Translations under genes and position numbers: made by a program
Shown: in pieces, positions 1-64,000 of the stretch
Layout: every line of letters begins with the position of its first letter
Position numbering within the stretch: position 1 is the first letter of the stretch
Source of the DNA: Phycisphaeraceae bacterium
GTDB lineage: Bacteria; Planctomycetota; Phycisphaerae; Phycisphaerales; Phycisphaeraceae
DNA: 64,000 nucleotides
Assembly (NCBI GenBank): GCA_020831765.1
Contig: JAFIFY010000059.1
Span: 62,001 to 126,000, forward strand
Direction of reading: 5' to 3'
The notes under the pieces: model-generated
Told to the model about the DNA's origin: nothing
The model's database searches: none
Seen by the model: the letters and a program-made list of their open reading frames with translations, nothing else

Positions 1-438
1 CACCTCGGTGTACCGGGCGAACCACTCGACACTGTCGCGGTTGAGCCAGCCGCCGCGGTAGAAAAGGCTCAGCGGATAATCCCAGTGGAAGAGCGTCACC
101 CATGGCTGGATATCACGGGCCAGGAGGTCATCGACCAGCCGGTCATAGAATGCCAGGCCGGCTTCGTTGGGCTTGCCGTCGCCGTCGGGGATGATGCGGG
201 GCCAGCTCAGCGAGAGCCGATAGGCCTGGATGCCCAGCGACTGCATGATGTCGGCATCTTCGATGTGTCGGTGGTAGTGGTCACAGGCGATCCGGCCGGT
301 GTCGCCCTTGTTGATCTTGCCGGGCCAGCGGCACATCATGTCCCAGACGCTGGGCCCCTTGCCGTCGGCATCATGCCCACCTTCGACCTGGTAGGAAGCC
401 GCCGCCGCGCCCCATACGAACCCTTGTGCGAATGCCAT
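1..438 (-). CDS. GH1 family beta-glucosidase, 3' end cut by window edge
   Basis: The minus-strand frame runs off the left edge of the window, giving the first 146 residues. It begins MAFAQGFVWGAAAASYQVEG, the N-terminal signature of glycoside hydrolase family 1 (substrate-binding Gln in the SYQVEG segment). It continues with GPSVWDMM, a DHYHRHIEDADIMQSLG helix, YRLSLSWPRIIPDG and WVTLFHWDYP, all in the order expected for the first strands of a GH1 TIM barrel. The acid/base NEP and nucleophile ENG motifs lie outside the window. No signal peptide is visible, so it is probably cytoplasmic and cleaves beta-linked glucosides or galactosides. It is divergent from the lipoprotein gene at 646, with about 200 bp between them. 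The family assignment is firm; substrate specificity is not known. Confidence 0.93.
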   Translation of the reverse strand, partial: MAFAQGFVWGAAAASYQVEGGHDADGKGPSVWDMMCRWPGKINKGDTGRIACDHYHRHIEDADIMQSLGIQAYRLSLSWPRIIPDGDGKPNEAGLAFYDRLVDDLLARDIQPWVTLFHWDYPLSLFYRGGWLNRDSVEWFARYTEV

Positions 439-645
439 GTTCTTCAAACTCCGATTGAATAGATGCCGGAAACCGCGGGTCAATGTACCCTGCCGCGCGC
501 CGGTGGGCCAGATGGGCTCCTTCCGGGTCGCCCGGGTCATCAATACGCGGGCATGGCTCGGCCGCGCTCAATCGAACATCCGACGCTCACTTGGCGTGGG
601 CATATCGTACGATGAGTTAACGCACCACCCCTGAAGGAATTAGCC

Positions 646-2832
646 ATGCCAAGCCCGTACCCCGTATTTTTCTCCGTCGTGCTGATGTTGTCGCTGGGCT
701 GTGCTTCGAGGTCCGGAGAGCTGGGAAGGGCGGCGAGGTCCGCCATGGATCAGAAGGATGTCCCCGCGTGGTCGGTGACGACGTTCGATGATGAAGCCGG
801 CTTTCAGCGGCGAATCCACCCTACGATTCCGGCACTGGCTCAACAGAGCGTCGGGGTTCGCAGTCTGGCGGCCTCCCGTTGTCCGGATACCGATCTGCCG
901 GTGCGTGTCTGGGCGGTGGAGGGCGAGACGATCATCTCCCCCTATACCGGAAGGGCTTATATCCAGGGCCCGACCGGATACTTCGGCCCCAAGGCCCGCA
1001 ATGAGGACGGGGAGATCACGGCGTTCGGCGGGGATCCGCTCAAGTATGATCTGCCGCCGGCGCAGGCGCGGCTGATGCTCGATCCCGATGATCAACAGGT
1101 GCGGGCGTTTCTGTCCATCCCCGGCAATCTCAACCAGCAGTATCACTTCGCCGCGGTGAACTGGTGCCGTCTGTATCCGGTGTTCGCTGAGAAGCTGGGT
1201 GAGGAGTGGCAGCAGCGCTTCGCCCAGGCGGTGGCCGAGTATCGGGAGAAGCGGCGACCCTCCGACGGCGAGCGTGAGCATGCGCCGATGGCCAGCGCGC
1301 ATGACCTTGTCGGTGAACCGGGGGAACTGCTCGGCGGCGGGGTGGAAGACGGCGGCACGGAAAACCACAAAACCATGAACCGCACCAGCGGCCTGCTCTA
1401 TGCCCAGTTGCTCGGCGATGAGGCGAAGATTTCCGGCTATCCGGCTCCTGAAGCACGCAACATCATCACGGAGATGATCCGCCATTATCTGGACATGCTG
1501 CTCCGCACCGGAAGCGGGGAGTACGACTCATCCACCTATTATCCGTATTCGATCCGGGGCTTTCTGAATCTGTATGACTTTTCGCCCGATCCCGCGACGC
1601 GCGACATGGCTCGCTTCGCCCTGGATTATTACCTGGCGACTTATGGGCTGAAGGTGTTCAACGGCTACCACACCGGCGCTCAGAAGCGGGGCTTTACTTC
1701 CGGCTTCGGCATGGCGGAGATGGAAGCGCTTTTGTGGGCGTATCTGCCCAAGGGCACCACATCGATGGAGTCGCCGCCCATTCTGACCATTCAACAGGCG
1801 ACCACCGACTATCGGCCCAATCGGGTGATCAGCAACATCATCACCAAGAATGTGGAGCTTCCCTTCGAGGCGTTCATCGCCCGGCCGACTTACCACCTGC
1901 GCGATCACAATGCCTTCCAGGAGACGTTCTACTGCTCGCATGCGTTCGCCATGGGCAGCATCGCGATGACCATGGTGGATAACCCGACGCAGCAGACGGT
2001 CTGGAGCCTGAACATCCGCGATCGTGACGGCTCGCGCATCGTCGGCGGCGGCCAGCCCCGGTTCCGTTCGCCCGAAGGCCACAGCCCCTACGACCAGGTC
2101 ATCCAGAAGCGCAGCGCTCTGATCCTGGTCACCGGGCAGACCGGTCCTCGTCCCGAGGGTGAGCTGGATTCTCAGCAGCGCCAGCGTTACCGGCACGCCG
2201 AGCGGGAGCTTGAGCATCTGCCGCTGGATGCTCCAGTGCGGGAGCGCATCGAGCGCGGACCGAATCTGGCCGAAAGCTGGCTCTACCTGCCGCGCGATGT
2301 TCAATACACCAGGCGCGGCGATTGGATCGGACTTCGGATCGGCGATGCCTACGTGGCGGTGCGGCCGCTGGGCTCGGGCGGCGCGGCGTTCATCGATCCG
2401 CCGGAGGAAAGTGATGATCGGCGGCTACGCAATCTTGGGCGATATATCGTTCTGGTTTCGCCCGGTGATCGGACGGGCTTTGTGGTGGATGTGGCGGATC
2501 GACGTGAGCACCGATCGATGGCCGCGTTCCTTCGCGAGGTTGAGAATCGGACGAGCCTGAATCTCGATGCGTTCCAGGAGCAGGGCGTGGTGCGCTACAC
2601 AAGCCTGGCCGGCGATGAACTGGAGATGCGGTATCAGCCCACGCGGCTGCGCGCTGAAGGCACGATCAACGGCGAGCCGATCGATTGGAGCCACTGGGCC
2701 GGCGGCGGTGTCTACAAGAGCCCGTATATCCAGATCGCCGATGGCCTGATGTATGTCACCGATGGCCGAGAGGCGTATGAAGTCCGCATCACCGGGACCG
2801 GGCCGGTTTATGAAGCGGCCGAGGTCAGGTGA
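646..2832 (+). CDS. Exported lipoprotein, probable alpha/alpha-toroid carbohydrate-active protein
   Basis: This is a 728-residue protein with a short hydrophobic leader ending in SLGCAS, a plausible lipobox with Cys at about 19, so it should be lipid-anchored outside the inner membrane. The middle is rich in helices, with GGTENHKTMNRTSGLLYAQL around residues 240-260 and YYPYSIRGFLNLYDF, then a C-terminal half that looks beta-rich. That layout resembles the toroid plus beta-sandwich fold of heparinase II/III-like lyases, but I do not recognise a defined family. The ATG has AAGGAA seven bases upstream. It converges on a heparinase-like lyase gene with a shared terminator hairpin, and with the GH1 gene suggests a polysaccharide-breakdown locus. 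Function beyond that is inference. Confidence 0.75.
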   Translation: MPSPYPVFFSVVLMLSLGCASRSGELGRAARSAMDQKDVPAWSVTTFDDEAGFQRRIHPTIPALAQQSVGVRSLAASRCPDTDLPVRVWAVEGETIISPYTGRAYIQGPTGYFGPKARNEDGEITAFGGDPLKYDLPPAQARLMLDPDDQQVRAFLSIPGNLNQQYHFAAVNWCRLYPVFAEKLGEEWQQRFAQAVAEYREKRRPSDGEREHAPMASAHDLVGEPGELLGGGVEDGGTENHKTMNRTSGLLYAQLLGDEAKISGYPAPEARNIITEMIRHYLDMLLRTGSGEYDSSTYYPYSIRGFLNLYDFSPDPATRDMARFALDYYLATYGLKVFNGYHTGAQKRGFTSGFGMAEMEALLWAYLPKGTTSMESPPILTIQQATTDYRPNRVISNIITKNVELPFEAFIARPTYHLRDHNAFQETFYCSHAFAMGSIAMTMVDNPTQQTVWSLNIRDRDGSRIVGGGQPRFRSPEGHSPYDQVIQKRSALILVTGQTGPRPEGELDSQQRQRYRHAERELEHLPLDAPVRERIERGPNLAESWLYLPRDVQYTRRGDWIGLRIGDAYVAVRPLGSGGAAFIDPPEESDDRRLRNLGRYIVLVSPGDRTGFVVDVADRREHRSMAAFLREVENRTSLNLDAFQEQGVVRYTSLAGDELEMRYQPTRLRAEGTINGEPIDWSHWAGGGVYKSPYIQIADGLMYVTDGREAYEVRITGTGPVYEAAEVR

Positions 2833-2871
2833 TGGGGGTTTGCGTTCCCACAACCGATTGCATGGATAAAA

Positions 2872-2904
2872 ACAGAGCCCGGCGCTTTGACCGTCGGGCT
2901 CTGT
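2872..2904. terminator. Bidirectional hairpin between convergent genes
   Basis: A perfect 10-bp inverted repeat (ACAGAGCCCG / CGGGCTCTGT) encloses a 13-base loop, with an A-rich stretch (ATAAAAACA) on its left side. It sits between two converging genes (stops at 2832 and 2951), as expected for a shared rho-independent terminator. The A-rich side would give a U-tract for the minus-strand transcript. Confidence 0.8.
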
Positions 2905-2950
2905 CCGTTGGGATTGGATGATTGACCGTGAGTCGCGGTGGCGTCTGACG

Positions 2951-4720
2951 TTACCGACCGGCCACCTGTTTGGGGGCAAACGGCGGAGCGAACTTGCCCA
3001 GCACCAGCTTGCCATCGCGCATCTGGATGGTTTGCTCGCCCACGATCACCTGGTCGCCCTGGACGCGTGGCGATGCGGGACGGCCGCCGATGAACTTGAT
3101 GCTGTAGGTCGTGCCGCCAGCGGTCACCCGGTTATCGTCCGGTGCGCCGGGACCGGCCATGACCAGCATGGCTTCAGCGCCTGAAGCGCCGGAGAAATCG
3201 ATGGCCGTCCAACGATCCCCCGCGCCGATGATCGCCGAACCATCGCCAGCCGGCTGCCAATGGCGGGCGTTCTGCGGAATGGAACCCCAGTTCTCGCGTC
3301 GGCCGCTGTGCTGGATGACCATGTTCCGGTCCGGGCCGTGGCGGAAACGGTACGGCGTTTGGGCGACGAGTTGCGTGATGACGATGTCGTTCTGATCCTT
3401 CCAGCGATTGCGGAAGGCGTAGAATTGGTAGCGCTCATCGCGCACGTTGCGCGGGATCACCTCCTCGGGGCGGATCGGTTCCATGTCGAAGGGGGTATTG
3501 ACGAACGCGGCGATGGAGTGGTGGGGATAGGGGCTGAGCGTGTCGAACGGTGTGCCATTGCGCTCATCCCACTGGCGGATGTACTGGTTATACCACCACC
3601 ACATGCCGGCGCGTTCGGCGGGGGTGACGGCGGCGTAACCGATGGCGAAATACCCGGCGCCGCTGACACCGCCGGCGCGATCCCAGATGTTGTGTGGATA
3701 TCCGCCGCGCTCGGCGAACCCGCGCCTCAGGTTACTCATGTTGTTGCCCTGGGGAATGGTCTGCTGCAACCAGCGAAGCGCGGTCCAGCGGACATTGGGC
3801 CGGGGCGTGACGAAGTCCTTGCCGCCGGCGACTTTCCATGCCTGGATGGCCGAGAGGTAGACGATGTGGCTGGCCATGGTGCCGCAGCCATCGCCTTCGG
3901 CGAAGTAGCCGCCATCACCGAAGCCATCGGTGACATTTCGGATCATCGATCGCTGGCTGACCTCGAGCAGCGGGCGAATCTTATTCATATCCACGCCCGG
4001 GTCGTTCATGATCGCAAGGATGGCCATCGCGCCGCCGCCGACCTGCATGCCCCAGTGATTGCTCATGGGTGCGTGCCGCGCGCCGCGGACCAGTTCCTCA
4101 AGGCTCTGGAATCGGCCTTCGTTGTAATTGGCGATTGCCTGCGCGACCTGGCGGCGGAAGGCATCGTCCCAACCGTCATAGCAAAGGTCATAACCCAGCG
4201 CCACCCAGCCCAGCGTTGGACCGGCCCGCAACGCGCCGAACGGTTGCTTGAAGCTGTAGCGAAGATCGCGCCCCCGATAGCCTTCCATCATCCGTTCCAT
4301 CGCCTGGCGACCGAGGTCGGCGTAGTGCCGGTCGCCGGTGATCTGGAAAAGGAAGCCGTAACCGGCCACGTGGGAAAAGGTCAGCACCTGCCCGGCCGGG
4401 GCGTTGGCCAATGGGCCGGCGCCGTCCTGACCCGGACGCTGGTTGGCGCCCAATTCACGAGGCAGCGAGCGGCCATCGCCACCATTGAGCTGCACGCGGA
4501 GGCGTCGAAGGATCGCCTGACCTTCCGGAGTTTCGGCACGCTCGCGAAGCTCGGGCAGATCGGCTCGGCGGAAGAGCAGCCGGGGATGTTCGCCGGCTTG
4601 AACGGGTCGGAACCCGGGGACATCGCGCGGCCAAGGGCCGGTGTCTGCATACGCGGCAACGGCGGTGGATAGCGCGGCGAACAGAATGGTCAGGGCTAAC
4701 AGCCTGGCGGGGTGAGGCAT
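2951..4720 (-). CDS. Heparinase II/III-like polysaccharide lyase, secreted
   Basis: The ATG at 4720 is chosen because it opens a clear signal peptide (MPHPARLLALTILFAAL...AYA) and has TGGAG upstream; the frame is open further but that extension is not leader-like. The mature part starts with HPRLLFRRADLPELRER, typical of the N-terminal alpha/alpha toroid of heparinase II/III-like and alginate lyases. It then has MSNHWGMQVGGG and YFAEGDGCGTMASH, where Asn/His and Tyr/His active-site residues are expected. The C-terminal third (from about residue 440) looks like the beta-sandwich. Such enzymes cleave uronic-acid polysaccharides by beta-elimination, usually in the periplasm or outside the cell. 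Exact substrate is unknown. It is convergent with the lipoprotein gene at 646. Confidence 0.8.
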   Translation of the reverse strand: MPHPARLLALTILFAALSTAVAAYADTGPWPRDVPGFRPVQAGEHPRLLFRRADLPELRERAETPEGQAILRRLRVQLNGGDGRSLPRELGANQRPGQDGAGPLANAPAGQVLTFSHVAGYGFLFQITGDRHYADLGRQAMERMMEGYRGRDLRYSFKQPFGALRAGPTLGWVALGYDLCYDGWDDAFRRQVAQAIANYNEGRFQSLEELVRGARHAPMSNHWGMQVGGGAMAILAIMNDPGVDMNKIRPLLEVSQRSMIRNVTDGFGDGGYFAEGDGCGTMASHIVYLSAIQAWKVAGGKDFVTPRPNVRWTALRWLQQTIPQGNNMSNLRRGFAERGGYPHNIWDRAGGVSGAGYFAIGYAAVTPAERAGMWWWYNQYIRQWDERNGTPFDTLSPYPHHSIAAFVNTPFDMEPIRPEEVIPRNVRDERYQFYAFRNRWKDQNDIVITQLVAQTPYRFRHGPDRNMVIQHSGRRENWGSIPQNARHWQPAGDGSAIIGAGDRWTAIDFSGASGAEAMLVMAGPGAPDDNRVTAGGTTYSIKFIGGRPASPRVQGDQVIVGEQTIQMRDGKLVLGKFAPPFAPKQVAGR

Positions 4721-4941
4721 GGGGGAATCTCCAGATAGATGCGGGGTGTACACCCTCGGCATAACTGACTCGCATGGACAGCTATTGCCGCGTCGATTTG
4801 GCGACAGCCGTACCATGAAAATACGACCGGGAACGGTGGTGGGTGAAAGGTATCCGGGGGGCGGGTGGACTGATGCGGCGGCAGGCCGTCGGGGATGCGT
4901 TGCGGCGGCTTCATGGCACCGAACGCACCAGAGTCAGGCGG

Positions 4942-6582
<1,641 letters not shown>

Positions 6583-6690
6583 CGTGACTCCCTTCACCGT
6601 GCATCGTCTGAATCGGCATCTTACTTGGAAGGGCATGACTTCCGCTTCGTCCGCCAGCGAGTCCGCCGATGATGCCGCAAAAGTGATGGA

Positions 6691-9048
6691 TTATCCGTTG
6701 TTCGCCGCATTGGCTTCGACCGGGTCGCCATTGGCGGCGGTGTCGGCTTCCGGGGCCGCCGGTGAATCGGAGGCTTCGTCCGGCTTGGTCACGGCGGACT
6801 CAAGAAGTTTTTCAAGAGCATCGATTCGCGGTTCGAAGGCGGACCGATGCTCCTGGCCAAGAAACGCGACCATCGTGGCGAGTTGAGCGGCGGCGGCGTC
6901 CAATCGGTCACCTTCGATGTGAAACCGGATGCTCTGCTCAAAAGCATCGACCAGGCGCGTCCGCCGCGTTCGCAGCGCCTCGCCTTCAAGCCCGCGGATG
7001 GCACCCTCGGCGAACTCCACGGCTGTCGGTCCGGACCGCTGGGTCCAGAGCTGGTGGATCAGGTAGGCCTTCTGATAGCGCCGGTTGAGTGAGTCATCGA
7101 GCCGTTGGGAAAACCCGCGGAGCATTTGCAGGTCTTCGTGAGCCAGCTCGGCCTGTTCAAGCCGCAGCCGCGACTCGGCTCGGAGCAGTGCGGCGGTCGC
7201 CCAGAGGGTCTTGGCCTCATCGCCGAGGCTTGCCGGTTCACCTCCATCGGTGATGCGCGACAGGGTGCGGTCGAGTATCTCCGCGGCCAGGGTCCACCGC
7301 CACGTCTGGTTGCCATTGGCCGGCGGAACCGTGAGATTGGAAGGCGTAAAGCCCAGTTCAACAAGGGCGGACACCGCGGCGCCGCCGTCGAGCCGATCCG
7401 CGACGGCCAGGCTTGCGGCTCGCCAGTCATTGATTCTGCCCGACTGGCGCGGTCGGTTGGCCAGCAGTGCCCGGAACAGTTCGGGCGACGCGCCGCGTTC
7501 GGCCGCGGCGATGTAGAGCGACGGTTGGATATCCTCGTCGGCCGCGCGGCCAAAGAGCGGGTTCAGCGACCGTTCCGGGTCCCTGGCAATGGCCGCGGCC
7601 GCGGCCTGCCGCAGACGGTTGTCCTCGTGGGCCAGCCAGCCCTCGATCCGACGCCAGTCCTCGTCACCGGCAAACCGTCCCAGTAGCGTGACCATGCGTG
7701 GCGTGGGGACGACGTCGGGCTCGGCGGTCACCTCGCGGATGCGGGCTCCGATGCGCCCGGTCACTTCATGGCCCGCGTCATCATCGCGGAAAAGATCGGC
7801 GTTCAGAGCGCTGAGCAGTGCCGCCGATGCGCGATCCCGGGCACCGGGACGGTCCAGCAGGCCGATCAGCGGCTCGATGCCGTCCAGACGCGGGGCTCGC
7901 TCCAGGATCAGGGCAAAGGCCGAAAGCATGCGGACTGAGGGCTCACGGCCGGCGTTCAAGCGTTGTGCCGCCAGCGCGGCGGCATCGGGATCGACCAGGT
8001 CGGCCAGAAGCTTGGCCGCGCCCTCACGCACCTCGACACTCCGGCTCTCTTCCAGGCTGTCCAGGAGCGCTTTTCTCAGTTCGGGGCCGAACGGATTGGT
8101 GGTCAGGAGCATCTGGCCGGCCAGGTCCAACGCCAGACGACGGGTGCCCTCCAGCGAGTCGGATAGCATTCGGGCGAGCAGTTCCTGTCGCTCGGCGGTG
8201 GCCGTGGCCCAGAACAGCCGTCGCTGAGTGTTGAGCAACTGCTCCTGAAGCCTGGCATTGGCTTCCTGAAGCTCGGTGTTGCGCCGGACATGGTGCTCGA
8301 TGAGGGAGGCATACCATCGACCATCGGTTGCCGTGCGAGGATCCTGCCAGTTGGCCCACCAGCGGCGCCAACGCTCGACATCCTGTCCGTGCTCGCGAAT
8401 GCCGGTCAGGCGTATGAGCGCGGTGAACGCGGCTTCGCGCACCGATTCGGGGGCATCGGACTCGACCACCTGCATCAGGACAGAGGCGTTGAGGCGCGTA
8501 CGCTGTATGGCCAGAGCCAGAACGCCACCTCGCCGCGCAAGTTCGGATGCTTCCGGGTCCTGGATCAATTCGGCCAGCGACTGGAAGATCGCCGGGTCTT
8601 CGTATCGCCCCAGCGCCTGGGCCAGATCGTCGATCAATGCCGGGTCAACCCTGGGCAGAAGCTCCAGCAGAATGGGGGCGAATCGTGGATCGGGAGCGGC
8701 ACGTCGCTGCAGCGCCTGGAAGATCGCCTGCTGGACGGCTGAATCCTGCGTTTTCTGGAGGAGATTGGCCACCGCCTCCAGCGCCAACGGCTGGTTGCGA
8801 TCCAACAGTGCCCGCACCATGTCGCGCCGTTGCTCGAGGGTAGGACCTGTTCCGGTAACGATGCTGATCATCGTCTCGATTTCGCGACGCACGGTCGCTT
8901 CGGGGTCATCTTCCTCGGCGATCGCCAGAGTCGAATCGTTCTCCTTGGCCTGCGCATAGGAAACCATCATCGTCGTGGAGGAGAAAAACGAACTCCACAC
9001 GATGATGCCCGCGGTCAGACAGGTCGGGATGGTCCATGACCGGGCCAT
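6691..9048 (-). CDS. Exported HEAT-repeat protein
   Basis: A long alpha-helical protein (about 785 residues from this start) opens with a hydrophobic leader (CLTAGIIVWSSFFSS...YAQA), so it is probably periplasmic. From about residue 60 to 520 it consists of HEAT-like helical hairpins such as ALEAVANLLQ, AIFQSLAELIQDPEASELAR and VREAAFTALIRL. The tail is helical and ends in an acidic, Ala/Pro-rich segment. HEAT repeats are protein-binding scaffolds; there is no catalytic motif. The start is ambiguous: an in-frame ATG at 9093 would add 15 residues before the leader, and neither has a good ribosome-binding site. It may be co-transcribed with dacB downstream. Confidence 0.8.
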   Translation of the reverse strand: MARSWTIPTCLTAGIIVWSSFFSSTTMMVSYAQAKENDSTLAIAEEDDPEATVRREIETMISIVTGTGPTLEQRRDMVRALLDRNQPLALEAVANLLQKTQDSAVQQAIFQALQRRAAPDPRFAPILLELLPRVDPALIDDLAQALGRYEDPAIFQSLAELIQDPEASELARRGGVLALAIQRTRLNASVLMQVVESDAPESVREAAFTALIRLTGIREHGQDVERWRRWWANWQDPRTATDGRWYASLIEHHVRRNTELQEANARLQEQLLNTQRRLFWATATAERQELLARMLSDSLEGTRRLALDLAGQMLLTTNPFGPELRKALLDSLEESRSVEVREGAAKLLADLVDPDAAALAAQRLNAGREPSVRMLSAFALILERAPRLDGIEPLIGLLDRPGARDRASAALLSALNADLFRDDDAGHEVTGRIGARIREVTAEPDVVPTPRMVTLLGRFAGDEDWRRIEGWLAHEDNRLRQAAAAAIARDPERSLNPLFGRAADEDIQPSLYIAAAERGASPELFRALLANRPRQSGRINDWRAASLAVADRLDGGAAVSALVELGFTPSNLTVPPANGNQTWRWTLAAEILDRTLSRITDGGEPASLGDEAKTLWATAALLRAESRLRLEQAELAHEDLQMLRGFSQRLDDSLNRRYQKAYLIHQLWTQRSGPTAVEFAEGAIRGLEGEALRTRRTRLVDAFEQSIRFHIEGDRLDAAAAQLATMVAFLGQEHRSAFEPRIDALEKLLESAVTKPDEASDSPAAPEADTAANGDPVEANAANNG

Positions 9049-9131
9049 GCTTGCGTTCCGTTTAAGCTGGGTTGTTGAACTGATTTCGTTCATCCATGAG
9101 CGAAACTTCAACCGTTTAGCGCGGAGGTTAC

Positions 9132-9142
9132 GGTATAATACC
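9132..9142. promoter_or_regulatory. Palindrome GGTATAATACC with embedded TATAAT
   Basis: An 11-bp perfect palindrome, extended to ACGGTAT-A-ATACCGT over 9130-9144, lies between the divergent HEAT and TPR genes. It contains a consensus TATAAT on the plus strand and TATTAT on the minus strand, but I see no convincing -35 box for either. A near-copy (TTACGGTATCATACC) occurs at 22392-22406 in another divergent intergenic region, so it may be an operator. Confidence 0.4.
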
Positions 9143-9264
9143 GTCCAACGGGGAAGAAAATTGCGTTTGCAGTCTGATTTCGCCCGCTGATTCCGGTTAA
9201 GCGGTCATCGGGCGGCTCGGATTTCCCCCGGGGGCGATCGATCCGGCAACAGGGACGCTTTTTG

Positions 9265-10812
9265 ATGCAGGACTGGACCGAAGCCGAACGAATCGCGGAG
9301 CGGGCGCTCCGGCGGATGGAGGCCGGGTTGTGGGTCCATGCGCTTCGGGACTGGGATTGCATCCTCCTGGAGGAGCCTGAGCATGCTCAATGGCTGCTGG
9401 GCCGCGCCATGACGCTGCAATTTCTCGGGCGGGAGGAAGAAGCGGCTCGGCTGAGCGATCGGGTGCGTGATATCCGGTGTGACCACGCCGCCATTCTTGT
9501 CCATCTGTCCCAAACCCTCCTGAAGGGGGGACGGCTCAAAGAGGCCCTGGCGTGTCTGAATCTGGCGACGGAGCTGGATCCCGGGGCCGAAGCTCCTTTC
9601 TGCGAATCGATCGAGGTTCTCCGACGGCTGGGTCGGCACGAGGAGGCTGAAACCGCCTTCTACCAGGCGAGGCAGTTGAGCGAGCATTGCCCGGTATGCC
9701 TGGATCACCTTGGCCGAAGTCTTTTCAACCGCGGACTTATTGATCGTGCGATCTGGTGCTGGCGGCAGTCGTTGCTGCACAATCCGGAACGTGAAGGCGT
9801 CAGGCGTCGCCTGGGCATGGCGCTGCGGTCGTGTGGCCGGCTGGATGAAGCGCGTCAGGTGTTCCTGGATCAGCTTGGTCGTGACCCTGACGACCCGGAT
9901 ACGCTGGCCATGTTGGGTGATCTGCTTCGCCAGATGGGCCGCGCGGCCGAAGCCGGGGCTCGGTTCGCCCAGGTGCTGGAACTGGACCCAAGACACGCCG
10001 AAGCGCATTATCGGGTGGGTGAACTGGCCTTGGCCGCCGGGCACCTGGAAGCGGCCGAAGCCCGCTTCCTCCGCGCCCGGGAGTTGCGATCGGACATGCC
10101 CGGCCCCAATCTGGGGCTGGCCAGACTGGCAAAGCGCCGAGGGGCGATGGCCGCATCCAAGCGGTATCTGCTCCGGGAATTGAAGCTCGAACGCCCGCTG
10201 GATGAACAGGTTCTTGAACTGGCCCGAACGCTGGTCGAGTGTCAAATGGCCGTGCCGGCCATCGAATTGCTCACCAAACTGATTCAGCATGCCCGGCGGA
10301 CCCACCTTCCGGTGAGGCATCTGGCCACGGCATACCTTTTCCGCGCCGTGGCTCATCTGACCTGCGGGCGCTGCGACCTTGGAATCGCCGATTGCCGAAG
10401 CTGTCTGAAGCTTGCCCCCGATCATTTCGCGGCCCATCAGAACCTGATCCTGGCGTACCTGGTCCAGGGCCGACTGACCCGTGCCCGGGCATGTTTGCGG
10501 GTGATTGCCAGGCGGAATCCACACGATGCGCGGCTCCATTCGCTTCGCCGTCACGTTCGTCGGGCCGTCTGGAGGCAGATTTTCGGATTCCTCGGCGCGC
10601 GAACCCGGCGAGCGGGAACCGGCCCGTTTGGCGGCATGCAGGGCAATCTGGGTCTGGAATCCGGCCCGGGTTCGGCCGGTGCACCTGGCACAGCGAGGCC
10701 GGATGCGCCAATGGATGCCCGAATCAAGAACCGACCATCTTCGACCGGGAAACCCGAGCCGCTGAGTCGAGAGCCCGAGCACCCTTGCCCCGATGCTCCC
10801 GACCGGCTGTGA
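9265..10812 (+). CDS. TPR-repeat protein
   Basis: A soluble protein of about 515 residues built of tetratricopeptide repeats from the N-terminus (AERIAERALRRMEAGLW...) to about residue 430. Repeat signatures include LGRHEEAETAFYQARQLSE, CGRLDEARQVFLDQLGRDP and MGRAAEAGARFAQVLELDP. The remaining 80 residues are Pro/Arg-rich and look disordered. No signal peptide or catalytic domain is visible; such proteins usually mediate complex assembly. ATG at 9265 is used instead of the TTG one codon upstream; AGGGA lies about ten bases before it. It is convergent with the response-regulator gene at 10870. Confidence 0.85.
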   Translation: MQDWTEAERIAERALRRMEAGLWVHALRDWDCILLEEPEHAQWLLGRAMTLQFLGREEEAARLSDRVRDIRCDHAAILVHLSQTLLKGGRLKEALACLNLATELDPGAEAPFCESIEVLRRLGRHEEAETAFYQARQLSEHCPVCLDHLGRSLFNRGLIDRAIWCWRQSLLHNPEREGVRRRLGMALRSCGRLDEARQVFLDQLGRDPDDPDTLAMLGDLLRQMGRAAEAGARFAQVLELDPRHAEAHYRVGELALAAGHLEAAEARFLRARELRSDMPGPNLGLARLAKRRGAMAASKRYLLRELKLERPLDEQVLELARTLVECQMAVPAIELLTKLIQHARRTHLPVRHLATAYLFRAVAHLTCGRCDLGIADCRSCLKLAPDHFAAHQNLILAYLVQGRLTRARACLRVIARRNPHDARLHSLRRHVRRAVWRQIFGFLGARTRRAGTGPFGGMQGNLGLESGPGSAGAPGTARPDAPMDARIKNRPSSTGKPEPLSREPEHPCPDAPDRL

Positions 10813-10869
10813 CCTGCGGCCTGACTGCGATCCGCCGGCGAGCCGTGGTCGATCCTTCCGAAGGCGGGC

Positions 10870-12009
10870 CTACGCGGCCACGCGCCGAAGTAGCGAGATG
10901 AACTGCATCACCTCAGCTTCAGCGTTCGCGTTCTTCCGCTCTTGACCGCCTGCCAGAACGCTCTGCACAATCGCCGCGCGTTCGGATATCTGTCCAAAGC
11001 CGTAGGTCGCGCCACTGCCCTTGATCGCCAGGCAGGCGCGCCTGAGCGTTTCGTGGTCCTGCTTGCTCCAAGCCTGCTCGATCGACTCGGCCAGTTCCTT
11101 GACCTGCTGGGCGTATTTCTTCAGCAACGGAGCAAGCTCCGCTTTGCCGGCCAGGGAAGACCGGACTTCTCCGCCGCTCGACTCCGAAGCTTCAAGCAAT
11201 TGTCCGGCCAGTTCCTGGAGCTGCCGGGGTTCGTAAGGTTTCTGAAGAAACGCGCATGCGCCCGCCTCGATCGCTTTATGCTGGTCCTCGGGACACTCGC
11301 TGGCGGAGATCGCGGCGATGGGACCGCTGAATCCTTTATTGCGCAGTTGCTGGATCAGATCGGCGCCATGGGTTCCACCCAGCAGTAGATCAACGATCGC
11401 GAAATTCGGCGAAGACTCTCGAACCGCCTTGATCGCCGAATTGGCATCCTTTGCCCGGAGGATCTTCAACCCGGATATTTCAAGCCAATGTGAAGCCAGA
11501 TCCAGATCGAGATCAAGGTCATCCACGACCAGGCACATTCCCGAAAGTTGGGTGTCGATCGTGTCCAGGACGACAAGCTTGTCCTGATCTTTCCTGGTCA
11601 CGCTGACCAGTTGGCGGATATCCAGCAGGCTATCGGTCCGAACCCCCAACTCATGAAACGGTCCCGTGATGTGACGGCAGAAGCGAACCGTCCCCGGATA
11701 GGTTTTCGTTCCGCCTCGCAACAGCGGTGCGACGATCTCGATCCGACTGCCGCTGTAGGCGAAACGCTCGTGAAGGATGCTAAAGCCGTTCTGGCTCACA
11801 TTTCTGGCAAAGACGTTGAATCCCTGCCGATTGCCGCCCGGCTGGGTGATCCATGCCACCATCGGTTTGAACATGGCAATCCGAAGACCCCGGCGTTCTT
11901 TTTCGATGGCTCCAGGACTCTCTCCGTTTTCAAGGTGAAGCAGGAGTTTTCGGAGTTGCTGGTGATTGGTGTTTAAGGTTCGAAGCGTCGTATCGAACGG
12001 CTTGGACAT
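10870..12009 (-). CDS. PilZ-receiver-degenerate Hpt signalling protein
   Basis: A 379-residue cytoplasmic protein with three signalling modules. Residues about 36-135 are a PilZ domain, a cyclic-di-GMP binder: KERRGLR supplies the arginine motif and ARNVSQNG the (D/N)xSxxG motif. Residues 155-270 are a receiver domain with acidic DD at 163-164, phospho-acceptor Asp207 in FAIVDLLLG and Lys257 in FLQKPYE. Residues 285-379 resemble an Hpt domain (RACLAIKGSGATYGFGQI), but the phospho-acceptor histidine expected three residues before Lys330 is Leu327, so it probably cannot relay phosphate. The ATG at 12009 directly follows AGGGG. It may integrate c-di-GMP and a phosphorelay; the partner kinase is not in the window. 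Confidence 0.85.
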   Translation of the reverse strand: MSKPFDTTLRTLNTNHQQLRKLLLHLENGESPGAIEKERRGLRIAMFKPMVAWITQPGGNRQGFNVFARNVSQNGFSILHERFAYSGSRIEIVAPLLRGGTKTYPGTVRFCRHITGPFHELGVRTDSLLDIRQLVSVTRKDQDKLVVLDTIDTQLSGMCLVVDDLDLDLDLASHWLEISGLKILRAKDANSAIKAVRESSPNFAIVDLLLGGTHGADLIQQLRNKGFSGPIAAISASECPEDQHKAIEAGACAFLQKPYEPRQLQELAGQLLEASESSGGEVRSSLAGKAELAPLLKKYAQQVKELAESIEQAWSKQDHETLRRACLAIKGSGATYGFGQISERAAIVQSVLAGGQERKNANAEAEVMQFISLLRRVAA

Positions 12010-12299
12010 CCCCTGGCTCCCATGCTCGGCCGACCCGGAAGCGAACAAGAACCGGCTGGTTATCGTCACCGCGACACAGATGACTAGGTAATCTTGTTCC
12101 AAATGGCCTATCGTCAGGAAACACGGATCGCATAATGGTTGCTTCCCGCCGAATGCCGATTGGACCATTCCGGATTGTGCTTGAAGCCCGAATACGTCCG
12201 ATTATCGTTAGGAATGACAGAGTTATCGGTCGCCGTTGAGGCCCGGTCCGGCCCGGATGACCCCGCAAGAATAAGTCCGTACCAGGGAATCCCACACCG

Positions 12300-13832
12300 T
12301 TGATCACGCTTGACCACCTGCTCAGGAAGCTGGATGCCCGGCCGCACGGCCGCGCGGGTGACGCCGGCGCGAAGGTGAGCACCATCTGCGATGACTCTCG
12401 GCAAGTCACGCCCGGATGCGCCTTTATCGCACGGCAGGGGGTCGGCGAATCGGGTCAGCATTACATCGGCCACGCCATCGAGCGGGGCGCGGCGATCATC
12501 CTGGCATCACGGCCGCCTTCGACCGATGAAGCTTCCGGCATCAACTGGATCGAGGTTCCGGGCCTGGACACCTCCAGGACCGCACTGATCGCTTCACGCT
12601 TTTTCGATCATCCCGGCGACAAGCTCCACATCATCGGAATCACCGGCACCAACGGAAAGACCACCACGGCCTGGCTGGCGCGGCAGATACTCGAGAGGTC
12701 CGGCGTTCGCTGCGGTCTCATGGGAACGGTGGCCAACGATCTGGGCGATGGTCCGGTCGCCGCGGCTTTGACCACGCCCGGCCCCATCGAGCTTCATCGC
12801 ATGCTGGCGCAAATGGTGGAGCGCGGCTGCCGCGCGGCGGCGTGCGAGTTCTCCAGCCATGGTCTGAGTCAGGGGCGTGTGGATCATCTTGCGATCGACA
12901 GCGCCGTCTTCACCAATCTGACCGGCGATCATCTGGACTATCACGGGGATATGGCATCGTATGCCCGGGCCAAGGCGCGGCTGTTCGATGGGTTATCCCG
13001 CCAGGCTCTGGCGGTGGTCAACGCGGATGATCCGGCCTCGGAAACGATGCTCGAGCGTTGCCAGGCACGCATCCTCCGGACGAGCGTTCGTGGCGACGGG
13101 CGGGCCCAGTTGCGGGCCAGCGAGATCCGCATGCGGCTGGATGGGTTTGATGCCCGGTTCATTGGCCCCTGGGGCAGCCGTCCCATCCGCGCGAAGCTGG
13201 TCGGCGAGCATAACGTGAGCAATCTGCTCCAGGCCCTGGGAGCGGTCGGCGCGATCGTCGATCTGACCGAATCGCTCCAGGCCGTGATTGATGAGCTGGC
13301 TTCGGCTCCCGGACGGCTTGAACCCGTGACGCCCCCGGCCGATGCCCCGGGGATCGACTCCGCCCGCCTGCCGACGGTCCTGGTGGATTACGCCCACACG
13401 GATGATGCGTTGGCCAACGTGCTGACGACGCTGCGGGGGGTCAAGCGCAAGGAAAGCCGGCTGTGGGTGGTCTTCGGCTGCGGGGGTGATCGCGATCGCA
13501 CCAAGCGGCCTCGCATGGCCAAGGTCGCCTGGCGTCTGGCCGATCAGGTGGTTGTGACCAGCGACAACCCGCGCACCGAGCCGCCCGAACAGATCATCGA
13601 GGAAATACTGGCTGGATTGCCCGCCCAGGGCGACTCGGGCCGCCTTATGGTCGAGCCGGATCGAGCCGTGGCGATCGAGCAGGCCGTGGCCGGGGCGACG
13701 GCGGGTGATCTGGTGCTGATCGCCGGTAAGGGCCACGAATGTGAGCAGATCATCGGCCGGGAACGTATCGTGTTCGATGATCGCATCCATGCCGCTGATG
13801 CCCTGAAGCGAAGGATCAACACGGTCGGCTGA
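12300..13832 (+). CDS. murE: UDP-MurNAc-L-Ala-D-Glu:meso-diaminopimelate ligase
   Basis: MurE adds the third amino acid to the peptidoglycan stem peptide in the cytoplasm, using ATP. The 510-residue product has the N-terminal UDP-binding segment (TICDDSRQVTPGCAFIARQG), the ATP loop GITGTNGKTTTAW near residue 115, the FTNLTGDHLDYHG motif and a C-terminal ligase domain with VDYAHTDDAL and TSDNPRTEPP. The DNPR motif is the one linked to meso-diaminopimelate rather than lysine selection. The start is a TTG with AGGGAA about ten bases upstream; no ATG precedes the conserved N-terminus. It heads a mur cluster with murF and mraY, separated from murF by 116 bp that hold a purine-rich repeat. Confidence 0.96.
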   Translation: MITLDHLLRKLDARPHGRAGDAGAKVSTICDDSRQVTPGCAFIARQGVGESGQHYIGHAIERGAAIILASRPPSTDEASGINWIEVPGLDTSRTALIASRFFDHPGDKLHIIGITGTNGKTTTAWLARQILERSGVRCGLMGTVANDLGDGPVAAALTTPGPIELHRMLAQMVERGCRAAACEFSSHGLSQGRVDHLAIDSAVFTNLTGDHLDYHGDMASYARAKARLFDGLSRQALAVVNADDPASETMLERCQARILRTSVRGDGRAQLRASEIRMRLDGFDARFIGPWGSRPIRAKLVGEHNVSNLLQALGAVGAIVDLTESLQAVIDELASAPGRLEPVTPPADAPGIDSARLPTVLVDYAHTDDALANVLTTLRGVKRKESRLWVVFGCGGDRDRTKRPRMAKVAWRLADQVVVTSDNPRTEPPEQIIEEILAGLPAQGDSGRLMVEPDRAVAIEQAVAGATAGDLVLIAGKGHECEQIIGRERIVFDDRIHAADALKRRINTVG

Positions 13833-13844
13833 CGCCGGAGTTGG

Positions 13845-13865
13845 TAGAAAGTAGAGAGTAGAGAG
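13845..13865 (+). repeat. Purine-rich interspersed repeat, copy 1
   Basis: A 21-bp stretch beginning TAGAAAGTAGAGAG is identical to 33705-33725. Here it continues as a GTAGAGA-type microsatellite and GGAGAGGAGAGAGGAGAG tract to about 13890, between murE and murF. It is followed by a pyrimidine-rich stretch. Confidence 0.85.
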
Positions 13866-13948
13866 TAGAGAGTGGAGAGGAGAGAGGAGAGCGTCGATCG
13901 GTCCTTTCTTCTCTCTGCCTTCTCGCACCCTTTTTTGGACCGGACTCA

Positions 13949-15508
13949 ATGCCACAGGTCTGGACGCCTGATGAACTGCGATCAATCACCGGCGGTCGGT
14001 GGTTGCGCCCGTTGCGTGGGCAATCCATCCAGCCGCGCGGCTGGAGGATCGATTCCAGAACCATTGAACCGGGTGATGTTTTTCTGGCATTCCCCGGCCG
14101 GAACGTCGATGGTCACAATTTTCTCGATGATGCGGCCAGGCGAGGTGCCGGTCTGGCGATCGTCGAGCGGCCGGTTGCCCCGGCTTCCGATCCGGCCAAT
14201 GGCATGGGCGTATTGCATGTCGATTCGACCCAGGACGCCCTGACGGCCATCGCCGGCCAATGGCGCACGCGCCTGGACCCGCGGCCGATCCGCATCATCG
14301 CGGTGACCGGTTCCAACGGGAAGACCACTCAACGCAACCTGATCGATGGCGTGCTGGCTTCGGCAAAGTCCGGACGCCAGGCCCAGGGCAGCTTCAACAA
14401 TCATCTGGGTGTCCCATTGACCCTGCTTCTGGCGCAGCCTGAGGATGATTATCTGGTGGTCGAGCTGGGCATGAATCATCCCGGTGAGATCGCCGCGCTG
14501 GCCGGGTGGGTTCGCCCGCACATCGGAGTCATCACAAGCATCGGTTCAGCGCATCTGGGCCTGATGGGAAGCCTCGATGCGATCGCAAGGGAGAAGAGTT
14601 CGTTGCTCGACCATCTGGCCCCGCACCCGGAAACCGGCCACGCCCTGGCTCTGCTTCCGCGTTCCCAGCGACGCCCGTGGGTCGGCCGAACGTATCCTCA
14701 ATGGCTGGTGACCGAGACCACTCCACAGCCCTTCAACTTCCAATCCACCGCCGAGGGTACTTCGGTGGTGATTGATGAAGCGCCGTTTGAAGCCGCCCTG
14801 CACGGCGACTTCATCGCCGATTATATCTGGAACGCATGGCGCATCGGGCGGGAACTGGGGCTGGAGACCGCGAAGATCGCCGAGGCCGTCCGGGCGATCC
14901 GGCCGATGGCGATGCGGATGGAAATCCGCCGGATTCCCTGGAAAAACGGCCATGTCGAGATGATCCTGGATTGCTACAACGCCAGCCCGGACTCGATGCG
15001 CAAGGCCCTGGCATTGCTGGCGACGCGTGGCGACCATGATCTTGAGCCGGGCGGGGGTGACGGTGCTGATCGCCGTGTCACGGGCCGCCGCATCGCGGTG
15101 CTGGGTGACATGCTCGAGCTCGAGGCATTCAGCGAGCGTGAGCATATTGAGCTGGGGCGACTCGCGGCCGAGGCAAAGCTGGATATCCTTATAACAGTTG
15201 GTCAAGCTTCACGAGCGACCGGACATCACGCCGCGGCCTGCGCCCGGAAGCTGGGAAGGCGTCTGGCGGCCGAGCATCATCGGACGCTCGATGAGCACGT
15301 GCCTGGCGGGATACTGGATCGATTGAGTGCCGGCGATCGCATCCTGATCAAGGGTTCTCGCGGCATGAAGCTTGAGCGGCTGGCCACGGCGATGGAAGCC
15401 CGGTCGGCCGCGCTTGGGCGAACTGAAGCCGACCAACCCAAGAGCGGGACACGGTCGTCCCCGCGCGGCCACATGGATGTGGAAGGCGAATCGTGCTTTA
15501 CGTCCTGA
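13949..15508 (+). CDS. murF: UDP-MurNAc-tripeptide:D-Ala-D-Ala ligase
   Basis: MurF adds the D-Ala-D-Ala dipeptide to UDP-MurNAc-tripeptide, the last cytoplasmic precursor step. The 519-residue product has the N-terminal RIDSRTIEPGDVFLAFPG segment, the ATP loop VTGSNGKTTQRN near residue 125, NNHLGVPLTLL, the VVELGMNHPGEI motif, and the C-terminal DCYNASPDSMRKAL and VLGDMLELEAFS motifs. All are standard for the family. The last 35 residues after the ligase core are unrelated and disordered-looking. The ATG at 13949 is the only start before the conserved region. Its 3' end overlaps the mraY start by 16 bases, implying translational coupling. Confidence 0.96.
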   Translation: MPQVWTPDELRSITGGRWLRPLRGQSIQPRGWRIDSRTIEPGDVFLAFPGRNVDGHNFLDDAARRGAGLAIVERPVAPASDPANGMGVLHVDSTQDALTAIAGQWRTRLDPRPIRIIAVTGSNGKTTQRNLIDGVLASAKSGRQAQGSFNNHLGVPLTLLLAQPEDDYLVVELGMNHPGEIAALAGWVRPHIGVITSIGSAHLGLMGSLDAIAREKSSLLDHLAPHPETGHALALLPRSQRRPWVGRTYPQWLVTETTPQPFNFQSTAEGTSVVIDEAPFEAALHGDFIADYIWNAWRIGRELGLETAKIAEAVRAIRPMAMRMEIRRIPWKNGHVEMILDCYNASPDSMRKALALLATRGDHDLEPGGGDGADRRVTGRRIAVLGDMLELEAFSEREHIELGRLAAEAKLDILITVGQASRATGHHAAACARKLGRRLAAEHHRTLDEHVPGGILDRLSAGDRILIKGSRGMKLERLATAMEARSAALGRTEADQPKSGTRSSPRGHMDVEGESCFTS

Positions 15509-16680
15509 TCGAACCCAATCTCCCATGGCTCCAGGCACGCGGTCTGGGGTTCCTGCGTGTCTTCACCTTTCTCGAATTTCGAATGGTGCTGGCGGTGATC
15601 CTCGGCTTTGCCACCGTCATACTGCTGGGGCCGCGCGTGATTCATCGGCTCCGACAGTTGAAAATCCAGGATAACCCTGAATTCTTCAACGCCGATCTCA
15701 ACGAACTGACCCACAACAAAAAGGCCACGCCCACCATGGGCGGCATCCTCATCGTCGGGGCGATCTTCCTGAGCGTCATCCTGCTGGCCGACCTGCGCAG
15801 CTTTTACACCCACATGGCCCTGGTATGCCTGATCTGGCTGGGCATCGTCGGCGGCGTGGATGATTATCTGAAGCTGACCATCGCCAGCCGCCGGCCCGGC
15901 TCACGCCAGGGGCTGTATTCATGGGAAAAAATGATCTATCAACTCGGGCTGGCCCTGGTGCTGGGCGTCTTCATCCTGCTCCATGGCCGAAACCTGGATC
16001 AGGCCGGCCAGCAGATGGCCTTCTGCCTGAACATCCCATTCCAGCGAACGTGGTTCTGGAGCGAAGCGACGCGAAGTTTCGTCGTCAGTGACAGCCTGAT
16101 CATTCTTCCCGCACTGATCTTCATCGTGATCACGATCTTCGTCATCACCGGTGCTTCGAACTCGGTGAACCTGACCGACGGCATGGATGGCCTGGCTTCG
16201 GGCATCACCGCCATCTGCGCGTTCGCCTTCATGCTGCTGGCCCTGTTCGCCGGAAACGAGGAAAGCGCCAAGCGGCTGCTGATTCCCTTCATCCCGGCCT
16301 CCGGTGATCTGTCCATCGTCGCCGGCGCCATGGCCGGGGCGTGTCTGGGTTTCCTGTGGTTCAACTGCCACCCCGCCCAGGTATTCATGGGCGATACCGG
16401 TTCGCTGCCGCTGGGCGGGCTGCTGGGTTACATCGCCGTGGTGATCCGCCAGGAATTCCTGCTGCTGATCATCGGCGGCATCTTCGTGATGGAAACGGTT
16501 TCGGTCATGATGCAGGTGGGTTACTTCAAGGCGACCAAAGGCAAGCGGATCTTCCGCATGGCGCCGATCCATCACCATTTCCACCTCTCCGGCTGGACCG
16601 AGCAGCAGGTGGTGGTCCGCTTCTGGCTCATCACCGCCATTCTCGCCGCCATCGCCCTGGCCACGATCAACCTGCGGTGA
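15493..16680 (+). CDS. mraY: Phospho-N-acetylmuramoyl-pentapeptide transferase
   Basis: MraY transfers phospho-MurNAc-pentapeptide to undecaprenyl phosphate at the inner membrane, making lipid I. The 395-residue product is polytopic (about ten membrane segments). It carries the family motifs KATPTMGG, the Asp pair in VDDYLKL, NLTDGMDGLASG, FMGDTGSLPLGG and the APIHHHFHLSGW histidine motif. Start is GTG with GGAAGG seven bases upstream, inside the murF 3' end. The last 47 bases of the gene plus 4 beyond are repeated at 17494-17544, bracketing a toxin-antitoxin module. Confidence 0.97.
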   Translation: MLYVLIEPNLPWLQARGLGFLRVFTFLEFRMVLAVILGFATVILLGPRVIHRLRQLKIQDNPEFFNADLNELTHNKKATPTMGGILIVGAIFLSVILLADLRSFYTHMALVCLIWLGIVGGVDDYLKLTIASRRPGSRQGLYSWEKMIYQLGLALVLGVFILLHGRNLDQAGQQMAFCLNIPFQRTWFWSEATRSFVVSDSLIILPALIFIVITIFVITGASNSVNLTDGMDGLASGITAICAFAFMLLALFAGNEESAKRLLIPFIPASGDLSIVAGAMAGACLGFLWFNCHPAQVFMGDTGSLPLGGLLGYIAVVIRQEFLLLIIGGIFVMETVSVMMQVGYFKATKGKRIFRMAPIHHHFHLSGWTEQQVVVRFWLITAILAAIALATINLR

Positions 16681-16684
16681 TGGC
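16634..16684 (+). repeat. 51-bp direct repeat, left copy (mraY 3' end)
   Basis: The left copy covers the last codons and stop of mraY plus TGGC. It matches 17494-17544 at 49 of 51 positions (differences at 16641/17501 and 16650/17510). The pair brackets the toxin-antitoxin genes. Confidence 0.92.
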
Positions 16685-16764
16685 TTGGATGATCGCGTCG
16701 AGCGCGGCGATGGTGAATGTTTCAAGGTTGGGCAAGCGCGGCTGAAACGTTGATCGGTACAGCT

Positions 16765-17076
16765 TCACACCAGAGCCACGGATAGCCGCCGGCCGATCGC
16801 ACGAGCCGCTTTATCCAGAGTCTGGAGGGTTACGTTCTCGTTGTGAGGGTCGATTAGCCGTTCGAGTGCGGAGCGCGATGTCCGCATGCGCCGGGCCATC
16901 TCGGTCTTGCTCAGGCGCTCCTTCTCCATCGCCTGACGGATTTGATCGGCCAGCACGCGCTTGGTCGCGGCGAGTGTCGCCTCCTCGTAGAGCCCTTGTT
17001 CATCCAGGAACGAATCGAACGATGAGCCCAGGGGCGAAGCCCGTTTCTTTGTATTCGAGTTCGAAGCCATGGTCAT
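16765..17076 (-). CDS. XRE-family antitoxin
   Basis: A 103-residue protein with a helix-turn-helix in its C-terminal half (KERLSKTEMARRMRTSRSAL then ERLIDPHNENVTLQTLDKAA) is the typical DNA-binding antitoxin partner of Gp49/HigB-like toxins. ATG at 17076 is chosen because AGGAAAGG lies just upstream and because the ATG overlaps the toxin stop as ATGA. An ATG two codons later is also possible. The gene order toxin-then-antitoxin is the higBA arrangement. The protein presumably neutralises the toxin and represses the shared promoter upstream of 17435. Confidence 0.88.
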   Translation of the reverse strand: MTMASNSNTKKRASPLGSSFDSFLDEQGLYEEATLAATKRVLADQIRQAMEKERLSKTEMARRMRTSRSALERLIDPHNENVTLQTLDKAARAIGRRLSVALV

Positions 17077-17435
17077 TGCCTTTCCTGCTTCAGTGCATCG
17101 AAGATTTCCCGCATGCGTCGGCGCGCAAGCGCCAGATCCTGTGGCGGCGTTCTGGGTTGCTTCTTGATGAAACCGTGCAGCAACCACATCGAATCATCGG
17201 CAATGCAAAACAGCACACGGGCGATGCGTTGGTCAAGCGCGCTGCGAACCTCCCAGAGCCCATCGCCCATGGGTCGGCACACCGGCAGCCCAACCGGCCA
17301 TCCAAACTCGACCGTCTTGATGTCTGTGCCGATCGCCAGACGATCCCGGCGTGAGAGCGAAAGCAGCCATTCACGGACCGGCTCCTTTCCGCTTGGCTGC
17401 CGGTAGAACCGCACGGTGATCCGCTTTTCGCTCAT
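17073..17435 (-). CDS. HigB/RelE-like toxin of phage Gp49-like family
   Basis: This 120-residue protein matches the phage-derived Gp49-like (DUF891) toxin pattern: VRFYRQPSGKEPVREWLLSL, then MGDGLWEVRSAL, RIARVLFCIADD, WLLHGFIKKQPRTP and a basic helix LALARRRMREI. The family folds like RelE and, where tested, cleaves mRNA on the ribosome. The stop overlaps the antitoxin ATG by four bases, so the two are translationally coupled. The module lies between two copies of the mraY 3' end, which suggests acquisition by insertion. Confidence 0.9.
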   Translation of the reverse strand: MSEKRITVRFYRQPSGKEPVREWLLSLSRRDRLAIGTDIKTVEFGWPVGLPVCRPMGDGLWEVRSALDQRIARVLFCIADDSMWLLHGFIKKQPRTPPQDLALARRRMREIFDALKQERQ

Positions 17436-17493
17436 ATGCCCAGTTGTACCACTTATGGTACGGCCCGGGCAAGCTGAAATCCATCCTTGCCCG

Positions 17494-17544
17494 CCGCCAT
17501 CCTCGCCGCGATCGCCCTGGCCACGATCAACCTGCGGTGATGGC
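17494..17544 (+). repeat. 51-bp direct repeat, right copy
   Basis: Near-identical copy of the mraY 3' end (see 16634-16684), outside any gene, just upstream of the toxin gene on its promoter side. It has no coding role here and is best read as a duplication or attachment scar. Confidence 0.92.
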
Positions 17545-17581
17545 CGGTAAAGCTCGACGGCTCCTTACCTCGGCTTGGTGT

Positions 17582-18229
17582 TCACCGATCGAACCAGCGG
17601 TCGCTCAGGGTTTCGGTGAGGGAGGTGTCCGGGTCGTAGCGTGGCCGATGGGCTTCAGAGTCCTGCGGATCGGCATCGAACCAATCCCGCTGTCGGCGGT
17701 ATTGGTGTTTGACCAGCATGCAGACCGGGCTGAGCAGCCAGACCAGGCCGATCAGGCTGATCATGCCCACACGGAGATAGACCTCATCCGCGCGATCGGC
17801 GTGGTAAGTCGACGTGGTGACGATGCTCGGGTCCACCCGGCTGACCAGGACTTCAAGCGGCCAGTTCCGCCGCTGCATCGCATAGTGTGCGTTGCCTTCG
17901 GCGCCGCAATGGCTCATCCGACAGCGATACTTGACCGGCGAGGTGTAGGTCCGGCCGTCGAACTGGTAGGTCACATCCAGCCAGACCGCATGCCGATATT
18001 CCTGCCGGGTTAGGCCGTGATGCTCACCGCCGAACCGCGACCAGTCGCGCCGAACCACGGCGGACAGCGGGACCGCGTGTACCGGCACGAAATCCGAAGC
18101 GCGCGAGAATGCCACCGGCCAATCCTCCCTGGCCTGGATCGCGCCGTAGGCGAACCAGCCGATCACACCGCCAATGATCAGCCAGATCAGAATGCCCATT
18201 CCCCAGCCGCGCTCGGCCTGATCGTCCAT
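17582..18229 (-). CDS. DUF3592-like two-pass membrane protein
   Basis: About 215 residues with a membrane segment near the N-terminus (GMGILIWLIIGGVIGWFAYGA) and a second near residue 160 (GMISLIGLVWLLSPVCMLV). Between them lies an extracytoplasmic domain of about 100 residues with VWLDVTYQFDGRTYTSPV and a basic YRCRMSHCG segment. That layout resembles DUF3592 proteins, whose function is unknown. The C-terminal tail is acidic and cytoplasmic. ATG at 18229 has GAGG at good spacing; an ATG one codon earlier is equally possible. It has no obvious operon partner. Confidence 0.7.
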   Translation of the reverse strand: MDDQAERGWGMGILIWLIIGGVIGWFAYGAIQAREDWPVAFSRASDFVPVHAVPLSAVVRRDWSRFGGEHHGLTRQEYRHAVWLDVTYQFDGRTYTSPVKYRCRMSHCGAEGNAHYAMQRRNWPLEVLVSRVDPSIVTTSTYHADRADEVYLRVGMISLIGLVWLLSPVCMLVKHQYRRQRDWFDADPQDSEAHRPRYDPDTSLTETLSDRWFDR

Positions 18230-18303
18230 CATCCACCTCACCCAGATGCGAATGCCACATCACCCGACAAGCGGGGTTATCGGCCCGTGAGTGAGGCAAC
18301 ATA

Positions 18304-18409
18304 AGCCGGCAGGGCGGAAACCTGCCCGCGGAAAGCGGGTTTGAGGAGACGACCAGCAGGGTGCCACAGCGGCCGGCTCCAAGCTCCTGGACTTGGCCCC
18401 GCCGCTGTG
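18304..18409 (+). other. Structured intergenic element, possible small RNA
   Basis: The 211-bp gap between two minus-strand genes holds several nested perfect inverted repeats: AGCCGGC (18304-18310) with GCCGGCT (18372-18378), CCCGC-GGAAA-GCGGG (18325-18339, followed by TTT), CACAGCGGC (18365-18373) with GCCGCTGTG (18401-18409), and CCAAG/CTTGG inside the last. No open frame with a start is convincing. It could be an RNA element or a small mobile repeat; I cannot match it to a named RNA family. Confidence 0.4.
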
Positions 18410-18440
18410 CAGATCATATAAATGTTTTGATAACAAATGC

Positions 18441-19781
18441 TTACTGCTCGCGGAAGCGGCGTCGCTCGCCGTCACGGTCAGTCGGTGGCGCAGGTCGGGC
18501 GTCACCCGGGCGCGGCCGCTCCCATCTTGGGCGTTCGCCACCCGGTCCTGGCCGGGGCCGTTCGCCGGGCTGGAATCTCGGTCGGGGAGCTGGCTCGGGC
18601 TCGGCGGCCGGTGGCTGCGGAGCATTGGCCTCGATCCGAGTCAACAACCTCGCCTCGTGGTCTTCGGAAAACGCCCGGCGATAAGCGATCTGAAGCTGGG
18701 CGAACTTCTGAATGTCGATCTCGCGGCTTTCCAGCATCTTGATGAACTGTTCGCGTGACAATCCTCGGAAAAGCGTCGAGGTCGGCACGGCGATCACGTG
18801 GCCGTCTTCCACGCCGACAATCGCCACGCTCAGCCCGGATCGACCGCCATTCCACCGTTCTTCCGCCCTCGCGGTTGTGGTGTCAAAACCCACCAGGCGC
18901 AGCCTGCGCTCAGCCCAAGGCTGCTGTTCCGAGGCCAGATCGAGGCGGAGGTTGAAGTTGCGTGTGGCGGGGTCGGATCGATCCCGCGCGCGGGCACCTT
19001 CCTGTCGGATGTTCTGAAGGATTTCCCGCTCCTCCGGCGTGGGCCAGCGGCGCTCTCGCCGGATTTGTTCAAGCAGCTCCGCCCGCCGCTGCCGCTCAGC
19101 CTGTTGGGCCTGTTCACGAGCGCGTCGAGCCGCTTCGGTTTCGCGTTGACCGGCGGCCTGACGCTGGAGATTCAGCATCCGCGCATCGAGCAGCCACGGT
19201 TCGGTGGCGATGATCACATCATCCTCGATCGACTCGATTTTGACTGAATGGAGATGGCCCCATGAGCCTGGCTCATCAATGCTCGGCAGGGCTCGGATGA
19301 ACGGTTCGAGGTCTTCGCGCGGCGGGGTGTACCTCCGCGTGACAACCCGACCGCCCTCGGCCACCTCCTCGGTTTCCGTCATGGCCCGTTGGGCTTCGGC
19401 CAGGGTGAGCAACCGGCTGCTGGGGAACCGGGGGTCGAATCCCGCGAAACAGATAAAGCGATCGTCATATTCGACATAGCGGCGCGCATAATTACGCCAG
19501 CTTGCCGCGAAAACTCGCTCAGCGTGATAACGTTCGATCGGCTCGAGCTCAACCTCATCCTTCGGTGCCTCCGCATCCGCGGGCCGTGCTGCCGGGCGCG
19601 CTGCCGGCGGAGCCTCCCGCGCTGAAGCCGGGCCGAACGATGATCGAGGCTGGCCGTGCGCCCCGTCAGCCGCGAAGCTCAACCCGACCCCCAGAATCAC
19701 CGAAAAAGCGAGGGTTTGAACCAGAAAACCGCCCTCGGGAAGCGCTGAACCGCGCGATCGTCGCAGGAAGTGGCTGAACAT
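18441..19781 (-). CDS. Exported Pro/Arg-rich protein of unknown function
   Basis: The product is about 446 residues. After the ATG at 19781 (GGAG eight bases upstream) comes a basic start and a hydrophobic leader (FLVQTLAFSVILGVGLSFAADG), so it is probably exported. Residues about 190-260 form a charged Ala/Arg/Glu/Gln helix, a likely coiled coil (RRAREQAQQAERQRRAELL). The last 60 residues are Pro/Arg/Gly-rich and disordered-looking. The middle contains paired predicted beta segments (SWGHLHSVKIESIEDDVIIA and LSVAIVGVEDGHVIAVPTS). I do not recognise a family. Confidence 0.7.
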   Translation of the reverse strand: MFSHFLRRSRGSALPEGGFLVQTLAFSVILGVGLSFAADGAHGQPRSSFGPASAREAPPAARPAARPADAEAPKDEVELEPIERYHAERVFAASWRNYARRYVEYDDRFICFAGFDPRFPSSRLLTLAEAQRAMTETEEVAEGGRVVTRRYTPPREDLEPFIRALPSIDEPGSWGHLHSVKIESIEDDVIIATEPWLLDARMLNLQRQAAGQRETEAARRAREQAQQAERQRRAELLEQIRRERRWPTPEEREILQNIRQEGARARDRSDPATRNFNLRLDLASEQQPWAERRLRLVGFDTTTARAEERWNGGRSGLSVAIVGVEDGHVIAVPTSTLFRGLSREQFIKMLESREIDIQKFAQLQIAYRRAFSEDHEARLLTRIEANAPQPPAAEPEPAPRPRFQPGERPRPGPGGERPRWERPRPGDARPAPPTDRDGERRRFREQ

Positions 19782-20000
19782 GAATCTGCTCCGTAACTTG
19801 ACCAATTGAAAGCCCACACACAATCAACCCCCGAACTTTACACGCCAGATGCCCGCCGGGTTGCCGGAAAGGCTTGAACCGAAGGCCGTCGGCGGGGAAA
19901 ACGGTCGAATCGGCGGGTGCCGCGCAAGGGTCTCGATGGGCTGATCATCCGTCCGCCCGGCTCGTTCGGGGCTCCGACCCATGCCGGGTACCATCACGGC

Positions 20001-20975
20001 ATGGGTCGCGATCAGGAACGAAGTTACGCCATCCTCGGCACCGGCGCGCTGGGCGGTTACTACGGCGGACTGCTGGCTCGGGCGGGTATTGATGTCCGGT
20101 TCTGGGCCAGAAGTCATCACGAGACGATTGCACGCGATGGGTTGCACGTGCGTTCGCCGCGCGGCGATTTTGCCATCGAACAGCCCCGGGTCTATGCCCG
20201 GGTCCGCGATATGCCGCCGGCGACCGTGGCGCTGCTTTGCACCAAGAGCACATCCAATGGCTGGCTTGGCGAAATCTTCGAAGGCTCACGCTTCGAGCAG
20301 GTGGTGGTGCTCCAGAACGGCCTGGGCGTGGACCGTCAGGTGGCCGAGATCGTCGGCGAGGGGAAGGTGCTCGGCGGGCTTTGCTTTCTCTGTGCCAATC
20401 GCACCGGACCCAACCGGATCGAACACCTGGATTACGGCCGCGTGGTGCTGGGCGAATATGTCGCCGATGGCTCGGCCGGTGGCGTGACCGACCGGCTGGA
20501 AGCGCTTTGCCGGGATTTCGCCGCGGCGGAGGTCGATGCTTCGGTGACCGAAGACCTGCTGCTCAGCCGCCTGCAGAAGCTGGTCTGGAACGTGCCGTTC
20601 AATGGTTTGTCCGTAATTCTGGATGCCACGACCGATCGACTGGTCGGCGATGAAGCGACGCTCGGGATGGTGCGGAGCCTGATGGAGGAAGTGGTGCTGG
20701 GCGCGGCGGCATGCGGTCGCGTGATCGACCCGGGGTTTGTCCAGAAGATGATCGATGACACGCGGCGGATGAAGCCGTATCGCACGAGCATGAAGGTGGA
20801 CTTTGACAACGGGCGGCCGATGGAGATCGAGGCGATCTACTCCCGCCTGATCGAGCTGGCCCGAATGGGAGGCCGGGAACTGTCCCGCATCGAACTGGTT
20901 GAACGGCAGTTGCGCTTTCTCGATCGATTCGGCCGCGCAACGGCCGACATGTCGGGATCGGGAGCCAAAACTTGA
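20001..20975 (+). CDS. panE: 2-dehydropantoate 2-reductase family protein
   Basis: This 324-residue ketopantoate reductase family (ApbA/PanE) protein would reduce 2-dehydropantoate to pantoate with NADPH in the cytoplasm. The N-terminal dinucleotide motif is YAILGTGALGGYYGG. LLCTKSTSNGW and VVVLQNGLGVDRQV follow, and the catalytic lysine lies in LQKLVWNVPFNGLS. The C-terminal domain has YRTSMKVDFDNGRPMEIEAI with the conserved substrate-binding Ser and Glu region. The open frame extends 84 bases upstream, but ATG 20001 begins the conserved region. panC lies 23 kb away in the same window. Some members act on other 2-oxoacids, so the symbol is tentative. Confidence 0.85.
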   Translation: MGRDQERSYAILGTGALGGYYGGLLARAGIDVRFWARSHHETIARDGLHVRSPRGDFAIEQPRVYARVRDMPPATVALLCTKSTSNGWLGEIFEGSRFEQVVVLQNGLGVDRQVAEIVGEGKVLGGLCFLCANRTGPNRIEHLDYGRVVLGEYVADGSAGGVTDRLEALCRDFAAAEVDASVTEDLLLSRLQKLVWNVPFNGLSVILDATTDRLVGDEATLGMVRSLMEEVVLGAAACGRVIDPGFVQKMIDDTRRMKPYRTSMKVDFDNGRPMEIEAIYSRLIELARMGGRELSRIELVERQLRFLDRFGRATADMSGSGAKT

Positions 20976-20994
20976 GGGCGCTGCGAGGGCGTGT

Positions 20995-22335
20995 TCACCG
21001 TTCGCCGATCCTCGCCGGAAACGTCATCGACAATCGGTCGCCATCGCGATCCTCTAAGACCGAATACAGCTTGAACCCCCCGGTCTCGACTGGCTCGACC
21101 GTAAAGGGGCTGTCACCAGCCGGATCAATGACACGGGCGAAGGCTGCTCCATCGCCGTTCAGCCGCCAAATCGCGGCCTCGAGCATGGCTTGGCTAATCT
21201 CCGATCTTGTTCTCATGGTGAGCATGCCGTCCGCGGCCACGATCGCAAGCTGAGCAACCGGAGATTCGTCTCTCAGCCGTTCGATGAAACGCCTGACCTG
21301 CGGCATAGCCTCGGGATAGCGGCGGTCGATGAACGAGGCGAGCTCGGCCAGCAGTTCGCCGGTTCGACGAAGTCCGCGGATAAAGGCCTCGCGATCCTGA
21401 TCCAAAAGCGAGACAAAGCCCACAACGGGTTCGTCGGGATCAATATCTTCAGCCATTAACTCATCGAATGCCGCGAGTTGTTCACGAAACTCGTCCGGCC
21501 GGTTGGTAAGTTCATTGATCATCCACTCTGACCAGATTCGGCGCTCATGATGAAACAGGGTGCTCAGTGGGCCGATATCGCCGTGCTGTTGAAGCGCCCG
21601 CATCATTTCTCGGCGCTGTTCGGATGACATGCCACCAACCGCCTCCGCCATCGGATCCATCACCATGGATCGAATGCTGACTGCTACCATGTAACCGATC
21701 ATCGTTCGCTGATTCTCGACGCCCTGAGCGTGATCGCCCAGCCGCAATATCGTGGTGAAAAGCTCAAGGGCATCATCGAAACGATGCTCACGAATCGCCT
21801 GGCGGAGCGCGATACTGTTGAGCATTCCCAACGTGCGCATTGGTGATAGTTGAGGGAGTTCAGTGCTGATTCCGTCGGATGCCAGGTCGTATCCCCAGTC
21901 CGGTAAAACTCCGACCGATGCGGCACGGGTCAGCTCGATCGTTTCGCGATGGGCGGCAAGCACCGATCGTGCTTCAGCATCATCTTCTTCCATCCCGCGA
22001 AACGCCTGCCTGATTCGAAAGGTCTGCTCATCATCAAGGCGGTCGAAGATCGCGCGATATCGATCCGCCGCGGCAAAACTTTCGGACCGATCGGGAGCCG
22101 ATTCACCATTGGCCGTCCGCCGGCGATCATCCGTCCTGGCCGAATCCTGGCCATCCGGCGTAAGGACAATGACCGGCGGTTGCTCGGTTTGCTGTTCGGC
22201 TTCGGATGAATCACCGGAGCATGCCGCACCCGCCAGCAAACCGAACCCAAGCGCGGCCGTGATGCCCAGGCGCGTGGTGGTCTTCCGGACCCCATTGCCC
22301 AATCGCTGCCAACGTTTATTGAATCTTGCGGTCAT
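20995..22335 (-). CDS. Exported or lipid-anchored protein of unknown function
   Basis: A 446-residue protein with a basic start and hydrophobic leader ending in LLAGAACSGDSSE; Cys may be lipidated although the lipobox is weak. The rest is helical and acidic, with RYRAIFDRLDDEQTFRIRQA and FDDALELFTTILRLGDHAQG. No catalytic motif or named family is evident. The ATG has AAGGAG at good spacing. It is divergent from the dehydrogenase at 22442; a TATGAT box within the palindrome at 22396-22406, with TGAACA 16 bases upstream, could be its promoter. Confidence 0.7.
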   Translation of the reverse strand: MTARFNKRWQRLGNGVRKTTTRLGITAALGFGLLAGAACSGDSSEAEQQTEQPPVIVLTPDGQDSARTDDRRRTANGESAPDRSESFAAADRYRAIFDRLDDEQTFRIRQAFRGMEEDDAEARSVLAAHRETIELTRAASVGVLPDWGYDLASDGISTELPQLSPMRTLGMLNSIALRQAIREHRFDDALELFTTILRLGDHAQGVENQRTMIGYMVAVSIRSMVMDPMAEAVGGMSSEQRREMMRALQQHGDIGPLSTLFHHERRIWSEWMINELTNRPDEFREQLAAFDELMAEDIDPDEPVVGFVSLLDQDREAFIRGLRRTGELLAELASFIDRRYPEAMPQVRRFIERLRDESPVAQLAIVAADGMLTMRTRSEISQAMLEAAIWRLNGDGAAFARVIDPAGDSPFTVEPVETGGFKLYSVLEDRDGDRLSMTFPARIGER

Positions 22336-22395
22336 GGAATTGCTCCTTGAAACCGATCAGCGTGTCGGCCTGCCCGCGAGTGCATCGGCTGTTAC

Positions 22396-22406
22396 GGTAT
22401 CATACC
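22396..22406. promoter_or_regulatory. Palindrome GGTATCATACC, second copy
   Basis: This is an 11-bp palindrome within TTACGGTATCATACC, matching the element at 9128-9142 except at the central base. It lies between divergent genes starting at 22335 and 22442, and overlaps TATCAT (plus) and TATGAT (minus) -10-like boxes. It could be an operator or simply paired -10 elements. Confidence 0.4.
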
Positions 22407-22441
22407 TCCCGGGTGTTCATTGTTCAGAGGAGCTTGGGGCT

Positions 22442-23398
22442 ATGCAATCAAGTGCGCCGGAAACGATTGAATGCGTTGGTTACATCGGCTTGGGGATCAT
22501 GGGCGCGGCGATGGCCGAGAACCTGGTCAAGGCCGGGTTTACCGTTCATGTCTGGAACAGGACGCCGCGCAAGATGGAACCGCTGGTCGCGGCGGGCGCA
22601 TCGTCGCATGAATCCATCGAGCAGTTGCTGGCCCAGCGCCCGCAGGTGGTCTGCATCAATGTCAGCCGCACCGAAGATGTCCGCGAGGTTCTGCTGGGGC
22701 CGGGAGGAATCACCGAGTTCGCTTCGCCGGGACTGATCGTTATCGATCACAGCACGATCAATCCGCTGGCCACGCGGAAGATGGCCGCGCAGCTTCATCG
22801 GCAGGGGGTCACCATGCTTGATGCCCCGGTCTCGGGCGGCGATGTGGGGGCGCGTGAAGGAACGCTCTCGATCATGGTCGGCGGCGAGGAGGCGGCGTTT
22901 GAAAAATGCAGGCCGGTCTTCGAGGCGATGGGCAAGCGCATCGTCCACCTCGGCCCTTCGGGCAGCGGCCAGTGGTGCAAAGCGGCCAACCAGGTGGCGG
23001 TGGCGTGTACGCTGGCCGGGGTGTGCGAAGCGCTGGCCGTGGCTCACGAGGCCGAGCTTGACCTGGAAAAGACGATCGATGTCCTGGCCGGCGGCGCTGC
23101 GCAGTCTTGGCAGTTACAGAACCTTGGCCCGCGCATGATCAAGGGTGACTATCGCCCCGGCTTCATGCTCGACCTGATGATCAAGGACCTGGACATCATC
23201 GATGAAGTCGCCGGCGAGCTGGGTATGGCGCTGCCCACCGAAACCACCGTCCGATCGCTTTTCAAGCTGGCTCGAAAGCTGGGCGGATCACAGGGCGGTC
23301 TGATGGGCACCCAAGCCCTCAAGCTGTCCATCGACCAGCTCAATCCCGACCTGAGCGGCTCGCAGCAAGGTGTTGAGCGTGAAGAAGAACCTCAGTAA
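22442..23398 (+). CDS. 3-hydroxyisobutyrate dehydrogenase family oxidoreductase
   Basis: A 318-residue NAD(P)-dependent beta-hydroxyacid dehydrogenase. It has the Rossmann motif VGYIGLGIMGAAMAENL near the N-terminus, the substrate-binding DAPVSGGDVGAREGTLSIMVGG and the catalytic lysine in GSGQWCKAANQVAVA. The family includes 3-hydroxyisobutyrate dehydrogenase (valine catabolism), tartronate semialdehyde reductase and glyoxylate/succinic semialdehyde reductases; specificity cannot be read here. ATG 22442 is preceded by GAGGAG. It converges on the E1-FabH fusion gene, and a branched-chain link between them is possible but unproven. Confidence 0.9.
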   Translation: MQSSAPETIECVGYIGLGIMGAAMAENLVKAGFTVHVWNRTPRKMEPLVAAGASSHESIEQLLAQRPQVVCINVSRTEDVREVLLGPGGITEFASPGLIVIDHSTINPLATRKMAAQLHRQGVTMLDAPVSGGDVGAREGTLSIMVGGEEAAFEKCRPVFEAMGKRIVHLGPSGSGQWCKAANQVAVACTLAGVCEALAVAHEAELDLEKTIDVLAGGAAQSWQLQNLGPRMIKGDYRPGFMLDLMIKDLDIIDEVAGELGMALPTETTVRSLFKLARKLGGSQGGLMGTQALKLSIDQLNPDLSGSQQGVEREEEPQ

Positions 23399-23468
23399 GC
23401 CCGGCCATGCGCGCGGATATCGCGGTGTTGTTCGTCGATCGACGATTGGGGGATGCCTATTGGCATGC

Positions 23469-26400
23469 TCAACCTTCGCCGAGGCGTTCGACCACCGCGG
23501 CACCGAAGGTGAAGCCTCCGCCGAAGGCGCACAGCCCCAATCGCGAACCCTTCTTCTGCTTGTCCATCAGATCCCGCAGGCACAGGGGAATGCTGCTCGA
23601 TGAGGTGTTGCCATAGTGGCGCACCGCGTTGACCACACGTTCCTCGGGCACGCGGAGGCGGGTGCGGATGGCTTCGATGATGCGGCCGTTGGCCTGGTGG
23701 GGCACGAACAGGTCGATCTGGTTGACGCCGATATCCGCCCGGTCGCAGGCGCGTTCGAGCATGGTGAGCATCTGCCGCACCGCCTCGGCGAACACCTTGC
23801 GCCCGTCCATCTCGATGAAGCCGCAACCGGTGTTGGGTACTTTGAGGATATCGCCGTTCTCGCCCTTGGCCGAGAGCACCGGACGATGGAGCGTGGCCTT
23901 GGCCTTGCTCATGTGCTCGGGGCCGTAGAGCACGGTGGCGGTGGCGGCGTCGCCGAAGATGATGGCGGTGTCGAAGTCAGCGGGGTTGACCGCCCGCGAG
24001 AGCCCCTCGGCGGTGATGATCAGCACGCGGGCATCGGGCTGGGCCTGGATGAAGTCGTAGCCCGCGGCCAGGGCGTAGAGGTATCCGGTACACGCGGCCA
24101 GCACATCGTGAGCCGGGGCATCGAAGTCGCCCACATCCTTGCTCAGTTCATGCTGGATCAGGCAGGCCATGGAGGGCGTGACCATCAGCGGGGTGCTGGT
24201 GGCGCAGATGATGGCGCTGACCTGGTCGATGGGAAGCTTCTCGCCGACCAGCGCGGCCTTGGCGGCTTCGACCGAGATCGATAGGGTGGTCTGATGCGGC
24301 GCCATGCGCGGCCGGCTTTCGATGCCGGTGCGGCGCATGATGTCCTCGCACGTCCGCGCGGGGAAGCCCTTGACCAGTTGCTCGTTGGTCAGCGTCAGCG
24401 AGCCCATTGAGGCGTAGATCGAACTCATACCGACCAACACCTCGGTTCGCGATTCGGTGGTCGAGCGGACGACGGACTTGGTGACCGGCCGGCTGCGGCG
24501 TCGGGAGAGGATGGGCTCGCCCGGCTCCTCGCGGGTGATGGGCTTGCGGCGACGGGCGCCGTTGACGGGCTCGGAGCGAAGCCGAAGCAGGGGTGTGCCG
24601 ACCTTGACGTTGAGCCCTTCAGGCACGAGCAGTGTGTCGACGATACCGGCTTCGGGTGAAGTCAGCTCGACCACGGCCTTGTCGGCCTCAAGATCAGCCA
24701 GCGGTTGGCCGGCGGTGACCTCGTCGCCGACTTTCACACTCCAGTTGACGACCGTGACGGCCTGGTCGGCGGGGCTGGAGCCGATGGCTTCCACCAATGT
24801 GCAGCCATCTTCAACGCGCTCATCCACCTTCCAGACCAGGTCCAGATCGAGCATCTCCGCGGCGGCTTCGAGTGTTCGCTTGAAGGAAGGCAGCACTTCG
24901 AGCTGGTTGGGGAAATTGCAGGGGACATAGGTGTCCGGCCGCGTGATGCGCCGCACGGTGATCGGCCCTTCCACGGCCTCGCTGACGGTGGCGACCACTT
25001 CCGCGCCAAAGCCGCAGGTCATGTTGTCTTCATGCAGGACGATGAGCTTGCGGGTCTTGCGCACCGAAGCGATGACCGCTTCACGGTCCCAGGGCATGAT
25101 CGAACGAAGGTCGATCAATTCCACGCCGATCTTGAGCGGTTCCAGGGCTGCGACGACCTTGCGTGCGATGCCCATGGTGCTGCCCCAGGTCACCAGCGTG
25201 AGGTGATCGCCGCGCGTCATCAGGCGTGCGGTTCCGGGGATGGCCAGTTGCTGGCCGACATCGGCCGAGGTGGTGGCTTCGCGGTCGTTGAGGCAAACCT
25301 TGGGGTAGAAGAAGATCGTCGGGCGTTTGGACTCGAAAGCGGCGTTGAGCAGGCCCGCGGCGTCGCCGGCATTGCTGGGCATGAACACATCCACGCCCGG
25401 CACATGGGCACAGACCGATTCGAACGTATGGGCATGGAAGGGCCCCAGACCGGGGCGATAGGCGCCGCAGGCGACCATGATGATCACCGGGCACGTCCAG
25501 CCGCCGTCGGTGCGCCAATCCATGCTGCCCAACTCGCAGGCGATCTGGTTGAACGCCAGCGGGATGAAATCGGCGAATTGCAGGAACGCCACCGGCTGCT
25601 TGCCGGCCAGGGCGCGTCCGATGCTCACGCCGACGATGGTCGATTCGCTCAAGGCGTAATTGCGAACGCGGCCGGGGTATGCCTTGGTCAAGCCGCGCGT
25701 GACGCCGAACACATCGCCCTTGGGATCCTCAAGGTCTTCGCCAAAGAGCGTGATATCCGGATTCTCCGACATCCGGTGAAAGAGCACATCGCGAATGGCT
25801 TCGATCATGGTGACGCGCGGCGTCGAGCTGTCGCCGAGATATTCATTGGACCGGCGCGTCAGTCGTTCGGGATAGGGCTGGCCCGCTTCAAACGTCGGCG
25901 TCGGGTCGCCGGATTGCAGGCTGCGCTCACTGGCTTCATGCACATCCGAGCGGACCTTCTGCTCGATGATCCACAGGTCCTTCTCACTGAGCCCCATTTC
26001 CATCAGGTCCGACCGGAGTCGGGCGATCGGATCGCCCAGCTTCCGAACCCGCTCGATTTCTTCCTTGGTGCGATAGACCCGTTCATCGTCGGCGTTGGTG
26101 TGGTTGGCCAGGCGGTCCATCTTCATGACGACGATGGCCGGCCGGCGGTTCTGGCGCATGGATTCGGTGATGGCCATCAGGCGCGGAGCGCTCTGGCGCA
26201 CATCGCGGCCGTCCAGTCGATGGATTTTCAGGCCGTAGAACTCATCGGCCTCGCGGTCGGGAAGGTCATAGAAGGTCTTGCCGGGGGTCAGGGTCGAGAT
26301 CGAAAAGCCGTTGTCCTGAATGACAAACAGCACCGGCAGGCCGTCGCGGACGACTTCGCCGATGCCTTCGAGCACTTCGCCCTCCTGGCTGGACCCATCG

Positions 26401-26897
26401 CCCAGCGCGGTGACGACGATCGGCCGCGCCGGATCGTCCTTGACCGCCGCGGCCAGACCGGCGGCCTGCAAGGCATTGTTGCCCACCGGGCCGACGAGAC
26501 TGAGTACCCGTCGCGAGGGGTCGCTGAGGTGGGCGGACATCTGCCGGCCTTTGGAGTGACCGGCCTCGTTGCACAGAAGACTGTGGAAGAACATCTCCGG
26601 CGGGATGCCGCGCGCGATCATCAGCGCCTTATCGCGGTAGTGCGGATGCAGCCAGTCCTCGGGCCGCAGCGCTGGCATCAGCGCCACGCCACCCTCATGG
26701 CCGGCGCCGGAAACGTGGAAGAAAGCCTCGCCTCGCGTGACCAGCTCCGACTCGACCCGGTCGACTTCGCGAGCCGCGACCATGGCGCGATACAGGTCGA
26801 TCAGTTGGCTTCGTTCAAGGGTTGGGAGCCCACGTCCGTTGGTGCTGGCGGTCTCCACGGTCGTTGCTGACCGGCCGGCGTTGATCGATCTTGCCAT
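23469..26897 (-). CDS. Fused 2-oxoacid dehydrogenase E1-alpha/E1-beta/lipoyl/FabH-type synthase
   Basis: One 1142-residue polypeptide carries four enzyme modules. Residues 1-345 are E1-alpha, with thiamine-diphosphate motif GDGSSQEGE (166-174) ending at Asn196 in QDNGFS. Residues 360-690 are E1-beta (LFGEDLEDPKGDVFGVT; Glu387, His488/His490). Residues 700-778 are a lipoyl domain with Lys740 in DLEADKAVVE. After a basic linker (779-820), residues 821-1142 are a beta-ketoacyl-ACP synthase III with the complete triad Cys936 (LAACTGYL), His1067 (PHQANGRI) and Asn1097 (HYGNTSSSS). E1 decarboxylates 2-oxoacids and acylates lipoate; FabH condenses an acyl starter with malonyl-ACP. No E2 acyltransferase core is present. 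ATG 26897 has GAGG nine bases upstream; an in-frame ATG at 26957 lacks one. Domains are firm; the combined role is inference. Confidence 0.93.
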   Translation of the reverse strand: MARSINAGRSATTVETASTNGRGLPTLERSQLIDLYRAMVAAREVDRVESELVTRGEAFFHVSGAGHEGGVALMPALRPEDWLHPHYRDKALMIARGIPPEMFFHSLLCNEAGHSKGRQMSAHLSDPSRRVLSLVGPVGNNALQAAGLAAAVKDDPARPIVVTALGDGSSQEGEVLEGIGEVVRDGLPVLFVIQDNGFSISTLTPGKTFYDLPDREADEFYGLKIHRLDGRDVRQSAPRLMAITESMRQNRRPAIVVMKMDRLANHTNADDERVYRTKEEIERVRKLGDPIARLRSDLMEMGLSEKDLWIIEQKVRSDVHEASERSLQSGDPTPTFEAGQPYPERLTRRSNEYLGDSSTPRVTMIEAIRDVLFHRMSENPDITLFGEDLEDPKGDVFGVTRGLTKAYPGRVRNYALSESTIVGVSIGRALAGKQPVAFLQFADFIPLAFNQIACELGSMDWRTDGGWTCPVIIMVACGAYRPGLGPFHAHTFESVCAHVPGVDVFMPSNAGDAAGLLNAAFESKRPTIFFYPKVCLNDREATTSADVGQQLAIPGTARLMTRGDHLTLVTWGSTMGIARKVVAALEPLKIGVELIDLRSIMPWDREAVIASVRKTRKLIVLHEDNMTCGFGAEVVATVSEAVEGPITVRRITRPDTYVPCNFPNQLEVLPSFKRTLEAAAEMLDLDLVWKVDERVEDGCTLVEAIGSSPADQAVTVVNWSVKVGDEVTAGQPLADLEADKAVVELTSPEAGIVDTLLVPEGLNVKVGTPLLRLRSEPVNGARRRKPITREEPGEPILSRRRSRPVTKSVVRSTTESRTEVLVGMSSIYASMGSLTLTNEQLVKGFPARTCEDIMRRTGIESRPRMAPHQTTLSISVEAAKAALVGEKLPIDQVSAIICATSTPLMVTPSMACLIQHELSKDVGDFDAPAHDVLAACTGYLYALAAGYDFIQAQPDARVLIITAEGLSRAVNPADFDTAIIFGDAATATVLYGPEHMSKAKATLHRPVLSAKGENGDILKVPNTGCGFIEMDGRKVFAEAVRQMLTMLERACDRADIGVNQIDLFVPHQANGRIIEAIRTRLRVPEERVVNAVRHYGNTSSSSIPLCLRDLMDKQKKGSRLGLCAFGGGFTFGAAVVERLGEG

Positions 26898-27330
26898 CGG
26901 GCTGAACCTCGATTGGGAATTCTGTGTGGTTGGCGACGGGTGACCCAGACGCGACATACGGGCGTGGTGCCCGGGGTAGCCGATCCGGGGACGGGCGGCA
27001 AAGCCACTGCGGATCGAGGGTTGGATTGTACCTGCCGACGGTGGGCCACTTCAAGTTAAACCGGGCACTTTATGTTCCGACCGCTCGAAATTTCGCCCAT
27101 CAGCGCGATCAGGGGATTCAGGTAAGTGCCCGATGAATTGGGGAGTTGCGCGCCCTTGGGCGCTTTTGCGGCGGGCTTGCGGCGCTCAAAAGCCTTTATT
27201 CGACCGGGTGATCGGCGCGTTGCGGGTTTGAATCCGCCCCTGAACCCCCGTAAATTGGTCCATCCGACGTTCGGCCGCGCGCCGGCTGCACCCCCGATCT
27301 GAAACCCATGGTCCTCGACCGCCCCCGGGC
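26898..27330. other. Divergent intergenic region without recognised gene
   Basis: These 433 bp separate the divergent E1-FabH fusion and aminotransferase genes and should hold both promoters, but I see no clear -35/-10 pair. A GC hairpin (GCGCCC-TT-GGGCGC followed by TTTT) sits at 27150-27167. No convincing open frame or RNA gene was found. Confidence 0.5.
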
Positions 27331-28536
27331 ATGGAGATTCCCTTGACCGCCACCAAGACCGAGCTTATTCAACGACTGCTGACCCCTGGCCCGACCGCCG
27401 TGCCCGCGGCGGTGCTGCGGGAGATGGCGCTGCCGATCATCCACCACCGCACCAAGGCATTTGAAGCCGTCTTCGCCGAGGTGGGCCAGCGGCTGGCACG
27501 GGTGATGAAGACCGCCGGCCCTGTGCTGTCGATCGCCGGAAGTGGTACCACGGCCTTCGAGGCCGCGCAGGTCTCGCTGGCCAGGCCCGGGTCCAAGGTC
27601 ATGGCCGTGGCCGGCGGCAAGTTCGGCGAAAGGTGGCAGGACATCTTCGACCAGTACGCGCCGGCGTTGAACCTCAAGCCGGTGAAGCTGGATGTGCCCT
27701 GGGGCGAGGCGGTCAGCCCCGAAGCGCTGGAAGCCTTCCTCGGTGAACACGGCGATGTGGACCTGATCGCCCTGGTGCATTCCGAGACATCCACGGCCAC
27801 CGCCTGCGACCTGAAGGCCATCGTCGAGGTGGTTCGCCGCAAGGCACCCGAGGCGCTGTTGATCGTCGATGGCATCACCTCCGTCGGGGCGATGCCGGTG
27901 GATATGGATGGCTGGGGCATCGATGTGCTGGTCACCGGCTCGCAGAAGGCGTTGATGCTGCCGCCGGGACTGGGCTTTGTCGGGCTGGGGCCGCGGGCGC
28001 TGGATCGGCTCAAGCAATTTAAGGCCGGGCCGTCCTACAACCTCGACCTTCGCCGATGGCTCAAGAGCCACGCTCAGAACACCGTACCCTTCACCCCGCC
28101 GGTGAGCCTGATCCGCGGCCAGCGCGTGGCCCTGGAGATGATCGAAAGCGAAGGGCTCGAGCAGGTCTGGGCGCGAACCCGGATGCTGGCCGATGCCTCG
28201 CGCGCGGCAATGGATGCGCTGGGCCTGACGCTGTGCAGCAAGTCGCCCAGCGATTCGGTGACCGGCATCTTCTATCCCCAGGGCGCCGATGACAAGAAGT
28301 TCCGCAATCGCATGCGGGATGAGTTTGGCATTCACCTGGCCGGCGGTCAGGATGGCCGGGGCGCATCCTGGTCGGGGAAGATATTCCGAATCAGCCACAT
28401 GGGTTTTGTCACGATCGAGGACACCGTGGCCGCGATCGAGGCCGCCGAAACGGTGCTGCGAGAGATGTGTCCGGACCTGCCGGGCAAGCCGGGCGATGCG
28501 GTGGCGGCGGCTCGGGCCATCCTTGATCGAGCGTGA
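27331..28536 (+). CDS. Class V PLP aminotransferase (alanine-glyoxylate/serine-pyruvate type)
   Basis: A 401-residue fold-type I aminotransferase of the AGXT/SgaA group, which moves amino groups between alanine or serine and glyoxylate or pyruvate. Motifs are LLTPGPTAVPAAVLREMA at the N-terminus, PIIHHRTKAF, the cofactor-binding AGSGTTAFEAA, LVHSETSTA, LIVDGITSVGAMPVDMD and the Schiff-base lysine in VTGSQKALMLPPG. ATG 27331 is used, but TTG 27343 has a better ribosome-binding site (GGAG six bases upstream) and would remove four residues. It is first in a tightly packed operon whose next gene begins on its stop codon (TGATG). Confidence 0.9.
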   Translation: MEIPLTATKTELIQRLLTPGPTAVPAAVLREMALPIIHHRTKAFEAVFAEVGQRLARVMKTAGPVLSIAGSGTTAFEAAQVSLARPGSKVMAVAGGKFGERWQDIFDQYAPALNLKPVKLDVPWGEAVSPEALEAFLGEHGDVDLIALVHSETSTATACDLKAIVEVVRRKAPEALLIVDGITSVGAMPVDMDGWGIDVLVTGSQKALMLPPGLGFVGLGPRALDRLKQFKAGPSYNLDLRRWLKSHAQNTVPFTPPVSLIRGQRVALEMIESEGLEQVWARTRMLADASRAAMDALGLTLCSKSPSDSVTGIFYPQGADDKKFRNRMRDEFGIHLAGGQDGRGASWSGKIFRISHMGFVTIEDTVAAIEAAETVLREMCPDLPGKPGDAVAAARAILDRA

Positions 28537-29996
28537 TGGAGAACGCGGGGCATCGAATGCCGTGTTCGGCCGGCGTGGCTGGTCGCTCCCGGGCGCATGG
28601 TCCGGGCGATCGTGATTCGGCGGAACCCCGAAGCCGGGTGGAATGGTCGGCGGTCATGCAACTCGACGAGCTTCGCGACAATCCGCGCATCAACCTGCTG
28701 GTCAACACGCTGGTCGATCTGAGCCGGACGCGGACGCCCGAGGAAGTGCTCTACATCTTCACCGAAGCGATCGCCGAGCTTGAGACTCCGCGAGGCTATG
28801 TCAGTGTCAGCACACGCAAGCTGGCCCACGGTCAGTACAAGATCACCCGCCGGCGACGCCACGAAGAGTCGCTCGATCCACGGATGAACCCATGGGACCG
28901 TTGGCACGAATTGCCCGTTTGCCAGGGCGGTGTGATCGGGCGGATCATCGCCACGGGCCGCCCGGTGGTCATCGATCACCTGAGCCTCGACGAAGACCCG
29001 GCGCTGGGCGATTTCGCCGCCGGGTATCGCTCGCTTTTGGCGCTGCCGCTTTACGACGATGGCGAGCCGATCAACTGGGCGCTTTTCTTTTTCCTGACCG
29101 ACCGCGTGGAGGATTCGGAGGATGTCGAGCAGTCGCTCCTGCGGGCGAACCTGGTGGGTTCGACGATCAAACAGCGGGTCCTGGTCCAGGAGCTTGCTCG
29201 GGCCAACGAGCGTATTCGTGGTGAGATGGAACGCATCGCGATGATTCAGCGGGCGCTGCTGCCGTCGCGTCTTCCTGACATTCCCGGACTGTCGATGGCC
29301 GCCAGCTACGAGACGTTCGATGAGGCGGGCGGCGATCTGTACGACCTTTTGCCTCTGGCGAGGATCGGCGGCGACCCGGATGATCCGCGCTGGCTGATCG
29401 TGATCGGCGATGTCTCCGGCCACGGCCCATCGGCGGCCGTGATGATGGCGATGCTGCAAACGCTGATCCATGCCTATCCAGGCAAGCCCGAATCGCCGGC
29501 CGCGCTGCTTGAATATGCCAACGGCCAGTTGCTGCGCAAGAATGTCGAGCAGAGTTTCGTGACGGTGTTCGCCGCGTTCTACGATCCGGGCACGCGGCAC
29601 ATGGTGTACGCCCGCGCGGGCCACAATCCGCCGCTGTTGCTGCACATGGCGCGGGGCGAGCTTGAGCGGCTCGAGGCCGTCGGCGGCCTGCCGCTGGGCA
29701 TCATCGATGAACCGCGATTGACCGACGCCCAGCGGGTGCTCGAGCCCGGTCACACGCTGGTGCTCTATACCGACGGCATCACCGAGGCCCGCGATCCGGA
29801 AGGCCGATGGTTCGGCATCGAGGGCATCGAAGCATCACTGCATGACTGTTCCGGCGAGCCGGATTGCGCGATCAGGCACATCCGCGACAGCCTCCGCCGA
29901 TTTGAACAGAGTGTGCGTCCCAAGGATGATCAAACCCTTCTGGCGATTCGCATCCAGGAAAAGCCGGAAACGACCCAAGAGGAGCAAGTCGCATGA
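28536..29996 (+). CDS. GAF domain plus SpoIIE-type PP2C serine phosphatase
   Basis: A 486-residue signalling protein. Residues about 45-210 are a GAF-like sensor domain (GYVSVSTRKLA, GGVIGRIIATGRPVVIDHLS, RSLLALPLYDDG). A linking coiled coil (VLVQELARANERIRGEMERI) leads to a SpoIIE/RsbU-type phosphatase (residues about 230-475) with metal-binding motifs YETFDEAGGDLYDL, VIGDVSGHGPSAA, RAGHNPPLLL and LVLYTDGITEAR. Such enzymes dephosphorylate anti-anti-sigma factors in partner-switching stress pathways. Its ATG overlaps the upstream stop, and its own stop overlaps the GH94 ATG (ATGA), tying it to carbohydrate genes. An in-frame ATG at 28656 is an alternative start closer to the conserved region. 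Confidence 0.9.
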   Translation: MENAGHRMPCSAGVAGRSRAHGPGDRDSAEPRSRVEWSAVMQLDELRDNPRINLLVNTLVDLSRTRTPEEVLYIFTEAIAELETPRGYVSVSTRKLAHGQYKITRRRRHEESLDPRMNPWDRWHELPVCQGGVIGRIIATGRPVVIDHLSLDEDPALGDFAAGYRSLLALPLYDDGEPINWALFFFLTDRVEDSEDVEQSLLRANLVGSTIKQRVLVQELARANERIRGEMERIAMIQRALLPSRLPDIPGLSMAASYETFDEAGGDLYDLLPLARIGGDPDDPRWLIVIGDVSGHGPSAAVMMAMLQTLIHAYPGKPESPAALLEYANGQLLRKNVEQSFVTVFAAFYDPGTRHMVYARAGHNPPLLLHMARGELERLEAVGGLPLGIIDEPRLTDAQRVLEPGHTLVLYTDGITEARDPEGRWFGIEGIEASLHDCSGEPDCAIRHIRDSLRRFEQSVRPKDDQTLLAIRIQEKPETTQEEQVA

Positions 29997-32410
29997 GCCA
30001 TGGCCGGTTTTCGCCTGATGGTCTTGAATATCACATCACCGACCCCCACACGCCGCGCCCCTGGCATCAGTACCTGGTCAATGATGAATACCTGGCCAAC
30101 ATCACCCAGCACGGCACGGGCGCCAGTCACTGGCAGCCGCTGGGCGAAGGGCTTCGCACCAATCTGACCGAGGACCGGGATGGCGGCGGCGGGCCGCGAC
30201 TGGTCTATCTCAAGGACATGCAAAGCGGTGAGTTCTGGGGCGTCGGCGGCGCTCCGGATTTCGGCCCGCGCGATCGTTGGCTGTGCCGGGTGGGCCTGGG
30301 ATACCAGACCATCGAATCGCGGCGGGACGGGCTTGACGCGGTCTGGACGACCTGTGTGCCCCAGTCGCGTGACGGCGAATCGGACAGTTGCGAGCTGTGG
30401 ACCATTCAGATCACGAATCATGATTCGCGGCCACGCAGAGTCGCACTGTTTCCCTATGTCGAGATGCACCTGACCGGCGGCAGCACCCTGATGGACTTCA
30501 TCGCCGTGCTCGGCGGCCGCTTCGATTCCGAGGCCAATGCGATCTTCGGCATCAACAGTTGCGTCAAGTTCCCACCGAAGTTCAAGGCCGTGTTCGCATC
30601 CGACCGGCCGACTTCCGGCGTGACGGTCAGCCGCGATGAGTTTCTCGGCCACTATCGCGGTTACGAGCGCCCGCTGGCGGTGGAGAAGGGCGATGTGCAT
30701 AACCCCGAAGCGGGCACCGAGTGGTTGGGGGCTTCCTTCCGGCATGAGTGGACGCTTGCGCCGGGGCAGACCGAGACGGCCAACCTGCTGCTGGGCGTGA
30801 TCGACAGCGAGGATGATGGCCGGCGACTGGTGAAGAAATACCTGGCCAGGGGAGAACCGGCACGCGTGCTCGAGGCCATCCGGGAGGACACGGCCCGACG
30901 TGTGGACCGCTTGAAGGTTCAGACGCCCGATGAGCAGTTCAACCGATGGATGAATATCTGGCTCAAGCACCAGTTGCATTTCGTGGCCCGCTGGGGGCGC
31001 GTGATCGGCCGGGGCTATCGCGACGTCCTCCAGGACACCTTCGCCCATCGCCTGATCGATCCGGACCGCGCCAGGCAGTGCCTGACCGAGGTCTTCAGCA
31101 AGCAGTTTCCCTCCGGCCGTTGCATTCGTGCATGGCGTCTGCCCAATGCCCAGCTCGATCTCCAGCACTACGCCGACAGCCCGAGTTGGATGATCATGGC
31201 CCTATCGATGTATCTCAAGGAGACCGCCGACTGGCCGCTGCTGGATGAGCTGGTTCCCTTCCTCAACGAAGAAGATCCTTACGCGGCTTCAACGGCCGAG
31301 GCTTCGGTGTTCGATCATGTGGTGCTGGCCCAGCGTTATCTCCTGGGCGATCGCGGCCTTCATGGCCTGAGCCATATTCACTATGGCGACTGGTGCGACA
31401 CGATGAATGGCGTGGGCCGGCGCGGCAAGGGCGTGAGTGTGATGCTCTCCATGCAGGTCAAGTGGGGCTGCGACCAGTTGGCCGAGCTTGCCGCTTATCT
31501 GGCTGGGAAGGGCATCCTGCCCGCGGGCTGGAGCGCGGCCCAGCTCGAAGGACTTGCCCGCGAGATGCAGGACGCCTCACGGGAGCTTGCCCAGGCCATC
31601 AACACCCATGCGTGGGATGGCGATTGGTACATCCGCGCGTTTGATGATGATGGCGTGGCGGTGGGTTCGGCCAACGGCCCGGCTTCCGATGGGGGCGAGC
31701 TTCGCATCTTTCTCAATAGCCAGAACTGGGCGCTGATCGCCGACATCGCGCCGCCCGACCGTGCCGAAAAGGCGCTGGCCGCCGTGAGCCAGCACCTGGA
31801 TACCGGCTATGGCATGGTGCTCAGCTATCCGCAGTCCACGTTCCTGAAGCCGCGCATCGGTCAGATGTCGGCCATGACGCCGGGCTTCTATGAAAACGGC
31901 TCGGTCTACACCCACGGCAATTGCTTCTACATCGCCGCGCTGGCCATGGCCGGCCGGGGTGATGAGGCGTGGGAAGCTTTCAAGACCGTCCTGCCCGACA
32001 CACCCAACAAGCCCAACACCGACACCGAGCCCTATGTCATCCCCAACATGTACATCGGCCCGGTCGTCGAGCGACGGATGCAGCGGAATCTGTACCTTTC
32101 CGGCTGGCGAACCGGGTCCGCGGCGTGGCTTTACCTGACCGGAGTTGAATGGATTCTCGGTCTCCGCGCTGAATATGACGGCTTGCGGATCGATCCGAAG
32201 CTTCCCGGAACATGGGACAAGGTCAAGGTTCAACGACCGTTCCGCGGTTCGGTTTATGATGTGACCATCCGGCGTGACGATTCGGTCGCGCCGGGCACGA
32301 TGCGGATACTGCTCGACGGTCGGCCCGTGGAAGGAGTACTGCCGCCGCCGGAGGTCGGAACAACGTACGCGGTCGAGGTCAGCATCCCCGCCAGGAATCA
32401 AGAACATTGA
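29993..32410 (+). CDS. GH94 family glycoside phosphorylase (cellobiose/chitobiose phosphorylase-like)
   Basis: An 805-residue family 94 enzyme. These cytoplasmic enzymes split beta-linked disaccharides with phosphate to give a sugar-1-phosphate. The N-terminal beta-sandwich starts FSPDGLEYHITDPHTPRPW. The alpha/alpha barrel carries NIWLKHQ, RGYRDVLQDT, HYGDWCDTMN (the general-acid site, usually DWND) and SAMTPGFYENGSVYTHGNC, with the phosphate-binding GRTGS equivalent in SGWRTGSAAWLYLT. The C-terminal strands follow YDGLRIDPKLP. Substrate could be cellobiose, chitobiose or a related sugar. No leader peptide is visible. It overlaps both neighbours, so it belongs to the aminotransferase-phosphatase-isomerase operon. 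Confidence 0.93.
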   Translation: MSHGRFSPDGLEYHITDPHTPRPWHQYLVNDEYLANITQHGTGASHWQPLGEGLRTNLTEDRDGGGGPRLVYLKDMQSGEFWGVGGAPDFGPRDRWLCRVGLGYQTIESRRDGLDAVWTTCVPQSRDGESDSCELWTIQITNHDSRPRRVALFPYVEMHLTGGSTLMDFIAVLGGRFDSEANAIFGINSCVKFPPKFKAVFASDRPTSGVTVSRDEFLGHYRGYERPLAVEKGDVHNPEAGTEWLGASFRHEWTLAPGQTETANLLLGVIDSEDDGRRLVKKYLARGEPARVLEAIREDTARRVDRLKVQTPDEQFNRWMNIWLKHQLHFVARWGRVIGRGYRDVLQDTFAHRLIDPDRARQCLTEVFSKQFPSGRCIRAWRLPNAQLDLQHYADSPSWMIMALSMYLKETADWPLLDELVPFLNEEDPYAASTAEASVFDHVVLAQRYLLGDRGLHGLSHIHYGDWCDTMNGVGRRGKGVSVMLSMQVKWGCDQLAELAAYLAGKGILPAGWSAAQLEGLAREMQDASRELAQAINTHAWDGDWYIRAFDDDGVAVGSANGPASDGGELRIFLNSQNWALIADIAPPDRAEKALAAVSQHLDTGYGMVLSYPQSTFLKPRIGQMSAMTPGFYENGSVYTHGNCFYIAALAMAGRGDEAWEAFKTVLPDTPNKPNTDTEPYVIPNMYIGPVVERRMQRNLYLSGWRTGSAAWLYLTGVEWILGLRAEYDGLRIDPKLPGTWDKVKVQRPFRGSVYDVTIRRDDSVAPGTMRILLDGRPVEGVLPPPEVGTTYAVEVSIPARNQEH

Positions 32411-33483
32411 ATGACGCGTTGAAATCTACGACTGACTCCCTCCCGGCGGCCGAAACCGATGACCGGAGCCCGGACCATGTCTTTGCCCGGCTGGTTCTGG
32501 AAGCGGAGTCCCGGGCGATCGGCGTGGCCATCCGGGAGCTTGGGCCGGGTTTCGATGCGGTGGTCGAGCGGCTCGTGGCCCTCAAGGGCGCTGTCATTGT
32601 CAGTGGTTCGGGCAAGAGCGGGCTGGTGGGCCGGAAGATCAGCGCCACGCTGGCCTCGACGGGTACACCCAGTCACTTTCTTCATCCCTCCGATGCCATG
32701 CACGGTGATCTTGGCCGCATCCAGCCGACCGATGCGTTGCTGCTGCTCAGTTTCGGCGGCGAGACCGAGGACACGCTCGCCCTGGCGGCGCTGGTTCGAC
32801 AGGATGGCCTGCCGGTGATCAGCATGACCGGAAAGCCCGAGAGCCATCTGGCGCGGATCAGCGATTTTCACCTTTGCATCGGGCGGGTGACCGAGGTGGA
32901 TACCCATACGCTCGCCCCGACGGCATCCACCACGGTGATGATGGCGATGGGCGATGCCCTGGCGCTGGCGCTTGCGCGGCGGCGCAGCTTCACACCCGCG
33001 GACTTCCACAAGCGTCATCCCGGCGGTCAGCTCGGACGCATGATGATGCCCGTGTCCAACGTGCTGCGCTTCAAGGTTGGCCAGAACCTGCCGCTGGTGG
33101 CCGATGAGCTGAGCGTCGGGCAGGTACTCAAGCGCGCGGCCGAACAGGGCGGCATCGGCGAAGGCTCAGCGCGGCCGCGCCCCGTCGGCGCTGTGCTATT
33201 GATCGATACCGATGGGCGGCTCTCAGGCATCTTCACCGATGCCGACCTGCGGCGCCGGCTGGTCGAACTCGGCCCGGCCGTGCTCGATCAGCCCATCGCG
33301 CAAGTGATGACCCGACAACCCCGAACCCTGTCCAACGATGCCACCGTACGGGATGCCGTGCAACTGGTGCGCGAAACGCGCCTCGATGAACTTCCCGTCG
33401 TCGATGCCCAGGGCAAACCCGTCGGCCTGATCGATGTTCAAGACCTCGTGGCCCTGAAGGTCATCGAAGCCACGAGCAAGTAA
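32407..33483 (+). CDS. kdsD: D-arabinose 5-phosphate isomerase (SIS plus two CBS domains)
   Basis: KdsD interconverts ribulose-5-phosphate and arabinose-5-phosphate, the first step towards Kdo for lipopolysaccharide. The 358-residue protein has an SIS domain (VIVSGSGKSGLVGRKISATL, HPSDAMHGDLGRI, LLLSFGGETEDTLAL, the FHKRHPGGQLG signature), then two CBS domains (about 215-350; GIFTDADLRRRL, LDELPVVDAQGKPVGLIDVQDL). The start is TTG at 32407, overlapping the GH94 stop, with AGGAA about ten bases upstream; no usable ATG exists before the SIS domain. It is the last gene of the operon. GutQ-type paralogues are similar, but the KdsD role is most likely if Kdo is made. Confidence 0.92.
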   Translation: MNDALKSTTDSLPAAETDDRSPDHVFARLVLEAESRAIGVAIRELGPGFDAVVERLVALKGAVIVSGSGKSGLVGRKISATLASTGTPSHFLHPSDAMHGDLGRIQPTDALLLLSFGGETEDTLALAALVRQDGLPVISMTGKPESHLARISDFHLCIGRVTEVDTHTLAPTASTTVMMAMGDALALALARRRSFTPADFHKRHPGGQLGRMMMPVSNVLRFKVGQNLPLVADELSVGQVLKRAAEQGGIGEGSARPRPVGAVLLIDTDGRLSGIFTDADLRRRLVELGPAVLDQPIAQVMTRQPRTLSNDATVRDAVQLVRETRLDELPVVDAQGKPVGLIDVQDLVALKVIEATSK

Positions 33484-33649
33484 TTGCCCGCCCGGAGCCT
33501 TTCCCCCCATTCACGTATTTTGCGCATTTGGTCATTCACAAAATGCCTTGGCTCCGTATTGGGCCACTGGTCAGAGGCTGATGCTCGAATACGAACAGGG
33601 GCAACTTGAGGACTTGGCTCGCTGAGCGGGTGTCCCGATGCTGAAGTCA

Positions 33650-33813
33650 GGCGATCACCGCGAAGGGCACGAAAGGCACCAAGAGAGAGATAGAAGGTAG
33701 AAAATAGAAAGTAGAGAGTAGAGAGGCGAGGGATCGGTTCTTCCACGTTCCACGCTCTGTCACCAACGGCTCCCCATTCGTGGCCTTCGAGTTCTTCGTG
33801 GTGAACATGGCTG
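33650..33813. repeat. Imperfect inverted-repeat element with purine-rich core
   Basis: A 700-bp non-coding gap follows kdsD. Within it, CACCGCGAAGGGCACGAAAG near 33656 is imperfectly repeated in inverted orientation near 33780-33806 (TTCGTGGCCTTCGAGTTC followed by TTCGTGGTG). Between them lies the purine-rich AGAGAGAGATAGAAGG... tract that shares a 21-mer with 13845-13865. The layout resembles a small non-autonomous interspersed repeat. Beyond a short open frame at 33963-34184 I see nothing else in the gap. Confidence 0.5.
33705..33725 (+). repeat. Purine-rich interspersed repeat, copy 2
   Basis: Identical over 21 bp to 13845-13865, inside a longer AGAAGGTAGAAAATAGAAAG-type tract. Two copies 20 kb apart, both intergenic, argue for a dispersed repeat family rather than chance low complexity. 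Confidence 0.85.
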
Positions 33814-34183
33814 GGCATGGCCGCCAAATTCGGCCAGTGGGAATTGGTTCGGCTCAGCGGTTGGCGGGTCGAGGATTGTCGGGTACACTTACCCATTGTC
33901 GGGCCGCCGGTTTCCCGGGCATTTCACGCCCGAACCGGGCCCGTGCTCACGGGGTTTGAGTTTTGCTGACAGCGCGGAAATCTTCCGGCCAGAGCCCACC
34001 GCCCATTCTTGTGCGGCAGCCGATGTACTCTCGCCTTTCCGATGCCTGGTGCCGGCTGGTGGCCATGACTGACGATGGGAGCTCGGCAACGCTGCTTGTG
34101 ACCTATCGGCATAAAGAGTTGGGATATCGCGTGACGAAGCTGTTGGGAAATGCCGTCCATAACGCTTACTTGGGGCTTTTCTA

Positions 34184-34837
34184 ATGTTGCCGCAATTGAT
34201 CAGCATGGTAGCGAACGGAGAGAGGGGAGTGACAGCGGTGTCAGACGCTGACTTAATTATTGAAAGCGTAGGTGGGTGGTCTCCATATCCAGATGATACA
34301 TTTGAAAACATAAAGGATACCTTTTTTCGATTGGCCGCCATCTATGTTGATCAGAGGATGCGGAATACTTCGATCTGCCACCAAAAACGCGAAACTTCGA
34401 GTACCCTTTTCAATCTGTACTGGTGTTGGTTGCCCACAATACCGGCGGAGATTACGAATGAATTCATATTGCTTATGGCGAATTTGAATCGCTATGGGAT
34501 TAAGCGGCATGGAGTATGTTGTCGAAGTGAAGCATGCTTTTTGACGGCGGTAGGACATCTTGATTGGATTGAGCCTGTTGCAGCTCATCGTCCAGTTCAC
34601 GGCATAGATGAACTCAGGGAAGTATGCGCGATACCAGAATACGATGAAAGAGCTTTTGCCTTCTTTGATGTGCGTCACGTCGAAGATGGAACACGTTGGG
34701 AATTCAGCGTTGCAGGCGATTTTGATGACTTTCCGAACTGTCACAGAATTGACGAAAGCCTGGTAAGGACTGGTTTCGGCTCCTATGACGAATACTTCAG
34801 ATGGTTCGCAGAGGAGTTGGACGCCAGATTAGCTTGA
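34184..34837 (+). CDS. AT-rich orphan gene, unknown function
   Basis: A 217-residue hypothetical protein. The DNA here is visibly AT-richer than everything around it (for example GATGATACATTTGAAAACAT), and codons such as ATA, TTA and AGA are used that neighbours avoid. The protein has no leader or membrane segment; it has a His/Cys-containing middle (GIKRHGVCCRSEACFLTAVG) and an acidic C-terminus (YDEYFRWFAEELDARLA). I recognise no family; size and acidity would suit an immunity-like or mobile-element cargo protein, but that is speculation. ATG 34184 overlaps the stop of a short upstream frame; ATG 34208 is an alternative. Probably acquired horizontally. Confidence 0.6.
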   Translation: MLPQLISMVANGERGVTAVSDADLIIESVGGWSPYPDDTFENIKDTFFRLAAIYVDQRMRNTSICHQKRETSSTLFNLYWCWLPTIPAEITNEFILLMANLNRYGIKRHGVCCRSEACFLTAVGHLDWIEPVAAHRPVHGIDELREVCAIPEYDERAFAFFDVRHVEDGTRWEFSVAGDFDDFPNCHRIDESLVRTGFGSYDEYFRWFAEELDARLA

Positions 34838-34927
34838 TCTGGTTGTGGCTGCCCACCGATGTAACTGTTCCATCATCCCCTTGGTCTGAAGCCGTACCAG
34901 CCCTACCAGTCGCAACGGGAGATGGGT

Positions 34928-35104
34928 TCAGGCCGGGGGTTGCCAGTGATCGGGGAGGAATTGGGTGAGGTTGTCGGTGGAGGTTTCGGGCAGGCGGTCG
35001 CTCTGGCGGGTTGTTCGAGTTGGCTATGGGCGGATCGGTAGGCTTGCTGGACGGCTTCTTCCTCGCGGGGCGGTAGGGCCGGGAGGAATCTCCGCTGAAG
35101 GTCT
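34928..35104 (-). pseudogene. Frameshifted C-terminal gene remnant
   Basis: Directly after the SMP-30 stop, the same frame reads TDLQRRFLPALPPREEEAVQ then QAYRSAHSQLEQPA without a start codon. Moving one base near 35003-35010 continues as QSDRLPETSTDNLTQFLPDH and ends WQPPA-stop at 34928. The even helical composition looks like a genuine protein tail broken by a frameshift and missing its 5' part. No family is recognised. It borders the AT-rich orphan gene, consistent with a disturbed locus. Confidence 0.35.
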
Positions 35105-35106
35105 GT

Positions 35107-36006
35107 TCAGGCTCGGAATCCGGAGCGGAATTCGGGCAGGCCGCCGCAGGGCGGTTTGCAGCGGAAGAGGGCGCCGGCGTGGGCGTTTTCGCCTTCTCTT
35201 GGCGTTTTGCCTGTGGCCGCGCTGGTGATGTAGAGCTCATCGAGTTGATCGCCGCCGAAGATCATGCTGGTGACCTGTGCCGCCGGCAGCTTGATCGCAC
35301 TGAGCAGGCGGCCTTGCGGGTCGATGTACCGAGCCTCGTGGCCGCCCCATCTGGCCGACCAGACATGGCCGGCGCGATCCACCGTCATGCCGTCGGGAAC
35401 ATCCGGTGAATCCGGTGTCTGATACCAGACGGCGCGATTCGACAGATCGCCGGACTGGCGATGGAAATCGAAAAGATAGATGGTGCGCGGCGTCGAGTCG
35501 GTGTAGTAGAACAGGTCCAGGTCCGGTGAGAAGCCCATCCCGTTGGAGCAGCCGATCTCTTCGAGCACGATGCGGTATGAGCCGTCCGGATCGAGCCGGT
35601 ACAGCCGCCCGAGCCTCGGTCCGCCCGGCGCGGATTCAGGCACCGGCATCGTCCCGCAGAACACGCGCCCCTCCGGATCGGCGATCACATCGTTGAAGCG
35701 AGAATGAACCTCATCGTCGATCCGCTCGATCACATTCCGCACGATCCGGCCGTCCTTGAAGACCGCCACGCGGCCCTGGTCCATGAACAGGAGCAGCGAG
35801 CCATCGATATTCAGCGTGAATCCGCCGACGGTATGGCCATCGAGGATCACCTCGTGCCCGCCGGTCGCCGGATCGAAACGGTGCAGCTTCCTGCCGAGGA
35901 TATCGGTCCAGTAAAGGCACTTTTCATCGGGCGACCAGAGCGGGTTTTCGCCGAGTTTGCATTGCGGGTCAAGAACGATCTCGACTTCGAGGGGCGGGGG
36001 CGTCAT
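35107..36006 (-). CDS. SMP-30/gluconolactonase family lactonase
   Basis: A 299-residue six-bladed beta-propeller of the regucalcin/gluconolactonase family, which hydrolyses sugar lactones using one divalent metal. Expected metal ligands are visible: Glu in CKLGENPLWSPDE, Asn in HSRFNDVIADPEGR, Asn in EIGCSNGMGFSPD and Asp in SPDVPDGMTVD. Internal repeats such as LYWTDILGRKLHRFDP and FYYTDSTPRTIYLFDF mark the blades. There is no signal peptide, so it is cytoplasmic. It is divergent from the esterase-SUMF1 gene, with 313 bp between that hold no recognised gene; a TTGCGAAAAATGCA motif near 36208 is the only notable sequence there. Confidence 0.9.
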   Translation of the reverse strand: MTPPPLEVEIVLDPQCKLGENPLWSPDEKCLYWTDILGRKLHRFDPATGGHEVILDGHTVGGFTLNIDGSLLLFMDQGRVAVFKDGRIVRNVIERIDDEVHSRFNDVIADPEGRVFCGTMPVPESAPGGPRLGRLYRLDPDGSYRIVLEEIGCSNGMGFSPDLDLFYYTDSTPRTIYLFDFHRQSGDLSNRAVWYQTPDSPDVPDGMTVDRAGHVWSARWGGHEARYIDPQGRLLSAIKLPAAQVTSMIFGGDQLDELYITSAATGKTPREGENAHAGALFRCKPPCGGLPEFRSGFRA

Positions 36007-36319
36007 GAGGATGTACCTGCAAGGAGAACCAAAAGTGTGGAACGCGATCGGTACGACAACTTCCGATGCGATATCATCACCGAGGATAACACAGCCGCGC
36101 TCAGGGGGGATGTTTCGTGACTTGCCCGGTGCCCGGGGACATGCGGCGAACGGTGATCATGTCCGACGTCCCGAAAACCGCCACAACAGTGGAAAGAGTG
36201 TCCTCATTTGCGAAAAATGCATAAACCGTTGTCCATAAGCGTATTGTTGAAGGGCAGCGCCGATTTGTCGACCCGTAAGTTTGGCCATGCCGCCGGCACG
36301 CTTGATTGAGGAGACGGTC

Positions 36320-38623
36320 TTGAAGCTTTTCCTGTCCGTGTTGTTTCTGATGGCGGCATTGGCCGTTCCGACCTGGGGCGATTCGCTGATCAAACCGTTG
36401 ATGCCCGATCCGGTGGCCAACGATGAAGCCGCGCTGCTGGCGGCGGCCCGGGCGGTGGAGCCGGAAATTCTGGAGGGGGGTTATCGCCAGTTTGATCTGG
36501 TGGCGGCAAGGGTCGGCACGTGGGACGGGCCGGTCGATCTGATGGTCCGTCTTATTCTCCCGCCGGGCGAGCACGCGCGGCCGCTGCCGCTGGTGGCTTA
36601 CGTTCATGGCGGGGGATTCATCGGCGGCTCGTACAGGCTGAACATCAACGACCCGCGAAGAAGCTTCAGCCCGGGCTTTCGTGCGTTGAGCGATGAGGGC
36701 TTTGCGATCGTATCGCTGGGTTACCGTCTTGCTCGTGAGGCGGGCTGGCCGGCACCGGTGAGTGATCCACTTTGCGGTCTGCGTTTTCTGGTGCGCCACG
36801 GCGAGCATTGGGGCGTGGATGCATCGCGTGTGGGTGTGATCGGACACAGTGCCGGGGCGCGGGCGGCGGCGCTGCTGGCCATGACGCCGCAGGACGATTT
36901 CCACGAGCAGGAGATGCCGTGGCGGGGGGCGAAGGTGAGCTTCGCCGCGGCCTGGCTCTGGGCGGGTTCAGCTCTGACAGCGCCCGACCTCGCTTCGTGG
37001 GAGGAGTTCGGCAAGCCGCGTAATTACAGTGTGCCCCGGCTTCACTTCGGTGACCATCCGGCTTGGGACGATGAGACGCGGCATCGACTGCGCATCCGCA
37101 ACAATCTCCCGCACCTGTCCAATGCCATGCCGCCGATCTACATGCTTCGCGGACGATCCGACTATGGCGGCGATCATTCCGATGCGCGGCGGGCCGAGCG
37201 TATCTGGAAAGCACTGGGCATCGAAGCCACCGTGAGCATCGTGCCTGGGGGACACAGCGCCGCCGGTCCGGTCGAGCCGCTGGTGGCGTTCTTCAAACGA
37301 CACTTGACCGGTGAGCCGCCCAAGCGCCCGGAACATGATCCGATCGCCACCGCCGAAGCGCTGCTGAGCGTGGATGAACCGATGGCCGCGCTCGAGACGC
37401 TCGCCGCGTATCACACCACCAACAGCGGCCAGCGGCCACCCGCCGGACAATGGCTCTTTCTCAGTGATGGCAACATGATGTGGCTGGCCGAGACCGATGA
37501 TTGGCCTGAATCGCACCGGGCTGTCGCGGATCGGGCCGCGAAGCAACTGGCCATGATCGAGGCCGAACACGCCCGGCGATTGCTTTCGACCCGCAATTGG
37601 TTCGGGGCACAGGAAGCGGCGGCGAACGTCATGGCGCTGGACGGCCGTAACCAGGCGATGATCGAACTGGCCGAGACCGCCCAGACATCGGCCAAGCGCG
37701 AAGCTGAAGTGTTCAGCGCGCTCAGCAAAGCGAATGCACGCCTGCACGCGGGCGAGCGCGAGGCGGCGATGGAGTTGCTCGAAGGTGAACAGGATGCCCG
37801 GCTTCAAGCCGCACTGGCGCGCCTGCGCGGCGATTCGTCCCCGGAAAAGCCGGCCTGGGCGGATGAAGCGGGGATCGATGTCCATGGCCCCTGGGCGCGG
37901 GTACGGCTCGGTGAAGGCATCGCCATCAGGTTTCGCTGGATCGAGCCCGGTTCATGGGAGTTGCCCGAGCACATGCGGTATCGCAACAGGGCGGATCAGC
38001 CGTGGGTCCAACAGGTGTCGGTCGAGCACGGCTTCTGGCTCGCTCAGACCCCGACCACGGTGGCCCAATGGCATGCGGTCTCCGGCGAACCTTTGGACCC
38101 CGATGCGCCCGGCGATGCGGCCTTGAGCGGTCGGGATTACCTGGCGATCGTGGACTGGCTGGAAAAGCTGGCCGGCCGCCATCCGGACCTGCTGGCGCGC
38201 CTGCCGACCGAAGATCAATGGCTGCACGCCGCGACACTGGGCGGACGCGATGATGTCATCGCCGCCGTGAACCTGCATGCGGTCCATGCCCTCAATGTCG
38301 ATCGCCAGAGCCCCGAACACCAGCCCGTCGGCGGCATGCTTCCGACGCTCGGCGGGTTGTATGACATGCTCGGCGGCGTTCAGGAGTGGACGGCATCGCC
38401 CGGCCGCCACAGTGCGCGGTTCCAGGATGAACGCGGCCGATTCCGGGTGCTGGCCTATCCGATCGCGCGCGGCGGCGCATGGTCGAGCATGCCCCATCAA
38501 CTGGGATGGGATGTCCGCGCTCAACACCGCCACGGTAATCGACAGCCCGATCTGGGGTTCAGAATCGCCATCGGAATTCGAGCCGAAGGTGAAGACTGGC
38601 TCAGACACGTCGAGCGGCCGTGA
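36320..38623 (+). CDS. Secreted alpha/beta-hydrolase (esterase) fused to SUMF1-like domain
   Basis: The TTG at 36320 is chosen because GAGGAG lies seven bases upstream and it opens a perfect leader (MKLFLSVLFLMAALAVPTWG). An upstream in-frame ATG at 36287 would bury the leader. The first 320 residues are an alpha/beta hydrolase: oxyanion VHGGGFIGGS, nucleophile VIGHSAGARA, Asp in RSDYGGDH and His in PGGHSAAG, as in feruloyl or carboxyl esterases. A helical linker (about 330-540) leads to a formylglycine-generating-enzyme-like fold (about 545-750) with LARLPTEDQWLHAA, LGGVQEWTAS, RGGAWSS and LGFRIAIG. The catalytic cysteines of true FGEs are absent, so this domain probably binds something. The periplasmic or secreted substrate is unknown. 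Confidence 0.85.
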   Translation: MKLFLSVLFLMAALAVPTWGDSLIKPLMPDPVANDEAALLAAARAVEPEILEGGYRQFDLVAARVGTWDGPVDLMVRLILPPGEHARPLPLVAYVHGGGFIGGSYRLNINDPRRSFSPGFRALSDEGFAIVSLGYRLAREAGWPAPVSDPLCGLRFLVRHGEHWGVDASRVGVIGHSAGARAAALLAMTPQDDFHEQEMPWRGAKVSFAAAWLWAGSALTAPDLASWEEFGKPRNYSVPRLHFGDHPAWDDETRHRLRIRNNLPHLSNAMPPIYMLRGRSDYGGDHSDARRAERIWKALGIEATVSIVPGGHSAAGPVEPLVAFFKRHLTGEPPKRPEHDPIATAEALLSVDEPMAALETLAAYHTTNSGQRPPAGQWLFLSDGNMMWLAETDDWPESHRAVADRAAKQLAMIEAEHARRLLSTRNWFGAQEAAANVMALDGRNQAMIELAETAQTSAKREAEVFSALSKANARLHAGEREAAMELLEGEQDARLQAALARLRGDSSPEKPAWADEAGIDVHGPWARVRLGEGIAIRFRWIEPGSWELPEHMRYRNRADQPWVQQVSVEHGFWLAQTPTTVAQWHAVSGEPLDPDAPGDAALSGRDYLAIVDWLEKLAGRHPDLLARLPTEDQWLHAATLGGRDDVIAAVNLHAVHALNVDRQSPEHQPVGGMLPTLGGLYDMLGGVQEWTASPGRHSARFQDERGRFRVLAYPIARGGAWSSMPHQLGWDVRAQHRHGNRQPDLGFRIAIGIRAEGEDWLRHVERP

Positions 38624-38717
38624 AACGATCAGCCGATCGAATCAGGCCCCAACCCTTTTGCCATGCCTCGCGGTTGGCGCGGCAATGATGCGCGTTTCGC
38701 TGACGGCCGGGCGCTCC

Positions 38718-40406
38718 TCACCGCCTGAAGCGATCCAACACGAATCGCCCGACGACCATCAACGCCGCGAGGATATAGCCGATCACCGCGACGACGGTCA
38801 GCCAGCCGCGCTCATCGCGCAGGCTGTCGGCCAGGATGAGGATGGAAGGGCCCAGGATCAACGCGACCACGAACGTGGCGTGAGCGATGTTGCGGCTGGC
38901 ATGCTCGACAGTCTTGATCAGGTCCTCGAAGCCGCTGTGCTTGATGTTGATCGCGATGCGATTGTGTCGCAGGTCGTAGGACAAGAGCCGCATCTGCTCG
39001 GGAAGCTCCTCGGCCAATTGGGCGTAGCCGGTGATGCCCTCGGCGAATCGGCGGCTCATCGCGCCGAGGCTGTAGCGCCGTCGAATCAGTCGTTCGATGT
39101 GCGGGCGGACGTGGCCAACGAGGTCGAAATCCGGGTAAAGCTCCTCGCCGACGGATTCGATCGTCGTGATGGCCTTGACCAGGAACACAAGGTCGGCCGG
39201 ACACTGCAGGCGATGTCGGCGGATCTTCTCGAAGAAGTCACGCAGCAGATCGCCCATCTGAAGCTCATCGATCGATGTGGTCCGGAACCGGCTGACAAAC
39301 TCCCACGCATCGGCGCGAAATGCCCGATCATGGGCCAGACTCGGGTTGGCGTTGCTCATTCGAATCGCCGATCGGATCACGCCGTTGAGGTCCTGGTTCA
39401 CCACGCCCTGGATCAGGTCGGCCAGAAGTTGCGCTGAACCGGGGTCGATGTGCCCGGTCATGCCGCAGTCCAGAAAGCAGATGCGCGCACCGGGCAGGAC
39501 CACGATGTTGCCCGGATGCGGGTCGGCATGGAAGAAGCCGATTTCCAGGCACTGGCGAAACACCGCATCAGCCCCGCGCGCCACGACCAGTTGCTTATCC
39601 TCGTCGCTCAGGTCATCCGGCTTCATGCGCGAGAGCCTCAGACCCTCGATGTATTCCAGGGCCAGAACCTTGCTGGTGCTCGCCTCCCAGAATACGCGGG
39701 GGAAGATGATGTTCTCATCGTCTTCAAAAGCGCGGCGGAGCCGGTCGGTCGATCGCCCCTCACGGTTGAAGTCCATCTCACGCATCAGTTCGCGCCGGAA
39801 CTGCTCGACCACCTTGCTGGGGCTGTATCCCTGGTCCGGAAAGCGATCCTCGATGAAATCGGCCAGCAGCGAGAGGATTTCCATGTCCGCCTGGACGGTG
39901 TGTTCGATCTCCGGTCGCAGCACCTTCAGCACGATCGGCGTTCCATCACGAAGCGTGGCCCGATGGACCTGGGCGATCGAGCCGGCGGCGAGCGCATCCA
40001 CCTCGACCTGGGTGAACAGTTCATCCACCTTGCCGGGAAACTCATCCTCGAGCCGACGTCGCACACGGCTGAAATCAACCGGCGGAACATCATCCTGCAG
40101 ATGGCGGAACTCATCGGCCCAGTGCTGGGGAATCAGGTCCGGACGGGTGCTTAGAATCTGGCCGAGCTTGATGAACGTGCCGCCCAGATGCTCCATGGCG
40201 CGACGGAGGCGGACTTCATAGGGCAGTCGCTTGAACTGGTCATCCGCCTTCTTGAACAACAGGAATCGGCGGACGCGGTCCAGCAGCCGATCGACGCCGA
40301 TGCCCTGAAAGACATCCTCGAAGCCGTGACGCACCAGCACGGTCACGATCTGCTGTAGCCGCGCGGCGTGGCGGATGTTCCTGCCCAGGCGGATGGCCAG
40401 ACCCAT
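38718..40406 (-). CDS. ABC1/UbiB family atypical kinase
   Basis: A 562-residue membrane-associated member of the UbiB/ABC1/ADCK family, which supports isoprenoid quinone synthesis through ATPase activity. It has the invariant KxGQ segment (GGTFIKLGQILSTRPDLIP), the Ala-rich loop AAGSIAQVH, the lysine in IVLKVLRPE, FFHADPHPGNIVV and the metal-binding LDCGMTGHI. The last motif is normally LDFGM, so the Cys is a small oddity. The C-terminus has two membrane segments (THATFVVALILGPSILIL and LTVVAVIGYILAALMVVG). ATG 40406 follows GAGGGAGG. It is convergent with the esterase gene and divergent from the MFS gene. No ubi or men genes are nearby, so the exact role is open. Confidence 0.93.
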   Translation of the reverse strand: MGLAIRLGRNIRHAARLQQIVTVLVRHGFEDVFQGIGVDRLLDRVRRFLLFKKADDQFKRLPYEVRLRRAMEHLGGTFIKLGQILSTRPDLIPQHWADEFRHLQDDVPPVDFSRVRRRLEDEFPGKVDELFTQVEVDALAAGSIAQVHRATLRDGTPIVLKVLRPEIEHTVQADMEILSLLADFIEDRFPDQGYSPSKVVEQFRRELMREMDFNREGRSTDRLRRAFEDDENIIFPRVFWEASTSKVLALEYIEGLRLSRMKPDDLSDEDKQLVVARGADAVFRQCLEIGFFHADPHPGNIVVLPGARICFLDCGMTGHIDPGSAQLLADLIQGVVNQDLNGVIRSAIRMSNANPSLAHDRAFRADAWEFVSRFRTTSIDELQMGDLLRDFFEKIRRHRLQCPADLVFLVKAITTIESVGEELYPDFDLVGHVRPHIERLIRRRYSLGAMSRRFAEGITGYAQLAEELPEQMRLLSYDLRHNRIAINIKHSGFEDLIKTVEHASRNIAHATFVVALILGPSILILADSLRDERGWLTVVAVIGYILAALMVVGRFVLDRFRR

Positions 40407-40605
40407 GAGGCCTCCCTCGATCGATACCCGCCGCCGATGACAGCCAACGGCGGAACTTGGAAGTCCGAACGAATCATCCTATCTTCGGCCGCTGGAAGCA
40501 AACCCAGTAACGTGCGGGATTTGATACCCAAGCCCTGACCCGAGCCCCCATTCCCAGTGGATCGCGCCGGCCGACGCCGATCGAACCGACCTTCGAGCAT
40601 GCTTC

Positions 40606-41928
40606 ATGCCTACGAGTCAAGACTCCTCCCCCGGTGATCCACCGCCTCGCCACGATGCCTACGCCGCCTTTCGCGAGCCGGCATTCCGGCGGTTCGCCCT
40701 GGGCATGCTCGTGGTGCAGATCGGCGGCGCAGCACAGGGCATCGCCATCGCCTGGGAGGTCTATGTCCGCACGGGCAGCGCCATGGCCCTGGGCATCGTC
40801 GGCCTGGTGCAGGCCCTGCCCATGCTGATCCTCACGCTGCCGGCCGGCTATCTGGCCGACTGCATGGATCGGCGACGGCTGATCACCCTGGGCATGATCG
40901 GCACCACACTCACATCGATCGGCCTGGCGGTCTTCAGCCACCAGCAGGGCTCGATCGTGGCCATGTACGCCTTGCTCTTGCTGGATGCCTCGTGCATGCG
41001 GTTGACGGTTCCGGCCCGGATGGCGCTGATGCCGCAACTGGTGCCGATTCACCGGCTGGAAAATGCGCTCAAATGGCGAAGCAGCCTGGGACAGATTTCG
41101 TCCGTCGTCGGTCCGGTCGTCGGCGGCTTCATCATGGCATGGAGTCTGCCCGCGACCTATCTCTTCAGCGCGGCAACGACCGCCTCGTTCCTGCTGGTGC
41201 TGGCAAGCCTCTCCATCCGCGAGGGCACCCGCGCTCCGCGAGGCCGGATGATCGGGCAGGTCGTTGAGGGGCTCGCCTTTGTCTGGCGACGCAAGATTCT
41301 GCTGGGCACGATCTCATTGGACCTGTTCGCCGTGCTGCTGGGCGGGGCGGTCTACCTGCTACCCATCTTCGCCAGCGACATCATCGATCTTTCGGGCACA
41401 GGGTTGACCGAGGAGCAGGCGCTGGGCTGGCTGTGGGCAGCGCCCGCGGTCGGGGCGATGGTCATGGCGCTCTATCTGGCCCACGCGCCGCCCATTCGAC
41501 GCGCCGGACCCACCATGCTCTGGTCCGTCGCCGGTTTCGGCGCGGCGACCCTCATCTTCGGCCTCTCCACCAATCTGTGGCTCTCGCTGGCCATGCTGGC
41601 GATCAGCGGTGCGCTGGACAATGTGAGCGTGGTGGTTCGCCACACGCTGGTTCAGTTGCTCACGCCCAACGAAATGCGAGGCCGGGTCTCGGCGGTCAAC
41701 TCGATCTTCATCGGCTCATCCAACGAGATCGGCGGTTTCCGAGCCGGTGCCGTGGCATCCTGGATCGGGCCGGTGGGCTCGGTGGTCGTTGGCGGACTGG
41801 CCACACTGGGCGTGGTGGCATCCTGGGCGGCCATGTTCCCCAACCTTCGCCGCTTCGGACGCCTGACCGATCCCCACCATGAAGAACGGGCGGCCGGCCG
41901 GCCGGGCGCTGATGACGATGAGCCTTAG
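40606..41928 (+). CDS. MFS transporter, EntS/MFS_3-like
   Basis: A 440-residue polytopic protein with about twelve membrane segments of the major facilitator superfamily. It has the loop motif GYLADCMDRRRL after the second segment and FASDIIDL / EMRGRVSAVNSIFIG segments typical of the MFS_3 (enterobactin-exporter-like) branch. Transport substrate cannot be inferred; related proteins export siderophores or drugs. ATG 40606 begins a short polar N-terminus; no strong ribosome-binding site precedes it. It converges on purC, with a GC hairpin between them. Confidence 0.9.
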   Translation: MPTSQDSSPGDPPPRHDAYAAFREPAFRRFALGMLVVQIGGAAQGIAIAWEVYVRTGSAMALGIVGLVQALPMLILTLPAGYLADCMDRRRLITLGMIGTTLTSIGLAVFSHQQGSIVAMYALLLLDASCMRLTVPARMALMPQLVPIHRLENALKWRSSLGQISSVVGPVVGGFIMAWSLPATYLFSAATTASFLLVLASLSIREGTRAPRGRMIGQVVEGLAFVWRRKILLGTISLDLFAVLLGGAVYLLPIFASDIIDLSGTGLTEEQALGWLWAAPAVGAMVMALYLAHAPPIRRAGPTMLWSVAGFGAATLIFGLSTNLWLSLAMLAISGALDNVSVVVRHTLVQLLTPNEMRGRVSAVNSIFIGSSNEIGGFRAGAVASWIGPVGSVVVGGLATLGVVASWAAMFPNLRRFGRLTDPHHEERAAGRPGADDDEP

Positions 41929-41945
41929 TCGATACGCCGACGCTT

Positions 41946-41968
41946 GCCCCGCATCCAGCACGCGGGGC
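41946..41968. terminator. GC hairpin between convergent MFS and purC genes
   Basis: GCCCCGC and GCGGGGC form a 7-bp perfect stem around a 9-base loop in the 79-bp convergent gap. There is no U-tract on either side, so it may act only weakly as a terminator. Confidence 0.4.
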
Positions 41969-42007
41969 GGGCAGGATAGCGCCCGATGAACGCGAACGCC
42001 ACCCGCT

Positions 42008-43027
42008 TCAGAACGCCGGCTCCTGTCCGGTCAGGCGACGGCAGGCCTCGCGGTAGCGATCCAGGGTTTGCTCGACGATTTCAGGGGGCAGTTCCGGGCC
42101 GGGATCGGTCTTATCCCATTGGCCCCGGGCGCAGAGCGCTTCGAGATAATCGCGGACGAATTGTTTATCGAAGCTCGGTTGCTCGTGGCCCGGCTCGTAC
42201 CGCTCGGCGGGCCAGAAACGCGAGCTGTCCGGCGTGAGAATCTCATCGACCAGCATCAACCGGCCATCGGCATCCAAGCCGAACTCGAACTTGGTATCGG
42301 CCAGAATGATGTCCCTGGCCCGGGCATGATCGTGGCCGATCTGGTAAAGCCGCAGACTCCAATCGCGCATCTTTTCCATGATCCCAGCGCCCACCATGTC
42401 ACAGGCGCGCTCGAAGCTGATGTTCTCATCGTGCCCGGTCTCGGCCTTCGTGGCCGGGGTGAAGATCGGCTCGGGCAAGCGATCGGATTGCCTTAGCCCC
42501 GGGGGAAGGGCGACACCGCACACCGCGCCCCCGGCCTGATATTCCTTCCATCCCGATCCGGCCAGGTAGCCCCGCACGACGCACTCGATCGGAATGACCC
42601 GTGCCGGACGACTGATCATGCACCGGCCGGCGATCAGCCGTTGATGCTCGGGAGCAAGCTGGCCGATCCGACCGCTGTCGGTATGGAGCAGATGATGGCC
42701 CAACCGCCCGCCCAACTCGCGCTCGACCAGGTCGAACCAGAACGAAGCGATCTGCGTCAGGGCGATCCCCTTGCCGGGCACAGGCGTGGGCATCACGACA
42801 TCAAAAGCGCTGATGCGGTCCGTGGCGATGATGAGCAGGGCTTCGACATTTGCGCGATCCAGGTCGGCATCAGCCGAACCGACCCCAGCCGGCCCCGATG
42901 CCAAATCGCCCGGCCCCGCCGAAACATCACCCCGGTCCGCGGGCAGCACATAAACATCCCGAACCTTCCCCTCCCGCCGCGCAGGCAGGGGCAGATCGGT
43001 GGTAAAGAGTGGTTCGATCGTTGGCAT
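42008..43027 (-). CDS. purC: Phosphoribosylaminoimidazole-succinocarboxamide synthase
   Basis: SAICAR synthase joins aspartate to CAIR in purine biosynthesis, using ATP. The 339-residue product has GKVRDVYVLP near the N-terminus, ATDRISAFDVVMPTPVPGKG, the IPIECVVRGYLAGSGW signature, FTPATKAETGHDENI and LADTKFEFGLD...LVDEILTPDSSRFW. All of these are standard. An insertion of about 30 low-complexity residues (Gly/Ala/Asp-rich) between the first strands, around residues 31-60, is unusual. ATG 43027 starts the conserved region. Confidence 0.97.
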   Translation of the reverse strand: MPTIEPLFTTDLPLPARREGKVRDVYVLPADRGDVSAGPGDLASGPAGVGSADADLDRANVEALLIIATDRISAFDVVMPTPVPGKGIALTQIASFWFDLVERELGGRLGHHLLHTDSGRIGQLAPEHQRLIAGRCMISRPARVIPIECVVRGYLAGSGWKEYQAGGAVCGVALPPGLRQSDRLPEPIFTPATKAETGHDENISFERACDMVGAGIMEKMRDWSLRLYQIGHDHARARDIILADTKFEFGLDADGRLMLVDEILTPDSSRFWPAERYEPGHEQPSFDKQFVRDYLEALCARGQWDKTDPGPELPPEIVEQTLDRYREACRRLTGQEPAF

Positions 43028-43140
43028 GGCCGGGCATGATACAACGCAGGCAGTGCGGCGGGTGGAAGTGCGGGGGATTGAATGCCTTGTGGATGTCGCC
43101 GAACCAGACGGCCGAAGTATCCGATCCGGCCATGCCGCCT

Positions 43141-44025
43141 TCAGGCCGGTTTACCAGCCTGCGGCGAATCACCATCCGCCGCGATCAGCATGTTGTCGAT
43201 CAGGCGGACATCGTCGAGGAGTCCGGCGATGAGGGCGACGGCGCCGCCGGTGAGGCTTGGGGCGATGGCATCCATGGGCAGGAGGGTTCGGGGATGGCGG
43301 ATGACGGCGTATTGCGGGTCGATGCGGTGAGCCTTGAGGATGGTGGTCATGGCTTCCTCGACGGCGCTCGGGCTGGTTTCGCCTTCTTCTTCGATCAGGT
43401 GGCGGGCTTCCTTCAGGGCCTTGAAGATGCCCGATGCGTGTTTGCGGGCTTCCTCACTGAGGTAGGCATTGCGGCTGGACATGGCCAGGCCATCAGCCTC
43501 GCGCAGGGTCGGCAGACCGACGATCTTCACCGGCAGCATCAGGTCCTCCACCATCGCTTCGATGATCCGCCACTGCTGGTAGTCCTTCTGGCCGAACGCG
43601 GCGATGTCCGGCTGCACGATATTGAGCAGCTTCAGGACGACCCGGCAGACGCCGCCGAAGTGGAGCGGGCGCATCTCGCCTTCGAGCAGGTCGGCCAGCG
43701 CGGGTAGATTGACCTGGCAGGTGGGCAGATGGGGCGGATAGACCGCTTCGACCGACGGATTGAAGATGCCGGTCACCCCCGCATCGCGGCAGAGGGCCAG
43801 GTCGCGTTCCAACGGGCGGGGGTAGCGGTCGAAGTCTTCATTCGGCCCGAACTGCGTCGGGTTGACGAAGATGCTGACAATGATGTGATCGGCGTGCCAG
43901 ACCGATGTCCGAACCAGGCTCAGGTGGCCTTCGTGAAGAGCGCCCATTGTCGGAACAAAGGCTACCTTGCCCCTCAATTTCCGGCGAGCTGCGCGGCAAT
44001 CGTCAACAGTATGCGTGATCCACAT
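43141..44025 (-). CDS. panC: Pantothenate synthetase
   Basis: PanC condenses pantoate with beta-alanine using ATP to make pantothenate, the coenzyme A precursor. The 294-residue product has FVPTMGALHEGHLSLVR (the HxGH nucleotide motif), SIFVNPTQFGPNEDFDRYPR, GEMRPLHFGGVCRVVLKLLN, FGQKDYQQ and the KMSKS-like LAMSSRNAYLS. The open frame continues further upstream, but ATG 44025 begins the conserved MWITHTVDDCR segment; no clear ribosome-binding site precedes it. It is divergent from the prepilin-like gene at 44240. Confidence 0.96.
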   Translation of the reverse strand: MWITHTVDDCRAARRKLRGKVAFVPTMGALHEGHLSLVRTSVWHADHIIVSIFVNPTQFGPNEDFDRYPRPLERDLALCRDAGVTGIFNPSVEAVYPPHLPTCQVNLPALADLLEGEMRPLHFGGVCRVVLKLLNIVQPDIAAFGQKDYQQWRIIEAMVEDLMLPVKIVGLPTLREADGLAMSSRNAYLSEEARKHASGIFKALKEARHLIEEEGETSPSAVEEAMTTILKAHRIDPQYAVIRHPRTLLPMDAIAPSLTGGAVALIAGLLDDVRLIDNMLIAADGDSPQAGKPA

Positions 44026-44087
44026 GGTCGCATGATAAGCGATCGGGATCGGTGAATGGCGATGTGACGAATCGCCGCGCGGAAAAG

Positions 44088-44116
44088 TTGTAAACCAGCG
44101 GACAATCGTATATGAT
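44088..44116 (+). promoter_or_regulatory. Sigma-70-like promoter for the 44240 prepilin gene
   Basis: TTGTAA (44088-44093), a 17-base spacer and TATGAT (44111-44116) form a good sigma-70-type promoter reading towards the prepilin-like gene, leaving an untranslated leader of about 115 bases. Confidence 0.6.
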
Positions 44117-44239
44117 TTAGTGAGAAATTCCGGTCGATACCTCTCCCATCGAGGATGCATCGAACCCCGGTGCAATCGACTGCTGACCACCCCATTCGCG
44201 AACCCGGTGTGGCTGCGATTTTCGGCCTTGGAGACCGTT

Positions 44240-45103
44240 ATGAGTACGCATTTTCGACGCGGGTTTACGTTGATCGAGCTTCTGGTGGTGATTTCGATCA
44301 TCGCGTTGCTCATCGGTCTTCTTTTGCCGGCCCTTGGCCAGGCGCGTGAGGCGGCCCGCAATGTTCGATGCATGGCCCAACTCCAGCAGGTTGGCGTGGC
44401 GATGTACGGCTATGTCACCGACTTTGACCAGTTTCTCATGCCGGCGTGGACCCGATCAAGGTTCAATGCGGGTTCCGGTCAGACATCCACGGGTATGCTT
44501 GATGAAAGTTGGGCGGGGATGTTCGCGAGACTGGATTACATGGCCGCGCCGCTGTCCGACTCGGCCGACGTGGTGCTTTCCGGCGGTGCGCTTCAGTGCC
44601 CCTCGGGAACAATGGAGCCCGTGCCGATGACCGGCGCCGATGGTGGCCGTCCCAACATGCGCCCGGCCGAAACGCCCTCATCGCAATTCGACATCGCCGG
44701 CAGGAGACCGATCGCCGAGCCGGCGCAGACCGGTGGTCAGAGTGGATTCATCCATAACTGGTACGGAATCAATGCCCGAGATCAGAGTGGCGCCAGCGAA
44801 CAACGCACACCTTTTTATGTCCTGCCCCAGCAGCATGCCAACATCATCAAGTGGCGTGCCCTTCGCAGGCTCGACAATCCGCGTTTTGTGGAACTGGGCA
44901 GCACGGTGGCGGTTTTCGATGGGCAGTGGTCTTTCGACGGCGTTGCCGGCCGAATCAATGCCCGGCACTTTGATGAGCGCACCAACATGCTGATGCTCGG
45001 TGGCAATGTCGAGGGCCATCCGGTGACGGAAACACCGCAATCGTTCAATGATTGGCGGGCGGATTACCATCGGCCGCGCTGGCGTGTGTGGGGCAATAAC
45101 TGA
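44240..45103 (+). CDS. Prepilin-type N-terminal domain protein (isolated copy)
   Basis: A 287-residue pseudopilin-like protein. The basic leader MSTHFRRG precedes the cleavage/methylation site and [18 protein letters not shown] helix, as in type II secretion or type IV pilus prepilins. The C-terminal domain has the planctomycete-type ending, here [18 protein letters not shown], in which the usual DG of the H-x-DG motif is replaced by GG/EG. ATG 44240 has GGAG six bases upstream; the longer frame is not leader-like. It lies 7 bases from the convergent tsaD stop. Six related genes form an array 13 kb downstream. Function within surface or secretion systems is not defined. Confidence 0.9.
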
Positions 45104-45110
45104 CCGGATA

Positions 45111-46235
45111 TCAGTGGCGGACTGAAGGCCTTGGCGCACGCGATTGTGTGAGGCTCGATGTCGCCACAGCCGGCAGATCCAGCGCATCGCGTTCGCCTCG
45201 CCGAAGTCGATGCCACGCCATGCCGGCGATCATGGCAGCGTTATCCACGCATAGCGCCGACGGCGGAATGTGCACCGGCAGCCCGACTCGACCGCCCAGG
45301 CGCTCAAGCTCACTTCGCAACAGCGAGTTGGCGACGACACCGCCACCGGTCAGGATCGACTTTGGTGCTCTGCCCTCAGTATGCGGCATGGCGATGGCCG
45401 ATTCCAGCTTGGCGATGAGCGTATCGACCACCGCCTCCTGAAAGCCCCGGGCCAGGGCGGCGCGCTGGTCGGGGGACAGGTCGTGATGATCGCGGGTGAA
45501 CCGTGCTTCCTTACCCCGTCCGACTGGATGACCTCGCACGCGGTAGAGCAGGGAAGTCTTCAGGCCGCTGAAGGTGCAGTTGAGCGTATCGGGGCGCAGC
45601 AGGCCGCGCGGCAGGGGTGGATCGACGGTTTGTGTCGCGGTCCGGGCCAGGGCATCCAGATTCGGACCGCCCGGAAAGGGAAGCCCAAGCATCACCGCCG
45701 CCTTGTCGAACGCCTCGCCGGCGGCATCATCGATCGTGCGGCCGAGGATATCGACATTCAGGGGGTCGTGGGCGAGGTAGAGCGTCGTGTGCCCACCGGA
45801 GACCACCAACCCCAGTGCCGGATAAGGCCCATCCGGTGCGTGTTCGTCGCTGACGTCCGTTGGAAGGCGCATCACCGGCGCGTAAAGGTGCGCCAGGACA
45901 TGATCGATGCCCAGAAGCGGCACATCCAAGCGCCATGCCAACGCCTGCGCTGCGCTGACACCAATCAAAAGCGAGCCGATCAGTCCGGGTCGATTGCCCA
46001 CGGCCACGGCATGAATGTCTTCAAGGTCAATTCCCGCTTCGGTCAGTGCCTGCTCGATCACCGGAGCGAGGCGTTCGAGGTGTGCGCGGCCGGCGATCTC
46101 GGGAACCACGCCTCCGTAGGGTTCGTGGAGATCGAACTGCGAAGCGATCACGTTGGAGCGAATGACCCGGCCGCGCTCGACCACCGCGGCGGCGGTTTCA
46201 TCGCAGCTTGTCTCGATGCCGAGAATCAGGCTCAT
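45111..46235 (-). CDS. tsaD: tRNA N6-adenosine threonylcarbamoyltransferase
   Basis: TsaD transfers threonylcarbamoyl to A37 of ANN-decoding tRNAs, with TsaB and TsaE. The 374-residue ASKHA-fold protein begins MSLILGIETSCDETAAAVVE and has YGGVVPEIAGRAHLERL, the metal-binding HxxxH in GIDHVLAHLYAP, LGLVVSGGHTTL, the KAAVMLGLPFPGGP region, CTFSGLKTSLLY and LTGGGVVANSLLR. The ATG overlaps the ctpA stop (ATGA), so the two are translationally coupled. It is an essential housekeeping gene in most bacteria. Confidence 0.97.
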   Translation of the reverse strand: MSLILGIETSCDETAAAVVERGRVIRSNVIASQFDLHEPYGGVVPEIAGRAHLERLAPVIEQALTEAGIDLEDIHAVAVGNRPGLIGSLLIGVSAAQALAWRLDVPLLGIDHVLAHLYAPVMRLPTDVSDEHAPDGPYPALGLVVSGGHTTLYLAHDPLNVDILGRTIDDAAGEAFDKAAVMLGLPFPGGPNLDALARTATQTVDPPLPRGLLRPDTLNCTFSGLKTSLLYRVRGHPVGRGKEARFTRDHHDLSPDQRAALARGFQEAVVDTLIAKLESAIAMPHTEGRAPKSILTGGGVVANSLLRSELERLGGRVGLPVHIPPSALCVDNAAMIAGMAWHRLRRGERDALDLPAVATSSLTQSRAPRPSVRH

Positions 46236-47776
46236 GGCAGCGCCGGTTCCAGGTCGGTTTCAGGCTGAGGCAGCGCGGCGTCGGCGTCCTCGTCGGAGGA
46301 AACGCCCGGCTCTTCCCCGTTCGCGTTACCGTTCTCCCGATGGTCAAGCCTCTGAAGTTGATCATCAATGCGCTGGAGCACATCCATGGCCGATTCCCGC
46401 TGCCGCAGGAGGGCTTCACGCTGAGCCGAACTGGTGATCTCCACGCTGCTGGAAGAGCCCACGGTCGGCCAGGCCGCATCATCGATCTTGCCGACCAGTG
46501 CCCGCAGAGCCGCCGCGAGCTGAGGATCCTTCATGCGCTTGGCGACCCATTCATCGTTGATGTCGCGCGGCAGGGGTTCGCCCTGACCGGCATCCAGATC
46601 GCGACGCGCTTCGAGCATCGCTTGCATCTCCTCCGTGCTCATCTTCACATAAGCCCCATCGTGCGGATCAACGCCCCATTCGACCGAATCCGGCATGCGG
46701 TTCAGGTTCCGCCCGCTGGGCAGGTGGTAATGCGCGGTGGTGATCTTCACCATACCGCGATTGTCGTTGAGATTGATGACTTCCTGCACCGTTCCTTTGC
46801 CGAATGTCCGTGTGCCGACGATCAACGCGCGGTTGTTGTCCTTCAGCGCCCCGGCGACGATCTCACTGGCCGAAGCGCTCAATTCATTGACGAGCACCAC
46901 CACCGGCACATCGGGCATCAGGTTGCCGCTGGCCGCGGCGCGCCAGGTGTTCTCCGCATGTGCTCGGCCACGAACCGTGACCACGGGGCTGTTTCGCTCC
47001 AGAAAGAGGCTGGAAATGTTCACCGCTTCGTTGAGCAGACCGCCTCGATTGAAGCGCATGTCCAGGATCAGGCCGCGGGGATTCTGGCGCTGGATATCGG
47101 TCAGAACTTCACGCAGCGCATCGCCCGAGTTGCGATTGAACTGATCCAGCCTCACATAGGCGATGCGATGGGTCTGGTCGATCATGTAGCCCGGGCCGAC
47201 GCCTTCGCGGATCAGCGGGCGGACGATGGGAACCTGAATCCTCGCCCGCGTAATGGTCATGGTCTTCTCCTGACCCGACTCGCGGCGGACGCGGATCGTG
47301 ACCGGCGTGCCCTCGGGCCCGCGAAGCCGGCTGGTGGCGTCGAGGATGTTCATGCCCAGCGTGTCCTTGCCCTCGATCTCGATGACCGCGTCGCCGGGCT
47401 GGACACCGGCCCGCGCCGCCGGAGAATTGTCGAAGGGATAGATGATGTGAATCCGCTCATTCTTGAACTCGACCGTCGCGCCGATGCCCGAGAAAGCGCC
47501 TTCCAGCTCCTCGTTCCAGCGCGGCATCTCTTCACGCGAAATGAATGCGCTGTGCGGATCGCCCAGTGACTGGATCATCGCCCGCACCGCCGCCTCCATC
47601 ATCGCCTGCTCATCCACCTCCTCGACATAGCCCCGCAGAACGATCGCGCGGGCATCGACGATCAGGTCGATCGCATCGCTCCACAGCGCACGGTTGCCGC
47701 GCGTCTGAGCGACAATGACCACCACCACGAACAAAAGCAGAAAAGTCCAGACCGAACGAAGCGTATAGCGATTCAT
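46232..47776 (-). CDS. ctpA: C-terminal processing peptidase, S41 family
   Basis: A 514-residue membrane-anchored serine protease that trims C-termini of periplasmic proteins. The N-terminal anchor (SVWTFLLLFVVVVIVAQT) is followed by MMEAAVRAMIQSLGDPHSAF, a PDZ domain (FSGIGATVEFKNERIHII...VQPGDAVIEIEG), and the peptidase core with the catalytic Ser in NELSASASEIVAGAL and Lys in TFGKGTVQEV. The C-terminal 80 residues are helical and then acidic. ATG 47776 follows AGGGGA; an upstream ATG lacks that. Its stop overlaps tsaD, so they form an operon. It is divergent from galK. Confidence 0.94.
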   Translation of the reverse strand: MNRYTLRSVWTFLLLFVVVVIVAQTRGNRALWSDAIDLIVDARAIVLRGYVEEVDEQAMMEAAVRAMIQSLGDPHSAFISREEMPRWNEELEGAFSGIGATVEFKNERIHIIYPFDNSPAARAGVQPGDAVIEIEGKDTLGMNILDATSRLRGPEGTPVTIRVRRESGQEKTMTITRARIQVPIVRPLIREGVGPGYMIDQTHRIAYVRLDQFNRNSGDALREVLTDIQRQNPRGLILDMRFNRGGLLNEAVNISSLFLERNSPVVTVRGRAHAENTWRAAASGNLMPDVPVVVLVNELSASASEIVAGALKDNNRALIVGTRTFGKGTVQEVINLNDNRGMVKITTAHYHLPSGRNLNRMPDSVEWGVDPHDGAYVKMSTEEMQAMLEARRDLDAGQGEPLPRDINDEWVAKRMKDPQLAAALRALVGKIDDAAWPTVGSSSSVEITSSAQREALLRQRESAMDVLQRIDDQLQRLDHRENGNANGEEPGVSSDEDADAALPQPETDLEPALP

Positions 47777-47918
47777 GGCGTCCCCTGTAAGGCGATTGCG
47801 TTCCTTTTTCAGCATGATGGGCAATTGTAGGAAACCGCGCCGACAACTTCCCGACCGGATCGGTTATTCTGGCCCGCCCGCCGGTGAGCATCCGCCGGCC
47901 GCCACGGAGCCCGGACCC

Positions 47919-49193
47919 TTGCCCCCTTCTCAAACCCCCACCCCCGGAAGTAACCCCACCCCCGGAAGTCCCGGCGCCCCTGGAAGCGCCCCGGCCCCCG
48001 CCCCCGGAAGCAACGCCCCGAAGCGCTCGGCCGCCGAGCGGATCACCCAACTTTTCCAGAGCCGATACGGTCGTCCGCCGACCTGGATCGCCGCCGCGCC
48101 CGGCCGGGTCAATCTTATCGGCGAGCACACCGACTACAACGATGGCTTCGTGCTCCCGATGGCGATCGAGCAGCGAACCTTGATGGCTGGGAGTTTGGCC
48201 GAAGATGGTGGGCGGCGCATCCGCGTGGTCAGCGAGCTTTCGCCGGAGATGGCGAGCTTTGAACTGGATGTGCTGTCTCCGCCCGAAGGTACGCCCAACT
48301 GGTGGGAATATCCGCGAGGGGTCGCGGCGGGCATGATCGAGAAGGGTGCGCAAGCGCGGGGGCTGGACCTGGCCGTGGCGTCGGATGTGCCGATGGGCGG
48401 GGGGCTGTCGTCCAGCGCTGCGCTGGAGGTCGCCACGGCCACGCTCCTCGAAGCCGCCTGGCGGCATCCGCTGGATGCGGTCGAAAAGGCGCTGTTGTGC
48501 CAGCGAGCGGAGCATCGCTACGCCAGGGTTCCCTGCGGCATCATGGATCAGTTCATCTCGACCATGGCCCGGCCCGATCATGCTCTGCTGCTGGATTGCC
48601 GCGATCTGACCACAAGGCAGGTTCCGCTTCGTGATCCCAATATTACCGTGCTGATCGCCAACACCAACGTCCGGCACGAGTTGAGCGGCGGTGAATATGC
48701 CCAGCGTCGCGCCCAGTGCGAGCAGGCGGCGCGGGAGTTGGGCGTCTCATCGCTCCGCGATCTGGACCTTAACCAGGTCATCCGCGCCAAGCCAGGGCTG
48801 GATGCTTTGATCTTCAAGCGCGCCTATCACGTCGTCGGTGAGATTCAACGGACGCAACGTGCCGCCGAGTTGCTGGCGGCTGAGGATTATGAGGGTTTCG
48901 GTCGCCTGATGTTCGATAGCCATGTGACCTTACGGGATGATTTTCAGGTGAGCTGCGATGAGCTGGACCTGATGGTGGAACTGGCCGAGGACCGCAAAGG
49001 CATTGGCGGCGTGCTCGGTGCGAGGATGACCGGAGGTGGCTTCGGTGGATGTTGCGTGCTGCTCGTCCGGGCTCAGAAGGCGGCCGATATCCAGCGTTAC
49101 CTTTACACCAGCTATCTGGAACGAACACGAATCGAGCCGGAAATTTTCGTGACCCGCGCCGGCGCTGGGGCGGAACTGCCGCGGGCCCCGTAA
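47919..49193 (+). CDS. galK: Galactokinase with Pro/Gly/Ser-rich N-terminal extension
   Basis: GalK phosphorylates galactose at C1 (Leloir pathway, cytoplasm). Motifs are PGRVNLIGEHTDYNDGFVLP, the ATP-binding PMGGGLSSSAALEVA, the catalytic Asp in CGIMDQFIS and the C-terminal GARMTGGGFGGC. A Pro/Gly/Ser-rich stretch of about 35 residues, encoded by repeated CCCCCGGAAG units, precedes the kinase. The start is uncertain: TTG 47919 has GGAG about nine bases upstream, while ATG 47814 or 47775 would give longer forms overlapping the divergent ctpA leader. The kinase assignment is firm; the extension is odd for the family. It converges on the phage-derived cassette. Confidence 0.92.
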   Translation: MPPSQTPTPGSNPTPGSPGAPGSAPAPAPGSNAPKRSAAERITQLFQSRYGRPPTWIAAAPGRVNLIGEHTDYNDGFVLPMAIEQRTLMAGSLAEDGGRRIRVVSELSPEMASFELDVLSPPEGTPNWWEYPRGVAAGMIEKGAQARGLDLAVASDVPMGGGLSSSAALEVATATLLEAAWRHPLDAVEKALLCQRAEHRYARVPCGIMDQFISTMARPDHALLLDCRDLTTRQVPLRDPNITVLIANTNVRHELSGGEYAQRRAQCEQAARELGVSSLRDLDLNQVIRAKPGLDALIFKRAYHVVGEIQRTQRAAELLAAEDYEGFGRLMFDSHVTLRDDFQVSCDELDLMVELAEDRKGIGGVLGARMTGGGFGGCCVLLVRAQKAADIQRYLYTSYLERTRIEPEIFVTRAGAGAELPRAP

Positions 49194-49264
49194 GCGGCCT
49201 GTGACATCGAAGCGATTCGATCGCACGTGGACCCGGTGCCGGATCGGCTCGCATCGTGTGAGGT

Positions 49265-49483
49265 TCATTCGTCCGGCACGAACGACGGCGGCAGCAGGTA
49301 CCAACCTTCGGGGATCGATATTGACTGGCTGGATAGCCGCCATGCGCCTTCAGTCATCACGTACACCCGGCCGCTCATGTTCGGCCCGGTGCGCATCGGC
49401 GCGTCCTCCAGCACCAGCACGGTCCTCCCACTGCCGCACCCGCCGGCCCAACTCATGCAGCAGATCAGCGCGGCGATCAGCAT
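49265..49483 (-). CDS. Small phage-type lysis lipoprotein (o-spanin-like)
   Basis: A 72-residue protein (MLIAALICCMSWAGGCGSGR...) with a lipobox AGGC, then TVLVLEDAPMRTGPN and WRLSSQSISIPEGWYLLPPS. Its short lipid-anchored form and position after a holin resemble Rz1-type outer-membrane spanins and related phage lysis lipoproteins. It overlaps the 3' part of the coiled-coil membrane protein at 49350-49568 in another frame. It is the last gene of the cassette, converging on galK. Confidence 0.6.
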   Translation of the reverse strand: MLIAALICCMSWAGGCGSGRTVLVLEDAPMRTGPNMSGRVYVMTEGAWRLSSQSISIPEGWYLLPPSFVPDE

Positions 49484-49568
49484 CCTTGGCCGTCTGTGGC
49501 CGTTCGGCCCGGGCTTGGAGCCAGTTGAAAAGAGCTGTGATGATGGCGATGAGAATGCGTTCAAGCAT
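49350..49568 (-). CDS. Small membrane-anchored coiled-coil protein (i-spanin-like)
   Basis: A 72-residue protein with an N-terminal membrane anchor (MLERILIAIITALFNWL) and a charged helix (TAKDADRRADLLHELGRRVR), the layout of an Rz-type inner-membrane spanin. Its ATG overlaps the holin 3' end and has GGAG six bases upstream. The lipoprotein frame starting at 49483 is nested in it, as Rz1 lies in Rz of lambda-like phages. Sequence similarity to Rz cannot be judged by eye. Confidence 0.55.
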   Translation of the reverse strand: MLERILIAIITALFNWLQARAERPQTAKDADRRADLLHELGRRVRQWEDRAGAGGRADAHRAEHERPGVRDD

Positions 49569-49806
49569 GATGCTCCCGTGATGTCGTCGTGTTGTTGTTC
49601 TGGTTGGCCAGGTGCGCGCCGGCATCCTCCGAAGTCACGTTGTTGTCGCGGGCAAAGAGAAGTCCGATGGCCGCGGCCACCGCCGCCGCGGCGCTGCCCA
49701 GGTCGGTGATCTCCGGTGCATCGATGCCCAGGTATCGGCCGGCCAGCCAGATCAGGGCCGCCAGGATCGCCACGATGCCGCTGAGGGTTGTCTTCCAGGA
49801 TTTCAT
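49561..49806 (-). CDS. Phage holin
   Basis: An 81-residue protein with two membrane segments (GIVAILAALIWLAGRYLGI and LGSAAAAVAAAIGLLFA), then RDNNVTSEDAGAHL. The opening MKSWKTTLSGI and the GLLFARDNNVT end are typical of a common phage holin type that forms inner-membrane lesions at lysis. The ATG has AAAGG upstream. The stop overlaps the next gene, giving a coupled lysis block. No endolysin gene follows within the cassette. Confidence 0.8.
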   Translation of the reverse strand: MKSWKTTLSGIVAILAALIWLAGRYLGIDAPEITDLGSAAAAVAAAIGLLFARDNNVTSEDAGAHLANQNNNTTTSREHHA

Positions 49807-49875
49807 GTTCGGTGCCTTTCAATGGTGTGGGATGGACGGGTTCTGAATGCGATGCATTCCCGACTGGGGCCGGAG

Positions 49876-50157
49876 TCAGATCAGCTCGATCAGTCGGGTG
49901 AGAAACGCGGTGATCGCGATGCCGGCGATCAGCCACATGAAGCGGTCTCGCCGATGGTGATCCTGTTCCAGCCGATCAAGCCGTACCTTGATGCCGGGTC
50001 GGGCGTTGCCATTGAGGCCGTGCTCGATCGCTTCGAGGCGTCGGCGAATTTCGATCAGTGTCTGGTTCATCGCAGCGCGGTCATGGCTTAGCTGCTCCTG
50101 AATCCGGACGACGGCGGGGTAGATGTCCGTTTGCTGATGGTCGGCTGCCTGGATCAT
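49876..50157 (-). CDS. Small coiled-coil protein with C-terminal membrane segment (XhlA/holin-accessory-like)
   Basis: A 93-residue protein with a long coiled-coil helix (AAMNQTLIEIRRRLEAIEHG...VRLDRLEQDH) and a C-terminal membrane anchor (FMWLIAGIAITAFLTRLIEL). This is the layout of hemolysin XhlA-like accessory proteins found beside holins in many phages. ATG follows GGGAG. It probably belongs to the lysis block; family assignment is by layout only. Confidence 0.65.
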   Translation of the reverse strand: MIQAADHQQTDIYPAVVRIQEQLSHDRAAMNQTLIEIRRRLEAIEHGLNGNARPGIKVRLDRLEQDHHRRDRFMWLIAGIAITAFLTRLIELI

Positions 50158-50205
50158 GGGGAACTCCCTGGCCGGGCGAAGGGGATTCGATCGCCTGTGA
50201 ACGCG

Positions 50206-50553
50206 CTATGCCAGAATCTGGATATTGATGCGTTGGGTCTGATCGCCCGGGTTGGAGACGTACACGGCCCCGGCATCGGCCACTGGAAGCAGCCAGCCCT
50301 CGTGGTTCGCGGGCATCAATGGCTGGCCAGCGGCGATGTTCGATGCGTCCGGCTTCGACCCCAGATACAGGTTCCCGACGTTCATCGCCGCCTGACCATC
50401 CGTTCCGGTCGGCGCGCCGATCCAGATCAACGCGCAGGGAAGCATCGAGGTCACCAGGGGCAGCGTGGTCTGCGCCGGAATGTCCAGGACCTGCTGAACG
50501 ATGATTCGCGAACTGGTGGCCAGCGCGGCCTGGCGATGGATGGTCGGTGGCAT
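50206..50553 (-). CDS. Phage-cassette protein, unknown, beta-rich
   Basis: A 115-residue protein starting MPPTIHRQAALATSSRIIVQ; ATG 50553 has GGAG eight bases upstream. It has no leader or membrane segment and is rich in beta-prone residues (TTLPLVTSMLPCALIWIGA, GAVYVSNPGDQTQRINIQI). It may be a minor structural protein of the particle. No family recognised. Confidence 0.65.
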   Translation of the reverse strand: MPPTIHRQAALATSSRIIVQQVLDIPAQTTLPLVTSMLPCALIWIGAPTGTDGQAAMNVGNLYLGSKPDASNIAAGQPLMPANHEGWLLPVADAGAVYVSNPGDQTQRINIQILA

Positions 50554-50677
50554 GATCGATCTCCAAGTGTTTCGATGCCGGATCAAGCGGCGTCTTCGTG
50601 CTCGATCCAATCGGGTAGTTGCGGGTTTGTTCCAAGAGGGCGCGGCGGGCGGTTCGGTCCCGTCCGGGCATGATCGA

Positions 50678-51805
50678 TCAGCTTCCGCCCATGGTGTGGG
50701 TTGGCGTTGTGCGTGGCGTGAGTGAGGAGCGCACCAGCACCCGGACCTGCTGACGCTGCTGGAGCGTGGCTTCGGTTCGTATCAGCTTCAACACGCCATC
50801 ATCCGCACAGTCGATCACCAGCTTGAAACGCTGCCCGACCTGAGGGGAGATTTCCACCTGCCCGGCCTGCTGGTTCATCCCAGCGTGGATGATCAGCCCC
50901 ATGGCCTGGTCCCATGCGGTGATCGTCCCATCATCAAGCGAGGCCGGATCGCCGATGCCCGAGCCGATCGCCGCCCGCACGGCGACGCCTCGCCAGTCCC
51001 GATCATCCAGAACCATCGCGAGATCGGCCGGCGTCTGGGCATCCACATCGATCCATGCATCGAATGAGACGCTGTTCGTCGCCGGTTGATCGGCCAGCAT
51101 GCTGTTGATCGCCGGGGCCAGGTCGATATCGAGATCGCCATACGGATCATCGGTATCGATGCCGCTGTGGCGATGGCCTCGCGCATCAAAGCGGGTCGAG
51201 CGCGCCTGAATACGAAGCACGGTGTCATCGATCAGCGAGATGGCTACGATCGGATCATCGGTCTGCGTTGGTTCATCCGGTCCGATGTGGGTGATGATGC
51301 CCGGATCGGCGACCAGGCTGATCCAGGTTTCATCGGCATCGGGCATGGTCGGGTCGCCCGGGCCGGCGGCATCGATACGCAGCTTCCGTTGGCCGTGACT
51401 CTCAACGATCTGCAACTGCACATGATCGCCGGCCAGGAGCTTGTCCTCCAGCGATGCGGGAGCTTGATCCTGATCATCGGCCTTGACGATCGCGCGCTCG
51501 AGCGGCAGCAGGATGGGCCGCGGCGTGCCGTCGGCCAGAGGCATGAGCATGGCCAGCGCCGGCTCATCGGCGATGGCGAAGCCGAAAGGGTCCAGCGCCT
51601 TGGCCAGGTGGCCATCATCGGGGCCGTAGCCGGGATGGATCCATTCATCCGATGAGTTCAGCGTTGCCGGATCGAATGACCAATTCCCCTGCGCATCAGC
51701 CTGCCGGGGCAGGACCCAGAAAAGCGCGGGACGTTGACGAGGCAGGGCGCGGCGATGGGCATCGGGCCCTCGGCTTTCATTGAAGATTGAAGCATTGCCG
51801 GTCAT
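50678..51805 (-). CDS. Phage-cassette protein, unknown, acidic beta-rich
   Basis: A 375-residue Asp-rich protein with segments such as FWVLPRQADAQGNWSFDPAT, WIHPGYGPDDGHLAKALDPF, HVQLQIVESHGQRKLRI and FKLVIDCADDGVLKLIRTEA. Its composition (acidic, beta-prone, no leader) suits a structural or receptor-binding protein of a particle. The position between the 272-residue protein and the lysis block would be that of tail or tip genes in a phage. I recognise no domain. The gap to the upstream gene is only six bases, implying co-transcription. Confidence 0.65.
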   Translation of the reverse strand: MTGNASIFNESRGPDAHRRALPRQRPALFWVLPRQADAQGNWSFDPATLNSSDEWIHPGYGPDDGHLAKALDPFGFAIADEPALAMLMPLADGTPRPILLPLERAIVKADDQDQAPASLEDKLLAGDHVQLQIVESHGQRKLRIDAAGPGDPTMPDADETWISLVADPGIITHIGPDEPTQTDDPIVAISLIDDTVLRIQARSTRFDARGHRHSGIDTDDPYGDLDIDLAPAINSMLADQPATNSVSFDAWIDVDAQTPADLAMVLDDRDWRGVAVRAAIGSGIGDPASLDDGTITAWDQAMGLIIHAGMNQQAGQVEISPQVGQRFKLVIDCADDGVLKLIRTEATLQQRQQVRVLVRSSLTPRTTPTHTMGGS

Positions 51806-51811
51806 GGGTGG

Positions 51812-52630
51812 CTACTGGCTCCAGAGCTGTGTGAAATCGCCTTCGGGGTAAAACGTGACCGGTTGATCGCTGTTTCTGGCGTAGAGCGGGAAGTAGTCCT
51901 CGCGTTTGGGATCGAAGGCCAGGTTCCAGTCCGCGCCGCGAAAGGCGAATCGGAAGGTGACATCCCAGGCCGGGGCGTCTTCGGGGGTCTGGATGCGGCG
52001 CATCGAGGGCGGCTGATAAAGCAGCGTGCGCTGGGGAAACACGAGCCCCAGCGAAGGCGAAGTCAGGATGCTGTCGTTGATGTGCCCGACCAGTGTCAGC
52101 GTGGCCAGGGGAAGCTGAGTGACCTGGTGATGCGTGACGGCCCAGTTGAAGCCGCGCAGCCGACGTGAGGGCGCCAGCGCATCACCGATCGATGGGCCCT
52201 GCCCGCCGGCCCCGGTCGGGTGCCAGAAGAGCGAATCACCATCTTGCAGTTGATCATCGGCCAGCGCTTCAAGCGTCTCACTGACCAGCCGGCCCTCAAA
52301 GGCGACCAGTGGCGATGTCCTGTAATGCACCGAGATCTGGGCATCGAGGTATTCGGCATCGTGATCCTGAAGCGGTGGTCTTAGCGCTGGAGGTGGAAAC
52401 GGGCGGACATCGACGTGATGGACACGCGCGCTGGGAATTGGCGCATAGGCATGCGGCCAGTGATACCCGCCGGACACATTGCCGCCAAGAAGCTGCCGGG
52501 CAAGCGTGAGGCGCTCGGACCACAAGCAACGAAGCTCACGCTGAACGGTCACGCCGTCGGACGTGAACGCCACGATCGGCGAACCCTCCAGTTCCTGGTA
52601 CTCGATGGTGATGGCGATGGGGTCAAGCAT
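51812..52630 (-). CDS. Phage-cassette protein, unknown
   Basis: A 272-residue protein with an N-terminal ITIEYQELEGSPIVAFTSDG and later LLYQPPSMRRIQTPEDAPAW and WDVTFRFAFRGADWNLAFDP. No leader or membrane segment is seen. The C-terminal pattern (strands, aromatic-rich, YFPLYARNSDQPVTFYPEG) suggests a beta-sandwich structural protein. Not recognised. It lies in the cassette after the Gp36 and Gp37-like genes. Confidence 0.65.
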   Translation of the reverse strand: MLDPIAITIEYQELEGSPIVAFTSDGVTVQRELRCLWSERLTLARQLLGGNVSGGYHWPHAYAPIPSARVHHVDVRPFPPPALRPPLQDHDAEYLDAQISVHYRTSPLVAFEGRLVSETLEALADDQLQDGDSLFWHPTGAGGQGPSIGDALAPSRRLRGFNWAVTHHQVTQLPLATLTLVGHINDSILTSPSLGLVFPQRTLLYQPPSMRRIQTPEDAPAWDVTFRFAFRGADWNLAFDPKREDYFPLYARNSDQPVTFYPEGDFTQLWSQ

Positions 52631-52684
52631 GGCGGCTGTTGATGGCTGACGTGGGTGAATGGGTCCATGGAAGGGCCGAGCTGG

Positions 52685-53182
52685 TCAATCCGTGTCCGGA
52701 TCGTCGAGCAGTTGATCGCGCTGGATGATCCACTCCAGCTCGAAGGGCATGCGCCATATCCAGCGTTGCCCCTGTCTTTGTGAGGGTGGCGAGAGTTCGA
52801 TCGCTTCGATGGCGACCCGGCGCAGGCCCTCGATGGCATCCAGCAGTGAATCCGCGCGGCCGATCATCCGAACCAGCCCTTGCTCCAGTTGCAGACGCTT
52901 CTGCGCTCCGCCGGTAGCGCCGGCTTCCAGAACCCAGGTAAAGCCTCGGTGAAGGATGATGTGGCCCGAAAGTTGCGAGGCCGATGCGCGCACAGACTGC
53001 GCCACAAGACGCAGCAACGGCTGCCCGCTGATGGAGAGCCCGCCGACGGTGCCCGACTGCTCGGCAGGTCCGATCACGCGATGCCGGGCGGGGATCAGGC
53101 TGTCAAGCATCGGCTCGGAAGCAGCCCAGGCGAAGAGCGCGGCGGTGGGATCGGCAAGAGGATGATCAATGGGTTCGGGCAT
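52685..53182 (-). CDS. Phage-cassette protein, Gp37-like position
   Basis: A 165-residue protein directly after the Gp36 gene, the place occupied in Mu-like phages by Gp37 (DUF1834). It has AALFAWAASEPMLDSLIPAR, RVIGPAEQSGTVGGLSISG and RWIWRMPFELEWIIQRDQLL. Length is compatible with a tail-terminator or connector, but the similarity is only positional. No ribosome-binding site stands out before the ATG. Confidence 0.6.
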   Translation of the reverse strand: MPEPIDHPLADPTAALFAWAASEPMLDSLIPARHRVIGPAEQSGTVGGLSISGQPLLRLVAQSVRASASQLSGHIILHRGFTWVLEAGATGGAQKRLQLEQGLVRMIGRADSLLDAIEGLRRVAIEAIELSPPSQRQGQRWIWRMPFELEWIIQRDQLLDDPDTD

Positions 53183-53227
53183 GGGATCGGACCGATTGGC
53201 CGTTGGCGGGCGCGTTGGCGAACGGGC

Positions 53228-53650
53228 TCAGTCGAGGACGATTTCCGGTGCGTGCGTGGCGATGGGCTTGAGGGTGGCGTTGAGTTGTTCGTGTCCGCGG
53301 ACGATGCGATCCAACCGTCTTGCCGCGCCCGCGTTCAGGCGGTCGGCCATGGCCGCCGCCGAGGGTGCATCCAGCCCGGCCAGTGCGCGGCTTTCCAGGA
53401 GCCAGGCGGCGGCGAACATCATGCAGACATCGCGTATGGCGATCGGTGGCGCTTGCGCGTTGGGCTGGCGCAGCGGCAGAGCGTAAGGGCCAGATCGCAG
53501 GCGGTCTTCGATGCGGCGCGTCGCGGTGTCGATCGCAGCGCCCAGGCGTGTGGCATCGGGTTGGCTGCTCGATCCGTCGAGGCTCGACCATTGCGCGATG
53601 TTGGCCTGGCCGAACCAGAGATTCATGTCATCGATCGTGCAGTAACCCAT
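53228..53650 (-). CDS. Phage Gp36 family head-tail connector (DUF1320)
   Basis: A 140-residue protein opening MGYCTIDDMNLWFGQANIAQ, the typical MxYCTxxDL...FG start of Mu-like Gp36. It then has a helical AAIDTATRRIEDRLRSGPYA segment and IRDVCMMFAAAWLLESRA, as in that family. These proteins are thought to act as head-completion or connector subunits. GGAG precedes the ATG by seven bases. It is separated from the capsid gene by a very strong terminator hairpin. Confidence 0.85.
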   Translation of the reverse strand: MGYCTIDDMNLWFGQANIAQWSSLDGSSSQPDATRLGAAIDTATRRIEDRLRSGPYALPLRQPNAQAPPIAIRDVCMMFAAAWLLESRALAGLDAPSAAAMADRLNAGAARRLDRIVRGHEQLNATLKPIATHAPEIVLD

Positions 53651-53691
53651 GGCGAACTCCGGTCGGTCGGTTGCGGTGGCGGCTTCGCCGG

Positions 53692-53774
53692 AAAAAGGGG
53701 GCCGAGCATGGCGGCCGGTCGCCGCGCGATGCTCGCGGCGCGACGATCCGCGGCGCGTTGCATGCTCGGCCCCC
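53692..53774 (-). terminator. Strong hairpin terminator downstream of the capsid gene
   Basis: A perfect 14-bp inverted repeat (GGGGGCCGAGCATG at 53697-53710 with CATGCTCGGCCCCC at 53761-53774) encloses a second GC hairpin. On the minus strand it is followed by TTTTT (AAAAA at 53692-53696). It lies 13 bases past the capsid stop and before Gp36, so it should limit readthrough and keep capsid transcripts in excess. Confidence 0.85.
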
Positions 53775-53787
53775 CGTGGTGCGTGGC

Positions 53788-54894
53788 TTACCAGTGAACC
53801 TGGGCGTGGAACACCGCGCCGGGCACTTTGATCAGCGGAAGGAAGGTGTCTCCGGCATACTGAACCAGCGATGGCGGATTGTGTTCCAGCGTCGCATAGC
53901 TGAACATGCCGAACACTTCCTCGAGTGAATCCCCATCATGCTCGGTCGGCGCTCCGGTCGGGACGGCATAGGAACCCTGGATCAGTTCGAACCAGTCCGG
54001 GCTGGGCGCCGGTGTGAAGACCACGGTGTCGGGATCGTGGACATTGTGCAGCGTGCCATCGGCCGAGGCGAAGAAGGCATCGGCCATGGGAATCCACTTC
54101 AGCCCGAAGAGGTTGCCCGGAAGCTCGCCGCCCTGCATCACCGCTTCCGCCGTTTCGCCGGTCGAAGGTACACCGCTGTGAATCCAATTGCTGATGCCTT
54201 CATTGCCGGCGAGGTAGGTGGGGATATGAGCGCCATAGAATGCATACGCCAGTGGATATCCCGTGGTCCGCGCCGCCAGGCTCTTGAGCAGCCGCAGTTG
54301 CCAGAGAATGTCGGTGCCCCCGGCCGACCACTTGGCGCTGCTGCCCTGGATGATGCCATCACTGGCGACCAGCTTGCCGCGATTGGAGGGCGGAATGTTG
54401 AAGTCCACGCCCCAGACACTGCCCGATTCGGCCGGCAGCAGTTGGCCTTGATCATCAAAGTAAAGCCTGCCGGTGGAAATGGCGCAGGCGGTGGCGGCCT
54501 GGCGCAGGTTGACGAAGCGTTGCTTGAAAGCGCGTGTCTGGCGTTCGATCTCCTGTCGGGCCATGTCCTGGGCGTTGCCCGTCTCGGGGTGGGTCAGGTT
54601 CGGCCACGCGGCGACGGGCAGTGACTGATGCTCGAAGCTGTGGATCATCGTGGCGCTTCGACGGGTCATGCCTTCGAGCGTCCTGGCATGGGCCGGCCCG
54701 CCGTAGTGGGCCTGCCGGGCGACATCCCGCACGCCGCGAACCTCGAACCATTCGACAAGGTCGCCCTTGATGTTGCGGGTCGGGGTGAGGAAGATTTCGG
54801 GCAGGATGGTGGGCAATCCGCTGCGGATGCCCTGGACCAGGCCGGTCAGGTTGCGGCCGCGAAGCATCTGATTGAGCGTCATGGTGGTGGTCAT
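53788..54894 (-). CDS. Phage major capsid protein, lambda gpE-like
   Basis: A 368-residue HK97-fold type coat protein resembling the lambda gpE capsid family. It has an early LPEIFLTPTRNIKGDLVEW segment and a RQAHYGGPAHARTL region. Then come FEHQSLPVAAWPNLTHPETG, NAQDMARQEIERQTRAFKQR, GRLYFDDQGQLLP, WIHSGVPSTGETAEAVMQGG and the PMADAFFASADGTLHNVHDP segment. The order of protease, decoration and capsid genes upstream supports the call. AGGAA precedes the ATG. Followed by a strong terminator. No capsid truncation is evident. Confidence 0.85.
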   Translation of the reverse strand: MTTTMTLNQMLRGRNLTGLVQGIRSGLPTILPEIFLTPTRNIKGDLVEWFEVRGVRDVARQAHYGGPAHARTLEGMTRRSATMIHSFEHQSLPVAAWPNLTHPETGNAQDMARQEIERQTRAFKQRFVNLRQAATACAISTGRLYFDDQGQLLPAESGSVWGVDFNIPPSNRGKLVASDGIIQGSSAKWSAGGTDILWQLRLLKSLAARTTGYPLAYAFYGAHIPTYLAGNEGISNWIHSGVPSTGETAEAVMQGGELPGNLFGLKWIPMADAFFASADGTLHNVHDPDTVVFTPAPSPDWFELIQGSYAVPTGAPTEHDGDSLEEVFGMFSYATLEHNPPSLVQYAGDTFLPLIKVPGAVFHAQVHW

Positions 54895-54964
54895 GTCGGG
54901 TTCCTGGGTTGGTCAATCGGTTGGGTGTGGGTCAATAAGCCTTGAGCGATCGCGGGGGTGATGC

Positions 54965-55651
54965 TCAGATCAGATGCGTGAAGATGAAGCCGCCTTTGCC
55001 GGATGCGGCCAGTTCCAGCACCAGCCATTGGCGAAGCGCCGAATCATCCGGCCAGGGAATCAGGCGCGATGAATCGATCACGCCGGAGATGGGAAAGCGC
55101 GGCACCGGCGCATCTTCAACCTGTCCGGCCTCATCAGCCAGGCGGATGCCATCGCCATCCGGCACGAAGGTCACCGGGGTCTGGGCGCCATCGGCCGGCG
55201 CGATGAACGAGCCGGCGATTCGATTGGTTCCCGTGGTCGAGCTGAGTGTGAGCGTGCCTTCGGGATCGATCGCGGTGATGGTGACGGGGGTGGTGACGAT
55301 CGTGCCGTCGGCGGTGGCCGGTCCGATGAGGGTGAAATCGGCTTCGCCGTGGGCGAACAGCCGGGCAAGCTCGGCGGCCAGATCGATCGGGACATCCAGG
55401 GACGTCCCGGCGGTGTGCGCTTCGGTCAGCGTGCCGATGATGGACGGTCGGAGTTTTCGTGTGGCGGTGGTGCGACCGAGCATGAGGCCGGGCCGAAGGG
55501 TGAGGGCATCGGCATGGCCGATATCGCGGCTCAGTCGGCTGTCGATCAGGTCGGTGGTGCCGGGCAGATATTCGGCCGTGCCACGCGTGACCTTGCGGAA
55601 CGTGGATTGGCCCGTCGTGCGAACACCGGGGAGTTGTTGTGGATGGCTCAT
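54965..55651 (-). CDS. Probable head decoration protein
   Basis: A 228-residue protein between the protease/scaffold and capsid genes, the usual place of gpD-like head decoration proteins. Segments such as RPGLMLGRTTATRKLRPSII, ADFTLIGPATADGTIVTTPV and SGVIDSSRLIPWPDDSALRQ are compatible with a beta-rich shell protein. It is longer than lambda D, as in other decoration families. AGGAA precedes the ATG. The call rests on position and general pattern. Confidence 0.65.
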   Translation of the reverse strand: MSHPQQLPGVRTTGQSTFRKVTRGTAEYLPGTTDLIDSRLSRDIGHADALTLRPGLMLGRTTATRKLRPSIIGTLTEAHTAGTSLDVPIDLAAELARLFAHGEADFTLIGPATADGTIVTTPVTITAIDPEGTLTLSSTTGTNRIAGSFIAPADGAQTPVTFVPDGDGIRLADEAGQVEDAPVPRFPISGVIDSSRLIPWPDDSALRQWLVLELAASGKGGFIFTHLI

Positions 55652-55715
55652 GGCGTGGATTCCTTGGTGGGCTATTGGGTGATCGGGGAAGGAACGGAAC
55701 GTGGCGGAAGGTCAG

Positions 55716-56327
55716 CTACAGGGCCGGAAGGGTTCGACCGGGGTGGTTGACCTCCTGGACCCATGCCTTGAGCTGGCCATCGGCAGCCGGCGTCCGCTCA
55801 TCGCCATCGATCCGGGCGCGATGAAGCGCAAGCAGTTGCGGGCCGGTGCGTTGATCGGTGATCAGGGGCGTGTTCAGCGCAAGGGCATCGAGGACGGCGC
55901 GGGCCAGGGGCATGTCGAGCCCGGCGAATGTCGCAGCGCGGCGGGAAAGGCAGATCGCCGGTCGCGACCCGGGCTGACCGAACAGACTCGCCGCCAGCTT
56001 CACCGCCGCGGCCGGATTGATGCGCCCCTCATCCACCAGCCGATCCAGCCGCGAACGCTGGCTCTCGGCCATGTCCTCCAGCGCATCATCATCAATGTCC
56101 GGCTCGGGCCGGGCGTGCTCGTCTTCAAGGGCATCGATCCTGCCGGCCAGTTCATCGCGCTGTGTGCGCATGTCCGCCAGTTCATCTTCAAGGGTGCCGG
56201 CGCGCTGCGCTTGGCGGGCGATCTGATCGATGCGTCGGATCAGGAGATCGTCCGGCTCGGTCTGGGTGTCTTCGGTGTTCAGTTCGATCAGCTCGGCGAT
56301 GCGGGTAAGCGTTTCCTGTGGGTTCAT
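55716..56327 (-). CDS. Nested scaffold protein from internal start
   Basis: The internal ATG (residue 220 of the protease gene; MNPQETLTRIAELIELNTED) is preceded by AGGAG with seven bases spacing, a better site than that of the full-length gene. It would give a 203-residue protein holding only the coiled coil and C-terminal tail, as lambda Nu3 does inside gpC. This is predicted from sequence alone. Confidence 0.65.
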   Translation of the reverse strand: MNPQETLTRIAELIELNTEDTQTEPDDLLIRRIDQIARQAQRAGTLEDELADMRTQRDELAGRIDALEDEHARPEPDIDDDALEDMAESQRSRLDRLVDEGRINPAAAVKLAASLFGQPGSRPAICLSRRAATFAGLDMPLARAVLDALALNTPLITDQRTGPQLLALHRARIDGDERTPAADGQLKAWVQEVNHPGRTLPAL

Positions 56328-56984
56328 GTTCAGGCTCCTGGAGAGGTTCGATCTTTTGGGGTTCACTTGTGGAATTGCGCTTGATGCGGTGTATCGCGCG
56401 GTGGGCGGTTCCTTCCCGATTCGAGAAGCACGCACCACCTGCCGCGCATCGATCGACCTTCCCGCGTCGAGCACACGGTTGAGGATTTCAAAAGGCCGCT
56501 GCCCGGGGATGACCGGCTGGCGGACGAGACTGATGGCGGTGATGGCTTCCTGGTGAAGCTGGCCCAGACCGTCGCGATGGGGTTGTTCCAGTTCGAGCGA
56601 GGCTTCGGGGTTGCGAAGGATGATGGGTAGCGCCTGCATATCGGCCGGTCGGCAGACGAAGGCCAGATGCATGCCGGTCGGGTCCGGCTCAAAGCTCTTG
56701 TCGCCGCACCGGTAAAGCTCGATGATTTCGCCGATTCGACCGGCAGCGCCCGGCTCATGGTCGATGGTCAGGTCGATGCGGATGCCCGACCGCCGCATGC
56801 TCGCGAAGGTGTGAATCCATCGGTCCATCCGCGCCGGGGAGATATCCAGCACCGTCGGCCCGTGGCCATGACGTTCAGGCAGAATGAACCGCCCGACACG
56901 GGCGCAGTCCTTGCGGAGCAGCGGCAACGACTTGAAGTGACCGGGGAGCGAGTGGGTGGCAGCCAGTGGGGTGACGGTCGGCAT
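55716..56984 (-). CDS. Mu-I-like head maturation protease with C-terminal scaffold
   Basis: A 422-residue protein. The N-terminal 170 residues match Mu gpI-type prohead proteases: IDLTIDHEPGAAGRIGEI contains the His/Asp site and AITAISLVRQPVIPG the catalytic Ser region. After a spacer, residues 220-330 form a charged coiled coil (LEDELADMRTQRDELAGRID), the scaffold part, and a folded C-terminal tail follows. An internal in-frame ATG at 56327 with an excellent ribosome-binding site yields the scaffold alone. It is the first gene of the cassette; a terminator and a prepilin gene precede it. It should shape the prohead and then digest the scaffold. Confidence 0.85.
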   Translation of the reverse strand: MPTVTPLAATHSLPGHFKSLPLLRKDCARVGRFILPERHGHGPTVLDISPARMDRWIHTFASMRRSGIRIDLTIDHEPGAAGRIGEIIELYRCGDKSFEPDPTGMHLAFVCRPADMQALPIILRNPEASLELEQPHRDGLGQLHQEAITAISLVRQPVIPGQRPFEILNRVLDAGRSIDARQVVRASRIGKEPPTARYTASSAIPQVNPKRSNLSRSLNMNPQETLTRIAELIELNTEDTQTEPDDLLIRRIDQIARQAQRAGTLEDELADMRTQRDELAGRIDALEDEHARPEPDIDDDALEDMAESQRSRLDRLVDEGRINPAAAVKLAASLFGQPGSRPAICLSRRAATFAGLDMPLARAVLDALALNTPLITDQRTGPQLLALHRARIDGDERTPAADGQLKAWVQEVNHPGRTLPAL

Positions 56985-57081
56985 ACCCCATGAATTGCGC
57001 TGTACCCGAAATCATGCGCAAAGGGCGGATCGGCCCCCGTCCCCCGGAAGCAAGCGGGCTCGGCGCGACGGCGACCATAAC

Positions 57082-57106
57082 GAAAAAGGCGGTCCGAAGA
57101 CCGCCT
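57082..57106 (-). terminator. Rho-independent terminator after the 57144 prepilin gene
   Basis: On the minus strand AGGCGGTC-TTCG-GACCGCCT is followed by TTTTC. The 8-bp perfect stem with a stable TTCG tetraloop ends transcription of the prepilin gene and insulates the phage-derived cassette from it. Confidence 0.92.
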
Positions 57107-57143
57107 GGATCGAATCTGGTGATGCGGAAGTGGGGTGTGGGGC

Positions 57144-57986
57144 CTATTCCCACCAGTGCGTCGGCCGCCGGTTCTTGTCACCCTGTCCCCGGCCGGGCTG
57201 GCCCGGATGGTAATCGGCATCGAGATAGAACACGCTTGGAATCTCCTCATCCGGCAGCGATCGGGCCGAGCCATCAAAGAACGCGGCGTTGGCCATGTCG
57301 TTGTGCCTCAGGCTGTAGCCGTCGGAGGAGGTGACCTGATCGCCCAGGCCATCGTAGATCGAGAACAGCGCTGAAGGGGGGACTTTGCTTTCAATCGTAT
57401 CCAGGCGAATCCGGTTGGTTCCAGAACTCCCACCCATGCGCTTGTAGGGGTGTCTGCGATAGTCAACGCCGTTATTGAGGAAACGATTCGGCCAGTAGAC
57501 GTTGGATTCCGGGTTCGACCCATTAATGCCGTACGAGACCCAGATCACCCGTCCATCCCCGGTCTGCTGTCGCATGACGTGGCGGCGCTTTTCATTGGTT
57601 CTGAATTCAGCGGTTCGCTCTTCGGCACCGCCCAATGACCACTGCGTCGGCATGTCGTTCATGCATCGGGCCGGTCCGCGATTACCGGGAATCTCGTCGG
57701 GGGTATCTTCGGTGAGCTGCTGATTTCTCACCAGCAGGCCCGCCCAGTGAGCGATCTCGCCGGTCTGTGTAAGGCTTCCGTGGGTGGTCGAGCCGATGGT
57801 GAACTGTCCGTACTCTTCGTGGTAATTGGTCAGCGCCAGTTGCAGGGTGGAAAGGCTGGCCAGACAGCGAACCCGGCGGGCGGCTTCGCGGGATTGGCCC
57901 AGGGCGGGCAGGAGCAGGCCGATGAGCAGGGCAATGATCGAAATAACAACGAGCAACTCAATCAGGGTGAAGGCGGAACGCCTCAT
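57144..57986 (-). CDS. Prepilin-type N-terminal domain protein, H-X9-DG type
   Basis: A 280-residue pseudopilin: short basic leader MRRSA, then [18 protein letters not shown]. The rest is an extracytoplasmic globular domain ending in [15 protein letters not shown], the exact H-x9-DG motif. AAGGAG precedes the ATG. The leader would be cut by a PilD-type peptidase and the helix packed into a pseudopilus. First of an array of six such genes on this strand; the 300 bp upstream of it (57987-58286) hold no gene I can recognise. Its own terminator follows at 57082-57106. Confidence 0.92.
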
Positions 57987-58286
57987 GGGAAGAACTCCTT
58001 GTCATCGACGGCTGAACAGCCCGCGACGCAACTTGACCGGCTTCGAGCCACTTGATCGGAGGCTGCCAGATGGCTCTCCGATTAAACGATCGGAACATCA
58101 ATCTGTTTAAGAATAACATAGTAAAGGGCCGATTTCCAGCGAGGAATCAGGCCCGATAAAATTGCGCAAAAAGTTCCGATCGGTGCGCATTTCAGGTTCT
58201 GGCTTGGCCTGCGATTCCCGACATCCAGCCGGAGGTTTTCCCGGGCGCGGAGGCATCGCCCTCAATGGATTGTCGTATCGGGTGAA

Positions 58287-59123
58287 CTACCACGGAACGG
58301 GTTCAAAACCCTGGCCATCGCGCCACCAGCGGCGCAATGTGGGCCGGCCCTCGGACTGATGGACATTCAGGAAGTCCTCGAAGGTGATGAAACTGGCGGC
58401 GCTGCCATCGAAGAAGGCGGCATTGGTCCGGGTTCGGTTGAAGTGGCGTGCGGCGATCCGTTCCAGGACCTTGTTGTGGGTGTGACCGTCGTGGAACGTG
58501 ACATAGTCGCTGGGCCGGGGCACCCAGTCCATGCGGTGAAGCCTCTGGTGCCAATTGGCGTTATTGCTTGACTCGCCTTGCAGGGGAAGCATAACCATGG
58601 GCCAGCGATCCCGCTCGCTGCCACCGACCTGATCCCGGGCATTGGCCCCGTACCACGAATGCACATACCACCGCTCGGACCCATCGTCGAAATGGTGGGG
58701 TTGCGGGCGTTGGGGAACATCCGAGTCGGCCGGGTGTGGGCTGGCAAAGCCCATGCCATCGGTCCGATCCATCAGGCCCGACGGGCATCGGTAAACGTGA
58801 CGCTGCGAGAGGATCTGGTCCGCGCTCTGGGATTCGGGCACCGGTGTGTAGCCGAGTTGGGCCATCAGGCTTGAGAAGAAGCTGTCCGGCATGTTGGTGC
58901 TGATGCCCCCACGATTTCGGAACGTCTGCGCGGGCACCATGTAGTTGTCGTAGTCCGCGGCGTAGATCGCCATGGATGAGGTGATGCCTCGCAGGTTGGA
59001 CAGGCAGTTGACGTTCTGTGCCGACTCCCGGGCCAGGCCCAGGGCCGGCAGCAGCAAGCCGATCAGCAGGGCGATGATCGAGATCACCACGAGAAGTTCG
59101 ATCAGGGTGAAGGCTTTGCGCAT
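58287..59123 (-). CDS. Prepilin-type N-terminal domain protein
   Basis: A 278-residue pseudopilin with leader MRKA and [18 protein letters not shown]. It has [20 protein letters not shown] typical of the paralogues, [20 protein letters not shown] (the [12 protein letters not shown] block is shared with the isolated copy at 44240 as [11 protein letters not shown]) and an [17 protein letters not shown] ending with two extra residues in the H-x-DG spacing. The likeness to the 44240 copy suggests these two are sister paralogues. The upstream 230 bp are AT-rich with TTGCCT and TATTTT boxes that may be a promoter. Confidence 0.92.
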
Positions 59124-59357
59124 GGGACTCTAAGCTCCGGATATCTCGCCGACGGGCTGGATTGTCAAGAAAAATAAAGTGCTTGTCGCGAAAGGCAAGG
59201 CAAGTACGCCATTTCTGCGCTATATTATAAAAGACAGGCACACATTTTGATTCCAACGCCCCGGACTATGCTCACGCTTCAGCCGAATCGCCACCCATTC
59301 ACGGGACTGTGGCACGGGCAGAAGGATGGCGGCATCCCAGCGACCCGACGAGCCCAT

Positions 59358-60104
59358 CTACCAGCCGTTGAAGGTCCGCCAGACCAGATTGCCGGCGGAA
59401 CTGGTCGTCGTCCAGAGATTGGCCGAGATCACGCCATGATCCTGAGTTGTGGCCGCGCCGTCCATGGTGACCATGTTCACGCCGTAGTCGAAGTGCCGAA
59501 GGAGTACGCGACTGTTGGCGTTATTGTGCATCCAGATTCCATCAAAATAGGTGATCTGGCGGCTGGGCGCGGCGGAATTGTTGAATCGATAAACTCGAGA
59601 TTCCCATACGGACCTATTGATCCAGCCGGGGCCGACACCCCAGAAGGGCCAGCCCATGCTGGGAAACCCGCCGCCGCGCGTCGCCGTGTGTCCATTGGCA
59701 CCGTAGCTGATTCGGATATAGGTGGTGCCGCCGCCCAGTTCGGCGACGGCAAGGTCGCCGCCGGTTTCATCGGCGGGGCAGACCGAGGCGCCGCTGGGCG
59801 CGTTGTCGGGGTCTTCCGACCGGCCGACGGACAGGTGATCAGTCCACTGCATGGTGTTGACCCAGCGGCTGCGAACCAGGTTCTGGCTCGGATCGGTTCG
59901 AATGTCGGCCGCGGGCATGAGCATCTGGGCATCGGCGGCATAGGTGTAAAGAGCGACGCCCACCTGGCGAAGATTGGAGAGGCACTTGACGTTCCGCGCA
60001 TGCTCTCGAGCAGCGCCCAGCGCCGGCATCAGCAGCGCGATCAAAAGGGCGATGAGCGCGATCACCACCATAAGCTCGATCACGGTGAATGCAGGTCGCC
60101 TCAT
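59358..60104 (-). CDS. Prepilin-type N-terminal domain protein
   Basis: A 248-residue pseudopilin with leader MRRPA and a slightly different helix ([20 protein letters not shown]). Then comes [20 protein letters not shown], a conserved [11 protein letters not shown] acidic segment and [17 protein letters not shown] near the end (H-x10-DG). GAGGA precedes the ATG. It has its own good promoter at 60222-60250. The Val/Ala changes in the helix set it apart from the other array members. Confidence 0.92.
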
Positions 60105-60221
60105 AAGGATAGTCCTCGAATCAGTTTAAGTTTCATTCGGCTTCATGCGCACGTCAAGCCACGATCCCGAATCGGGGATCAGCCAGTCGCCCGCTTTCCT
60201 CCGGACTCGCAACTCCTCAAA

Positions 60222-60250
60222 AATATACGCTGTGGATTTGTCCAAAGCAA
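60222..60250 (-). promoter_or_regulatory. Sigma-70-like promoter for the 59358-60104 prepilin gene
   Basis: On the minus strand TTGCTT (60250-60245), a 17-base spacer and TATATT (60227-60222) form a strong promoter with an untranslated leader of about 110 bases. It lies in the 328-bp gap after the preceding prepilin gene. Confidence 0.65.
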
Positions 60251-60432
60251 GGAGATTTTGCGGCGGAGCTTGGCCGCCCGGGTGGCTTGATTTGCCTACT
60301 GGACAGGAAATGTGCGCTCTGATGCAGAAATATGGTCTTGAAACGGCCCGTCGCCTCGAATGGGATGCTCTGCGGCTGGAATCAGGCAATCGTCGGGCTA
60401 CCCAGCGCCGGATGCGATGCCTGGTCATTGGC

Positions 60433-61317
60433 TCAGTTTCCGATCCCCCAGTTCCGGCTCCAGATGAATCGCTTGTCTCCCGCCCATTCAAGTTCTTCGG
60501 CCGGTGTAACACTGCCATCAAGGAACGCGAAATTGGCGATGCCCAGGCCACGATTCTTGGCATTCATGTCTGCAGCGGATAAAGGACCGTATGGCGATAC
60601 CATTCCTGCATAATGTTCTCGTTCGGGAACCTCGTCTTGCGGGAAGTGCCGGAAAAGCGGATCATCCCAGTTGCCCCAGTTGCCTCCTCCCGGCTCCGCC
60701 AGCCAGCCACCCTGACGAAGCCCTGCTCTGTGACCGTCGGTCGAGACGATCGCATTGGATGGGGTCTCCACGGCCCCCATGCGCCTGCCGGTGAAGTTCG
60801 GCGTTTGAACCATGCGACCGGGATTCAGTCGCCTGTTCACGGCAACGGGTGTTCCCCAGGAGAAACTGTGTGCAGTGTCCAATGCCGGTGGGGACGGCGC
60901 TGAGGGACACCAGAAAATGCCTTGATCGAGCAGAAGTTCAAGGTAATCGGCATGAACTGCTCGAAAAGCCGCACTACCCCCAGCCGTCTCTCGCCCCTGC
61001 ATTCCAGTGATGTAGTCAAGGTAGATGCCCACGAAACTGAGCGGGTCGTGTCGAAAAACCGAACCAACCCTCTCGATATTGAAAGTGAAAAGGCGATTCG
61101 CCTCATTGCTTTGTGGCACGGAAGTCAGGATGAGATCGTTGTGGTCCGCCGAATAGTTGACCAGGCCGATCACAAGTTGTCTCTGATTCGAAGCGCAGAG
61201 GACTCGTCTTGCCGATTCGCGAGCCATCCCCAACGCGGGCAGCAGCAATCCGATCAGGAGGGCGATGATGGAGATGACCACCAGCAGTTCGATCAGGGTA
61301 AAGGCGGGGCGTTTCAT
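60433..61317 (-). CDS. Prepilin-type N-terminal domain protein
   Basis: A 294-residue pseudopilin; ATG 61317 opens [16 protein letters not shown], and the longer open frame upstream is not leader-like. Its extracytoplasmic domain has [20 protein letters not shown] and [20 protein letters not shown], both shared with the 61722 gene. It ends [16 protein letters not shown], with the His of H-x-DG lost. Its first 80 bases are almost identical to those of the 61722 gene. A TATAAT box (minus strand, 61446-61441) upstream lacks a good -35. The 404 bp upstream hold nothing else recognised. Confidence 0.92.
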
Positions 61318-61721
61318 GTCAAAACTCCAGAACTCAATCCAGACGCGCAAAGGCTCGGGATTTCGGCTGCCGCCGAACCCGGATTCGGGATCGGTCGGGA
61401 TCGGTGGCGCAATCGACGGCCGACTCGGCCTCGATAGGGCATTATACGGCATGAATCATCCGATTGCTGGAAATAACGGGCCAAACTCGTATTTTCGGAC
61501 TGGTGCAACTTTTGCGCTGCGAAAAGCCAACCGTTCGTCGGGCGGAATTCGTGTCGCTTGAAATTCCGGTTCGCTCGGGAAATGGGCGGGCCGGGGGCGC
61601 TTCCAACAACCGTGGCGGTCGATCCACCCAGTGCTTCGACCCTTGCTCGTGGCGAAAACCGCGCATGACTGACCAGCAGGTGTTCCCTGAGCTGTCCCGA
61701 AGGCGATGCGAGGCGGCGAGA

Positions 61722-62594
61722 TCAATATTCGTTCAGCAACTGCCGGGCGAGAATCTTGGCACCGAAGTCATCCTCATCAGGTTCGGAGGCGACACGTCCA
61801 TCCCAGAAAGAGAAGTTGGCCCGACCCAGGCCGCGATGCAGGGTGTCAAGGACCATGCCGGCGGCCTGATCCTGATTCCGCCGCGCACGTTCGGGCACTT
61901 CATCCTGCGGGAAATGCCGGAACAGCGGATCCGCGTACTTTCCGTACCACGAGCCAGTTGATTTCCAGGCCTGTCCGTCAGCACGGAGCCCCAGCTTCTT
62001 GCCATCGCCGCTGATGATCGAGATCGAAGGGCGCGCGATGTCATCAAGCCGACGTGCGCGGACGTACTGGGCGTGCTCTGCGCGGTGTGGCGCGATGCGC
62101 CCGTTGACCGCCACGGGAACGCCACTGGTCCACTGAGCGATCGCATTACGGTTTTCGGGTGTGGCTTCGGGATAGTCTCCGGGAGCCGACGGGCACCAGA
62201 AGATCGGCGCCTCGCGGAGGACCGACCACCAGTGAACGATGGCCTGATCCACGATTCGCGAGCTGGATGTGATTGTCGTAGGCGAACCGAGCATGTGCGA
62301 AGCCAGAATGGTGTGAAAGGAGTCCGCTTCGGAATACCAGGTGGCACCGGCATCCCGCCAGATCTTCGTCGGATTGTGGACCAGGTCCAGCCCGCCGTAC
62401 CTGAGAAACCGGCCGTTATGGTCCGCCGCATAGCTGAACATGGCGGTGACGAACTGCTTCTGATTGCTCTGACAGACCACGTTCCGGGCCGATTCACGCG
62501 CCAGCCCGAGGGCGGGCAGCAGCAACCCGATCAGCAGGGCGATGATGGAGATGACCACCAGTAGTTCGATCAGGGTGAAAGCGGGACGTTTCAT
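61722..62594 (-). CDS. Prepilin-type N-terminal domain protein
   Basis: A 290-residue pseudopilin from ATG 62594 ([16 protein letters not shown]). It shares [10 protein letters not shown] and [20 protein letters not shown] with the 60433 gene and ends [18 protein letters not shown]. The two are clearly recent paralogues. A strong promoter lies 200 bp upstream at 62793-62821. The 401 bp between it and the 62996 gene hold only that promoter. Confidence 0.92.
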
Positions 62595-62792
62595 GTGTGG
62601 CTCCAGCAGGGGCGGTCGGCGCATCCCTCGGATTCGAGGTCAACGGGACCGGGCTAACCATGAATCCACCATCGGCTCAACGACGCCAATCCCGGAAATA
62701 CAGGGTCGAGTTGCCCCGTTTCGGTTCGCACCAGTCGGTCCGAACTGATCAAGGCCCGATCGGGCTTTGTTTCCTACTGAGTTGAACGGGCC

Positions 62793-62821
62793 ATTAAAGC
62801 ACATATTTGCGAAAAACGCAA
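62793..62821 (-). promoter_or_regulatory. Sigma-70-like promoter with hairpin-like spacer
   Basis: Minus strand: TTGCGT (62821-62816), 17-base spacer, TTTAAT (62798-62793). The -35 box overlaps a TTGCG-AAAAA-CGCAA inverted repeat that could bind a regulator. It reads towards the 61722 prepilin gene. Confidence 0.6.
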
Positions 62822-62995
62822 CATTCTGAACGATTTTGCATGACATAGTTGTGCGGAACGGGTGCGGACGTCGGCAGTCGGTTCAGCGTGGATTTCGCCT
62901 TGAGGGTCGGCGCCAGATACTGGAAACGGAAACCAAGGGCAGGATTCTGGCCACAGCCGGGTCGCTCGTCCTGTCGCATCGCCGATTCGCCCGCA

Positions 62996-63397
62996 TCAGC
63001 GTGGTGGAAGGCAGGGTCGCGCGGGCTTGCCCTTGGCTTCGCATCGGCTTTGGATCGCGGCGTTGAGTTGGCGCGCCTCATCACTCAATCCGTGGTGCCA
63101 GGTGTCATCGTCAACGCCGCGAACCTCGCCCTCTTCGTTGGTCAGAAACGCCACGAATCGCGCGGCCTTGTCGCCGCAATCGCCGCATGCGAAGACCGCG
63201 GCGCGTAGACCCGGCGTGGTGTGATCCGCCACGGTGTAATCGCCCGTGGACTCGTCATAGAGCCATACGGGAAAATCCGTGATCCGTGGCGGCCCGGAAG
63301 CGGGGCGAGGCGCGAACGTGAAGCCGAGGACGAGCAACACGACCAATCCCAGTCCGGCGAACAGGGGGTTGTCATTGATCCACTGTCGAATGTTCAT
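62996..63397 (-). CDS. Small single-pass membrane protein in the prepilin array
   Basis: A 133-residue protein with an N-terminal membrane anchor (NPLFAGLGLVVLLVLGFTFA) and a short exported domain. The domain has a CGDCGDKAARFVAFLTNEEG cysteine pair, WLYDESTGDYT and a third Cys near the end. The Cys-x2-Cys pair may bind metal or form a disulfide. GAGG precedes the ATG. It is the only non-pilin gene in the array, which suggests a partner role. No named family is recognised. Confidence 0.75.
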   Translation of the reverse strand: MNIRQWINDNPLFAGLGLVVLLVLGFTFAPRPASGPPRITDFPVWLYDESTGDYTVADHTTPGLRAAVFACGDCGDKAARFVAFLTNEEGEVRGVDDDTWHHGLSDEARQLNAAIQSRCEAKGKPARPCLPPR

Positions 63398-63578
63398 AAG
63401 GCCTCAATCAGGGAGTCGATTGGCCGGCGGACCATCGGGCTTCGTCGCAAACGATGCAACGCGCCGTCACGTTCGGATCGGCACGTCCTGACGGTTTCCG
63501 ATAAACACACCCATCGCACCAAGGAGGTGCCCCGAGGCGATGAAGTCGTCGCCGCTCCGCAGTTCTCCGAATACACGC

Positions 63579-64000
63579 TCAATCGACCCAGAGAAACCGA
63601 ACGGGTCGAACATCGCCGCCGGCGTACCAGTTATCAGTTCGGATCGTCTCAGCGTGACCATCGAAGAAGGCCATGTTGGAGCCGCCATCCCGGTCATCGT
63701 TGGAGTAAGGTGGATGGCGCCCGGCGATGCGTCCCTGGCCGTAGTTGGGTGAGCCGGCGTTCAGATTGGATAGCTCGGCGGCCATGGTTCGCTCGCTGGT
63801 ATAGTCAGCATTGCTCATGCGCTTGGTCCGCTCCCAGTGGCTTTGCTGACGAATATCCTGAAAGCTCCAATTATTGTGATTACCGCCGGGCAACATGTAC
63901 CAGGTCGGGACGGCCACGCCATCAATAAGCTGTGGATCGCTGTCGGTGGGGTCTGATGCTCCAGGGTAGTTGTACTGGAAGTGGGTGGGCGTGGTGTGCG
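63579..64000 (-). CDS. Prepilin-like protein, N-terminus beyond window edge
   Basis: The frame is open to the right edge, giving the last 140 residues. It ends with HPPYSNDDRDGGSNMAFFDG then HAETIRTDNWYAGGDVRPVR, the H-x-DG type ending with a longer spacing. The signal helix lies outside the window, so the family is inferred from the C-terminal motif and the neighbouring paralogues. GTG at 63917 is not a true start because conserved-looking sequence (NYPGASDPTDSDPQLIDG) continues upstream. Confidence 0.85.
   Translation of the reverse strand, partial: HTTPTHFQYNYPGASDPTDSDPQLIDGVAVPTWYMLPGGNHNNWSFQDIRQQSHWERTKRMSNADYTSERTMAAELSNLNAGSPNYGQGRIAGRHPPYSNDDRDGGSNMAFFDGHAETIRTDNWYAGGDVRPVRFLWVD

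Follow-up and report, generated by a model that had tools for sequence, protein, structure and literature searches.

Single-chain fusions of 2-oxoacid dehydrogenase E1, a lipoyl domain and a FabH-type synthase in three bacterial phyla, and a possible route to acyl starter units without CoA

In the priming of branched-chain fatty acids, e.g., in Bacillus, a branched-chain 2-oxoacid dehydrogenase (BCKDH) makes an acyl-CoA that FabH, the beta-ketoacyl-ACP synthase III (KAS III), uses as its starter. A 64,000-nucleotide stretch of a Phycisphaeraceae genome (contig JAFIFY010000059.1, here called the window) raises the question of whether these two activities can be wired together more directly, since it carries a gene in which the E1 component of such a dehydrogenase, a lipoyl domain and a KAS III are read as one polypeptide. 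The initial annotation of this locus proposed that the swinging lipoyl arm delivers its acyl group straight to the FabH cysteine, bypassing both the E2 acyltransferase and CoA. The features on which our analysis of that proposal is based are the following, in positions of the window and in residue numbers counted from the upstream start of the open reading frame.

23469..26957, minus strand: fused open reading frame of 1162 aa (126.5 kDa), with a likelier start at ATG 26897 (1142 aa)
25896..26792, minus strand: E1-alpha (PF00676, residues 56-354), with invariant Tyr107, Arg108, Asn216 and His286
26310..26402, minus strand: ThDP-binding GDG...N motif (residues 186-216, from sequence)
24897..25814, minus strand: E1-beta (PF02779 and PF02780, residues 382-687), with invariant Glu438 and His508
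24579..24758, minus strand: lipoyl domain (PF00364, residues 734-793)
24678..24680, minus strand: candidate lipoyl-lysine Lys760, in an EADK motif at a modelled beta-turn, invariant in 33/33
24408..24572, minus strand: linker from the lipoyl domain to KAS III, much of it of low confidence in the model
23487..24407, minus strand: KAS III (FabH-type) domain (residues 851-1157)
24090..24092, minus strand: conserved catalytic Cys956 of KAS III
23697..23699, minus strand: conserved catalytic His1087 of KAS III
23607..23609, minus strand: conserved catalytic Asn1117 of KAS III

The frame is open and single throughout, and encodes 1162 aa if translation begins at ATG 26957 or 1142 aa if it begins at ATG 26897. 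The latter is the probable start, because a GAGG lies about 10 nt upstream of it and because conservation among relatives begins only near residue 45. The residue numbers given earlier (Lys740, Cys936, His1067 and Asn1097) fit this internal start and correspond to Lys760, Cys956, His1087 and Asn1117 in the long numbering used here. Pfam models match above cut-off along the whole chain, i.e., E1_dh (56-354), Transket_pyr (382-553), Transketolase_C (575-687), Biotin_lipoyl (734-793) and, up to residue 1157, ACP_syn_III and ACP_syn_III_C, while the NCBIfam KAS III model PRK09352 (beta-ketoacyl-ACP synthase 3) covers residues 851-1157 above its cut-off; the best NCBIfam model for the E1-alpha part, PDH_E1_alph_x, falls below its own. 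The uninterrupted frame with E1-alpha, E1-beta, lipoyl-lysine and KAS III signatures that had been read from the DNA is thus borne out, as is the lack of an E2 catalytic core: the 2-oxoacid_dh domain (PF00198) is found neither in the fused protein by Pfam nor in the domain listings of 33 family members, and the Pfam scan of the fused protein detects no E3-binding domain. The GDG...N motif and the conserved Arg108, His286, Glu438 and His508 are features of E1 enzymes of the heterotetrameric alpha/beta type, the lipoyl domain has a modifiable lysine (Lys760 in EADK being the candidate site), and Lys760, Cys956, His1087, Asn1117, Asn216, His286, Glu438 and His508 are all invariant in the family alignment. 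An AlphaFold2 model built from 33 family members (mean pLDDT 86, pTM 0.67) has well-folded modules and is least confident about the N-terminus and the linker between lipoyl domain and KAS III; the top Foldseek matches of this model are FabH structures, and E1 structures of 2-oxoacid dehydrogenases also score high.

Could such a chain be an artefact in which assembly or annotation has run separate genes together? The same domain order, when sought in other genomes, was found at full length in Planctomycetota, Verrucomicrobiota and Gammaproteobacteria, with the fusion common to about 50 sampled genomes in these three phyla. Of the 51 genomes in the window's own family, 12 have a strong match, a count that takes in the window itself and one match truncated by the end of its contig; the Verrucomicrobiota sample has a full-length fusion in 35 of 388 genomes and two more in pieces on separate contigs; and three of 369 Gammaproteobacteria carry it, one cut by a contig end, Fangia hongkongensis being among them. 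A scan of species genomes returned full-length relatives from Phycisphaerae, a Verrucomicrobiota MAG, an uncultured bacterium and the isolate Fangia hongkongensis DSM 21703; the uncultured-bacterium carrier was later placed in the Verrucomicrobiota sample. The six Pfam domains recur in each of the 33 family members that were scanned, and conservation over the full length holds at 43-54% identity across dozens of independent genomes, which excludes a frameshift, chance or misassembly. Nothing was found in favor of an artefact apart from a fourth Gammaproteobacterium (L107) that has the E1-lipoyl part alone, and its protein lies within the fusion clade and thus looks like a loss; with the identical full-length frame recurring in dozens of genomes, including those of an isolate and near-complete contigs, we regard the artefact as next to impossible. 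The sporadic occurrence of the fusion over three phyla suggests a function that is both useful and transferable.

Phylogenetic trees give some idea of how the fusion may have arisen. In a tree of E1 sequences the KAS III fusions fall into a single clade (100/100), in which L107 is nested next to Fangia, and their sister group (97/95) consists of single chains of the order E1-lipoyl-E2 from the same phylum as the window. These belong to a related family (f53) whose proteins have a like domain order and length and end in an E2 core (PF00198). Because the sister clade has this build, KAS III can be said to occupy the place of the E2 acyltransferase. The KAS tree also unites the 18 fused KAS III domains that it includes (100/99), apart from 29 stand-alone KAS III, with the root of this split made less sure by the very long branch of one sequence (L068). 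Both trees are consistent with a single origin of the fusion, and are most simply read as a single event that put KAS III in the E2 position on an E1-lipoyl scaffold, though the E1 tree gives no order for the two C-terminal modules. In both trees the window protein is placed, with weak support, among members from Verrucomicrobiota and Gammaproteobacteria and apart from the rest of its own family, a grouping suggestive of horizontal transfer of the window's fusion gene.

The residues of the KAS III domain bear most directly on the question of CoA. In FabH, Thr28, Trp32 and Arg151 hold the adenine of acyl-CoA (PMC4606726), and residue 87 sets the size of the acyl chain (PMC3734052). We compared 35 fused domains, in E. 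coli FabH numbering, with 29 stand-alone KAS III (28 from carrier or related genomes, plus E. coli FabH itself). The catalytic residues are kept in both groups, with C112 and H244 in 35/35 fused and 29/29 stand-alone domains and N274 in 35/35 and 28/29, and the ACP-docking R249 is present in all 35 fused domains as compared to 27/29. The adenine clamp is gone from the fused domains: T28 is found in none of the 35 (27/29 stand-alone), nor is W32 (28/29), which is replaced by Asp, Glu or Ala, nor R151 (28/29), where Phe, Gln, Ala, Pro, Tyr or Thr stands instead. Position 87 is Thr or Ser in every fused domain and in only one of the 29 others. The contacts to pantetheine are mostly kept in the fused group (R36 in 32/35, N247 in 34/35). 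Loss of the clamp is a change that an acyl-ACP donor would fit as well. With triad and R249 retained and T28, W32 and R151 lost, the fused KAS III seems fit for condensation and for docking with ACP, but not for the usual mode of CoA binding; since R36 and N247 mostly remain, we would call CoA disfavored and go no further.

We think it rather probable, from these sequence comparisons, that the fused protein is a single-polypeptide synthase of starter units in which the acyl group passes directly from lipoyl to KAS III without CoA or E2. The E1 part would decarboxylate a 2-oxoacid on ThDP and reductively acylate the lipoyl group on Lys760; flexible linkers would let the lipoyl domain bring the acyl thioester to the active site of KAS III, and the acyl group would move from acyl-dihydrolipoyl straight to Cys956. 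Condensation with malonyl-ACP, the presumed extender, would yield a 3-oxoacyl-ACP for ordinary FAS II, and the dihydrolipoyl group would be reoxidised by a cellular E3. Direct transfer is the favored step in this scheme: since the lipoyl domain is held on a short linker and the chain has no E2 core, it takes the fewest assumptions to let the lipoyl arm itself provide the acyl group. Since KAS III is dimeric and a fused alpha-beta E1 should be as well, the protein can reasonably be modelled as a symmetric dimer that has no large E2 core. The fullest form of the proposal, to which we give an even chance, is that of a widespread and previously undescribed family whose E2 acyltransferase has given way to KAS III and in which a compact homodimer of ~250 kDa makes 3-oxoacyl-ACP from a 2-oxoacid and malonyl-ACP with neither a CoA thioester nor a large E2 core.

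The fusion might merely co-localise known steps, with the E2 core of another complex acting in trans to make acyl-CoA for the tethered KAS III. The window genome has further E1 and E2 genes of 2-oxoacid dehydrogenases, so that an E2 could indeed act in this way, the pantetheine contacts persist, and the passage from BCKDH through acyl-CoA to FabH is textbook chemistry. Against this stand the absence of all three clamp residues from every fused domain, the location of KAS III at the position that E2 has in the sister architecture, and the genomes of Fangia and of a Verrucomicrobiota member (G392), where nothing but the fusion matches this E1 type strongly, the other matches being weak. We consider a CoA-dependent channel of this kind improbable.

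Direct transfer within one chain would still call on the rest of the cell. The need for an E3 that was foreseen at the outset is answered in trans, since the window's own genome encodes two lipoamide dehydrogenases (TIGR01350 matches above cut-off), both away from the fusion gene, as is the gene for LipA. As the fused protein lacks an E3-binding domain, E3 must act by diffusion. The gene itself stands alone on its strand in the window, flanked by genes for a class-V aminotransferase and a hydroxyacid dehydrogenase; no dedicated lipoate ligase, E3 or ACP adjoins it, and a motif scan finds no ACP-like ORF nearby. The proposal of direct delivery past E2 and CoA has gained indirect support from the place of KAS III and the vanished clamp, and little from the neighborhood of the gene. 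A candidate for a dedicated E3 beside the Fangia gene turned out to be a soluble transhydrogenase. A point in favor of a starter-unit synthase is that five Phycisphaeraceae-type loci encode, at a distance of one or two genes, a divergent ketosynthase whose Cys-His-His is intact; some of them have an indolepyruvate-oxidoreductase-like gene in between, and the window genome has an orthologue of this ketosynthase on another contig. In Verrucomicrobiota no gene accompanies the fusion consistently over 22 loci, and the neighbors identified are unrelated (a PtsP-like protein and an ammonium transporter, both named by reading, glutamate synthase and a helicase). A dedicated biosynthetic cluster is ruled out by this lack of a constant partner and by the solitary gene of the window, and the reading we prefer is that of a self-contained single gene supplying general fatty-acid synthesis. 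The window genome and three other carriers each have, apart from the fusion, a FabH of canonical type in which W32 and R151 are retained (together L040, L062, L064 and L065), so that in those four genomes the fusion would be an additional priming route.

These same genomic data bear on the idea that the fused KAS III takes acyl-ACP or another non-CoA donor, with the lipoyl-borne acyl group being or joining a second substrate, as in a two-acyl condensation like those of OleA and PpyS or in a ketosynthase for some special product. Such an enzyme would have little use for the CoA clamp that has been lost; the divergent, FabF-like ketosynthase near the gene in some Phycisphaeraceae would suit it, and a carrier with its own canonical FabH need not rely on the fused domain for housekeeping synthesis. 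However, the nearest KAS family is ordinary FabH (PRK09352 being above cut-off), and the neighbors at most loci form no pathway cluster. OleA and PpyS use an inter-subunit Glu (PMC4578411), and position 87 of the fused domains, if it is assumed to correspond to that residue, holds Thr or Ser and not Glu. We find this reading unlikely, in about the same degree as the CoA-dependent channel.

As for the acyl group that direct transfer would carry, it is plausibly branched or medium-sized, given the Thr/Ser at FabH position 87 and the kinship of the E1-alpha part, which among PDB sequences scores best with the branched-chain E1 of Thermus and human, above PDH E1-alpha. The same mechanism might instead work on pyruvate or 2-oxobutyrate and prime straight chains, giving acetoacetyl- or 3-oxovaleryl-ACP without acetyl-CoA; this is a doubtful though real possibility, whose likelihood overlaps with that of the mechanism as a whole. 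Sequence does not fix the specificity of an E1, and the best NCBIfam model, albeit below cut-off, is a PDH one, yet the ranking of PDB matches favors branched-chain E1, and with Thr/Ser at position 87 the acyl pocket is probably larger than that of E. coli FabH.

Were direct transfer from lipoyl to a ketosynthase true, fatty-acid priming would be uncoupled from CoA and driven, in one protein, by the NADH-producing decarboxylation of a 2-oxoacid; an E2 acyltransferase would prove exchangeable for an enzyme that forms carbon-carbon bonds; a single purified protein would be enough to put the question of CoA bypass to the test; and branched or unusual acyl starters could be made with a compact part.

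A targeted search of the open-access literature found no description of the E1-lipoyl-KAS III architecture, and it is with systems that share some of its parts that the fusion is best compared. The pairing of a BCKDH complex with FabH has the same E1 chemistry, lipoyl domain and type of condensing enzyme, but it consists of separate E1, E2, E3 and FabH proteins with the acyl group passing via CoA, whereas in the fusion a single chain does without both an E2 core and the CoA-adenine clamp. The planctomycete E1-lipoyl-E2 single chains, the sisters of the fusion in the E1 tree, follow its domain order as far as the lipoyl domain and then end in PF00198 instead of KAS III. In a Streptomyces xanthii plasmid PKS/NRPS (L125), a lipoyl and E2-like loading region with a separate E1 is wired to a condensing assembly line; its E2-like core is retained and the PKS is modular, where the fusion has KAS III. 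The QncN/QncL and SclQ1-4 systems use E1-type and lipoyl domains to supply a glycolyl unit to a carrier protein for NRPS (PMC6335953). Systems of the QncN/QncL type keep an E2-type acyltransferase and draw on a ketose-phosphate donor and, unlike the fusion, have no KAS III in place of E2. The primary work on them reportedly describes acyl transfer from lipoyl to ACP, and NapB/NapD are said to count among these glycolyl supply systems. The nearest precedent, compared here by its published description, is BkdABC of Photorhabdus, a BCKDH-type system including an ACP (BkdB) that is reported to form a 5-methyl-3-oxohexanoyl thioester and that supplies isopropylstilbene, photopyrone and iso-fatty acids (PMC4578411, PMC4901931). 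Like the fusion it links a dehydrogenase to a condensation, though with three proteins as compared to one chain, and it may be a split relative of the fusion, which makes it the main threat to the novelty of the latter. The component parts of the fusion are known, and it is their wiring that is new as far as the open-access literature shows.

Close to the fusion in several Phycisphaeraceae lies a FabF-like ketosynthase that is very divergent with its Cys-His-His intact, and beside it, in some of these loci, an indolepyruvate-oxidoreductase-like protein of ~1190 aa.

L035, 3017-4423 and 4372-7944: FabF-like ketosynthase / indolepyruvate-oxidoreductase-like locus
L036, L048, L112, L113: further loci with the divergent FabF-like ketosynthase
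L202 (another contig), 2497-3906: the window genome's own copy

Among the other genes of the window, the four of the plus-strand group are joined by start/stop overlaps of 4 bases and form a tight operon of mixed content.

16765-17435, minus strand: Gp49-like (RelE/HigB-type) toxin gene overlapped by an HTH antitoxin-like gene
27331-33483, plus strand: class-V aminotransferase, GAF-SpoIIE phosphatase, GH94 phosphorylase and SIS-CBS protein
36281-38623, plus strand: 780 aa protein, alpha/beta hydrolase (BD-FAE) N-terminal, FGE-sulfatase domain C-terminal

In planctomycetes of family f53, E1-alpha, E1-beta, lipoyl domain and E2 core share a single polypeptide of ~1110-1175 aa (L049, L050, L052, L053), an unusual dehydrogenase architecture in its own right.

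The gammaproteobacterial locus L107 encodes a stand-alone E1-lipoyl protein of 781 aa, to which the fusion of Fangia hongkongensis compares at 56-57%. SET-domain-like, WelO5-like, MetX-like and ATP-grasp genes follow, and the group looks like a small biosynthetic cluster, in which the lipoyl-bound acyl group may pass to a different acceptor.

L107, G716 C1 2132000-2151000, 8626-14174: E1-lipoyl gene and following genes
L125, Streptomyces xanthii plasmid NZ_CP061282.1, 11929-26373: fused E1 and PKS/NRPS

At L125 the fused E1 is a separate protein adjoining a PKS/NRPS that begins with lipoyl and E2-like domains before its first ketosynthase; this N-terminal part is a 2-oxoacid dehydrogenase loading region.
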